Below are positions 1-41,379 of a DNA stretch of 41,379 nt, in pieces; positions within the stretch are counted from its first letter, which is position 1, and the number at the start of each line of letters is the position of its first letter. Position numbers and translations under genes: made by a program. The DNA comes from Opitutaceae bacterium (GTDB taxonomy: Bacteria > Verrucomicrobiota > Verrucomicrobiia > Opitutales > Opitutaceae): the NCBI GenBank assembly GCA_028284235.1, contig JANQSC010000035.1:1-41379 (forward strand), read 5' to 3'. The notes under the pieces were generated by a model. The model saw nothing but the letters and a program-made list of their open reading frames with translations, was not told the origin of the DNA and searched no databases.

Positions 1-325
1 GCGAGACTCTTGTACGAAACACCGGCCGTCGGCCTAGCCCCGACCCTGTCGGGGATGGGTGTCTGCGACGCAGACAATGGGTTTATAAATCAAATCCTCG
101 AGTATCAGCGCTCTCCTAATCCTAATCTTAATCATACTCCTAATCCCACACCCCCCAGCTCCCTTCTGGTTTGGATTAAGAGTATGACTTTAGATGGATC
201 GCCCGAGCGAACAGCCAACTCCTCGAGAAACAGAGACCTACTGGCTCCACAAAGTGGAGACACCCATTTCCTTCCGCAGGAAGGAACTAGCGATCCCGTC
301 AGAGACGGGTGAGCGATGTTGAAAA
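1..325 (+). repeat. Family I hairpin-chain repeat, copy a (possibly cut by window start)
   Basis: First of five copies of an intergenic repeat of about 300 bp. Six perfect hairpins, all with 3-nt loops, are visible: GGCC-GTC-GGCC (24-34), CCCCGAC-CCT-GTCGGGG (38-54), GTCTGC-GAC-GCAGAC (61-75), CTCCAC-AAA-GTGGAG (245-259), TTCCTTCC-GCA-GGAAGGAA (268-286) and CCCGTC-AGA-GACGGG (295-309). Between the third and fourth lie hexamer arrays of NTAATC type (116-145) facing a shorter GATTAN array (174-185). ATGGGT is duplicated around hairpin 3 (55-60, 77-82) and AGCGAT around hairpin 6 (289-294, 312-317). The copy ends in TGTTGAAAAC. No transposase or credible ORF lies inside it. Confidence 0.85.
55..82 (+). 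repeat. Mini-hairpin unit flanked by ATGGGT direct repeats (filled site)
   Basis: A 16-nt unit (61-76) made of GTCTGC-GAC-GCAGAC plus A sits between two exact copies of ATGGGT. The equivalent place in copy b (6199-6204) has one ATGGGT and no hairpin, and the sequence then continues colinearly. Copies d (13545-13572, degenerate) and e (13898-13925) are filled. The pattern resembles insertion with a 6-bp target duplication, or precise loss by slippage between the repeats. Confidence 0.7.
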
Positions 326-341
326 CTCCCGGAACGCTTCG

Positions 342-402
342 GCGACCTCGGCGTCCCCCGCGGTTCAAGAACTTCCTTGTGACTCTTAACCGCGGAGGTC
401 GC
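342..402. repeat. Imperfect inverted repeat downstream of the giant surface-protein gene
   Basis: Two arm pairs are visible: GCGACCTC (342-349) with GAGGTCGC (395-402), and CCGCGGTT (358-365) with AACCGCGG (388-395). The right arm resembles the AACCGC-GAGG-type intergenic repeats often seen in bacterial genomes. It lies between repeat copy a and the terminator of the minus-strand gene. Function unknown. Confidence 0.6.
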
Positions 403-466
403 TGAGGACGCGGAGATTCTGGCATTGAGTATTTGAATACAGGATACACGACTGGTCTCCAAGCCT

Positions 467-492
467 AAAAAAAGGCCGGGTTGCCCCGGCCT
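467..492 (-). terminator. Rho-independent terminator of the 1820-aa gene
   Basis: Read on the minus strand, AGGCCGGG (492-485), loop GCAA, CCCGGCCT (480-473) is followed directly by a run of seven T (473-467). An 8-bp GC-rich stem, stable tetraloop and T tract 28 bp past the stop codon make this a textbook intrinsic terminator. Confidence 0.92.
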
Positions 493-519
493 CCGGATTC
501 CTGGTCCGTTTAAATTTCG

Positions 520-3500
520 CTAAGGAGCAATTACTTTCACGTTATCGACGTAGAAGATGGATTGGCCCCCTCCCTCCGCGACGAAGCGCACTTTCGAAAT
601 CTCGCCCAGGCCATAGAGGTCGATCGAGACTACAGTCCAGCTGCTCCCGGCGCTCTCTTCCCAGACAACCGTCCAGGAGTTTCCGTCGTACACTTCCACC
701 CGCCCTTTCCGACTCGAATGCGGGGATAGATAATAATAGTCGAAATCAAGGCGCCCGTCGGAAACGGGAGCCGAAAGCTCGCGCTCAATCTGAGAAGGAG
801 TATTAAATCCGATCCGCGCGTATCCGGGGTTGGAAGGGACGTCACAATCGCCGGTAGGTGCCCACGACCCGCTCCATCCCGAGCCACCTGTCCAGTCGCC
901 GCTTCCAAACCCGTGTTTAGCGGCGATCGCGCCAACGTCGACTTCAACAATCGCGCTGTCGGACACCACTCCATCGGTAACGCTGACAACCACCTGGTTC
1001 GGGCCAGCGTCCGCCGCGCTTGGAGTGCCTGAGACAATCCCGCTGGACGACACCGAAACCCAGCTCGGGCCCGACAGTTTGGAGTAGGCCAGCGTGCCTG
1101 ACCCCCCGTACGACACAGCGCCAGACACGTCGGCGCTGAAGAACTCGTCCGGCAAGGCAACTCCCCCGTGAGTCGGGTCCTCGTCGAAGCCGAGGTCGCT
1201 TTTCACGTTTATCCTTATCGTGGCGGAGTCCGAGCCGTCCGACCCCTTCGCCGCGGCCACTTCAAAGACGTTGATCCTGATGTCCGAAACGCCCGGCGTC
1301 CCCGAGAGAGTCCCGTCGGAGCCGACCGTCAGCCAGGCGGGGCCGGAGGTCTTCGAGAAGCTCAAGGGGCCGCTTCCCCACGTGGTCACGTCGTCCGACA
1401 GGCTGCCGTTGAAGGCCCGCCCGTAGTAGACCCAGCCCGCGCTGAAGGAGCCCGAGTCGAACTCCACTGCCGCGTCCAGCACCGTTACCGCAACCGTCGC
1501 GGTGTCGGAGTTGGCCCCGCGCGCCGCTGTCGCCGTGAACGTGCGCGAACCCGCGTCGGCTGCCGACGGCGTGCCTGAAAGACTGCCGCTTGTGTCGGTC
1601 GTCAGCCAGGAGGGCACGTCCGAATATGAGAACTGCAGCGAGCCGGACCCGGTAGACGTGACCTTGTCGGCGAGCGCGTATTGGAACCCCTCCCCGCTAA
1701 CAACCGACCCCGCGTCGAAGGACTCCGAGTCGAACGCGACTACGCCGTCCACGACCGTGACGGAGAAAAGCGCGGTGTCCGACACCCCGTCTACAGTCAC
1801 CCTCACTTCAAACGTGTTCTCGCCAATGTGGGAGGGGCTTGGATCTCCCCACAAATGATAGGGAAACCCAAGGTACGAAGCAACCGTCACCCAACTGGGG
1901 CCCGACGTTTTCTCCGAAGTTACATCATCCCAATCGGCAGACGTGTCCACGTAGGGTCGAATATTTTGAATAGCGAACGTGCTGCCCCCTTCGCTGTGGT
2001 CGACCACCCCCAAATGATACGAATCCGCCGTAAAGTAAGCGGCATGGCCCGTTGCGATGCTGAACGTCGCGTCGACGTCGCCCAGCGACGGATGGGTCAT
2101 CCGAACCGTCCATTGCTGCGAGCCGGTCGTTGTAGGCGCGCCCGAGAGAGACCCGTCGCTGGCTATCGTTAGCCAGTCGTCCGAGCTCGGGCCGGATACT
2201 TTCGAGAAAGTCATACCCTCCGTTCCCACGCTGCTGGCGACATAATTCAAAAGGTTGTCTTCGTACGGCGTGTTCCAGTTCGCGGCAGCAGGATCCGACG
2301 TTAGGTAGGCATGGTCGCGCACGCTAATCGACAACACAGCGGTCCCCGCAGCGCTTCCTTGCCCGGAGTTGAAGGCGACCTCGAACGTATTCTCTCCAAC
2401 AGTGTCTGGAACGCCGGAAAGAGTCCCGTCGCTGGCGACTGACAGCCATGACGGGCCGCTCACCTTCGTGTAATTCAGAGACAGGCCGGAGTTCGATACG
2501 TAGTTGGAAAGAGCGTCGGAGTAATCGACGCCCCATAGCCCAGCGGCGCCCGTTATCGCTCCCTCCGAGTCCTGTTCGAAGTACGCATTGTCGAGCGTAG
2601 TGATACGAAGCGTGACGTCCACCGGCGCGACTGACGGGTAATCCAGCCGAACGGTCCATTCCTGGAGACCGGTTGTTGTGGGCGTGCCCGTGAGCGTGCC
2701 GTCGCTGGCTATGGTCAGCCAGTCATCCGAACTTGGCCCCGAAACCTTGGTGAACGTGGGCGTCAGCCCAGGGGGGCTAGCGATATAGTTTTGAAGATCG
2801 CCGACGTAGGGCGCCCCCCAAACGGAATCGGGAAGAACGATCGGGTCTTCGACGAACGTCAACATGTCAACCTGCTCGTCCAGGTTATAGAAGCCAACGT
2901 TGTCGATGAACAGGTACTCGGATGCAGCCGAGTGACTGCTATCAGTCGTATACTTGAACTTGACGGAAACGACAATGTGATCGCTCAAGTCGATGCTCAC
3001 TCTTTTCAGAGCATCCGGCTCGCCATGCAGATCGGAGCCATAGACAGCCGAGTCCCAAACCGTGACCTCTTGTTGCTGACCATCTGGTAGGGAAACAGTC
3101 ACAACCGATACCTCGAAACTGGAATTGCCTCGCTCGCCGTCTAGGTCGTAGTCGAACGCCAGGACCCATCCCCAGGCCAATCGATCCAGACTACGCCTAA
3201 GCACATTCGTAGTCGAGTGACGGGTGTTGTCGTAGAGCTTGGCTACCGCGTTGTCGCCAAAGTAGTGAATATCCGCTTTGACGTAGTCGCCACCAGTCTT
3301 CCATTTCCCGCCCCATCCACTGCCTCCCGAGAACAGGCCGCTCTGGAACCGGTCGAAGATGTCGCTGTTGTGGCGATAGAGTCCGACACTACAGCTTCCA
3401 ACGTAAAGGACACCTTCCTTGGACACATGTATAGTACTGACCGTGAGCCAATCAGGAAGCTCGTCCGAACTCACAGTATCGTGCATGTTAGACCAGGTTC

Positions 3501-5982
3501 GGCCCCAGTCCTCGGAGAAGTAGACGGGTTGAAAAGTACCGCCGCCAAAGTAACCGGTATTCACATTGAAATTCGGTTCATTCCAGTCCGACAATGTGCG
3601 CTTGTCAGTAGTCTTAAATGCATAGGCTAGCCCATTGATTCTCGGGTCGAACTGGACCCCTCCGATGAAATAGGCCTCCTCGCCGGCGAGACCGAAGTGG
3701 ATGCTGGGGTCGAGTCCCTCGTTGTTGACGGACCAATCGCCAGCGGAGCCATCCGACGCCGTTGCGTTGAACTCGTAAACGCCAAGACGTCCACCCATAA
3801 GGACCCTCAACGATCCACCTTCGTGAGGATCGTGTTCGGGTCTTGGATCTATCGCGATCGCATGACGGGTGTCATTGAACATGTCGAAGGACACTGGATA
3901 GTAGTCGAGAGTATTACCGTTAGGTCTGGTAGCGGCTTCTTTATTCGGCTTGGGCATTTCAACCCAAGAGGTCCCTCCGTCGATCGTCGCATAAAGAGCC
4001 CAGGAGTCGCTCGCGACATCATCTCGATTTGGAGTGGCCACCGCAATCTCGCCATTCTCCGACGATACAGCGAATACCATCATTGGCTCGCCGAGAGTGT
4101 TGGCGGTTTCTCGAAAAGTAACGCCGTAATCGTCGCTCATCAGGCTGCCCATGTATACGTATTCATCGACCGCATACACTTCACCAATCGTGCCATAATC
4201 GTATTCATCTTCATCGAATACAGCGACACCGCTGAGAGGATCGCCGCCTTCGTCGTCAATCATGGTTATCGTCCAATCGTTGTCACTGCCGACCTGATTG
4301 ACATCCATCAAGTAGCCCACCGCCGAATGGGCGCTAATCGCCTGATAGCCGCCCGTGGCGCTTTCATTGAACGCAATTCCGATGCCCCTTCTCCTTTGGC
4401 CTCCGGCATCAACTCCGTCATTCGAAGCCTTGTCTTCCGCCCGCTTCATGTCATCGGTATTATAAGCTGTGTAACCCTTCCACGAGAGCCCTCCATCAAT
4501 GGAGAGAGCCAGCCCATACTCGCCAAGCGCGACTCCAATCACGTCACCCCCGTACCCCGTGTTGATCTGGCTCACCCATTTCGTCTCTGCGCCAGTAGTG
4601 AAATGCGTACCGTTTTCCCCATAGTCCTCGCTCTTGAATATTGGTCGGTCTTTCGCTGTCGATTGCCAAACGACCGTCGATGCGTTCATGAAACCCACCG
4701 CATGCCCCTGGCTACGGATACCGTTGGACGCGTCGAGCCAATTGTTTGCGACATGGTGCTGCTCGGGATTGCCTTGAACGAGAGATTTCACTCCCCCAGA
4801 TGAGACTTCGCGCTCCTGATCATTCCAGGTCTCGCCTCCATCGTTGCTCCACACGAAGCTGAACGCAGCGTCGCCCCCTCTCGGAACCACCCAGTGAGAA
4901 TCGTTGCACGGGTTAACGAAAATCGCGCCCAACTCATCAACGCTTTCATGGGAATTGTCCAACAAGAGATCTGTGAAAAGCGTATCGCCTTTGTCCTTAA
5001 AACCATACAATTCAGCTCCACCAGTGCTTTCTCCATATAACCCGGAACCGTCGCGTATTACGAATCCTCTACCTCCAACGTGATTGACCTCAACGTCCGC
5101 GATATCGCTTTCCTCGTTAGCGACAACAACCGGCCCGACTTTGATCTCGCCCGTGTTCTTTATTTCAATACGGTAGAGCTTTCCATGCCTGTATCGAGCG
5201 TTGTTGTCCTCTCCCACAATAGCGTAAAGCCGTGTGATGTCGTTTGTGCTTACCCCAGCAGCTAATGTCTTCACGTACTGATCCTCGAATGCAAACACGG
5301 ACCAAGTACCCAAATCACCGCCCTCTGTGGACCTCATAAGCCCTCTTGTGCCGGACGCGAAATACACGTGGTCGGCACGGTTAGGAGATGGATCGACTAG
5401 CAGGATTCGTTTCCCGTAGAGCCCAGGCCACTCCCCTCGATCGTCACTCCCAGGATTCTCCGGAAGCTCCAGCACGTGTTCCCAACTAGAGCCCGTATCC
5501 GTTGTTCTCCAAATGCCAAAGGGATGACCAGATTCCCAATGCTGGGAGCTCGTCCTGAAACCGTAAACTCCAAATGCCAACGCCCCGTCGTGAGGGGAGA
5601 AACCAAACGCGGTACCCGCCCGTCCCGATTTGTTTCCACTCGGGAAGAAGTTCACTCCGTCCTGAGCCACCAGCGTTTGACCCACTTGGTTTCCCGCTTG
5701 GATCATGAAGTTCGGATTGGCGGGAGAGACGCCAAAAAAATTCACTTTCTGACCACGCATTTCCCCGCCGTATTCCAGGAAGCCGTCGTTTTTGTGCTTC
5801 TCGCTCGGGAAAGTGATCCGCGTCCAGCTTTCGGCGAAAGCCGAACGCGCGGAACTCAAAGCCGCCAGCAGCAAAACGAGCGCGAAGAGCGGATTACGGT
5901 AGACTGACTGGGACAGACGATTAATCGGGGGTTCTCTATTTCTCATGGGGGTTGGGCTGCGCTTGCCCGTGTGGGACTTCAT
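520..5982 (-). CDS. Giant secreted Asp-box propeller / He_PIG repeat protein
   Basis: 1820 aa with an N-terminal signal peptide (hydrophobic core around residues 32-48, ending SARSAFA). ATG at 5982 was chosen; Met13 (5946) is an alternative. Residues about 50-900 are a BNR/VPS10/GH74-like propeller region with repeated Asp-boxes, for example TTDTGSSW, SNDGGETW, SIDGGLSW, TIDGGTSW and SEDWGRTW. Residues about 1040-1690 hold roughly seven putative-Ig (He_PIG/cadherin-like) repeats with the pattern SGPSW-x-SDGTLSGTP. A jelly-roll/MAM-like module with GGSGWxGxW occurs twice, at about 925-1040 and at the C-terminus (1700-1820), bracketing the Ig array. No PEP-CTERM, T9SS or LPXTG anchor is seen. 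Glycan binding or cleavage (sialidase- or xyloglucanase-like) is possible, but no catalytic residues could be assigned. Monocistronic, with its own strong terminator. Confidence 0.88.
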   Translation of the reverse strand: MKSHTGKRSPTPMRNREPPINRLSQSVYRNPLFALVLLLAALSSARSAFAESWTRITFPSEKHKNDGFLEYGGEMRGQKVNFFGVSPANPNFMIQAGNQVGQTLVAQDGVNFFPSGNKSGRAGTAFGFSPHDGALAFGVYGFRTSSQHWESGHPFGIWRTTDTGSSWEHVLELPENPGSDDRGEWPGLYGKRILLVDPSPNRADHVYFASGTRGLMRSTEGGDLGTWSVFAFEDQYVKTLAAGVSTNDITRLYAIVGEDNNARYRHGKLYRIEIKNTGEIKVGPVVVANEESDIADVEVNHVGGRGFVIRDGSGLYGESTGGAELYGFKDKGDTLFTDLLLDNSHESVDELGAIFVNPCNDSHWVVPRGGDAAFSFVWSNDGGETWNDQEREVSSGGVKSLVQGNPEQHHVANNWLDASNGIRSQGHAVGFMNASTVVWQSTAKDRPIFKSEDYGENGTHFTTGAETKWVSQINTGYGGDVIGVALGEYGLALSIDGGLSWKGYTAYNTDDMKRAEDKASNDGVDAGGQRRRGIGIAFNESATGGYQAISAHSAVGYLMDVNQVGSDNDWTITMIDDEGGDPLSGVAVFDEDEYDYGTIGEVYAVDEYVYMGSLMSDDYGVTFRETANTLGEPMMVFAVSSENGEIAVATPNRDDVASDSWALYATIDGGTSWVEMPKPNKEAATRPNGNTLDYYPVSFDMFNDTRHAIAIDPRPEHDPHEGGSLRVLMGGRLGVYEFNATASDGSAGDWSVNNEGLDPSIHFGLAGEEAYFIGGVQFDPRINGLAYAFKTTDKRTLSDWNEPNFNVNTGYFGGGTFQPVYFSEDWGRTWSNMHDTVSSDELPDWLTVSTIHVSKEGVLYVGSCSVGLYRHNSDIFDRFQSGLFSGGSGWGGKWKTGGDYVKADIHYFGDNAVAKLYDNTRHSTTNVLRRSLDRLAWGWVLAFDYDLDGERGNSSFEVSVVTVSLPDGQQQEVTVWDSAVYGSDLHGEPDALKRVSIDLSDHIVVSVKFKYTTDSSHSAASEYLFIDNVGFYNLDEQVDMLTFVEDPIVLPDSVWGAPYVGDLQNYIASPPGLTPTFTKVSGPSSDDWLTIASDGTLTGTPTTTGLQEWTVRLDYPSVAPVDVTLRITTLDNAYFEQDSEGAITGAAGLWGVDYSDALSNYVSNSGLSLNYTKVSGPSWLSVASDGTLSGVPDTVGENTFEVAFNSGQGSAAGTAVLSISVRDHAYLTSDPAAANWNTPYEDNLLNYVASSVGTEGMTFSKVSGPSSDDWLTIASDGSLSGAPTTTGSQQWTVRMTHPSLGDVDATFSIATGHAAYFTADSYHLGVVDHSEGGSTFAIQNIRPYVDTSADWDDVTSEKTSGPSWVTVASYLGFPYHLWGDPSPSHIGENTFEVRVTVDGVSDTALFSVTVVDGVVAFDSESFDAGSVVSGEGFQYALADKVTSTGSGSLQFSYSDVPSWLTTDTSGSLSGTPSAADAGSRTFTATAARGANSDTATVAVTVLDAAVEFDSGSFSAGWVYYGRAFNGSLSDDVTTWGSGPLSFSKTSGPAWLTVGSDGTLSGTPGVSDIRINVFEVAAAKGSDGSDSATIRINVKSDLGFDEDPTHGGVALPDEFFSADVSGAVSYGGSGTLAYSKLSGPSWVSVSSSGIVSGTPSAADAGPNQVVVSVTDGVVSDSAIVEVDVGAIAAKHGFGSGDWTGGSGWSGSWAPTGDCDVPSNPGYARIGFNTPSQIERELSAPVSDGRLDFDYYYLSPHSSRKGRVEVYDGNSWTVVWEESAGSSWTVVSIDLYGLGEISKVRFVAEGGGQSIFYVDNVKVIAP

Positions 5983-6144
5983 TTAGTTGTTGAAGCCAGA
6001 CACGGGACCAGCGACCTGATGAAAGGAGCCCCAATTCTAGCATCCCCAGCGCCCGATCCGTTAAGAAACTTGCCGCGCTTAATGGGAGAAAAAGGGCGCC
6101 AAAGCCCCGGATACACCCACCTTGCAATTGTGCATTCACATTGA

Positions 6145-6460
6145 AACGAGGACGCGTGCGCGAAACACCGGCCGCCGGCCTTGCGCCTCTCCGAGGCGAT
6201 GGGTTTACATCAAATCCTCGAGTATCAGCGCTCTCCTAATCCTAATCTTAATCATACTCTTACTCCTAATCACCCCCAGCTCCCCTCTGTTTTTGATTAA
6301 GATTATGATTAGGATTAAGAGTATGACTTTAGATGGACCGTTCGAAGGGTTGATTTGCGACTTATCAAAACCTACTGGCTCCACAAAGTGGAGGCACCTA
6401 TTTCCTTCCGCAGGAAGGAACTAGCGATCCCGTCAAAGACGGGAGAGCGATGTTAAAAAC
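6145..6460 (+). repeat. Family I hairpin-chain repeat, copy b (lacks hairpin 3)
   Basis: Hairpins: GGCC-GCC-GGCC (6170-6180), CGCCTC-TCC-GAGGCG (6184-6198), CTCCAC-AAA-GTGGAG (6379-6393), TTCCTTCC-GCA-GGAAGGAA (6402-6420) and CCCGTC-AAA-GACGGG (6429-6443). The second hairpin occupies the place of CCCCGAC-CCT-GTCGGGG in copy a: different stem, same 3-nt loop. ATGGGT occurs once (6199-6204) with no following hairpin. Hexamer arrays are long here: left 6236-6271 (six units), right 6295-6330 (six units, GATTAA/GATTAT/GATTAG type). Ends TGTTAAAAAC. It lies in the 5' region between the giant surface protein and vapB. Confidence 0.85.
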
Positions 6461-6510
6461 TTCACCTTTTTCGTGCCCACTCACGGGCGTCCATGTACTC
6501 CATAAGTATG

Positions 6511-6526
6511 ACCCATATATATGGGT
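6511..6526. promoter_or_regulatory. 16-bp perfect palindrome, likely VapB(C) operator
   Basis: ACCCATAT/ATATGGGT is a perfect 16-bp palindrome centred 43 bp upstream of vapB, and its right end abuts the -35-like TTGACT. Ribbon-helix-helix antitoxins of VapB type bind palindromes over their own promoter, so this is the obvious autoregulation site (inference from position and symmetry). Confidence 0.7.
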
Positions 6527-6556
6527 TTGACTATATGGCTAGATTGCCGATATTAG
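6527..6556 (+). promoter_or_regulatory. Candidate vapBC promoter, possibly leaderless
   Basis: TTGACT (6527-6532) and TATTAG (6551-6556), or ATATTA one base earlier, are separated by 17-18 bp. Transcription would begin at about 6562, which is the vapB ATG itself. No Shine-Dalgarno sequence precedes that ATG, so the transcript may be leaderless. Inferred from sequence only. Confidence 0.5.
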
Positions 6557-6561
6557 AGTGC

Positions 6562-6807
6562 ATGAAGACTACAATCGACATCTCCGACAGTCTGTTGCGA
6601 AAAGCGAAGCAACTCGCAAACGCTCAAGGCATCACCCTTCGCAGCCTGACCGAGGAGGGCTTAAAGAAAGCGATCGCGGAACGCTCCGCTCGCAAACCCT
6701 ACAAAGCCCGGCCCGTTACAGTGCGGGGGAAAGGGCTTTCAAAGGAATTCCAAAGCGCCACCTGGGAACGCATCCGCGACGCCTCGTACGAGAGCCATGG
6801 CTCATGA
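6562..6807 (+). CDS. vapB: VapB-type antitoxin
   Basis: 81 aa. The N-terminus MKTTIDISDSLLRKAKQLA is the ribbon-helix-helix signature of VapB/DUF2191 antitoxins: a short DNA-binding beta strand followed by an amphipathic helix. The basic, flexible C-terminal half (about residues 45-81) would wrap the toxin. The start at 6562 gives the family-typical N-terminus; the frame is open upstream, but that extension has no family features and would overlap the operator palindrome. The stop codon overlaps the toxin start in ATGA (6804-6807), implying translational coupling. Expected to neutralise VapC and repress the operon through the palindrome at 6511-6526. The pair lies between repeat copies b and c. 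Confidence 0.9.
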   Translation: MKTTIDISDSLLRKAKQLANAQGITLRSLTEEGLKKAIAERSARKPYKARPVTVRGKGLSKEFQSATWERIRDASYESHGS

Positions 6808-7241
6808 TTGCCATCGACACCAACCTCTTGATCTACGCCCACCGGGAGGACGCCGAATTCCACAAACAAGCCATCAAGGCTCTATGCGATTTATCGGAAA
6901 GCGACCAGCGCTGGAGCATTCCCTGGCCCTGTATCCACGAATTTGTCGCGATTACCACTCACCCGAAGATCTTCGACCCTCCGAGCCCGATCGCCAAAGC
7001 GCTCCAGGCGATCGAGGCCTGGCTCGACTGTCCTCGCTGCGAAACCATCGGAGAGGAAACCGGGTACTTCAGCGTCCTCCAACAACTCGCGACCAAAGGG
7101 AAAGTAGTGGGCCCGATGATACATGACGCCCGCATCGCCGCCATCTGCATCAACAACGATGTCCATGAACTCTGGACCACCGATCGCGACTTCTCTCGCT
7201 TTCCCTCTCTGAAAACCCGCAACCCCATCATTTCCTCCTGA
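6804..7241 (+). CDS. vapC: VapC-type PIN-domain ribonuclease toxin
   Basis: 145 aa, one PIN domain over the full length. The acidic metal-binding residues are all present: D5 (in MIAIDTNLLIYA), E46 (CIHEFV), D109 (MIHDARIAAI) and D127/D129 (TTDRDFSRF). The protein is therefore predicted to be an active Mg-dependent endoribonuclease; VapC family targets are tRNAs or 23S rRNA. The start overlaps the vapB stop by 4 bp (ATGA). The length is normal for VapC and the frame is intact. Just 3' of the stop begins a 5'-truncated copy of the same repeat that precedes vapB. Confidence 0.93.
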   Translation: MIAIDTNLLIYAHREDAEFHKQAIKALCDLSESDQRWSIPWPCIHEFVAITTHPKIFDPPSPIAKALQAIEAWLDCPRCETIGEETGYFSVLQQLATKGKVVGPMIHDARIAAICINNDVHELWTTDRDFSRFPSLKTRNPIISS

Positions 7242-7267
7242 AACAAGCCGCAACTTGTCCACTTCAC

Positions 7268-7480
7268 TTTTAGTCTCAATCCCAATCACCCCGACTCCCT
7301 TCCGGTTTTGATTAAGAGTATGATTAGGATTAAGAGTATGACTTTAGATGAATCGCTCGAACGGTTAGCGAACTTCTCGAGCAACAAAAACCTACTGGCT
7401 CCACAAAGTGGAGACACCCATTTCCTTCCGCAGGAAGGAACTAGCGATCCCGTCAGAGACGGGTGAGCGATGTTAAAAAC
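7268..7480 (+). repeat. Family I hairpin-chain repeat, copy c (5' truncated)
   Basis: Begins in the hexamer zone, with the 5' hairpins absent. It has a right array of GATTAA/GATTAG-type units, then CTCCAC-AAA-GTGGAG (7398-7412), TTCCTTCC-GCA-GGAAGGAA (7421-7439) and CCCGTC-AGA-GACGGG (7448-7462), ending TGTTAAAAAC. It follows the vapC stop by about 30 bp and precedes the 3' end of the minus-strand sensor gene, where its hairpins could also act as an RNA 3' end. Confidence 0.83.
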
Positions 7481-7509
7481 ACACTCGCTCATCCGTATCC
7501 AGACTTCAA

Positions 7510-10500
7510 TCACTTAAGACCGCTTTCGCGCAACGCTTCGCCGCGAGCATGACTGGCACCCCCCGTCTGCGTCGAATTGCTGGCTCGGGCGTTTCTCTCG
7601 AACTGGGCTTTATAAGCCGAGGGTCGGCAGTGGTAGGCGGCTTTAAATAGTTTGCCGAAGTAGCTTGCATCGCTGAAACCGGTACAGTCGGCGATTTCAG
7701 AAACGCTGTGGACGTCCTCGAGCAGGAGCTCGGCGGCCCGTTTCAATCGTAGCTTCTGGATAAGGGACACTGGCGTCTCTCCCGTAACCGCTTTTATCTT
7801 ACGGCCAAGCGTATAACGGCTGGTGCCGAGTTTTTCCGAAAGCAAGGGCACGCCCAGATTCGGGTCGGCCAAATGGTCGCGTATGATTCCCATCGCTTCG
7901 CTAACGAATCTGTTTTCGATGGATTCCGCCCCAGGCCGCTTCAAGGGCCCTCCGGGCTTGAGGAAATCCTCGCGAAAACGCTGTATGGCGCACGATCGCG
8001 TTTCGAGCCGATTTTGGATCTTTAGCTTCAAGTACGCGGGCCGAATTGGCTTGGCAACATAGTCGTCGGCTCGGGCCTCGAGACCGAGGATCGCCTCCCG
8101 ATCGGAACCGAGCGCGGTGAGCATAATGACGGGAATGTGGTTCGTGGTATCGTCAGCCTTAACCGCTTTGCAGAGTTCGCGGCCATCCATTTCCGGCATC
8201 ATCACGTCCGTGAGGATCAGATCGGGAATCTCGCTACGCGCCAACTCCAGCGCTTGCGAGCCGTCTTCCGCTTCGAGGATCCGATACGTATCGCCCAACT
8301 CCTGACGAAGAAAGGCCCGGATATCGGGATCGTCGTCCGCGATCAATATCGCCCGGTCCTCCCGATCGCTCGCCTCGGAACTAGGCCGTTCAATCCCCTC
8401 GGGAGAATCCTTCGCCTCGACCCAGGGAAGCCGCAGCGTAAAGCGCGTGCCGCCCGTTTCACCAGCCGGACTTTCCACTTCGATTCGCCCATGCAGAGAC
8501 TTCGCCAGCGAGCGGACGAGCGAAAGTCCCAGTCCTGTACCTTTCTCCTCCTTTTTCCAATCGACCGAGCCCGCCCGGTAGAACGGGTCGAAGATCCGCT
8601 CTTGCTCGTCCGGAGCGATACCGACCCCCGTGTCGGTGACGGATAGGTTCAAGCTTCGGGCCGCCGGCTCCCCCGATAGCTCCACCCGGACGACTCCCTC
8701 TGGGGGCGTATATTTGATCGCATTGGAGAGCAGGTTGTTCACGATCTTGCAGAGTTTTTCCTCGTCGAGCTCCACCACGAGCCGCTCGAACTGGGAATGA
8801 AACAAGAGCGTTTGTCGCTTCTCACGAGCCGCGAATTCGTGCAGTGAAACGACTTCGCGCAGAAACTCGACGAAGTCGCCCTCCGTCGTCCGCGCAGGCG
8901 GATCCTCGCCTTCGTATTTACGGAAATCCAATAGCTGGTCCACCAGACGGATCGTTTTCTTCGCCCCTTTCAAAGCGAGCGCAAGCTGGTCGCGAATCGC
9001 CGGCTGGTCGATCTTGCTCAAAGCGCTCTCCAACGGGCCGGCGATCACGGTCAGAGGCGTCCGCAGTTCGTGGGAGATCTGAGTGAAGAAACTCAGTTTC
9101 ACCTCCTCGATCTCGCGAATATGGCGTATCCGAATTCTTATTGTATTCACAATGAGAAACACGACCAAAGCCAGCAAAGTTGACAGTGTCGCCACAAACC
9201 AAGGACGCTTCCAAACCGGAGGGATGACAGAGAACGCCACCGCTGCGCCTGCGGCTTGCATGTTTCCGTCGAGATCCTTCGCTCGCACTTCGAAACGATG
9301 GTCGCCGGCAGGGAGCATGGCGATCGTGTGATTGGTCACGCTGGAGAACGGACTCCATTCTCCCGAGCCGAACCGGAACGAGTATCGAAGGGAATCCGCG
9401 GGCGTATGCCCCCAAGGATCGATTCCCCGCCAAGCGAAGTAGGCGGCGCCGGATTCCGCGATCTTGTCCGGAACCGTCGTGAACCGGACAACCGGCGGCG
9501 TTTTTTCCGGAGTGTAGCGAATCGTCCTAACGGGATTTTGACCTTTCGGATTCGCAAACTGATTGATCCAGATCGACCCGTCCTCGCTTTGCCTCAATGT
9601 GGCCTTTTCTCGGGAAAGAACCAGCCCTCGGCCGAACGGCATATGGGACCATTCACCTTCTTGGAAACGGGCGATCCCCGTCTGAGTAGCCGCAATTACC
9701 CCATCGGGCAATTGCCTGTCTTGCAACAAGTACACCACGCGGTTCAAGTCGAGTTGGCTATTCCGATCAAAGAGGGTCGATCCTCGACTTTCGAACCGGT
9801 ATAAGCCCGTCCCCCAAAGGGGAATCCAAAGCGCGCCCTGTCGATCAACCAGGAAACGCTTAAATTTCATCTGTTTATCAAATCCATCTAGGAACGTCCG
9901 GAAGGGGGCGCCCGGTTTGTCTTCCTGTTTGAACAGGCCAAACTGGCCGGCAATCAAAAGATCGCCCTGCTTCGACCACCCGATTCTTCGAACGCGACGT
10001 TCAGGGGAGCGTAGTCGGGGGTCGTCTACGCGTCTCATGGAATCGCCCTCGCGCCGCAAGCGTATCATCCCTTCGTTCCCTGGTGGCTGCTCCTCCTCAA
10101 CCAGGGAACCGTTCCCGAGCAAGATATCGCCATCGTCCAGAACGCAGGCCGAGTCGTAGGAGAAGCGAAAGCCCAACTCCGGATAGCGCTCTCGAACCCA
10201 ACCATCGCCCCGCCAGAACGCCGCGGCGGAGCGCTCGCCGTCCGACCCGAACGCCCATACCGTGTCGTCCGAAGAACGAACAAGACCGGCGGGCGTGTCG
10301 ATACACCCAGGCAGCGCTCGCCACTCGCCCGTTCTCGGGTGGTTCGTCACGATCTCTCCATTTAGCGAGATAAACCACAGGTTTCCATCGCGGGTCTCGC
10401 ACTGGAACACAAGGTCGGAGTAACTCGTCCAACGCTGGTTCGAAGTGTCAATCTCGTACACGTTCGAGTCCGGCCCGCCTATGAGGCAGTTTCCGTTCTT

Positions 10501-11436
10501 GCGTTTGAGAAAGAACGTCTGCCGATTCGGGGCAAGGTACTCCGAGGACTTCAACGCGGCCCATTGCCCTTGAGATTGGTAGACAAGTGAATCTGCAAGG
10601 CGGATGACGAGATCACCGTTCGGCAGGGAGTCTATCCAGTGTTCGGGCGTCTTTTTCGTACCCGTATCCAGACCCATATGGACCGGGGTCCATTCATTTG
10701 CCCACTCGTCAAAAACGAAGGCGAAACTCGAATCGTCCGCGCTCGTGGCCCAGAGCGTCCCCCGTCCATCGACGCAAATCGACCGGTGGCCTTTCTTCAG
10801 TCTGCCCAGTTCGAACGAGGACCATGTCCCGCTTCCAACAGGAACTCCCGCCTCGAGGAAACATCGATAGATTCTGCCCGTCTTTTCCTCCGTAAACCAG
10901 AGGGAATCGTTGTGTTTCACAAGAGAGCAAACCGCTCCCCGCGTCCGTTTCAATAAAGTCGATTGGTCACCATATAGTAGATACAGTCCCGATTTGTTGC
11001 CAACAAGCACGGCCCCATTGTCCAGCTCTAGCAGGCATTGCGGGGCGTCTAGTCTGCGTCTGTACTCGAGGATTCGTCGCCATTCTCCATTCTCGAAACA
11101 GTAAATCCCTTTCACATGGCTAACGAAAATACCGCCACCCCGACTGGCGAGTATCGCGTGAGGAATGAAAGCAGTCCTTCCATCGGGATAGGGGCGCGAC
11201 TCCAAATCAACGCCGTCAAAGGAGTGAATCCCCTCTCGGTCGGCAAACCAAAGCGTTTCGTCCTCGTCTTCAGCTACGCAAACGAACTCCCGGCCTTGCA
11301 AGGCCTCCAGCTCATTCCAACGCCATCTCTCCGACAAGGGACTCGGCGAGGCAGGGGGGACATACGCCACCGTGCCCGCGCCAAATGACGGGGCGAAGGC
11401 AAGGAGCAACAGGAAAATACAAGAAGGAACACGCAT
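7510..11436 (-). CDS. Hybrid two-component sensor / AraC regulator (HTCS-type)
   Basis: 1308 aa: a whole signalling system in one chain. Signal peptide (1-20); periplasmic two-component-regulator propeller repeats (about 25-650) and a Y_Y_Y domain (about 655-722); one membrane segment (about 742-767); histidine kinase with H-box SHELRTPL (H789), N-box NNLLSNAIKY (about 902), DTGVGIAP and GTGLGLSL; receiver with ILIADDDPD, phospho-acceptor D1077 in LTDVMMPEMDG and the AKPIRP lysine (about 1028-1135); AraC-type helix-turn-helix (about 1175-1275). All key residues are present. HTCS proteins sense oligosaccharides in the periplasm and switch on nearby polysaccharide-use genes. The divergent sulfatase (12014) is the closest candidate target; no SusC/SusD or glycoside hydrolase accompanies it here. 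Confidence 0.95.
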   Translation of the reverse strand: MRVPSCIFLLLLAFAPSFGAGTVAYVPPASPSPLSERWRWNELEALQGREFVCVAEDEDETLWFADREGIHSFDGVDLESRPYPDGRTAFIPHAILASRGGGIFVSHVKGIYCFENGEWRRILEYRRRLDAPQCLLELDNGAVLVGNKSGLYLLYGDQSTLLKRTRGAVCSLVKHNDSLWFTEEKTGRIYRCFLEAGVPVGSGTWSSFELGRLKKGHRSICVDGRGTLWATSADDSSFAFVFDEWANEWTPVHMGLDTGTKKTPEHWIDSLPNGDLVIRLADSLVYQSQGQWAALKSSEYLAPNRQTFFLKRKNGNCLIGGPDSNVYEIDTSNQRWTSYSDLVFQCETRDGNLWFISLNGEIVTNHPRTGEWRALPGCIDTPAGLVRSSDDTVWAFGSDGERSAAAFWRGDGWVRERYPELGFRFSYDSACVLDDGDILLGNGSLVEEEQPPGNEGMIRLRREGDSMRRVDDPRLRSPERRVRRIGWSKQGDLLIAGQFGLFKQEDKPGAPFRTFLDGFDKQMKFKRFLVDRQGALWIPLWGTGLYRFESRGSTLFDRNSQLDLNRVVYLLQDRQLPDGVIAATQTGIARFQEGEWSHMPFGRGLVLSREKATLRQSEDGSIWINQFANPKGQNPVRTIRYTPEKTPPVVRFTTVPDKIAESGAAYFAWRGIDPWGHTPADSLRYSFRFGSGEWSPFSSVTNHTIAMLPAGDHRFEVRAKDLDGNMQAAGAAVAFSVIPPVWKRPWFVATLSTLLALVVFLIVNTIRIRIRHIREIEEVKLSFFTQISHELRTPLTVIAGPLESALSKIDQPAIRDQLALALKGAKKTIRLVDQLLDFRKYEGEDPPARTTEGDFVEFLREVVSLHEFAAREKRQTLLFHSQFERLVVELDEEKLCKIVNNLLSNAIKYTPPEGVVRVELSGEPAARSLNLSVTDTGVGIAPDEQERIFDPFYRAGSVDWKKEEKGTGLGLSLVRSLAKSLHGRIEVESPAGETGGTRFTLRLPWVEAKDSPEGIERPSSEASDREDRAILIADDDPDIRAFLRQELGDTYRILEAEDGSQALELARSEIPDLILTDVMMPEMDGRELCKAVKADDTTNHIPVIMLTALGSDREAILGLEARADDYVAKPIRPAYLKLKIQNRLETRSCAIQRFREDFLKPGGPLKRPGAESIENRFVSEAMGIIRDHLADPNLGVPLLSEKLGTSRYTLGRKIKAVTGETPVSLIQKLRLKRAAELLLEDVHSVSEIADCTGFSDASYFGKLFKAAYHCRPSAYKAQFERNARASNSTQTGGASHARGEALRESGLK

Positions 11437-12013
11437 GAGCCGAAGGTCGCGCCAATGGCGGGCGTTTCGCCTGACGGGGTGACGACCCGTGAATGCGAGC
11501 GGCGGAGTCGAAGAGTTCGATTAATAGGGGGACTTGAGCACGCTCAATGCTCGCCCGGATCCAAAGTTCTAGCAAGTTGAATTCGCTTCAAAACCGGCTA
11601 GAAACTGAGCGAAAAATGAACATAACATGAATCCAACAGCCCATCATTCGCTCCTCCGCCCCAATTCAGATGGGATTGCCGTTGCGAGGGATACAAACGC
11701 GTCGAACATCAAGCTGGAGAGTCCACTCTGAGACACAGACACCGACAATTGAAACCGACGCAATACACCGCCTTCGCTTCGCGCTTTACTCGCCGGTACA
11801 GACCCTAAAACTTGTCTCAAACTTGAAGGACATTGAACACGCGCCTCGCGGGTCCGATATCCCTAAGCTTAGCCACCAAGTGGCGAACGAAAGCGCGCTT
11901 CATATCCCGTCTAGTGATCCGAGTGATCTCTCATCCTGCTACCGCAAAGCGGTATTCTGTTAAACTAACTTTCAACACCGTCCAAGAACTCACATCCAAA
12001 TTCAAACCACTCT
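11437..12013. other. Divergent intergenic region, sensor gene / sulfatase
   Basis: 577 bp between two divergent start codons, with no credible ORF. The right-hand third holds a degenerate mini-hairpin chain (11870-11965, listed separately). The rest (11437-11860) shows no repeat or RNA motif I can name. Promoters and any binding site for the AraC domain of the sensor should lie here, but I could not define one. Confidence 0.6.
11870..11965 (+). repeat. Degenerate mini-hairpin chain ending CTGTTAAAC
   Basis: Two perfect 5-bp stems with 3-nt loops: GCCAC-CAA-GTGGC (11872-11884) and ACCGC-AAA-GCGGT (11941-11953). The second is bracketed by related octamers, ATCCTGCT before and ATTCTGTT after (6 of 8 identical), and the locus ends CTGTTAAAC like the other hairpin chains. 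It shares architecture but little sequence with family I. It lies 49 bp upstream of the sulfatase start, so it may be in that gene's 5' leader. Confidence 0.55.
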
Positions 12014-13507
12014 ATGATTCCGCGCATACTGATTTCCTTCCTTGTTTTGATCTCCGTCGCGAACACTCAAGCCGAAGAGCGCTCCCCGCCCGTGGTGAGC
12101 GACTCGACTGAACGCGTCGAAGGCATGTCGAAACCAAACTTCATCGTCATTTTCTGCGACGACCTCGGCTACAACGACGTTGGCGCCTACGGGTCCACGC
12201 TACACCGCACGCCCCATATCGACCGCATGGCGCGCGAGGGTCGCGTCTTCAGCGATTTCTACGTCACCAGCGGTGTCTGCACCCCCTCCCGCGCCTCGCT
12301 CATGACCGGCTGCTATCCGAAACGCGTCAACCTGCACGAAAACGAAAAAAACGGATGGGTCCTTTTCCCCGGAAACCAGAAGGGAATTAGCTCCGACGAG
12401 ATCACCCTCCCGGAAATCCTCAAAGCCGAGGGCTACGCGACCGCGATTATCGGCAAATGGCACCTTGGCGACCAGCCCGAGTTCTTTCCGCTCAGCCACG
12501 GCTTTGACTACTACTACGGCATCCCCTACTCCAACGACATGGGGCTGATACGAGGGAACGGGGAGCGCCACGGGCTATCCAGAGACCGTCCCGGCGAACT
12601 TCGCTACCCGCCTCTGCCCCTCATGCGGAACAACGACATCATCGAGCTCGAGCCCGACCAACGCCTCATCACTCAGAAATATACACAAGAAGTTATAAAG
12701 TGGATACGCGCCCACAAACACGAACCCCTCTTCCTCTACTTCCCCCAAACCATGCCTCACGCTCCTCAATACTCTTCTGAGAATTTTGCCGGAAAGTCGG
12801 CCAACGGAAAATGGGGCGACACCGTCGAGGAAATCGACTGGTCCGTCGGCGAAGTGCTCAAGGAGCTCGAAGCCCAAGGCATCGACGACAAGACCATGGT
12901 CGTATTCCTCTCCGACAACGGGGGAGCCATGAATTGGGGAGCCAGCAACTATCCGCTCAAAGGAGGCAAAGGAACGACTCACGAAGGCGGCCATCGTGTT
13001 CCCTTTATCGCCCGATGGCCCGGGACGATCCCGGCGGGCACTCATAGCAGTCAGCTCGCGACATCCATGGATCTCCTCCCCACGATCGCCAAACTCGCCG
13101 GAGGCGAAGCGCCCACCGACCGCATCATAGACGGGAAAGACATCAAGCCACTCCTCACCGGAAAGAATAGCGCTCAGTCGCCCCACAACGCGTACTACTA
13201 TTACTACCGCGGCCGGCTCGAAGCGGTTCGCAGCGGCGACTGGAAGCTGACCGTCGAAAAAACCGTTACGCGAAGAGGGGAGACTATCGAGTATCCACTC
13301 GCTCTATACAATTTGAAAGACGACATCGGCGAAACTGAAAACGTCGCCAACGACCACCCCAAAGTGGTCGAACACCTGCAAACGCTACTCGCCGAGGCGC
13401 GCGTCGACCTCGGCGATGACCACCCGGACTACCAAACGCCCGGCAAAAACACCCGCCCATCCGGATTCGTCGAAGACGCCGTCTTCCTCCGTGGCAAACC
13501 GGATTAA
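12014..13507 (+). CDS. Secreted type I sulfatase (formylglycine-dependent)
   Basis: 497 aa with a signal peptide (1-20, cut after NTQA). The alkaline-phosphatase-fold sulfatase core is complete: metal-binding D49/D50 in FCDDLGYNDVG, the canonical formylglycine motif C89-T-P-S-R93-A, GKWHLGD, a PHAPQ segment and FLSDNGG with its metal ligands, then KGGKGTTHEGGHRVPF in the substrate pocket. The Cys needs conversion by a maturation enzyme (FGE or anSME), none of which is encoded here. It probably removes sulfate from a polysaccharide or oligosaccharide in the periplasm; the substrate cannot be told from sequence. It is divergent from the hybrid sensor, a plausible activator. Family I copy d starts 2-3 bp after the stop codon. 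No Shine-Dalgarno sequence is seen. Confidence 0.95.
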   Translation: MIPRILISFLVLISVANTQAEERSPPVVSDSTERVEGMSKPNFIVIFCDDLGYNDVGAYGSTLHRTPHIDRMAREGRVFSDFYVTSGVCTPSRASLMTGCYPKRVNLHENEKNGWVLFPGNQKGISSDEITLPEILKAEGYATAIIGKWHLGDQPEFFPLSHGFDYYYGIPYSNDMGLIRGNGERHGLSRDRPGELRYPPLPLMRNNDIIELEPDQRLITQKYTQEVIKWIRAHKHEPLFLYFPQTMPHAPQYSSENFAGKSANGKWGDTVEEIDWSVGEVLKELEAQGIDDKTMVVFLSDNGGAMNWGASNYPLKGGKGTTHEGGHRVPFIARWPGTIPAGTHSSQLATSMDLLPTIAKLAGGEAPTDRIIDGKDIKPLLTGKNSAQSPHNAYYYYYRGRLEAVRSGDWKLTVEKTVTRRGETIEYPLALYNLKDDIGETENVANDHPKVVEHLQTLLAEARVDLGDDHPDYQTPGKNTRPSGFVEDAVFLRGKPD

Positions 13508-13509
13508 AA

Positions 13510-13815
13510 AACAACGGCCGTTGGCCTTGTGCCTCTCCGAGGCGATGGGCGCCTGCTACGCAGACAATAGGTTTAATTCAAATCCTCGAGTATCAAGCGC
13601 TCTCCTAATCTTAATCATACTCTTAATCCTAATCACTTCTCGTTTTGATTAAGATTATGATTAGGATTAAGAGTATGACTTAGACGGATCGTTCGAGCGA
13701 ATGGCTAGCTACTCGAGCAACAGAAGCCTACAGGCTCCACAAAGTGGAGACACCCATTTCCTTCCGCAGGAAGGAACCAGCGATCCCGTCAAAGACGGGT
13801 GAGCGATGTTAAAAG
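13510..13815 (+). repeat. Family I hairpin-chain repeat, copy d
   Basis: Hairpins: GGCC-GTT-GGCC (13516-13526), GCCTC-TCC-GAGGC (13531-13543), CTGC-TAC-GCAG (13553-13563, degenerate form of hairpin 3), then CTCCAC-AAA-GTGGAG, TTCCTTCC-GCA-GGAAGGAA and CCCGTC-AAA-GACGGG (13735-13809). The flanks of hairpin 3 are ATGGGC (13545-13550) and ATAGGT (13567-13572), a decayed duplication. Hexamer arrays: left 13605-13634 and right 13647-13676; 13617-13634 pairs perfectly with 13659-13676 (18 bp). Ends TGTTAAAAG. It directly follows the sulfatase stop and sits in tandem with copy e. Confidence 0.86.
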
Positions 13816-13843
13816 ACTCCACTCCTCCCGCATCCAGCCTGAA

Positions 13844-14125
13844 TCGAGACTCTTGCACGAAACACCGGCCGCTGGCCTAGCCCCGATCGTGTCGGGGATG
13901 GGTGTCTGTTACGCAGACAATGGGTTTACATCAAATCCTCGAGTATCAAGCGCTCTCCTAATCATAATCTTAATCATACTCCTAATCCTAATCACCCCAA
14001 CTCCCTTCCGGTTTTGACTAAGAGTATGATTAGGATTCAGATCATGACTTAAATTGATCGTCCGAAAGACCAATTATCGAATTCTTAGACACTCGCTCAA
14101 ACGGGACGAAGACGAAAGCGTTGTT
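13844..14125 (+). repeat. Family I hairpin-chain repeat, copy e (3' half diverged)
   Basis: Starts CGAGACTCTTG like copy a. Hairpins: GGCC-GCT-GGCC, then CCCCGAT-CGT-GTCGGGG and GTCTGT-TAC-GCAGAC, the last two each with a T-G wobble next to the 3-nt loop. Exact ATGGGT flanks hairpin 3 (13898-13903, 13920-13925). Convergent hexamer arrays follow (about 13956-14045). The three 3' hairpins of the other copies are missing and the end is diverged (TTGTTTTAAAAAC). 14126-14211 holds nothing recognisable. Confidence 0.8.
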
Positions 14126-14211
14126 TTAAAAACTCTGTCGCCCGTCTGTGAAGACTGGTTGCAACCAAGCATAGAATTGCTCGATCCCAGAGCCCGTTTC
14201 CCGGCCGTAAG

Positions 14212-15207
14212 TCACTTTCGCTCGAACGAACCCTCGTGACCCTTCACCGAAAACGCTGCCGTCGTCCCATTCACCGTTTCTAAGACCGTCCCGCGTTCTC
14301 CAATGAACTTGATCGTATAGCCCGTTCGCCCTTCATCGACCGCATGACCCACGACATAGGCGCTCGACAGCGTTTTCTCTGTTTCCCGCGCGTCAACCTC
14401 AACCGAAACGGAATGCTCCGAAACATCCACGACGCTCAGCATAACTCCGCTCGTCGCGTAAAAGTCGCCTCGATACATCGCCTCCGTGATAGCGTCAGGC
14501 GTAAGCTCTTTCGACTTCACCATCACCCATCCCCGGCCCGGGTTCGAGCGCTCGGAACCCAGATTTTGGAAGTGGTGGGCGTCATCCGACGACACACCGT
14601 AAATTAGCATCCCGTCGGTTAGAAGCTGATCCCATAGCGCCTCAACCGAGATATGATCCGCATCCCCGAAATTATTCACCGCCGGATGCCCATTGTAGAG
14701 CTCAAACATATGAAGCCCTTCAGCTGGCCTTATATCGTCAGCTGTATGCATGTAGTGGAAATTTGGATGGTTCAAAATTGCACGCCCATGCGCAGCCTCC
14801 GCTCCATGCACATGCGCCTGGATCACTCGACTCTTGCTCGCTCCTGGGGGTTGCCTCAGACGCGGATCGACCAACTCGCGCGTGTTCAACGCGGTCGTAT
14901 GGGCCATTCGGCCGCCCGTGATCTCCTCTCCCGGAATCAGGATGAAATCATCCCGCCGGTTTTCAGGCATCGACACCGTTTTCGGGTCGATAAACTGATT
15001 GTGCTCGGAAAGGCAAAGAAAGTTATAGTCCCGGGAGTGGTACCATTCGACCACGGCCTCGGGCGTCGAGTCCGCATGGCCACACAATACCGTATGCGTA
15101 TGAGTATTCCCCTTATACCATTTTTCCCGGGCGCAGCCTGAAAACAAAAAGACACCGACAAAACTTGTGGCAAGCCAGCTCACACAAAGACGAGAACAGG
15201 AGAACAT
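14212..15207 (-). CDS. PHP-domain metal-dependent phosphoesterase-like lipoprotein
   Basis: 331 aa. The ATG at 15207 was chosen because it begins a lipoprotein signal peptide: hydrophobic stretch about 10-22, then the lipobox-like LFSGC with C25; an upstream in-frame start would bury this signal. Mature part: PHP motifs GNTHTHTVLCGH (H36, H38), LSEHNQF (E68, H69) and IPGEEITG (E94/E95), then H103, a histidine-rich HVHGAEAAHGRAILNHPNF, and SSDDAHHF near 260. These are the metal ligands of the polymerase/histidinol-phosphatase fold. Exported PHP proteins of this type often accompany carbohydrate-use genes; the substrate is unknown. The C-terminal region resembles the beta-rich tail common in this group. 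It is divergent from the SGNH hydrolase at 15438. Confidence 0.88.
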   Translation of the reverse strand: MFSCSRLCVSWLATSFVGVFLFSGCAREKWYKGNTHTHTVLCGHADSTPEAVVEWYHSRDYNFLCLSEHNQFIDPKTVSMPENRRDDFILIPGEEITGGRMAHTTALNTRELVDPRLRQPPGASKSRVIQAHVHGAEAAHGRAILNHPNFHYMHTADDIRPAEGLHMFELYNGHPAVNNFGDADHISVEALWDQLLTDGMLIYGVSSDDAHHFQNLGSERSNPGRGWVMVKSKELTPDAITEAMYRGDFYATSGVMLSVVDVSEHSVSVEVDARETEKTLSSAYVVGHAVDEGRTGYTIKFIGERGTVLETVNGTTAAFSVKGHEGSFERK

Positions 15208-15437
15208 CGATATTGAAATTACGACAGGTCGACCCGCTTGGCCATACAATTTATCCGCCTCGCCATTCGAAAGCGGACGAAAACTAATTCGATTTATTCG
15301 ACAATTCCTCGGCACATGTTCTGGAGAAGAATCGTATACTTCTACGAGACTGTCTCAAACCAGGCGCGGCGTTCGATTCGGCTATTGTGTTATGCGAAAT
15401 TCGTGTCTACATATCGCCCAACTCGTTTCTCCGCCCC

Positions 15438-16400
15438 ATGAAAACCCATCTGCTAGTCCGCGCTCTTCTCGCGACCGTTCTGATTATCTCAGCCTCGTCC
15501 GCGCAGGCCGGCATGGACCTCCATGGCAAGCGCATCCTCATATTGGGCGACTCAATCACGCAAAATGGTAAATACGTCAGCTTCCTCTCCTACTTTCTGC
15601 AAAAAGCCCACCCCGACCTGCGCTACGACATAATCAGCATCGGACTCGGCAGCGAGACCGCCTCCGGCAATAGCGAACCCGACCATCCCTTTCCGCGCCC
15701 CTGTATCCACAGCCGCCTCGACGAAGCCCTCGAAAAAATCAAACCCGACCTCGTTTTCGCCTGCTACGGCATGAACGACGGCATCTACCATCCGCTCAAC
15801 GCCAAGCGCTTCCTCGACTACCAAGACGGGATCGAAACGCTGGTCCAGAAAGTCAAACAGGCCAACGCCGAAGCGATCCTGCTCACCCCTCCCCTGTTCG
15901 ATGCCACAGCCAAAAAGAACCTCGCCGACGCCGATGCACCGAACTTTGGATACAAGACTCCTTACGCCAACTACAACGACGTCCTCCGCACCTACGGAAA
16001 GTGGATACTCCTCTCGAAGTTGCCCGCGATCCACAAAGTCGACTTAAACACCCCCATGCTCGCCTACAATCAGCAGCGGCGCGCGGACGACTCCGAATTC
16101 CACCTGGCGAAAGACGGCGTTCATCCCGGCGACCTCGGACACCTGCTCATGGCCGCCACCATACTCGAATCGCTCGGCCTTCCCCTGGACGGCGAGCTCC
16201 CAGTCGTTCTGGAGGCGACACTCGCCGATCCCCTTTTCCAGAAAATCGACAAATGCCGTCAGACCCGCTCAAAAGGCTGGCTCGACTATATCGGCTATAC
16301 ACGCGGCAAAACGGTCAAAACAAACGACATCGAAAGCGTCGAAGTCGCTGTCGCCAAAATGCAGGCATCCATAGATCAACTACGAAAAGGCGACAACTAA
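15438..16400 (+). CDS. Secreted SGNH/GDSL hydrolase
   Basis: 320 aa with a signal peptide (1-24, cut near AQA). The SGNH blocks are intact: ILGDSITQNGKY (nucleophile S39), G in the GLGSETASG segment, YGMNDGIY (block III N) and D226-G-V-H229 in KDGVHPGDLGHLL completing the triad. It is likely a carbohydrate esterase (acetyl or other acyl removal) acting in the periplasm; the exact substrate is unknown. The C-terminal 60 residues are helical and basic. ATG 15438 gives the signal peptide; no Shine-Dalgarno sequence precedes it. The 230-bp divergent spacer to the PHP lipoprotein contains a small inverted repeat TCGTA...TACGA (15332-15347). The stop is followed by a two-hairpin element (16437). 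Confidence 0.92.
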   Translation: MKTHLLVRALLATVLIISASSAQAGMDLHGKRILILGDSITQNGKYVSFLSYFLQKAHPDLRYDIISIGLGSETASGNSEPDHPFPRPCIHSRLDEALEKIKPDLVFACYGMNDGIYHPLNAKRFLDYQDGIETLVQKVKQANAEAILLTPPLFDATAKKNLADADAPNFGYKTPYANYNDVLRTYGKWILLSKLPAIHKVDLNTPMLAYNQQRRADDSEFHLAKDGVHPGDLGHLLMAATILESLGLPLDGELPVVLEATLADPLFQKIDKCRQTRSKGWLDYIGYTRGKTVKTNDIESVEVAVAKMQASIDQLRKGDN

Positions 16401-16436
16401 AGGGAGCCGCCGATACAATGCACCCCCGCCAGTTAA

Positions 16437-16552
16437 AACCCGCCGGGACGGCGGGTTCCACCTTCTTCAAGCGGACCCAAAGGTGGAACGCGCCAGCCTG
16501 CCTCGGCATAGCCCCAGCGGGGCGAAGACGGGTCCCGGCGCGTTTGTTCAGT
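16437..16552 (+). repeat. Family II two-hairpin element, copy 1 (with internal insertion)
   Basis: Hairpin A: arms AACCCGCCG / CGGCGGGTT with 3-nt loop GGA (16437-16457). Central inverted pair TTCCACCTT (16456-16464) / AAGGTGGAA (16480-16488). Hairpin B: left arm AACGCGCC (16487-16494), right arm CGGCGCGTT (16536-16544). In this copy about 40 bp interrupt hairpin B, and within them lies a further perfect hairpin GCCCC-AGC-GGGGC (16511-16523). Related copies at 22348 and 33631 lack that insertion. It lies between the converging ends of the SGNH hydrolase and aroE genes and may serve as a bidirectional 3' end. Confidence 0.82.
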
Positions 16553-16565
16553 CGAAAATTCAACC

Positions 16566-17435
16566 TCACTCTCCAAAAACCGCTTCCAACCCGCCACGCA
16601 TCACAGAGGCGTCCGGAGTTCGGCCTGTCCAGTACTCGATGCCGATCACCCCTTGCCCCACCAGCATGCTCAACCCGTCAATGACGCGGCATCCTCGCTC
16701 CGCTGCGTCGCGGATCAGCCGCGTTTTCGGCGGATTCGGGATCACGTCGGCGACAATCATATCCGATGCCAGCGAATTGACATCCAGATTCAGTCGAGCG
16801 TCCACATCTGGATACAATCCGATCGACGTCGAGTTAATGACAATGTTTGTTCCATCGGAAACCGAATAATCCCCCGACCAAGGAACGAAATCAGTCTCCA
16901 GATCGGGACACCGCTCCTTCACCCGCCCCTCAAGCAAATCCACCAGCTCCCGACCACGGTCCTCGCTGCGATTGACGATCGTCAAACGCGTCGCCCCTGA
17001 CAACGCCATCTCTACGGCAATTGCCCGAGCGGCGCCACCCGCCCCAAATATAACCACCGACTTTCCCGCCGGATCCTCGATCTCTTTCAAAGACGACACG
17101 AACCCCTTTCCGTCTGTATTTTCTCCAATAAGACGGCCCTCGCGATTGACCACGCAATTCACCGCTCCCATCAGTTCGGCCGATTCCCCCAAGCCGTCGA
17201 GGTACTGAATCACCTCGACCTTGTGGGGGATCGTGCAATTGAATCCTTGAAATCCAAATACACGCGCTCCCTCCACCGCGCGCTGCAAGCCTTCCGGCCG
17301 AACCTCCAAGGTTAAATAGCGCCAATCCAAATTCATCGCTCCGAAAGCAGACTCGATCATCGCCTGCGTAGGATTTTCCGCCACCGGGAAACCGAAGCAC
17401 CCCACCAATTCCTGTTTGAAGTTCAATTCTGACAT
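16566..17435 (-). CDS. aroE: Shikimate dehydrogenase-family protein (variant substrate motif)
   Basis: 289 aa, cytoplasmic, NADP-dependent oxidoreductase of the shikimate pathway (3-dehydroshikimate to shikimate). ATG 17435 (MSELNFKQEL) was chosen; a longer reading would run into the inverted repeat at 17448. Substrate domain: catalytic K72 (CTIPHK), N93 (GAVNC) and D108 (ENTDG) are conserved. NADP-binding motif GAGGAA (131-136), NSTSIGLYPD, and a C-terminal Gln in VGQGVIGIEYWTG. Odd point: the usual shikimate carboxylate site (A-H-S-x-S-P) reads A-E-N-P-T-Q at 19-24, so Asn21 and Thr23 replace both serines. I believe planctomycete homologues look similar, so it may be a lineage form. It is separated from the upstream FG-GAP gene by the repeat. 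Confidence 0.9.
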   Translation of the reverse strand: MSELNFKQELVGCFGFPVAENPTQAMIESAFGAMNLDWRYLTLEVRPEGLQRAVEGARVFGFQGFNCTIPHKVEVIQYLDGLGESAELMGAVNCVVNREGRLIGENTDGKGFVSSLKEIEDPAGKSVVIFGAGGAARAIAVEMALSGATRLTIVNRSEDRGRELVDLLEGRVKERCPDLETDFVPWSGDYSVSDGTNIVINSTSIGLYPDVDARLNLDVNSLASDMIVADVIPNPPKTRLIRDAAERGCRVIDGLSMLVGQGVIGIEYWTGRTPDASVMRGGLEAVFGE

Positions 17436-17447
17436 AAATAGCTGTTT

Positions 17448-17582
17448 CCCACAGATTACGCAGATCATCACAGATATATTTCGCCTAAAATCCATCCAAA
17501 AATTGGACGACTCTCGGACGAAGTAACCTTCGCGTATTTTGTCGTCAGAATACTATCTGAGGCAATCTGCGTAATCTGTGGG
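17448..17582. repeat. Long-range inverted repeat with CACAGATTACGCAGAT arms
   Basis: CCCACAGATTACGCAGAT (17448-17465) is an exact inverted match of 17565-17582. The 18-bp arms enclose about 100 bp of unique sequence. Words of this type occur in intergenic repeats of many bacteria; here the arms bracket the whole spacer between the FG-GAP gene (stop at 17591) and aroE (start at 17435). Confidence 0.85.
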
Positions 17583-17590
17583 CGAATCCG

Positions 17591-18805
17591 CTACCCCTCA
17601 TTGAATATCACATACGTGCCGCTTTTTCCCGCGACCGCCAAATCCAAGCGTCCATCCCCGTTCAAATCGCCCGTCGCAATCTGCAAACCTGTGCCCGCCG
17701 ATCCCACCGCAATCGTCTTCCGGTCGAATCGCTCATTCTCCTTGTCCCAATTATAGTAATACAAAACCGGTTCTTCCATCCCGCCGGGATCTTTGCCATT
17801 GTGAGCGAAAACGCGTTTCCCCGTGATCAGTTCCTCTTCCCCGTCCCCGTCAATGTCCGCCATGTGCAAGGTGTGCGGCTGCGAGAAGGAGTCGTCGATC
17901 AAATGCTCGCTCCACTGCAAGGTCCCGTCCGCCGCTGGCTCAAGCTGCTCGCGCCAGAAAAGCCCGTAATCATGACCGAGTCCATAAATGAAGTCATTCC
18001 GCCCGTCACCGTTCAAATCACGAACCACAACCGGAATCGACGCGTGCAAGTACCAGGCATCGTGATACGTCCACGGCCCAGTAAAGGCGCCGCCTTGCGG
18101 CTGTTCGTACCAGCCCGCTTGGAAGATGACGTCCTTGAGCCCGTCCCCGTTCAAATCGCCAATCCCAAGTCCATGGCCGTTTTTGCTAGAGCCGATCGTT
18201 CGCTTGACCAGGGTTGGGACTTCCCGCATCACTTTCTTCTTCCGATTAGCGACTTGCTCCACGACTTCGCGCGTTTCCGTCGCAAACTCCCAAGCCAGTA
18301 GCGACGTCTCCTTGTTCCAGGAATTCACTACGAATTCGACGACTCCGTCGCCATCGATATCGTACAAAAGCTCCGCCTCGTTGCGACTGACTCCCGTATC
18401 CACGAGAAGATGCTTCTCCCAAAGCAACCCGCGATCCAACACGTCCCGACCCGGATTCCGAAACCAGTGAATCTCCGTATGGAAAAACGAAAGGGCGATC
18501 ACATCCACCCAGCCATCCCCGTCCACGTCGTAAGGAAAGTCGCCGTTCGATTGGGCGTACCCATTCTGGTCCTCGATCGCTCGAACCGCGCGAGGGGTGA
18601 AATCCGGCCCCGCGTACCAGTTTCGACCCGCGATCACATCAAGCTGGCCATCGTTGTTCACATCCACAATCGCGCAGCCTTCATTCGAATCGACAGCGAG
18701 CAGTTTCACAGAGAACGTGATGTCCTTTTCCTCTCCATCAACGATGACTGAAAACGGAAGCGTCGCTGCTAAAACCAGCGCGAGGGGTAGTTTTGGGGAT
18801 TTCAT
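17591..18805 (-). CDS. Secreted FG-GAP/VCBS repeat protein
   Basis: 404 aa from ATG 18805; an in-frame TTG lies three codons upstream. Signal peptide with hydrophobic core LALVLAATLPFSVI. The rest is a seven-bladed integrin-like propeller, shown by seven Ca-binding DxNxDGxxD motifs: DVNNDGQLDV, DVDGDGWVDV, DIDGDGVVEF, DLNGDGLKDV, DLNGDGRNDF, DIDGDGEEEL and DLNGDGRLDL. No catalytic motif is visible. Such proteins in PVC bacteria are exported and lie among carbohydrate-degradation genes, probably in binding or scaffolding roles. Same strand as, and 68 bp downstream of, the haem/HEAT dehydrogenase, so probably co-transcribed. Confidence 0.9.
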   Translation of the reverse strand: MKSPKLPLALVLAATLPFSVIVDGEEKDITFSVKLLAVDSNEGCAIVDVNNDGQLDVIAGRNWYAGPDFTPRAVRAIEDQNGYAQSNGDFPYDVDGDGWVDVIALSFFHTEIHWFRNPGRDVLDRGLLWEKHLLVDTGVSRNEAELLYDIDGDGVVEFVVNSWNKETSLLAWEFATETREVVEQVANRKKKVMREVPTLVKRTIGSSKNGHGLGIGDLNGDGLKDVIFQAGWYEQPQGGAFTGPWTYHDAWYLHASIPVVVRDLNGDGRNDFIYGLGHDYGLFWREQLEPAADGTLQWSEHLIDDSFSQPHTLHMADIDGDGEEELITGKRVFAHNGKDPGGMEEPVLYYYNWDKENERFDRKTIAVGSAGTGLQIATGDLNGDGRLDLAVAGKSGTYVIFNEG

Positions 18806-18873
18806 ATCTATCAAACCATTGTCTTCAAACGCGATGATGAAGCAACCTGTAAATTAGCCGCTCTTGAAACCAT

Positions 18874-21800
18874 CTACTTCCCATTCACAATTTGAACCTG
18901 GGCCCGCGAACCCGCGATATCCACAATCTCTATACTGAACACACCGCTCTTCGCAGTCCCCTCCTTGATCGCCAAATAAATGGGCTGCACTCCCGCCTCG
19001 GCTTCGAAGGCGTAACGTCCCTCCGATCGCTCGACTTCCCCAGAAGACGCCCACAGATGGCTGACCGACGGACCTTGCAAACGCAAGCCAACCACCCCAG
19101 CAGATTTCACATCCAATCGGAACCGCGCATAGTGGTACCCTTCGCGGTGCAGACGCAGCGCCGGGATATCAGACAATGGAACCACTCCACCCACCCGCGC
19201 GTAAATCGGCGTCCACGAAAACCGAGGATCGTTCGAAGTGACGTATCCAAACGGCTTGTGCCTCAAAATATCGGCAAACCCGCTGTCCCCGTCCTGATTA
19301 TCCAAATACTGGAATGTTCGGGCCAATCTCCGAGACGACACTTTAAAAGGGCCTTCCTTCCCCAGCTCGGAAAGAAAGGCGACCAAGTCGGCGAGTTCGT
19401 CCTTGCGCAACGGAGCGGTCAATCCCGGAGGCATCAACGAAACGGGACTGATCGTCTGTGACTCGACGTCGCTCTTGGCCACGACAATCATTCGGTCCGA
19501 AGTATCCCGCAGCGTGAGCGTCCGATCGTCCTCCTTCGCCAGAGTTCCCGCCAAGATCGAGCCGTCCTTCTTCGTCACGCTTACGACATGGTACCCCTCT
19601 TTAATCTTCTTCTGCGGCTGCAAGAGCGAATCGACAATATAGTCCATCGGCGCGCTCGCTCCCATGCTCGTCAAATCCGGACCCAACGAGCCTCCAGCGC
19701 CACCAATCGCATGGCAGGTCTGGCACAGAAGCTCGTCCCGCCGATAAACCGCTTCGCCGCGTTCGGCATCCCCATTGGATTGCGTGTATTCAATAAATGC
19801 CGCCATCTCAGTCGGATCTACAATCGGATCCAGCGGTTCTATCCCTCCCGCGTCCTCGATCGCTTTCTTAAGACGGCTCGCGTCAAACGGGGCGGAACCA
19901 ATCAAACGGAGTCCATCCGTGGCCACAGTCGCTTCGATACGTTTCCCATCCAGCGCAGACGCCAGCGCGTTCGCAAACTTCGCCCGCGTCAAATAAGGAC
20001 GGAACAAGGGTAAAACCCCGTCGGCTTCTCCCGCAGAAGCAAGCGCGTTCGCGACCGACGGAGCCGAGGCTTCCGGTTCCGCCCGGGCCAGTCCCGCAAT
20101 CGCCCGAATCCGCACCGCCGATGGAAAACGCTCGCCGCCCAGTCGCTTCAACGCGGCGATCGACTCCGTTCCGCCCATTCGAGCCAAACCTTCTATCGCG
20201 GCCTCGCTCAACGCGGGGGGCGTTTCCAACGCTCCCGCCACCGACTCAAGCAGACCGACCGCTTCCACTGCGTTCCAAGTCCCCACCAGTCGGGCAGCGC
20301 GAGTCGCGACCGCGTTGCGTTCGCTCGATAGCAACGACTCGACTGCCTCCAACGACACCGCCGGAATAACTTTGCGTTCCACCGCCGCCGTTTGCAGGGC
20401 GTCCAGAATTTCAGGCGTCCCGGAAATACCGCCTCCTTCTCTCATCACGGCCGCTTCCACGACACGTTCCAATACCGACGAGTCCCCCAGCTCGCCCAGC
20501 AATATCAAGGCCTCGAGTGATTCGTCAGCGTCGAGCCCGCCCGCTTCCCAAAGGGCGACAAGCGGCGCGAGCCCCTCCCCGCGTCCCAAGGCCCGAATCG
20601 CGTACATCAGTCGACCCGGATCGTCTCCCAAAAAGAGCGGATTTCGACGAACCTCCGGCAGCCAATCCGATTCCAGCGCGGTTAGCGTCCGCCACAGGCC
20701 AAACTCCAAAGTGTCGTCCAACGAATCGCTGAAAACCTCCATCGCGAGTCGAGCGGACGAAGCCCCGCCCAACGCTCGCAATCCATGCAAGGCCTCTAAC
20801 TGGACGCGGGGATGGGGATCGCGCGCGCCCCGCTCCAGGAACTCGAACGACCGATCGTTTTGCTCGGGATTCTCCTCCAAGACTCGCAGTGCCGCCGCTC
20901 TCACCCGGAAGTCGTCGGAACCCAAAAGCGTATCCACCAATCCATTGCTTACCTCCCGCAGCGATTGCGTGACCCACAAGGCCTCCAAGCGATGGTGATC
21001 GACCTCTTCGTCGGAGTCGTCCAATCGCGCCACCCACTCGCGCAAGACCGGAAGCGTCGCTTCCTTGCCCCGATGCTTCAACCACAGCTTCGCCTGCGAG
21101 CGCGGCCACCAATCCGGCGACTTCAAGATCTCGAGCAATTCTCCCACCGACGCATCCGCGATATTTGGAGCCTCGACGAGAGGTCGGCTCTTTGCCGTGA
21201 TTCGCCAGATCCGCCCGTGCTTGTTGTCCCGCCGCTCGTCTCGGAAATCGACCTCGCCATGTTGAATGATCGGATTGTACCAGTCCGCTACATACAACGC
21301 TCCATCTGGACCGAGCTGCACGTCGATCGGTCGAAAGGCGCCGTGGGTACTCGTTAGCAAATCCTCTTGCTGCAGGGAGACGTAGCCGCTTTGCGAATCG
21401 ACCGGCTTGAACACGCTAATACGGTTTCCGCGAAAATCGTTCACGATCACGCGCCCCTGCCACTCGTCGGGAAAATGGGAAGAGTCGATAATCTCCAACC
21501 CGCTGAACTTCGGCTGACCCGGATTGAGACTGGGCATGAACCGATCGACCCCAACCGAGGCGCGAAAGGCGGCTCCAGGAAATGAATACGCGATCCCCTC
21601 AAATCCCGCTCCATCCGACTGAAAAGACTGGCCCCAGTAGTCGAACTGGTGTCCCCACGAGTTGACGAGACCGTTGTTGTACACATCCAGCTCCAGCGTT
21701 TCCGGGCGGAGCCTCCACACGCCGCCCGCCCTCAGCTCCCGAATCCCGCGCGGCGTCTCGATATACGAGTGAATGTAGATCGACTGGTTGAAGTAGATCC

Positions 21801-22335
21801 GACCCGCCGGGCCCGCTCTGAGCGTATGGACGATGTGATGCGTGTCCTCCGTGCCAAAACCGGAGAGGAATACTTGCTCAGTGTCCGCCACCCCATCGTC
21901 GTCGACATCCTTGTAAAACATCAGATCCGTCGAATTGCCCACGAACACGCCCTCCGGCAAGGCTAGCACGGAAGTAGGAATAAGTAGTCCCTCTGCGAAT
22001 ACAACGCTTTTATCAGCAACTCCGTCGCCATCCGTATCCTCGAGCCGGTAAACCTTGTCGGATGCCAGCTCGCCCGGCTTGATATGCGGATAAGTCGCCG
22101 TCGTCGCCACATACAAACGACCTCTCGCGTCAAAACTAATGGCCAGTGGCTTGTCGATCATCGGCTCCGAGGCGTAAAGCGACACCTCGAATCCGTCCGC
22201 GGGCGTCATCAAACTCAATTGATGATCAACATCCGGATTGGGAATATCGGTCAGAGCTCTCTGGCCCCAACTCATGGATACACCCATAAATACAAGTATC
22301 AAAAAACGGTAGCGACCCATCCCCCGCCTTCGCAT
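18874..22335 (-). CDS. PVC-type membrane-bound dehydrogenase with HEAT repeats and cytochrome c domain
   Basis: 1153 aa from ATG 22335; ATGs at 22347 and 22320 are also possible, and all give a signal peptide ending near MSWGQ. Domains: quinoprotein-like beta-propeller of the Pirellula/Verrucomicrobium N-terminal family (about 25-390, e.g. GFEVSLYASEP, LEDTDGDGVAD, GPDGALYVADWYNP); HEAT-like helical repeats (about 400-830); c-type cytochrome with C871-QTC-H875 followed by GGSLGPDLTSMG and the conserved tail ending SLMPPGLTAPL (about 855-980); a C-terminal beta domain. Family role inferred: periplasmic oxidation of a sugar or alcohol, with electrons passed through the haem. The frame upstream of the start is open but overlaps the next gene and the family II repeat, so it is not coding. 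Confidence 0.9.
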   Translation of the reverse strand: MRRRGMGRYRFLILVFMGVSMSWGQRALTDIPNPDVDHQLSLMTPADGFEVSLYASEPMIDKPLAISFDARGRLYVATTATYPHIKPGELASDKVYRLEDTDGDGVADKSVVFAEGLLIPTSVLALPEGVFVGNSTDLMFYKDVDDDGVADTEQVFLSGFGTEDTHHIVHTLRAGPAGRIYFNQSIYIHSYIETPRGIRELRAGGVWRLRPETLELDVYNNGLVNSWGHQFDYWGQSFQSDGAGFEGIAYSFPGAAFRASVGVDRFMPSLNPGQPKFSGLEIIDSSHFPDEWQGRVIVNDFRGNRISVFKPVDSQSGYVSLQQEDLLTSTHGAFRPIDVQLGPDGALYVADWYNPIIQHGEVDFRDERRDNKHGRIWRITAKSRPLVEAPNIADASVGELLEILKSPDWWPRSQAKLWLKHRGKEATLPVLREWVARLDDSDEEVDHHRLEALWVTQSLREVSNGLVDTLLGSDDFRVRAAALRVLEENPEQNDRSFEFLERGARDPHPRVQLEALHGLRALGGASSARLAMEVFSDSLDDTLEFGLWRTLTALESDWLPEVRRNPLFLGDDPGRLMYAIRALGRGEGLAPLVALWEAGGLDADESLEALILLGELGDSSVLERVVEAAVMREGGGISGTPEILDALQTAAVERKVIPAVSLEAVESLLSSERNAVATRAARLVGTWNAVEAVGLLESVAGALETPPALSEAAIEGLARMGGTESIAALKRLGGERFPSAVRIRAIAGLARAEPEASAPSVANALASAGEADGVLPLFRPYLTRAKFANALASALDGKRIEATVATDGLRLIGSAPFDASRLKKAIEDAGGIEPLDPIVDPTEMAAFIEYTQSNGDAERGEAVYRRDELLCQTCHAIGGAGGSLGPDLTSMGASAPMDYIVDSLLQPQKKIKEGYHVVSVTKKDGSILAGTLAKEDDRTLTLRDTSDRMIVVAKSDVESQTISPVSLMPPGLTAPLRKDELADLVAFLSELGKEGPFKVSSRRLARTFQYLDNQDGDSGFADILRHKPFGYVTSNDPRFSWTPIYARVGGVVPLSDIPALRLHREGYHYARFRLDVKSAGVVGLRLQGPSVSHLWASSGEVERSEGRYAFEAEAGVQPIYLAIKEGTAKSGVFSIEIVDIAGSRAQVQIVNGK

Positions 22336-22347
22336 TGCCACGGACAT

Positions 22348-22425
22348 AAACCCGCCGGGACGGCGGGTTCCACCTTTTTCAACTTGCGCGATAGGTGGAA
22401 CGGGCCGTCCCGGCACGTTCGTTCG
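22348..22425 (+). repeat. Family II two-hairpin element, copy 2
   Basis: Hairpin A arms AACCCGCCG / CGGCGGGTT, loop GGA (22349-22369); central TTCCACCT (22368-22375) / AGGTGGAA (22393-22400); hairpin B arms AACGGGCCG / CGGCACGTT with loop TCC and one mismatch (22399-22419). It lies in the 164-bp spacer directly upstream of the dehydrogenase start and downstream of the SGNH-like gene, so it would be transcribed between the two. Confidence 0.85.
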
Positions 22426-22484
22426 GCTGAGTAAAGAACCAGCAATCACTCTCAAAGAAGATCGGCCGCTACCAAACAAGCCCC

Positions 22485-23732
22485 TCACCCCTCGCCTCCT
22501 TCCACGCGTCGGAACACGAGCGAGTACGCCTTCGGCAGCCTCAGTTTCGCAATCTGCTCCTCGACCTTTTTGATCGGCTCCTCGAGTTCTTCGATCTCCT
22601 TGGCATTCTGCCCTTGCTCGTGCTTGCGGAAACCGCGCAGATACGTCTCGTTTTGCGGACGCCACTGATGGAAGAAGAGCTGATTCTTCTTCTTGATCGC
22701 CTCGCGCAGCTCCTCGACTTGCTGGTTCGACGGCTCCCAGGCCAGTTGGATTCCCGCTTTCCACTTTTCCGCTTCGCCGGTAGCCAACTCCTTCCCCAAA
22801 TGCTCCAGCGTATAAATCCCCGGCGGCAGATTGCCGATCGCGAGCGTGAGGTTCTGCGAATGGTCCCCGCCCAAAGGCGACAGACTAAGCCATTGATCTC
22901 TCAATCGAATCGTCATCGTTTCCTTCGCCTCCGTCACGCCAATCAACTCGACTCCAAAACTCGACGACGCCTCCCCATCCGCGCCGACTACAATGGACTT
23001 GGTCGTCGGATACGGCGCCAGTGACTGGGCGATTCGTTCCGCCGCGAGAAAGTAGCCGTACTCGTTCAAGTGCACGCCATTCTCCGTAATCGCCCGCTCC
23101 GCGCTCCCCTCCCTTCGCGTCTCTAGCGTGTTGAATAAATCGACAAACCAAGCGTCCCGCTCGTTCGCGAGAGCGCTCAACGCATCCGTGTAGCGAGCGG
23201 CGTTTTCATTTTGCTCGCTCGGATCCGGCAACATTTCGCCAAACGCTTCCCGCGGCGTCGGAGACAACAAGGCCACTCGCGCTCCCGTCGATTGAATGAG
23301 CTCTACAAGTGTATCCATATTTTGGATAAATTTTTCCAACCCATTCTCCCCTTCGAACAACGCCATATTTCCATAGCTAACGAGAACCACGTTCGGATCC
23401 ACCAGGGACAGGTGCGTCGCCAGGTTTTCGCGCCCCTTCTCAACCGGATCGAAAAACACCCGAGCCCGGCCCAGCGCATCGTCGCCCGCCCAGCCAATGT
23501 TGCGGAAAACAACGTCCCGATTCAGCCAACGCGCAGTCAAAACCGTCTCGATGTGCCCGTAGCGAACCGCTCGCTCGAAAAACGTATCCCCCAAAAACGC
23601 AACTCGATCGCCGTCCTTCAATTCCAACGGCTCCGCGCGAGCGGAAGTCGACAGCAACGATCCCAGCGAAGCGCAGAGAACCAGGGATCGGCCGACTCGC
23701 AGTCCGAAACCCAATGCGTAGGATGCAATCAT
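22485..23732 (-). CDS. SGNH-hydrolase-fold exported protein with altered catalytic residues
   Basis: 415 aa. ATG 23732 was chosen: it starts a signal peptide (core SLVLCASLGSLLSTS, cut near SARA). SGNH fold: block I VAFLGDTFFER has Thr50 where the nucleophilic Ser is expected; block III is SYGNMALF; block V is EN218-GVH221-LNEYGYF, with Asn replacing the catalytic Asp. Residues about 330-415 are charged and predicted coiled coil (KEIEELEEPIKKVEEQIAKL). I recall this GDT/NGVHL form recurring in Planctomycetes and Verrucomicrobia next to haem/HEAT dehydrogenases, as here (dehydrogenase 150 bp downstream). It is therefore probably a conserved subfamily with altered or no esterase activity. Confidence 0.86.
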   Translation of the reverse strand: MIASYALGFGLRVGRSLVLCASLGSLLSTSARAEPLELKDGDRVAFLGDTFFERAVRYGHIETVLTARWLNRDVVFRNIGWAGDDALGRARVFFDPVEKGRENLATHLSLVDPNVVLVSYGNMALFEGENGLEKFIQNMDTLVELIQSTGARVALLSPTPREAFGEMLPDPSEQNENAARYTDALSALANERDAWFVDLFNTLETRREGSAERAITENGVHLNEYGYFLAAERIAQSLAPYPTTKSIVVGADGEASSSFGVELIGVTEAKETMTIRLRDQWLSLSPLGGDHSQNLTLAIGNLPPGIYTLEHLGKELATGEAEKWKAGIQLAWEPSNQQVEELREAIKKKNQLFFHQWRPQNETYLRGFRKHEQGQNAKEIEELEEPIKKVEEQIAKLRLPKAYSLVFRRVEGGEG

Positions 23733-23872
23733 GAGTATTTTCAAGGGCGTGAGCGAAGTTGGGGGCGTCGTTGAAGCGGAAGGTGAAGGCGAATGGAAAA
23801 CGGGGCAAGGAATTGAACGCCCGCCGGACCTTTTTCTATCAAACGAGATGCGGGCCATAATAGGCGACGCCG

Positions 23873-24655
23873 TCATGACCGACTAGCATGATCGCTCCTA
23901 ACTTTTGTACAGAATCGGCGCCGATAACGCAGAGGCGAGACCCCATAGCGCCGACGGAACGCTTTCGAAAACGCGCTCTGATCGTAAAAGCCGCAACGCA
24001 AAGCGATATCGCACAGACTCAATTCCGAACCCCGCAAAAACTCGACGCTCTTCTCGAGCCGCAACCGCTTCAAATACTCGACCGGCTTCATCTGAAACAG
24101 CTGCTGAAACACGCGACCAAACTGATTGACCGAGTAATTCGCCGCCGCCGCGAGCTCGCTCACCCGCGCCCCTTCACCATAGCGCTGGTTGGCAAGAGCC
24201 AGCGCCGGCTTCATCCGCTCGAATTCCTGGACCACCGAACCCTCGCCGTCAAAGGGCTTGAGAATTCCCGCTACGCCCACCACGCGCTCCACGCCTCCCC
24301 GCCTAGTCCGAATCGGGATCTTCGAGCACCGGTACCACTGTAGCGACCCGTCCGAAGAGACCAGCCAAACCGCGTCGATAATCGGCTCTCCCGACTCCAT
24401 CACTCGCAAGTCCTCCTCCACGTACGCCTTCGCCAGGGCCGGAGGATGAAAGTCACTGTCGCGCTTGCCCAGCATTTCCTCCTCGCTCTCCAATCCAAGC
24501 TTCGTCCAATGAGCCCGATTGCAGCGGACAAAACGGTGCTCCCGATCTTTCACGAACAGGTAGCTCGACTCTATAAGATCGAACAACTGCCCCAGCGCCT
24601 CCGCTTCGTTGCGCGCCTCCCACGCTTCCTCCGAAAACTCGAAATTCGTAGCCAT
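23873..24655 (-). CDS. PAS-domain AraC-family transcription regulator
   Basis: 260 aa, cytoplasmic. ATG 24655 was chosen; a TTG lies five codons upstream. The N-terminal PAS/PAC domain (about 20-140: LIESSYLFVKDREHRFVRCN ... ILKPF) senses a ligand or redox state. The C-terminal AraC domain (about 160-255) has two helix-turn-helix units, VSELAAAANYSVNQFGRVFQ and LCDIALRCGFYDQSAFSKAF. It is divergent from the PSD1/DUF1501 operon across only 71 bp and lies upstream of the SGNH-like/dehydrogenase genes on its own strand, so either set is a plausible target. PAS-AraC pairings of this kind are common in Opitutae. Confidence 0.92.
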   Translation of the reverse strand: MATNFEFSEEAWEARNEAEALGQLFDLIESSYLFVKDREHRFVRCNRAHWTKLGLESEEEMLGKRDSDFHPPALAKAYVEEDLRVMESGEPIIDAVWLVSSDGSLQWYRCSKIPIRTRRGGVERVVGVAGILKPFDGEGSVVQEFERMKPALALANQRYGEGARVSELAAAANYSVNQFGRVFQQLFQMKPVEYLKRLRLEKSVEFLRGSELSLCDIALRCGFYDQSAFSKAFRRRYGVSPLRYRRRFCTKVRSDHASRS

Positions 24656-24726
24656 GGTGAAAATATACAAAAATCAGCCCCGAATTCTCCAATAAAAAGT
24701 GCCAACGAGCGTGTATTATAACCAAA
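24656..24726. promoter_or_regulatory. 71-bp divergent promoter region
   Basis: A short AT-rich spacer between the ATG codons of the PAS-AraC regulator and the PSD1 gene. TATTAT (24714-24719) could be a -10 for the PSD1 operon; transcription would then begin at or one base before the ATG (24727), suggesting a leaderless message. The shared spacer is the natural place for autoregulation by the AraC protein. No clear inverted repeat is seen. Confidence 0.5.
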
Positions 24727-27700
24727 ATGTGTCTTTCCGTTCCCGTCCTGCCCCTCGCCGCTTCCCTCTTGCTCTTGGGAATGCCGACTCGCGGCTCGGC
24801 CCAGTCCGAACCCCTCTCGTTCAATCACGACGTGCGGCCCATCCTGTCGGAAAACTGCTTCCACTGCCACGGCCAAGACGCGGCCCAGCGCGAAGCCGAT
24901 CTCCGGCTCGACACCCGAGACGGCGCTCTCGACGACCTCGGCGGCTACTCCGCGCTCGTCCCCGGCAATCCAGAAGACAGCGAGCTCTACCTCCGAATCA
25001 CCAGCCCCTACGAGGACGAGCAAATGCCGCCGCCCGACTCGAACCGATCGCTCACCGACGCCGAACGCGCCATCCTTCGCCAATGGATCGCCGAGGGCGC
25101 CGAGTACGACACCCACTGGGCCTTCGTCCCGCCGCGCAAAACCGAATTGCCGAATCGGAACGCCAATCCGATCGACGCCTTTGTCGGCGAAACGCTATCG
25201 GAGCGCTCCCTCGAATTCGCGCCGCCCGCGGACCCAGCGATTTGGCTGCGCCGCGCGTCCTTCGACCTCACCGGCCTGCCGCCGACCCTCGAAGCAATCG
25301 ACGCCTTTGAGACCGCGGTGAAAACCAAAGGCGAAACCGCCTACGAAAACGCGGTCGACCAGCTCCTCGCCTCCCCACAGTTCGGAGAAAAACTGGCCTC
25401 CGAATGGATGGACGCCGCCCGCTACGCCGACACGCACGGATTCAACAACGACAGCACTCGCTCCATGTGGCGCTGGCGGGACTGGGTCATCGACGCCTTC
25501 AACCAGAACATGCCCTACGACCAGTTCATCACCGAGCAACTCGCCGGCGACCTGCTTCCCAATCCCACGCTCGAGCAACGCATCGCCACCGGATTCAATC
25601 GCAATCACGGGATCAACTCCGAAGGCGGGATCATCGAAGAAGAATACCGCGTCGAATACGTCGCCGACCGAGTGCGCACTGTAGGAATGGTCTGGATGGG
25701 GCTCACCACCGAATGCGCCCGGTGCCACGATCACAAATACGACCCGTTCACCCAGGAAGACTACTACCGGCTTTTCGCCTTCTTCAACAACGTGACCGAG
25801 TTCGGCGAGGACGGACGCGTCGCCAACGCTGTTCCCATGATTCCGTCGCCCACGACCGCGCAAGCCAGCGAGCTAGCCTCACTCGAGCGCTCCCTCCAGG
25901 AAACCGCCCGCCTCCGCAATCGCCAACTCGCCAACGCATCCTTCGCCCTCACTCGCCAAGGGCTCGCTCAACTGCAGGCCCGTATCCACGAAACCACTCT
26001 CCCCGAGCCCGTGTGGAAAGTCGATTCGCCCGACTCCGCTCCCCTCGAAACCAAGAGTCAAACCACTCCCGCAACCGGAATCAAAGGACACGCCCTCGCC
26101 TCCACTCCCGACCAGCCAATCGGGAACATCGCTCCCAAAACGACCGCGTTCCAAGACGAAACCGACGCCTTTAGCATCGCATTCTGGACCCGGCCCGATC
26201 CCGAATCCCCAGCCAACGCCCCCCTCGTTTCCAACGCGAAATTCGACTGGGAGCCAAGCAGCTCCAGCTACGGAAAGGGTTGGGACATTCGAATCGTCGA
26301 CGGCGAAGTCCAATTCGCCATGGCCAAACGCTACCCCGCGTACAGCGTACTCGTTCGCACGCGTTTCGCCCGCGTCAGGCCCAACGAATGGATACACATC
26401 GCCGTGACCTTCGACGGTAAAAACGAGTCCGACAACGCCTACACGCCCGCCTCCCGATTCCATATCTACATCGACGGCGCGGTCGCCCGGCTCGACGTCA
26501 TCCACGACGGACTGCAAGACGTCGCCAAAGAACCCGACCTCCCGACGTTCCTGGGAAGCGACCTTCACCCCGACAGTGAACAATTCATCGGGCTCATCGA
26601 CGAAATCCAGCAATTCGACCGAACCCTCAGTCCCCAGCAAATCGCCGGACTCTACCAGCGCGATCTCGTCGACTTCGCGGTCGCGTCGGACGAATCCGAC
26701 CGTATGGATTCGCGGATACGCCGCGGACTCGCCACAGCGCTTCTCGACCGAGCCGCCCAACCCGAATGGAACGCGCTCGTCCAACGCTATCGCGACACCC
26801 GCCAAGCGCTGGTCGATCTCGAGCGTGCGCTGCCCACCACCATGGTGATGCAAGAACGCGACGGCATGCGCGACACCTTCGTTCTCAATCGCGGCAACTA
26901 CGACGCTCACGGGAAACGTGTCGAGCCCGGCGTGCCGGAAGACTGGCTCGCTCCCTGGCCCGAAGGCGCCCCACGCAACCGACTCGGACTCGCCCAATGG
27001 CTCACCCAACCCGGGCAACCCCTCACCGCCCGCGTCGTGGTCAACCAGTTTTGGCAGCAATTCTTCGGCGTCGGTCTCGTGAAGACTTCCGAAGACTTCG
27101 GCGTCCAATCCGAATTCCCCAGCCATCCCGAATTGCTAGACTGGCTCGCCGTCGATTTCCGGGAATCCGGCTGGAACGTCAAGCGCCTCTACAAACAAAT
27201 CGCCCTGTCGCGAACCTACCGTCAACAATCGAACCTCCCCGGCTCCCTGCTCGCCACCGACCCCGAGAACCGCCTGCTCGCCCGTGGGCCGAGAATTCGA
27301 CTTCCCGCCGAAGCAATCCGCGATCAAGCGCTCGCCCTTTCCGGATTGCTCAACTCGGATATCGGCGGCCCCAGTGTTCGACCCTACCAACCGGAAGGAT
27401 TCTACAACAACACGGTGGTCGGCGCCAACTACCCCAGTACAAAGTGGATACAAAGCGAAGGCGACGCCCTCTACCGCCGCAGCCTCTACACGTTCTGGAA
27501 ACGCACCGTTCCCCATCCGCTCATGACGACCTTCGACACGCCCAGCCGAGAAGTCTGCACCGTCCGTCGTCCCACCACTAATACGCCTTTGCAAGCCCTT
27601 GCCCTGATGAACGAGCCCACCTTCGTCGAAGCGTCGCGAGCGCTCGCCGAGAGACTGCTTTCCGACGCCGACGCAACAACGGACGAACGCCTGCAACGCG

Positions 27701-27930
27701 CATTCCGCATGGCGACCGGACGCCAGCCAACGGTCAGCGAATCCGAAGTTCTGGTTCAGGCGTTCGACCAGATGAAGACCTCTTTCCGCGCGAATCCAAA
27801 CGACGCAGACGAGTTTCTGCAATTCGGGGAACATCCCGCGGCCGACGAATATTCGCCCGTCGATATGGCCGCTTACACCGCCGTTATGAACCTGATTCTC
27901 AACCTGGACGAGACCCTGACCAAAGGCTGA
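24727..27930 (+). CDS. PSD1/DUF1549/DUF1553 planctomycete-type cytochrome protein with LamG insert
   Basis: 1067 aa with a signal peptide (cut about residue 25). Domains: planctomycete cytochrome C (PSCyt1, about 30-115) with haem motif C44-FHC-H48 and MPP ligand region EDEQMPPPDS; DUF1549 (about 145-355) with the hallmark C330-ARC-H334-DHKYDPF, a second CxxCH; LamG/concanavalin-like domain (about 480-638); DUF1553 (about 750-970) with NRLGLAQWL, VVVNQFWQQFFG and ALMNEPTFVEASR. The family is restricted mainly to PVC bacteria and is believed to act in periplasmic carbohydrate or sulfated-glycan catabolism; biochemical function is unproven. The stop is 2 bp from the next ATG, giving a tight operon with the DUF1501 gene, its usual partner. 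Confidence 0.95.
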   Translation: MCLSVPVLPLAASLLLLGMPTRGSAQSEPLSFNHDVRPILSENCFHCHGQDAAQREADLRLDTRDGALDDLGGYSALVPGNPEDSELYLRITSPYEDEQMPPPDSNRSLTDAERAILRQWIAEGAEYDTHWAFVPPRKTELPNRNANPIDAFVGETLSERSLEFAPPADPAIWLRRASFDLTGLPPTLEAIDAFETAVKTKGETAYENAVDQLLASPQFGEKLASEWMDAARYADTHGFNNDSTRSMWRWRDWVIDAFNQNMPYDQFITEQLAGDLLPNPTLEQRIATGFNRNHGINSEGGIIEEEYRVEYVADRVRTVGMVWMGLTTECARCHDHKYDPFTQEDYYRLFAFFNNVTEFGEDGRVANAVPMIPSPTTAQASELASLERSLQETARLRNRQLANASFALTRQGLAQLQARIHETTLPEPVWKVDSPDSAPLETKSQTTPATGIKGHALASTPDQPIGNIAPKTTAFQDETDAFSIAFWTRPDPESPANAPLVSNAKFDWEPSSSSYGKGWDIRIVDGEVQFAMAKRYPAYSVLVRTRFARVRPNEWIHIAVTFDGKNESDNAYTPASRFHIYIDGAVARLDVIHDGLQDVAKEPDLPTFLGSDLHPDSEQFIGLIDEIQQFDRTLSPQQIAGLYQRDLVDFAVASDESDRMDSRIRRGLATALLDRAAQPEWNALVQRYRDTRQALVDLERALPTTMVMQERDGMRDTFVLNRGNYDAHGKRVEPGVPEDWLAPWPEGAPRNRLGLAQWLTQPGQPLTARVVVNQFWQQFFGVGLVKTSEDFGVQSEFPSHPELLDWLAVDFRESGWNVKRLYKQIALSRTYRQQSNLPGSLLATDPENRLLARGPRIRLPAEAIRDQALALSGLLNSDIGGPSVRPYQPEGFYNNTVVGANYPSTKWIQSEGDALYRRSLYTFWKRTVPHPLMTTFDTPSREVCTVRRPTTNTPLQALALMNEPTFVEASRALAERLLSDADATTDERLQRAFRMATGRQPTVSESEVLVQAFDQMKTSFRANPNDADEFLQFGEHPAADEYSPVDMAAYTAVMNLILNLDETLTKG

Positions 27931-27932
27931 TC

Positions 27933-29372
27933 ATGCACGATTGCGACAACTACAACGCTCCCACCTCCCGACGCGACTTCCTCACGAAAATCGCCTACGG
28001 CGTTGGCACTGCCGCCCTCGGCTCCCTGTTCTCACAAAACGGATACGCCAAGAGCCGCCTTTCCTACGCGTCCAAGTTCCCCGCCAAAGCCAAGCGAGTC
28101 ATCTTTCTGTTCCAGTCCGGCGGACCCTCCCACCTTGATCTATTCGATCCGAAACCGCAAATCGCTCAACGCTTCGGTCAAGACGTGCCTGAATCCGTTT
28201 TTCAAGGACAACGCGTTACCGGCATGGTTTCAAACCAGGACCGCTTTGTCGTCGTGCCTAGCAAGTTCCAGTTCGGCCCCGCCGGCCAATGCGGCATGGA
28301 GCTGAGCGAACTGCTGCCTTGGACCCAGAAAATCGCCGACGAGATTTGTTTGATCCGAACCGTCTACAGCGAAGCCATCAACCACGACCCCGCCATTACG
28401 TTCATCCAAACCGGCAGCCAGCAGCCCGGTCGCCCCAGCATGGGGGCTTGGGTCGACTACGGCCTTGGGAGCGAAAACAACAACCTCCCTTCCTTCGTTG
28501 TCATGAACTCGGTCGCAAGCGAAGGCTCCGCCGGTCAAGGACTCCTCACCCGTCTCTGGGGATCCGGTTTCCTCTCCAGCAAGCATCAAGGCGTGCAAAT
28601 CCGTAGTGGCGAAGACCCCGTGCTGTATTTGAAGAATCCGCCCGGATTTAGCCACGAGCGACGCCGCGCGTTCCTCGACCACCTCGGAGCCCTCAATCGA
28701 AAAAGCCACGCCCGCATGGGCGATCCAGAGATCGAAGCCCGTATCGCCCAATACGAAATGGCCTATCGCATGCAGACCAGCGTGCCCGATCTCGCCGACC
28801 TAAGCGACGAACCCGAATCGACGTATTCACTGTACGGAGACGATTCGAAAACTCCCGGAACCTTCGCCGCCAACTGCCTCATGGCCCGCCGCTTGGCTGA
28901 ACGCGGTGTGCGTTTCATCCAGCTCTACCATCGTGGATGGGATCACCACGGAAGCGTGGAAAAACGCCTGCCCGTATCCACTCGCGACACCGACCAGCCC
29001 AGCGCCGCCCTCGTCATGGACCTGAAACGACGCGGACTCCTCGACGATACGCTCGTGATTTGGGGCGGGGAATTCGGACGCACCGTCTACGGACAAGGCG
29101 ACCCCAAACCCGACGCCTACGGGCGCGACCATCACGGCAAAACCTTCTCGATGTGGATGGCCGGAGCTGGCATCAAGAAAGGCCACGTGCACGGCGCGTC
29201 CGACGATTTTGGATTCAACATCGCCGAAGGCGGCGTCCACGTCCACGACATCCAGGCGACGATCCTCCACCAGCTCGGTATCGACCACGAGGCCCTCACC
29301 TACCGCTTCCAAGGCCGCCAATACCGTCTCACCGACGTCCACGGCCACGTCGTCAAAGAAATCCTGTCTTAA
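27933..29372 (+). CDS. DUF1501 family Tat-exported protein
   Basis: 479 aa. Twin-arginine signal: SRRDFL (12-17) followed by the hydrophobic stretch KIAYGVGTAALGSLF. The mature part has the alkaline-phosphatase-like core of DUF1501: FQSGGPSHLDLFDPKP, EICLIRTVYSEAINHDPA, RGVRFIQLYHRGWDHHG and VIWGGEFGRT, then GRDHHGKTFSMWMAGAG. The His/Asp-rich segments suggest metal binding, consistent with a sulfatase/phosphatase-superfamily hydrolase fold. Tat export fits folding with cofactor in the cytoplasm. It is operonic with the PSD1 protein. Followed by a mini-hairpin chain with no further gene in the operon. Confidence 0.95.
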   Translation: MHDCDNYNAPTSRRDFLTKIAYGVGTAALGSLFSQNGYAKSRLSYASKFPAKAKRVIFLFQSGGPSHLDLFDPKPQIAQRFGQDVPESVFQGQRVTGMVSNQDRFVVVPSKFQFGPAGQCGMELSELLPWTQKIADEICLIRTVYSEAINHDPAITFIQTGSQQPGRPSMGAWVDYGLGSENNNLPSFVVMNSVASEGSAGQGLLTRLWGSGFLSSKHQGVQIRSGEDPVLYLKNPPGFSHERRRAFLDHLGALNRKSHARMGDPEIEARIAQYEMAYRMQTSVPDLADLSDEPESTYSLYGDDSKTPGTFAANCLMARRLAERGVRFIQLYHRGWDHHGSVEKRLPVSTRDTDQPSAALVMDLKRRGLLDDTLVIWGGEFGRTVYGQGDPKPDAYGRDHHGKTFSMWMAGAGIKKGHVHGASDDFGFNIAEGGVHVHDIQATILHQLGIDHEALTYRFQGRQYRLTDVHGHVVKEILS

Positions 29373-29690
29373 CTTGAGGTAGAATCAACAGGATACGCCC
29401 CGTCACTGTCGGGGCTACAGGATGCCTCTGCGAGCCAACAGGATGATTCTAAGAAAATTGATATCCTGCCCCTGCAAAGCAGGGATCCTGTAGCGAGGTA
29501 CGAGCGTATCCTGTTAAAATAAATTAGTAACAGGATGCGTTCATCCGTTTCACGGACTCACTCGCTTGATCCCGTCTTCGCGGGAACTTGATATCGGCCA
29601 GGTCAAGTCTAGTAGTTAACTCAGTCTAGTCATCAAGTCGGCTCGAAGAGCCATCAAGTAGCGAGGTACGAGCGTATCCTGTTAAAAATA
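29373..29690 (+). repeat. Family III mini-hairpin chain with bracketing direct repeats
   Basis: This locus fills most of the spacer after the DUF1501 gene. Hairpins: GCCCCG..CGGGGC (29397-29415, loop ACT after one T-T mismatch), CTC-TGC-GAG (29426-29434), CCCTGC-AAA-GCAGGG (29470-29484), TCCGT-TTC-ACGGA (29544-29556), TCCCG(T)..(G)CGGGA (29570-29585) and GGCTC-GAA-GAGCC (29640-29652). Flanking direct repeats: ACAGGAT (29388, 29417, 29438), ATCCTG (29463, 29485, 29508), CTTGAT (29565, 29587), AGTCTAGT (29606, 29623) and CATCAAGT (29631, 29652). A 29-bp segment (29491-29519) recurs exactly at 29659-29687, ending TGTTAAAA both times. Confidence 0.8.
29606..29659 (+). repeat. Two adjacent direct-repeat-bracketed palindrome units
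   Basis: AGTCTAGT (29606-29613 and 29623-29630) brackets the palindrome AGTTAACT plus C. Starting one base later, CATCAAGT (29631-29638 and 29652-29659) brackets a 13-nt unit containing the GGCTC-GAA-GAGCC hairpin. Both octamer pairs are exact. These are the clearest short-duplication brackets in the window. Confidence 0.75.
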
Positions 29691-29754
29691 AACACAAGCT
29701 CGCCTCCCGTTTTTAGTTTTGCGCCGCGCGCATCTCCGCGTTCCAATAAACAGT

Positions 29755-30516
29755 GTGGAACTCACAACATTACCCCTTAGTTCCGAGCAGCGCGAATCGA
29801 TCGACGCGCTGGGATTCGTTTCCCTCGGTCGCCTGCTCGACGACGTCCAGCTCGCCTCGCTTCGCGATCGCGTTCAAGAACTCATCGAAGAAGAGGGCGA
29901 ACAAGGCGGTCACGAACTGTTCAACTCGAATCGCGTCAAGCACCCCAAAGAGGCTGGCGCCGACCGACTCGCCAATCTTGCCAACAAGGGAGCCGTATTC
30001 GATATCCTCTATACGCATCCACAGTTGCTCTCCGCCATACGCCAAGTACTCGGTCCCGAGATTAAGCTCTCCTCCCTCAACTATCGCTCCGCCCGACCCG
30101 GGCACGGACTGCAGAAACTCCACGCCGATTGGCCCAACGCGGTGGAGCCTGGAGAATTCAAAGTCTGCAACTCCATCTGGCTGCTCGACGACTTTTCCGC
30201 CGCGAATGGAGCCACTCGACTCGTCCCGAAATCCCACCTTTGCGGCGAGACACCCGAAGACGCAATGGACGATCCCCTACAAACCCACCCCGACGAGATC
30301 ATCCTCGAAGCCCCCGCCGGAACCGTGGTCGTATTCAATTCCCATCTGTGGCACGGCGGCACGGTCAATCGATCCGAGGCGCCCCGACGCGCCATTCACA
30401 GCTACTTCTGCCGACGCGACCAGGTCACGCAAACCCCGCAACGCGAGCTCATCCGCCCAGAAACCCTCGACCGCATCTCCGACCAAGCCAAGTGGCTGCT
30501 GGATGTCAGCGATTAG
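29755..30516 (+). CDS. Phytanoyl-CoA dioxygenase (PhyH) family Fe(II)/2-oxoglutarate oxygenase
   Basis: 253 aa from GTG 29755 (MELTTLPLSSEQ). A TTG 12 codons upstream is in frame but sits next to the repeat locus. The jelly-roll core shows the 2-His-1-carboxylate iron site: H123-A-D125 in KLHADWPN and H200 in LWHGGTVNRS, with a following Arg pair (211-212) to hold 2-oxoglutarate. No signal peptide, so cytoplasmic. Substrate unknown; PhyH proteins hydroxylate small molecules and some marine members act on osmolytes or sugars. The next gene starts 22 bp after the stop, so the two are probably an operon. Confidence 0.88.
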   Translation: MELTTLPLSSEQRESIDALGFVSLGRLLDDVQLASLRDRVQELIEEEGEQGGHELFNSNRVKHPKEAGADRLANLANKGAVFDILYTHPQLLSAIRQVLGPEIKLSSLNYRSARPGHGLQKLHADWPNAVEPGEFKVCNSIWLLDDFSAANGATRLVPKSHLCGETPEDAMDDPLQTHPDEIILEAPAGTVVVFNSHLWHGGTVNRSEAPRRAIHSYFCRRDQVTQTPQRELIRPETLDRISDQAKWLLDVSD

Positions 30517-30538
30517 CCATTTCAGACATACCCAATCC

Positions 30539-31504
30539 ATGAATACACTTACCTCGATCAAGCGCATTGGAATAGCGCTCATCTTGGCGCTACTCTCCTC
30601 AACCTTGCTTTTCGGGCAGAGAAATCGCGAACTCCCGACCGACGCCCAGATACAGCAGCGTCTGCCTCAGGGAGTCACTTTCATCCCCAACATTGCCTAC
30701 CGAGAAGGGAACGACGCCTGGAAACTCGATCTCGCCATGCCGGATTCGAACGACGGCCCCCCGCGCCCGGCCATCGTCTTCATCCACGGAGGCGGTTGGC
30801 GCAATGGAGACAAACGAGCCAACGCCTTTCTCAAACCCACCATTGACTATGCGGCGAACGGCTACGTTTGCATCACCGTCAACTATCGGATGCTCGGCGA
30901 AACCAATATCGTCTCTTGCGTCGAAGACGTCAAAAACGCGGTTCGATGGCTGCGGGCCCACGCCGAAAAGTACAACGTCGACCCCGATCGAATCGGGGCC
31001 ACCGGCAATTCCGCCGGCGCCCACCTTTCCGTCATGCTCGGACTGGCGCCCAATTCCAAAGACCTCGAAGGGGATGGCCCCTACCAAGATCAGTCGAGCG
31101 CCGTGCAAGCCGTCGCCGCCAGCGCAACCCCTGCGAGCTTCCTCTTCCCAATGAGCGATCGAGGCAAAGCCAACTTGGATCGAATCAAAGCCGGCGAGCC
31201 CATTCCGGACCGAATGAAGAACAGCCCCTTTTTCGAATCCGAAGCGATCCGAACCCTCGTGTCACCCATCACCCACGCAAGCGCGGACGCTCCGCCCATG
31301 CTGCTCTACCATGAACAATCCGACGCCACGGTCGACGTTAAACACTCCGATCGGCTCGTCGCCGCGTTGCGCACAGCCGGCGCCAAAGACGTCAGCTATA
31401 TGCTATTCGGCGATGGCTCGGGACACGGCGTCTTCCAGCGGAACATCGCCACCACCGAACCCCTGCGCGAAGCCTTCTTTCAACGAACCCTCGGCGCCGA
31501 ATAA
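30539..31504 (+). CDS. Secreted alpha/beta-hydrolase, esterase/BD-FAE-like
   Basis: 321 aa with a signal peptide (1-26, core IALILALLSSTLLFG). Oxyanion-hole motif HGGGW (83-87), nucleophile elbow GNSAG with S158, D262 (HEQSDATVDV) and H296 (GSGHGVFQ) complete the Ser-Asp-His triad. It is the hormone-sensitive-lipase/BD-FAE type that removes acyl groups from plant or algal polysaccharides. The frame extends far upstream, but that part overlaps the PhyH gene; ATG 30539 gives the signal peptide. Followed by a mini-hairpin chain. Confidence 0.93.
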   Translation: MNTLTSIKRIGIALILALLSSTLLFGQRNRELPTDAQIQQRLPQGVTFIPNIAYREGNDAWKLDLAMPDSNDGPPRPAIVFIHGGGWRNGDKRANAFLKPTIDYAANGYVCITVNYRMLGETNIVSCVEDVKNAVRWLRAHAEKYNVDPDRIGATGNSAGAHLSVMLGLAPNSKDLEGDGPYQDQSSAVQAVAASATPASFLFPMSDRGKANLDRIKAGEPIPDRMKNSPFFESEAIRTLVSPITHASADAPPMLLYHEQSDATVDVKHSDRLVAALRTAGAKDVSYMLFGDGSGHGVFQRNIATTEPLREAFFQRTLGAE

Positions 31505-31599
31505 TCCGCGCGCCGAACGCATCCACTATGGACGCTTAGCCATTTTCCACCTGTCCACAAACAGCTAGGGGCGGATGCAGCTAAACGTGTTGGGGTCAA

Positions 31600-31831
31600 T
31601 TCGAACCCTATCTTCGCTTAAGACGGCGCATGGTGATTAACAGTGATCTCTTCGAGATCAAATTCCGTCCCGCCTCGACGGGTCGGAACCAGGATCGCTT
31701 CGCGAACAAGATTTTGCGGGAAGCTTTGTATTTAGGACGGAAGCTCTGGACTCTCGCCTAAGAATCCTTGTCCCGTGAAACGGGATCCTGGTGACGCGAA
31801 GCGTCATTTCGCCGCCAGGCGACTGTTAAAC
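31600..31831 (+). repeat. Family IV mini-hairpin chain
   Basis: Occupies most of the 423-bp spacer (31505-31927) between converging genes. Hairpins: TGATCTC-TTC-GAGATCA (31644-31660), an imperfect TTCCG.CCCG / CGGG.CGGAA stem (31663-31688), TCGC-TTC-GCGA (31695-31705), TCCCGT-GAA-ACGGGA (31771-31785), TGACGC-GAA-GCGTCA (31792-31806) and TCGCC..GGCGA (31809-31822, 4-nt loop). The fourth is bracketed by ATCCTTGT / ATCCTGGT. The fifth contains GCGAAGC, the core of the exceptionally stable DNA mini-hairpin described in the literature. Ends CTGTTAAAC (31823-31831). Confidence 0.75.
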
Positions 31832-31927
31832 AAAACGAGAGTGAATTCAGCCCTAAACTGTTTTTTGCTAGTTGTTTAAGACTTAAGTTGACGTGCAAGC
31901 GACAATCGAGAGCCCTCCGAACAAAGA

Positions 31928-33532
31928 TCACCGCATCCGATTTTCCAATACGAGAATCGGCGGACCGTCCCGGGCGAGTCGTTCAAACGTATCCATATGC
32001 CCATCCCGCATACCCACGGGCAAATACGCGGCCCCCAATACAATGTCCTTGTCCCCGTCTCCATCCGCGTCGCCCGAATCGATCGAAAGCCAGCGCCCGC
32101 CGCGCGTCGCCGGATGGGTTGTAGCGGAAAACTCCAGCGAGTCGGTTTGCTCGAGAAAGACGAATCCTTCCGGCTTGGAGGCGTTCCAGTCCGGGTGATA
32201 CGCGATTGCCGCGATGTCGAGATCCCCGTCCCCGTCGAAATCCTCCACTTCCGCGCCATAGACTCCATAAAACGGATAAAAGTAAGCTTCCTCGAATGAC
32301 AAGTCGCCACGATTCAAGTAAATCCGAATTCCATGGTCGCGCTTGAGCGTGTTAAACGGGTCGGAATCTCCATTGTCCCCATTGAGCGTGAGCAGGTCCA
32401 TCTGACCATCGCCATTGAAGTCCCTCAATTCGAATCCAATGTAACCAAACGATGGATGCATCTCCCAAAGTATCTGTTGCGTAAATGTCCCGTCACGATT
32501 GTTGAGAAAGACACTCACGTTCTCGCGCCCCGCGCTCATCATGACCACAACATCCGGAAAACCATCGCCATTGAAATCGTGGGCGTCCCCCTTCACGATT
32601 CCCGGCTGGACGCTCAGAACTTGAGGCGGCGAAGTGAAGGGCGCGTCAACCGAGTCCCGTCGATAGATCGAGAAGTCTCCCGTGTAGTCCCCGAAATTGC
32701 TTACTAGCAACTCGTCCACGCCATTCTTGTCCAAATCGGCGAACGCGAAATCCGCCGGACGCTGCAGCGAGTCGACCAAAATCTTGAGCCCCATGAACAC
32801 GCCGTCCAGAACCCGCGTCTCCTGAAGCTCGCCGTAGCGCCCACCGATATTCGACGCGAACAGATCCCCGATCGAGAGCAGGTACAGCCTCTCGCCAACC
32901 GACTGAGCCTCGACCAGCGACACGCCCGGAGACGGATGCTGGTCGTGAAACCGAAACGAGCGATCGAGCGCCGTGAGCTGCTCCGACCCGCTATCGTGGA
33001 TCAAAAGCAGGCCACTCTCTTCGTCGATATGCACCAGCGATGTAATGGCGGACTCCATACGGTATTGCGTTGGTTTGACTCGAAAACGGGTTTCATCGTC
33101 AACGACCAGAGGTTTTTCGATAGCGCGAATCGCGTCCTCAGGCGCTGCATCCAAATAGTAGGCGCGCAAACGCGCCCACTCTTCCTCCGACAAAACGGGC
33201 GCATCCGGAAACAGGCCCGCCTCCCGGATAAATTCCTCCCGCAACTGGATGCTGCCCATCGCGTACTCCGCCTCGTCCTCCAGCGGTTCGAAATCCACGA
33301 TCCCCAGAAACAAGCCCATATAAGCCAACGTGTAGTCCCAGCTCCGTTTCGTCAGCAAATTGGGCTCCGGCAACTGATGGCAAGCAACGCAATGCAGTTC
33401 CGCCAAAGCCTGGCCCGCAGCGAAATCCTCCTCTTCAGTCAATGCTGTATTCGGCTTTTGTTCGCATCCCGTGATCGCAAACGCGCAAGAAATTAGCCCA
33501 TACAGGAGCGATTGTCGAAACCGCAGACTCAT
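31928..33532 (-). CDS. FG-GAP/VCBS lipoprotein with N-terminal cytochrome c motif
   Basis: 534 aa. The lipoprotein signal ends AITGC (lipid-attachment C23). A short cytochrome-like segment follows: C48-VAC-H52 in ELHCVACHQLPEPNLL, the form seen in PVC cytochrome lipoproteins. From about residue 150 to the end there is an FG-GAP propeller with DxDxDG motifs: DLDKNGVDEL, DFNGDGFPDV, DFNGDGQMDL, DFDGDGDLDI and DADGDGDKDI. Anchored haem plus propeller suggests an electron-transfer or substrate-docking role at the membrane next to the dehydrogenase-type proteins (inference). It is on the same strand as the sulfatase upstream (233-bp spacer containing a family II element). Confidence 0.9.
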   Translation of the reverse strand: MSLRFRQSLLYGLISCAFAITGCEQKPNTALTEEEDFAAGQALAELHCVACHQLPEPNLLTKRSWDYTLAYMGLFLGIVDFEPLEDEAEYAMGSIQLREEFIREAGLFPDAPVLSEEEWARLRAYYLDAAPEDAIRAIEKPLVVDDETRFRVKPTQYRMESAITSLVHIDEESGLLLIHDSGSEQLTALDRSFRFHDQHPSPGVSLVEAQSVGERLYLLSIGDLFASNIGGRYGELQETRVLDGVFMGLKILVDSLQRPADFAFADLDKNGVDELLVSNFGDYTGDFSIYRRDSVDAPFTSPPQVLSVQPGIVKGDAHDFNGDGFPDVVVMMSAGRENVSVFLNNRDGTFTQQILWEMHPSFGYIGFELRDFNGDGQMDLLTLNGDNGDSDPFNTLKRDHGIRIYLNRGDLSFEEAYFYPFYGVYGAEVEDFDGDGDLDIAAIAYHPDWNASKPEGFVFLEQTDSLEFSATTHPATRGGRWLSIDSGDADGDGDKDIVLGAAYLPVGMRDGHMDTFERLARDGPPILVLENRMR

Positions 33533-33630
33533 ATGCCCGAAGTCTTAGAGACAAAACTACGGTGGGCCATCAAAAAGTGTATCACATCGCGTGTCTTACT
33601 TTGCGTAAGTAGGTACCAAAGCTTCGAACA

Positions 33631-33701
33631 AACGCGCCGAGACGCCGCGTTCCACCTTCAACCTGGACGCGACGAGGTGGAACCCGACCTCCGGGCGGGT
33701 T
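33631..33701 (-). repeat. Family II two-hairpin element, copy 3 (inverted)
   Basis: In reverse orientation to copies 1 and 2. On the plus strand: AACGCGCCG / CGCCGCGTT, loop AGA, one mismatch (33631-33651); central TTCCACCTT (33650-33658) / AGGTGGAA (33675-33682); AACCCGACC / GGGCGGGTT, loop TCC, one mismatch (33681-33701). Both hairpins keep 9-nt arms and a 3-nt loop although their sequences differ from copies 1 and 2. Located in the spacer between sulfatase 2 and the cytochrome lipoprotein. Confidence 0.82.
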
Positions 33702-33765
33702 TGGCACAACTCGAATCCGTACCTCTCAAGTGCGGGCATCGCTCGCTCGCAAGACAAAGACCCCC

Positions 33766-35118
33766 CTAATCCAACCCCTTCACCTTCCGCTCCTCCGCGG
33801 GCCACCAACGCTCGATCTTTCGAGCCAATCGCCGAACGAGGCGCGGATTCTCGCCCGCCAGATCGTTTCGTTCATGCGGATCGTCTTTCAAGTCGAACAA
33901 CAATGGCGCCGTTTCCGTGGGCGGATACTTCATCTTGCCAGGCCGCCCGTCATAGGAGAGCAACAACTTCCAATCCCCTTCAATCACCCAGCGATACAGG
34001 AGCGAGTCCTCGGGCTTGTGCACATCCGCGATGTCGTGGGCGAAAGACTCCCCGAACAAGGTGTCGCGCCCGATTCGCTTTCCGTTTTTCATTTTCGGCA
34101 ACAAATTGAGCCCGGGCCAATTCGACGGCACCTCAATTCCCGCCGCCGCCAAAATCGTAGGGGGAATGTCGATACTGGTGCACAACTCCGGACGGTCCGC
34201 GACCTCAATCACGCCCGGCCAAGAAAAGAAGATCGGATTTCGCGTCCCCATTTCGTATGGGCTCCGTTTCGAGTGAGCCGCGTAGCCATTGGCTGTCTTG
34301 TTCTGTATCCAGCCATTGTCGCACACGTAGATGATCAACGTGTTGTCGCGCAACCCTTTGCTTTCCAAACAGTCGACCAGTTGCCCGCAGGTCTCGTCGA
34401 ACCACTCGCACATCGCGTAGTACTTCGCCACGAACTCCCCCAGCCCCATTGCCTTGTATTTGTCCAGCAAGCGCGCCGGCGGGGTATGCGGCGTGTGCGG
34501 CATGAACGGCGCGTACCAAACGAAGAACGGCTTCTCCTCCGCCACCGCGTGATCGATAAAATCGAACACCGGATCCATTCCTTCGCGCCCGATTGTCAGG
34601 CCCGCGTCGCCATGGCGCCCTCTCGGCTTCGGGAAGCCCGCCGTCATCCCGTGCGTGAACCCGCCCCGCTCGTAAGAGCCTTCCCACCATTTGCCACTCT
34701 GATGGCTGAGATAGCCCGCCTCCGCCAGCAACTGGGGCACCGTGGGAAGCCGGTCGATGTGCGAGATGATCAGTTCGCGAGGATCCTCGCCCGTTTCGCG
34801 AGCGTGGCGCGCGTTCGCATCCGTTTCCGCCGGATTGTTGCCCGTGGTTCGATGCTGATGGGAATACAAACCCGTCGCCAGAGTCATCAGCGACGGCCGA
34901 CACAGCGCCGTGGGCACGTAGGCTCGCCGAAAAAGCGCGCTCTCGCCCGCCAAGCGATCCAAATGCGGGGTCGCGATCTGCTTGTGGCCCATGAATCCAT
35001 AATCCGTCCAGCCTTGGTCGTCGGACAAGATGAGAACGATATTGGGGCGTTCCTGAGCAGAGCAGGCCCACCCCCACAAACCAACCGCAGCGTAGAGAAC
35101 AAGAAAACGAGGTATCAT
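33766..35118 (-). CDS. Secreted sulfatase-family protein with non-canonical CRPSL active-site motif
   Basis: 450 aa with a signal peptide (1-21). Sulfatase fold: LILSDDQGWTDYG (metal-binding D33/D34), GKWWEGSYERGG, APFMPHTPHTPP, and YVCDNGW with late Asp/Asn ligands. At the formylglycine site the sequence is C73-R-P-S-L77: Cys, Pro and Ser are kept, but the Arg of C-x-P-x-R is Leu. The Cys may still be matured, but recognition would be atypical. Full length, no frameshift. Divergent from the DUF1080 fusion gene across 301 bp. Substrate unknown; context suggests a sulfated glycan. Confidence 0.9.
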   Translation of the reverse strand: MIPRFLVLYAAVGLWGWACSAQERPNIVLILSDDQGWTDYGFMGHKQIATPHLDRLAGESALFRRAYVPTALCRPSLMTLATGLYSHQHRTTGNNPAETDANARHARETGEDPRELIISHIDRLPTVPQLLAEAGYLSHQSGKWWEGSYERGGFTHGMTAGFPKPRGRHGDAGLTIGREGMDPVFDFIDHAVAEEKPFFVWYAPFMPHTPHTPPARLLDKYKAMGLGEFVAKYYAMCEWFDETCGQLVDCLESKGLRDNTLIIYVCDNGWIQNKTANGYAAHSKRSPYEMGTRNPIFFSWPGVIEVADRPELCTSIDIPPTILAAAGIEVPSNWPGLNLLPKMKNGKRIGRDTLFGESFAHDIADVHKPEDSLLYRWVIEGDWKLLLSYDGRPGKMKYPPTETAPLLFDLKDDPHERNDLAGENPRLVRRLARKIERWWPAEERKVKGLD

Positions 35119-35419
35119 GAAATTCAGCCAAACAACTCACTTTCACAAAGACGATTTTAAAACCTCCTTTGCCGATTTTATACAACGAAACGCAGAATTC
35201 ATCCTAGTCGAGATCCGCCGCATGGCAGATACTAGAACCTGGTTCGACCCACTTGACCCGCTCGGTCGACCCCGCTCAATCCCTACACCCAAAGGGAATC
35301 GCAAATAAACGGGTCATCAAATCGAGTTCTTGCAGCCACCTCCATCCGCAATATTATCACAATCTCGCCTATTCCCCTGGCTCGCTAGTTTTATACAATA
35401 CAAACCACCCCGAAAACCC
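35119..35419. other. Divergent intergenic region, sulfatase 2 / DUF1080 fusion
   Basis: 301 bp with no credible gene. The decamer TTTTATACAA occurs twice, at 35176-35185 and 35389-35398, once near each divergent start; it could be a regulator half-site or part of AT-rich promoters. No hairpin chain is present, unlike most other spacers here. Confidence 0.45.
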
Positions 35420-38400
35420 ATGAGAATCAACCGCCTGAGCGCCGCGCTCCCATCCGCTTACTTCAAACTCGTCGCCACCCTCGCCCTAGCGTTCAGCGCC
35501 GCCGCGACCACGACCGCCCAAGACGGGTTCGAGTCTCTCTTTAACGGGAAAGACCTTTCCGGCTGGGAAGGCCAAGCGAGCCTCTGGAAGGTCGAAAACG
35601 AAGTCATCGTCGGCACGACAAAAGGCGTTACCCTCGATGCGAACACGTTTCTCATTTGGCAAGGCGAGGACGTCGCCAATTTCCACCTCAAAGTTAGGCT
35701 CAAGCTCGTCGGCGAAAACAACTCCGGCATCATGTACCGAGCCCAGCCAATTGAAGGCGCTCCCCATGCGCTTTCCGGCAATCAATTGGACATCCATCCA
35801 AAGCCCGAGTACCTCGGCATGTACTACAGCGAAAAAACCGGCCGCGGAATCGTCGCCACGCGCGGCCAGAAAGTCCGCGTCACCGACGCCGTGGACGCCA
35901 AAGGCAAGTCCAAGCCGATCGTTACCGGCGACCTCGGCCTCGAACCCGCGTTTAAAGTTGACGAGTGGAACACTTATGAGGTGATCGCCGTCGGCGCCCG
36001 GGTCGTCCACAAAGTTAACGGCGTAGTCACCGTCGACGTCGTCGACCGCTTTCCCGGAGTCCCGCGCAAAGGCGCCATTGGAATTCAACTACACCGCGGA
36101 CCGGAAATGACCGCCTACGCGAAGAACATCAGACTGAAACGGCTGCAAGGACAAGAAGCCAGAGACGCGATCGCGGCCGCAGTACTCCCTCCTCCCTCTG
36201 AAGATGACGTCGCGGAAGGCACCGCAATCAATGAAAACCGAGCGACTCCACGCGACCGGATCACCGCCATGGACGGCTTCGATGTCGAACTGCTCTACTC
36301 CGTTCCCGGCGAAACCCAAGGATCATGGGTCAACCTCTGTCTCGACAACAAAGGGGGCATCATCGCCAGCGATCAGTTCGGCGGCCTCTACCAATTTCCC
36401 ATCCCCGCCCTCGGCGAAACGCTCGACCCTGACGACATCCAGAAAGTCCCCGCCGATATCGAAGCCGTCAACGGGATGCTCTGGGCGTTCGACGCCCTCT
36501 ACGTCGGCGTTAACGAATACCGCGACCCCTCCAAATCCGGACTCTACCGCTTGACCGACTCCGACGGGGACGACCGTCTCGACAAAGTGGAGCTTCTCCG
36601 CCAAATCTCCGCCCGCGGCGACCACGGCGTCCACGCCCTCCGACTCTCGCCCGACGGCGAATCCCTCTTCCTCATCACCGGCAACAACACCGAGCCCACT
36701 CAGTGGAGCTCCTCTCGCGTCAATACCAACTGGGGCGAAGACCACCTCCTCCCCAGAATGCCCGACGGACGCGGCCACAACCGCGACCGCCTCGCCCCCG
36801 CCGGCATTATCTACAAAGTCTCGCCCGACGGGAAAGACTTTGAAATCTACTCGCACGGATACCGCAATATCTTCGACGCCGACTTCAACGCCGACGGCGA
36901 GCTCTTCACCTACGACGCGGACATGGAGTACGACTTCAACACCCCTTGGTACCGCCCCACCCGAGTGAACCACGTCGTCAGCGGCTCCGACTACGGATGG
37001 CGTAACGGCACCGGCAAGTGGCCCGAGTGGTACATCGACAGCGTACCCGCCACCGTCAACATCGGGCCAGGTTCCCCGACCGGAGTCGCATTCGGCTACC
37101 AATCCAAATTTCCCGCCAAGTATCAGAACGCCCTATACATCCTCGACTGGAGCTGGGGCAAGATCTACGCGGTCCACTTGCAGCCCGACGGATCGAGCTA
37201 CACCGGCGAAAAAGAAGACTTCATCTCCGGCGCCCCGCTCCCCGTCACCGACATAATCGTCAATCCCGCCGACGGAGCTATGTATTTCACGATCGGCGGA
37301 CGCAGAGTGCAGTCCGGCCTCTACCGTGTCACCTACACCGGCGACGAAGACACCTCGCCCGCCACCGCCAAAACCAGCGGCCAACGGGCCCGCAATCTTC
37401 GCAAAAGCCTGGAAGCCTATCATGGCGTCGTGGATACAAACGCCGTCAGCAAATCTTGGCGCTACCTCGACCACGAAGACCCGTTTATCCGCTCCGCCGC
37501 GCGCATCGCCATCGAAAGCCAGCCCTCGCGACTCTGGGCCAACCGAGCCCTCAAAGAACGCTCGCCCTCGAAACAAATCCCCGCCCTCCTCGCGCTCGCC
37601 CGAGTGGAAGGAATCGATCCGTTCCATCGCCAGGAGAGCGACCCGCCCGTGAATAAGAAACTCGGAGCCGACCTAGTCAACGCCCTGCTCGGGATCGACT
37701 TCGCCAAGCTCAACCAGTGGCAACGACTCGGACTAGTCAGGGCCTATCAAGTGGTATTCAACCGATTCGGCCCCCCCAACTCGAGCCAGGCGCTGAAAGC
37801 GATCGTCCATCTCGACGCCCAATTCCCCGCCGAGTCAATCGAGATGAACGGAATCCTCTGTGAAACGCTCGTCTACCTCCAGTCCCCCACCGTCGCGCAA
37901 AAAGCCATCGCCCTTCTCAAACGAGCCCCGACGCAAGAAGAGCAGCTGGAATACGCCCGGTCCCTCCGCATGCTCACCACCGGCTGGACTAACGCCCTCC
38001 GCGCCGAGTACATCGAATGGTTCCTCAATGCCGCCAACTACCGCGGAGGGGCCTCCTTCGAAATCTTTATCGAGAACATCCGCAGGGAAGCCATGGCAAC
38101 CCTCACCGACCAGGAGCGCTCCGACCTCGCCGGCTTGCTCGCCAAGAAGCCCGAGAAGAAATCGCCCATCGAAGCCCTCACCGCGAACTTTATGAAAGGC
38201 CGGACCTTCGTCAAAAACTGGACCTTGGACGACCTCGCCGCCGAAGCGGAAGCCTCGATGACAAACCGTGATTTCGAAAACGGCCGGACCATGTTCGCCG
38301 GCACCGCCTGCTACTCCTGCCACCGTTTCCAGAACGCCGGCGGCTCGACCGGACCCGACCTGACCGGCTCCGGCGGACGCTACTCCCCAACCGACTTCCT

Positions 38401-38710
38401 CGACCAGATCATCAACCCTAGCAAGGAGATCAACGAGCAATTCGTGCCCATCGTCGTCGAAATGCTCGACGGGCAAACGCATTATGGGGTTGTGGTTAAT
38501 CTCAAGGCCGATACGGTGATCATCAACACCGACCTCACCAACCCCAACCAGCGCGTCAATATCGACCGAAAGAAAGTAAAGAGCCTCGAACCCTCGTCCG
38601 TCTCGCCCATGCCTCCCGGACTCATCAACCTCCTCACAAAAGAAGAAATATTCGACCTCACCGCCTACGTGCTCAGCGGCGGCAACCCCGACGACAAGCG
38701 TTTCCGCTAG
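35420..38710 (+). CDS. DUF1080 - quinoprotein-like propeller - HEAT - cytochrome c fusion
   Basis: 1096 aa. ATG 35420 gives a signal peptide (cut near TTTAQ, about residue 33). DUF1080 (3-keto-disaccharide hydrolase family, about 36-243) begins FESLFNGKDLSGWEG and has NNSGIMYRAQP. Then comes a dehydrogenase-type propeller (about 280-642: HGVHALRLSPDG, GYRNIFDADFNADGELFTYD, SGSDYGWRNGTGKWP), a helical HEAT-like part (about 650-930) and a c-type cytochrome with C964-YSC-H968 followed by GGSTGPDLTGSGGRYSPTDF. Known: DUF1080 members cleave 3-keto-glycosides; haem-dehydrogenase modules are thought to oxidise sugars. Inferred: one periplasmic chain that could make and cleave keto-sugars, or bind glycan through DUF1080. 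It heads an apparent operon with the TonB-C and channel genes. Confidence 0.92.
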   Translation: MRINRLSAALPSAYFKLVATLALAFSAAATTTAQDGFESLFNGKDLSGWEGQASLWKVENEVIVGTTKGVTLDANTFLIWQGEDVANFHLKVRLKLVGENNSGIMYRAQPIEGAPHALSGNQLDIHPKPEYLGMYYSEKTGRGIVATRGQKVRVTDAVDAKGKSKPIVTGDLGLEPAFKVDEWNTYEVIAVGARVVHKVNGVVTVDVVDRFPGVPRKGAIGIQLHRGPEMTAYAKNIRLKRLQGQEARDAIAAAVLPPPSEDDVAEGTAINENRATPRDRITAMDGFDVELLYSVPGETQGSWVNLCLDNKGGIIASDQFGGLYQFPIPALGETLDPDDIQKVPADIEAVNGMLWAFDALYVGVNEYRDPSKSGLYRLTDSDGDDRLDKVELLRQISARGDHGVHALRLSPDGESLFLITGNNTEPTQWSSSRVNTNWGEDHLLPRMPDGRGHNRDRLAPAGIIYKVSPDGKDFEIYSHGYRNIFDADFNADGELFTYDADMEYDFNTPWYRPTRVNHVVSGSDYGWRNGTGKWPEWYIDSVPATVNIGPGSPTGVAFGYQSKFPAKYQNALYILDWSWGKIYAVHLQPDGSSYTGEKEDFISGAPLPVTDIIVNPADGAMYFTIGGRRVQSGLYRVTYTGDEDTSPATAKTSGQRARNLRKSLEAYHGVVDTNAVSKSWRYLDHEDPFIRSAARIAIESQPSRLWANRALKERSPSKQIPALLALARVEGIDPFHRQESDPPVNKKLGADLVNALLGIDFAKLNQWQRLGLVRAYQVVFNRFGPPNSSQALKAIVHLDAQFPAESIEMNGILCETLVYLQSPTVAQKAIALLKRAPTQEEQLEYARSLRMLTTGWTNALRAEYIEWFLNAANYRGGASFEIFIENIRREAMATLTDQERSDLAGLLAKKPEKKSPIEALTANFMKGRTFVKNWTLDDLAAEAEASMTNRDFENGRTMFAGTACYSCHRFQNAGGSTGPDLTGSGGRYSPTDFLDQIINPSKEINEQFVPIVVEMLDGQTHYGVVVNLKADTVIINTDLTNPNQRVNIDRKKVKSLEPSSVSPMPPGLINLLTKEEIFDLTAYVLSGGNPDDKRFR

Positions 38711-38734
38711 TCGTCGACGGCAAAACCAACTCCT

Positions 38735-39568
38735 ATGAAACCCCTTCTCCTGCTGTTCGCGACGACGACTCTCGCGACACTGGGATACTCCGCAACCGCC
38801 TTGACGAAGTATCGAGACGAGGAATACACGATCACGGGCGTCAAAAAAGGCGCCTTTGTTATAGAAGCGAGCGGTCGAGAGCGAACCGTAAAAGGCGAAG
38901 CTGTTAAAATCGTCTCGGATCCGGAAAACCAATACACCAACGGCGCGATCGAGATTTCGAACCTGCTCGTCACTCTCAAAACCAAAGGGAGGCGCTCGCT
39001 CATCATCGAAGCCGACCTGCAAGCGTCCACCACGCTCTCCGGTTGCTACCTGATGGTCGTGTCCGGCTCGAGCAACGACATCAGCGCGGTCGCCCGAACC
39101 TTGCCGAAGCTCACCGCCAACGAGAGCGCCCGCGTCGCCTTCTCCATAACCACCGACAAGTTCACGCGCTTCGACCCTTATCGACTCTGCCTGTTCAAGG
39201 ACGGCCAGTCTATCCCGCTTCAAGACGGGGACGAGTTTGTTCAAGAACGCATCACTCCCTTCGAGCAACTCCCGCGAGCGCTCTTCCAAGTCGAGCCACG
39301 CTTCCCCGAGTCCCTCAAAGAGAAATTTCGACAAGCCACCGTCCGAATGGAGTTCGTCATAAACGCGGATGGCAGCGTCTCGGACTTGAAAGCGATCGAA
39401 TCGCCCGACCCGCTCTTCACCCAAAACGCAATCCAATCCTTGCAGCGATCCAAATTCCAACCGCGCTACCTCGAAGGCCGACCCAAGCGAACGCGCCTAA
39501 ATCAAGCGATTGTGTTTCGCAACAGCACTCTGGAAGAACCAACCGAACCCGACGAACCGGAATCGTAG
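38735..39568 (+). CDS. Exported protein with TonB C-terminal domain
   Basis: 277 aa with a signal peptide (1-20, ending LGYSATA). The N-terminal two thirds (about 22-185) are beta-rich and unrecognised. The C-terminal about 85 residues are a TonB-C fold: PRFPESLKEKFRQATVRMEF, VINADGSVSDLKAIESPDPLFTQNAIQSLQRSKFQPR. There is no N-terminal membrane anchor or Pro-rich linker, so it is not a classical TonB; such free TonB-C proteins may bind outer-membrane partners. It starts 24 bp after the DUF1080 fusion stop, and the next gene starts 15 bp after its own stop, so it is likely operonic. Confidence 0.85.
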   Translation: MKPLLLLFATTTLATLGYSATALTKYRDEEYTITGVKKGAFVIEASGRERTVKGEAVKIVSDPENQYTNGAIEISNLLVTLKTKGRRSLIIEADLQASTTLSGCYLMVVSGSSNDISAVARTLPKLTANESARVAFSITTDKFTRFDPYRLCLFKDGQSIPLQDGDEFVQERITPFEQLPRALFQVEPRFPESLKEKFRQATVRMEFVINADGSVSDLKAIESPDPLFTQNAIQSLQRSKFQPRYLEGRPKRTRLNQAIVFRNSTLEEPTEPDEPES

Positions 39569-39583
39569 CGGGGCAAGCAAGCG

Positions 39584-40009
39584 ATGATCCGCATAATCCT
39601 CCTCAACACGATCGTCGTCGCCTTGTGCGTGATTATTCACTACGAGTCGCTCTACCGCCTCTCCGCCCTCATCCCCAAACTCCGAATCAAGCATCGGTTT
39701 CGAATCGTCATCGGCGTGTTCGGCGCCCTCTTGGCCCACGCCGCCGAAGTCTGGGTGTTCGCCTGCGCGTACTACTACATGCACCACGCAGACGGCTGGG
39801 GATACATCCAAGGCAACGCCACGGGCACCTTGATGGACTGCGTCTACTTTTCATTCTCCACCTACTCCACGGTCGGATTCGGAGATATCGAGCCGATCGG
39901 AGACATGCGCTACCTGACCGGTATCGAATCCCTCACCGGACTCGTCCTCATCACCTGGACCGCCTCCTTCCTCTACTACGAGATGCAACGCCATTGGGGT
40001 GACCGCTGA
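39584..40009 (+). CDS. Two-pore-helix potassium-channel-like membrane protein
   Basis: 141 aa, inner membrane. Hydrophobic segments at about 3-20, 41-65 and 111-133. The selectivity filter T96-VGFGD101 sits after the pore helix CVYFSFSTYS, diagnostic of the Ion_trans_2/KcsA-like K+ channel fold. No RCK/TrkA-N regulatory domain is attached. Length is typical of minimal bacterial channels. It lies 15 bp behind the TonB-C gene, an unexpected operon partner; a terminator-like hairpin follows at 40169. Confidence 0.9.
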   Translation: MIRIILLNTIVVALCVIIHYESLYRLSALIPKLRIKHRFRIVIGVFGALLAHAAEVWVFACAYYYMHHADGWGYIQGNATGTLMDCVYFSFSTYSTVGFGDIEPIGDMRYLTGIESLTGLVLITWTASFLYYEMQRHWGDR

Positions 40010-40168
40010 TCCGCGCGGCCGAGGAAGACCGAATCTGAATCTTCCCAGCCTCTCCACAAGCGGGGATTCGAACGCGAAATGAACAGCTGCGCGAGGAAGT
40101 CCGGACACTTATTGAATCACCCCTAAACAGGCCCATTCGCCGCCCAAACGGCCAGAAATCGACCGAAA

Positions 40169-40191
40169 ACGGTTCAAAAACCGTATTTTTA
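40169..40191 (+). terminator. Possible weak terminator of the 35.4-40.0 kb operon
   Basis: ACGGTT (40169-40174), loop CAAA, AACCGT (40179-40184), then ATTTTTA. The stem is short (6 bp) but followed by a T tract, about 160 bp past the channel stop. Moderate evidence only. Confidence 0.45.
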
Positions 40192-40218
40192 CAAAATTGG
40201 GCATGCCTGCGACCTCCA

Positions 40219-40261
40219 AAAGTTGTTCGGATCAGATTTGAACAACTTTCTCGAACTGTTC
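40219..40261. promoter_or_regulatory. Clustered GTTC/GAAC inverted repeats (possible operator)
   Basis: AAAGTTGTTC (40219-40228) pairs exactly with GAACAACTTT (40240-40249) across 11 nt, and GAACTGTTC (40253-40261) is an adjacent odd palindrome built from the same half-sites. Such a cluster about 115-155 bp upstream of the CHRD/FAS1 start could bind a dimeric regulator; the first pair could alternatively be a terminator. Confidence 0.4.
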
Positions 40262-40374
40262 ATGATCTGTTAAGCTTGTTCTGGATTATTCAAAATGCCG
40301 TATTAGGCGGCACGAAGTGCTTCAGAAACTACTTTTGAAGCAGAAACCGTAGAAATATTGCATAACTGACAATC

Positions 40375-41379
40375 ATGAAAAAAACCACACGCGCCCTGAT
40401 ATGGGCACTAGCACCCCTGCAAATGATCGCGATCGCGAACGCGAATACGCTGACATTTGTAAGCTCCATCGATGCCGCCCAATCAGGCACATCTTCGGAC
40501 GCGTCCGGCTCGGCTATCCTCACGTTGGATACGCAAGAGAACACGCTGGATATCACTATCCAGATCAGCGACCTTTCCAACGATCTCACCGCCTCCCATC
40601 TGCATGCAGGCGCGACTGGTGAAACCGGAGACGTCATCATAAACATCGGCGACATGTCGGCCTACACGGTCATCGGGGACCTCTACATTCTCGAGCAAAC
40701 CGACGTGGCCGTTCCCGCGGAGAGTCTCGCAGATCTCCTCGCTGGCGACACCTACTTGAACTTCCACACCGCGGAAAACCCCGCAGGCGAAGTACGAGGA
40801 CAAGTTGACCTTTCCCTCACCAACGAAGACACGATTGTCAACATCTCCACCCGCGGGCTCATTGACCCCGCCAATGGTAACGAAGCCAATCTAATCGCCG
40901 GATTCTCCATCATAGACACAAAGCGAGTCATCCTTCGCGCGATTGGAGAAACCCTCGGCAGCCAAGGCGTCAACGATCCGCTGGAAGACGTATCCTTTAA
41001 CGTCTTCAAACTCGATTTCAACGACCCCTCCAATACCGCGAACATCGGCTCCAACGACAATTGGAAAGAGGGTGGCCAGCAGTTCCAAATCGAAGCGTCC
41101 GGACTCGCGCCGTTGAGCGAAAGCGACTCCGCCATGATCTTCACGCTCGACGAAGGCACCTACACGCTCAACGCCGAAGCCGTCAGCGGCGAAGGCATCG
41201 CCCTCGTAGAAGTCTTCGGACTCGAAAACTCTGGAATCGGATCCACCATCAATGACGCGTCCGGGCAGAGCTTTTCTATTCTCGACGCAGCGCTCCAGGC
41301 GACTGGACTTGACGTAATCCTAGACGGACCGGGGCCGTATACGCTCTTCGCTCCGACACACGCCGCTTTCCTGGACATC
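40375..41379 (+). CDS. CHRD - domain of unknown function - FAS1 exported protein (3' truncated by window)
   Basis: At least 335 aa, open to the window end. Signal peptide MKKTTRALIWALAPLQMIAIANA. Residues about 25-145 are a CHRD (chordin-like) domain: ASHLHAGATGETGDVIINIG ... YLNFHTAENPAGEVRGQ. Residues about 150-285 form a module seen in secreted verrucomicrobial proteins (LIAGFSII..RVILRAIGETLG, SNDNWKEGGQ, ALVEVFGLENSG). From about 295 a fasciclin (FAS1) domain begins: SFSILDAALQATGLDVIL, GPYTLFAPTHAAFLD. All three are adhesion or extracellular-matrix type modules; no enzyme motif is seen. The frame is uninterrupted from ATG 40375. No Shine-Dalgarno sequence. Confidence 0.9.
   Translation, partial: MKKTTRALIWALAPLQMIAIANANTLTFVSSIDAAQSGTSSDASGSAILTLDTQENTLDITIQISDLSNDLTASHLHAGATGETGDVIINIGDMSAYTVIGDLYILEQTDVAVPAESLADLLAGDTYLNFHTAENPAGEVRGQVDLSLTNEDTIVNISTRGLIDPANGNEANLIAGFSIIDTKRVILRAIGETLGSQGVNDPLEDVSFNVFKLDFNDPSNTANIGSNDNWKEGGQQFQIEASGLAPLSESDSAMIFTLDEGTYTLNAEAVSGEGIALVEVFGLENSGIGSTINDASGQSFSILDAALQATGLDVILDGPGPYTLFAPTHAAFLDI

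Follow-up and report, generated by a model that had tools for sequence, protein, structure and literature searches.

Hairpins that lie between short direct repeats can be lost by recombination or by replication slippage. IS1397 enters the loop of REPs, and the IS200/IS605-like elements, on which a Y1 transposase acts, have hairpin ends and a preferred target and make no target duplication. How hairpins are gained and lost is a question usually studied through REPs or through the GC clusters of mitochondria. The CGTC class of REPs has, in the passages of PMC3733652 that define it, a CGTC tag, a stem of 8-9 bp and a loop of 4-5 nt; the AG or ACT direct repeats that flank GC clusters are read as target duplications in the corresponding part of PMC4478555.

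The DNA analysed here (the window) is a stretch of 41,379 nt from contig JANQSC010000035.1 of an Opitutaceae bacterium. An earlier note had singled out a 16-nt hairpin unit between copies of ATGGGT and offered two accounts of it: insertion with duplication of 6 bp, or precise loss. The sequences confirm the arrangement itself: exact repeats enclose the unit in copy a (55-82, ATGGGT GTCTGCGACGCAGACA ATGGGT) and copy e (13898-13925, ATGGGT GTCTGTTACGCAGACA ATGGGT), copy d (13545-13572, ATGGGC GCCTGCTACGCAGACA ATAGGT) is a decayed version, and copy b has one ATGGGT (6199-6204), followed by TTTACATCAAATC, with both sides alignable. It forms part of a composite element, F1, in whose arms repeated linkers join series of small hairpins, and is the third of these hairpins (hp3). 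Taken as a whole, the analysis makes it probable that hp3 is a resident F1 module that was lost in copy b, that a common array design is shared with other families, and that short hairpin units have been spreading in this genome. The F1 features of the window are these:

24..34 (+), F1 copy a, left arm, hp1 (GGCCGTCGGCC); from sequence
38..54 (+), F1 copy a, left arm, hp2 (CCCCGACCCTGTCGGGG); from sequence and fold
55..60 (+), linker ATGGGT 5' of hp3, first direct repeat
61..76 (+), F1 copy a, hp3, which is the 16-nt unit that the earlier note describes; from sequence and fold
77..82 (+), linker ATGGGT 3' of hp3, second direct repeat
245..309 (+), F1 copy a, right arm, an inverted array (245-259, 268-286, 295-309)
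6184..6204 (+), F1 copy b: hp2 (6184-6198) and the single ATGGGT (6199-6204), no hp3
6379..6444 (+), F1 copy b, right arm, three hairpins
7321..7480 (+), F1 copy, right arm and adjoining core; left arm not recognised
13530..13572 (+), F1 copy d: hp2, decayed linkers ATGGGC and ATAGGT, decayed hp3
13735..13799 (+), F1 copy d, right arm
13881..13925 (+), F1 copy e: hp2, ATGGGT, hp3, ATGGGT; from sequence and fold

Folded as DNA in 69-nt stretches that span hp1, hp2 and hp3, the hairpin forms in copies a (-17.2 kcal/mol, z -3.7) and e (-14.8 kcal/mol, z -3.1). In the right arm of copy a, the hairpin at 295-309 sits between AGCGAT repeats.

Twenty-three F1 ends were chosen by eye from 44 parser rows of the host genome (G000), the others being set aside as apparent chance hairpins or a duplicate. 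Among these ends hp3 is perfect in 19, imperfect in two, unclear in one and clearly missing in one, copy b; ATGGGT stands at both linkers in only three of the 23. The plan of the F1 arm reads hp1-TAG-hp2-ATGGG-hp3-ATGGG, with the arms as inverted arrays and hp3, probably, as a resident module. Because hp3 is perfect in 19 of 23 ends and only b is clearly without it, it is most likely a standard part of F1, and a 22-nt stretch (hp3 and one linker) was in all likelihood deleted from copy b; the two ATGGGT linkers would have recombined, or replication would have slipped from one to the other. Copies d and b differ by a 22-nt indel. Four copies share the core of b: hp3 is present in a and e, decayed in d and a relic in C20. 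Over core and right arm b is 85.8% identical to a, 86.3% to d, 88.7% to C20 and 77.0% to e, and a, d and C20 are mutually 90-92% identical. The idea that d is the closest copy to b was dropped; these identities single out none of the other four as nearest to b, and for this reason the loss reading rests on the wider F1 family. Filled and empty sites were compared among paralogues, because the best congeneric homologue of one window protein is only 64% identical. Within that comparison of paralogues, the 16-nt unit fits a history of losses only from a filled ancestor, the outcome that the earlier note had set against its insertion model; with hp3 in most F1 ends, the evidence favours precise loss or slippage over insertion with a 6-bp duplication.

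An insertion of the 16-nt hairpin into ATGGGT with duplication of 6 bp is very improbable, although the exact ATGGGT pairs of a and e and the single ATGGGT of b are what it predicts, and the identities above, which single out no nearest copy to b, leave it some room. The enrichment over shuffled DNA that the earlier note had proposed as a check does exist in number: a 6-nt repeat, a hairpin with a 3-nt loop and the same repeat occur together 30 times in the 178,748 bases of host intergenic DNA against a mean of 4.65 (maximum 7) in 20 dinucleotide shuffles, and 12 times in the 48,612 intergenic bases of a congener (G008) against 1.05 (maximum 2). By eye, however, 24 of the 30 host repeats can be assigned to a few repeat families as their linkers, which leaves six, a number near chance; coding DNA has no excess (for 5-nt repeats, 5 observed, 4.74 expected). 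Target duplications that differ in sequence from site to site, by which hp3 would be classed as a MITE or transposon, are not found among the 30 (24 family linkers, and six others where 4.65 are expected in all). Judged from sequence, then, the repeats around hp3 are reused linkers, not target duplications. Against hp3 as a mobile 16-nt unit that duplicates 6 bp stand the facts that most F1 ends have hp3 and only one copy is clearly empty, that the repeats are linkers, and that coding DNA lacks an excess.

Five families, named F1-F5 in this analysis, are alike by design: their linkers are conserved, and their copy-variable hairpin arms, compared by eye, mostly still pair. Two further families are represented in the window as follows:

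29527..29685 (+), F3 element: terminal repeats (TTAACAGGAT), two inverted halves, left-half linkers CTTGA and CTTGA
31636..31830 (+), F4 element
31680-31701 (+) and 31764-31797 (-), parts of F4 that are like empty counterparts of copies filled by the unit M25 (mismatches: L141 and L071 8/40, L192 10/40)

In the 273 genomes of the order the F4 terminus occurs 65 times in G000, once in G022 and not at all in the 271 others; a search of named genomes for F4 gave six stretches, of which L185 (Opitutaceae) alone has an array. A search of the window against Rfam gave no match at gathering score, matches elsewhere (in one stretch and six loci) were all below gathering, and membership in a known RNA family was rejected. 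The idea that the linkers carry CsrA-type GGA sites was given up, since CTTGA and ATGGG also occur as linkers. A catalogue of indels has hairpin cover of at least half in 33 of its 88 rows (17.9 expected, maximum 26). Cores of the M25 type, a unit noticed before the catalogue was made, occupy 19/88 rows and 17/71 loci (random segments 0.45, maximum 3). A loose motif of a second unit, M34, is in 16/88 rows and 14 loci (random 0.92, maximum 8), a count that is descriptive, since M34 was first noticed there.

M25 is a dispersed 25-nt hairpin unit, CRCCGACnnnGTCGGGGTCnnTGAC, whose core has a 5-bp stem and a 3-nt loop. The host genome has 54 exact cores and none of the reversed pattern; most of them occupy RC^RGG sites within linkers and hairpin arms. 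One to three matches occur in 40 of 149 other genomes of the family and one or two of the reversed control in 17 of 149, so that M25 is largely confined to one genome, and the 40, though about twice the control, are not read as spread. The tests of M25 as an insertion, which took in all 54 copies (the L180 copy resembles coding sequence), are mixed. Empty copies with at most 5/40 mismatches were found for 4/54 against 0/162 swapped flank pairs, and with at most 7/40 for 7/54 against 1/162; flanks of 11+11 nt were matched elsewhere for 30/54 against 24 and 23 when swapped. Removal of M25 restores a hairpin (stem at least 6, loop 3-4) in 11/54 copies, where 4.91 are expected and the permutation maximum is 10. 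Under other criteria restoration lies inside the permutation range, the test on summed stems falls short of significance (84 against 68.5, s.d. 13.9; 707/5000; mean rank 0.515), and other removal windows restore more (16 at shift -4 and length 28, 15 at shift -1 and length 25).

M34 is a dispersed hairpin unit of 30-42 nt, consisting of TCCGTCTTCG, a variable hairpin and CTACGCCGnGACAAG, and is found at 28 places in the host genome, at 17 in six of 149 other genomes and in one stretch among viral contigs; the reversed pattern is absent from all 150 genomes. A longer, autonomous M34 was considered as well: the end motifs, with one mismatch allowed, occur 17 times at spacings of 196 to 3892 nt, each a mere candidate for such a partner. 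It lies in or beside the loops of other hairpins, some of which are GTAG REPs, and its hosts are unlike one another: GTAG REP loops, TATCCGC and GGGCGTTGC hairpins, F1 and F4, with a look-alike in F5. The F5 case is seen in the window as a filled and an empty copy:

16436..16545 (+), F5 element, filled copy; right-hand hairpin AACGCGCC...GGCGCGTT interrupted
16495..16531 (-), M34-like 37-nt unit in the F5 hairpin: CCGTCTTCG, hairpin CCCCGCTGGGG, CTATGCCGAGGCAGGCT; ends approximate, resemblance to consensus M34 judged by eye
22348..22420 (+), F5 element, empty copy; right-hand hairpin uninterrupted, one mismatch

For the 26 distinct copies among the 28 places, excision of M34 restores a hairpin of at least 6 bp in nine, against 38 of 650 swapped pairs and with 0/5000 permutations reaching nine; 15 of the 26 restore no 5-bp hairpin. 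Of the 17 occurrences in other genomes 12 are distinct, and three of these restore at least 6 bp. Empty copies with at most 2/30 mismatches exist for 9/26 against 5/78 swapped, at least one of the matches (L210:2772) being a self-match. Both units interrupt other hairpins and linkers for which matching empty copies exist, and their joins are clean: the best filled/empty pair has 0/30 mismatches, and joining the flanks of the best pairs gives the sequence of the empty copy, save for 1-2 ambiguous nt, with no insertion-made direct repeat of more than 2 nt such as would class them as MITEs or transposons. The wider idea, that hairpins insert precisely in this genome, is supported for two units some tens of nucleotides long, M25 and M34, though without a 6-bp duplication. 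No open PMC paper was found with three exact M34 strings, and on hairpins inserted into loops such papers yielded only unrelated work.

M25 and M34 appear, from paralogues, to have been gained at their sites. Their target may be a loop on single-stranded DNA, and they may be moved either by template switching or by a transposase acting on single strands, for which the resident RAYT is a candidate. We put forward, tentatively and at somewhat less than even confidence, that they are gene-less mobile DNA of 25 to 42 nt, without terminal repeats or target duplication, that would recognise hairpins and insert in or beside their loops to give nested hairpins in intergenic DNA, and that the same pool would re-supply the variable hairpins of arrays such as the one that holds hp3.

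Copying of the units between similar hairpins by template switching, gene conversion or palindrome-mediated recombination, with shared stems aiding strand exchange and no transposition, is possible but on balance unlikely. The M25 contexts have CCCGC/GCGGG stems and RCAGGA linkers in common and the swapped controls are high, as such copying would have it; variable arms that still pair across families, and favoured arm words that recur with many different flanks, point the same way. The unlike hosts of M34 and the clean joins argue against it. Empty copies are paralogues, so that polarity is inferred, and small hairpins can disappear, as in copy b; the units might then be ancestral repeat parts and the empties losses. 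This we hold to be improbable, since one unit would have had to stand at differing positions in the ancestors of unlike families and to disappear later from many copies. It is least credible that the filled junctions are artefacts of assembly or binning: the genome is fragmented into 81 contigs, some M34 copies are close to contig ends (C54, C73, C21), and contig L185 of G022 closely resembles L216 of G000, but many copies are internal, with differing flanks, and M34 is found in six other genomes. If M25 and M34 are true insertions, they would be very small dispersed bacterial DNA insertions with secondary structure as target, and would offer a natural system for the gain, replacement and loss of hairpins in chromosomes. 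The F1 repeats also carry a warning: direct repeats that enclose a hairpin are not always target duplications, and here they are reused linkers.

The C17 RAYT of this genome has inverted GTAG REPs on both sides (GTAGGGC..., with the GTAG tag), and a REP that carries M34 is found some 2.3 kb away. Inspection by eye showed no F1-F4 array within 2 kb of the Y1 matches (three in G000, three in G008), the survey including six further loci with short flanks and guessed match positions. A RAYT as direct partner of F1-F4 was rejected: no association is seen near Y1 matches, and the C17 RAYT is flanked by another REP family. At the hairpin foot, inspected by eye for GTAG, F1 has TAG or CTAG, F2 TAGGA, F4 AACAG, and M25 and M34 none; the exceptions are certain F3 copies of hp1, in which one strand reads CTGTAG.

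The present repeats resemble the REP/REPIN and RAYT system, as far as the relevant passages of PMC3733652 describe it, in being intergenic and palindromic, often as inverted pairs, and in the RAYT with inverted GTAG REPs; in contrast to that description, F1, F2, F4, M25 and M34 lack the GTAG tag, and several hairpins, joined by repeated linkers, make up an arm. M25 does not match a CGTC REP, with its 5-bp core stem, 3-nt loop and no constant CGTC. Yeast mitochondrial GC clusters (e.g. GC42), in the part of PMC4478555 that treats them, are likewise short GC-rich palindromes, present or absent by site, that merge and shuffle; M25 and M34, however, are bacterial, show no duplication of more than 1-2 nt and none of the AG or ACT flanking repeats of the yeast type, and M34 favours hairpin loops. 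IS1397, ISKpn1 and IS621 also insert into palindromic repeats (REPs), but in the account given in part of PMC1525189 they are full insertion sequences with a transposase, whereas M34 has 30-42 nt. MITEs and mitochondrial hairpin elements are, in the descriptions at hand, non-coding, dispersed and hairpin-forming too; M25 and M34 differ in being short and in lacking a terminal repeat with duplication, and F3 does have terminal repeats. In manner of working only, M25 and M34 may be comparable to the IS200/IS605 elements: they show a target preference and no duplication, and the genome has Y1 genes whose products might, hypothetically, act on them.

The 16-nt hairpin and the ATGGGT sequences to which an earlier note drew attention are indeed present, at 55-82 (copy a), 13545-13572 (copy d, decayed) and 13898-13925 (copy e), with a single ATGGGT at 6199-6204 (copy b). 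The hairpin is one among several in an array, here called F1, whose order is AACACC-[hp1 GGCCnnnGGCC]-TAG-[hp2]-ATGGG-[hp3]-ATGGG, hp1 to hp3 being the hairpins of one arm; an inverted arm with three further hairpins follows ~160 bases beyond the first. The host genome, G000 (6.13 Mb in 81 contigs, the window being contig C35), holds four further composite families, and features of a common plan are present across F1-F5.

Repeat families sharing features of the F1 plan (hp, hairpin)
F2: GTCAYC-[hp]-TAGGA-[hp]-AATAGGA-[hp]-AATAAGG
F3: TTAACAGGAT-[hp]-linker-[hp]-linker plus an inverted half; 10 elements, 132-209 bp
F4: AACAG-[TGATCTCnnnGAGATCA]-AA-[hp]-RCAGGA-[hp]-RCAGGAT
F5: a pair of hairpins, simpler than F1-F4

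Judged by eye, the linkers are conserved, and the intervening arms vary between copies yet mostly still pair; the F3 linkers on either side of hp2 are mostly identical to each other (CTTGA or CAGGA), which can be a subfamily effect. Among intergenic hairpins with stems of at least 7 bp (439,379 bases), 65 have 3-nt loops; every other loop size between 0 and 12 nt accounts for 8 to 41, whereas the corresponding coding counts are flat over loop lengths, at 24 to 36.

The earlier note considered a mobile unit with a 6-bp target duplication as one possibility, beside precise loss or slippage. Repeat-hairpin-repeat arrangements do exceed shuffled sequence, both in G000 (30 vs 4.65) and in the congener G008 (12 vs 1.05), but 24 of the 30 G000 repeats were assigned to the linkers ATGGGT, AGCGAT, ATCCTG and ATCAAG, on either strand or in a shifted register, and the remaining 6 to other sequences. 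With permuted flanks as the standard, exact 6-nt repeats flank 10 intergenic 3-nt-loop hairpins (1.79 expected, maximum 6) and 2 coding ones (2.41 expected); the same comparison also yields a repeat excess where intergenic loops are 4 to 8 nt long. A 16-nt unit duplicating random targets should generate varied repeats, a pattern that is not observed; the mobile reading is unsupported.

That copy b lacks the hairpin could reflect insertion elsewhere or precise loss. Among 23 F1 ends chosen from 44 candidate G000 rows, 19 have a perfect hp3, 2 an imperfect one (copy d and L181:9645) and 1 an unclear one (L072:10531); it is absent only from copy b. In related left arms hp3 often reads TTTTCGCnnnGCGAAAA. 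Relatives sharing the core of b have hp3 (a and e), a decayed hp3 (d) or, in contig C20, which shares 35 bp at its end with the start of the window, an apparent 3' arm of hp3; the 22-nt difference between d and b is one linker plus hp3. Identity to b over core and right arm (C20 88.7%, d 86.3%, a 85.8%, e 77.0%) does not reveal which of these four is its nearest relative, so the polarity rests on the wider F1 family being filled. On that footing, loss of hp3 in b is most likely. The 35-bp identity (L098 9295-9329, from C20, with window 1-35) suggests that C20 probably adjoins the window's left end, another F1 copy directly preceding copy a. A long imperfect inverted repeat of CTAATC/GATTAG words at 107-190 is a feature of F1 cores and recurs at dozens of G000 sites besides. 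Elsewhere, window 24727-27930 encodes a PSCyt1-PSCyt2-PSD1 protein with many paralogues (a large family, 57 G000 matches), and L190:1716-1804 matches the AdoCbl-II riboswitch below gathering (29.8 vs 36.5 bits).

The observation of the earlier note is correct and its specific mobile reading unsupported; two other units of the same genome, M25 and M34, are a better case, probably a new variety of the small palindromic insertion. M25, recognized by array comparison, is the 25-nt CRCCGACnnnGTCGGGGTCnnTGAC, which interrupts RC^AGGA linkers and GC^GGGA hairpin arms of F2, F3, F4 and further repeats. G000 has 54 instances of the M25 core (reversed control 0); across 149 other genomes of the host's family, 40 have 1-3 matches, and the reversed control has 1-2 matches in 17. 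In a catalogue of indels between paralogous intergenic segments (88 rows, 71 loci), M25-type cores occupy 19 rows (random segments 0.45, maximum 3). The best filled/empty pairs differ at 2 (L239/L200 and L215/L191), 4 (L244/L068) and 5 (L068/L076) of 40 positions; with swapped flanks, none of 162 trials is as good as 5. The F4 element at 31636-31830 resembles empty sites, with 8 to 10 mismatches of 40. Removing the 25 nt restores a hairpin (at least 6 bp, 3-4-nt loop) at 11 of 54 sites (4.91 expected, permutation maximum 10); under other restoration criteria, with other removal windows and in two further flank tests the true flanks do not stand out, and M25 flanks themselves come from similar modules. 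These comparisons make M25 a probable insertion, not a proven one. L216 (at ~81 kb in C18 of G000) and L185 (a 3.3-kb contig, C2, of G022, from another genus) carry very similar F4 arrays with M25, which suggests recent transfer or misbinning.

M34, first noticed as the second motif of the catalogue (16 of 88 rows), reads TCCGTCTTCG-[variable hairpin]-CTACGCCGnGACAAG and spans 30-42 nt, with an inner stretch of 5 to 17 nt. G000 has 28 occurrences, G303 has 8 and G022 has 5, and there are single ones in G001, G319, G329 and G372; the reversed pattern has no match in 150 genomes. For 9 of the 26 distinct copies in G000, excision restores a hairpin of at least 6 bp (38 of 650 with swapped flanks), and none of 5000 permutations reaches 9 (mean 1.83, maximum 6). 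Restored examples are TATCCGC-TTC-GCGGATA, TGCTGC-TTT-GCAGCA and GGGCGTTGC-TC-GCGACGCCC; in 15 of the 26 not even a 5-bp hairpin is restored. Empty paralogues with at most 2 mismatches of 30 exist for 9 of 26 copies (swapped 5/78), and with at most 4 for 15 of 26, at least one of these being a self-match (swapped 10/78); the best pair, L191/L073, has no mismatch. GTAG-type REP hairpins host M34 at L094, L129, L162 and L191. The window has a filled M34-like site in an F5 copy, with an uninterrupted F5 counterpart at 22348:
16495-16531: M34-like 37-nt unit within the right-hand hairpin of the F5 copy at 16436-16545, assigned to M34 by eye
At five G303 loci (L273, L280, L283, L289, L292) only a 5-nt stretch stands where the inner hairpin would be; these may be M34 itself in an unfilled state.

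M25 and M34 are repeated units with clean joins, and their hosts are often hairpins. We infer that they were gained, because one unit occurs in dissimilar hosts of which empty copies also exist. IS200/IS605-like enzymes insert into single-stranded hairpin DNA, and M25 and M34 might enter such DNA similarly, a route that the absence of duplication and the loop position would fit. Its main rival is template switching between hairpins, which would spread the units from one hairpin to another. G000 has a RAYT gene (NF047646, 82 bits, cut-off 80) at L162:9955-10760 (at ~126 kb in C17), with inverted GTAG REP pairs (GTAGGGCCGGCGCTTGCGCCGTGCCGCG) on both sides; together they are a REPIN-like system, separate from F1-F5.

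The open PMC papers searched yielded no report of M25 or M34. As described in PMC3733652, GTAG REPs are abundant in Opitutus terrae, their loops in general span 2-20 nt, and some REP families sit within other palindromes; REPs are also targets of IS1397, ISKpn1 and IS621 (PMC1525189). The system that M25 and M34 work most like is that of the yeast mitochondrial GC clusters, which PMC4478555 describes as short units that, unlike M25 and M34, have flanking AG or ACT repeats, and that undergo rapid substitution, merger and shuffling.
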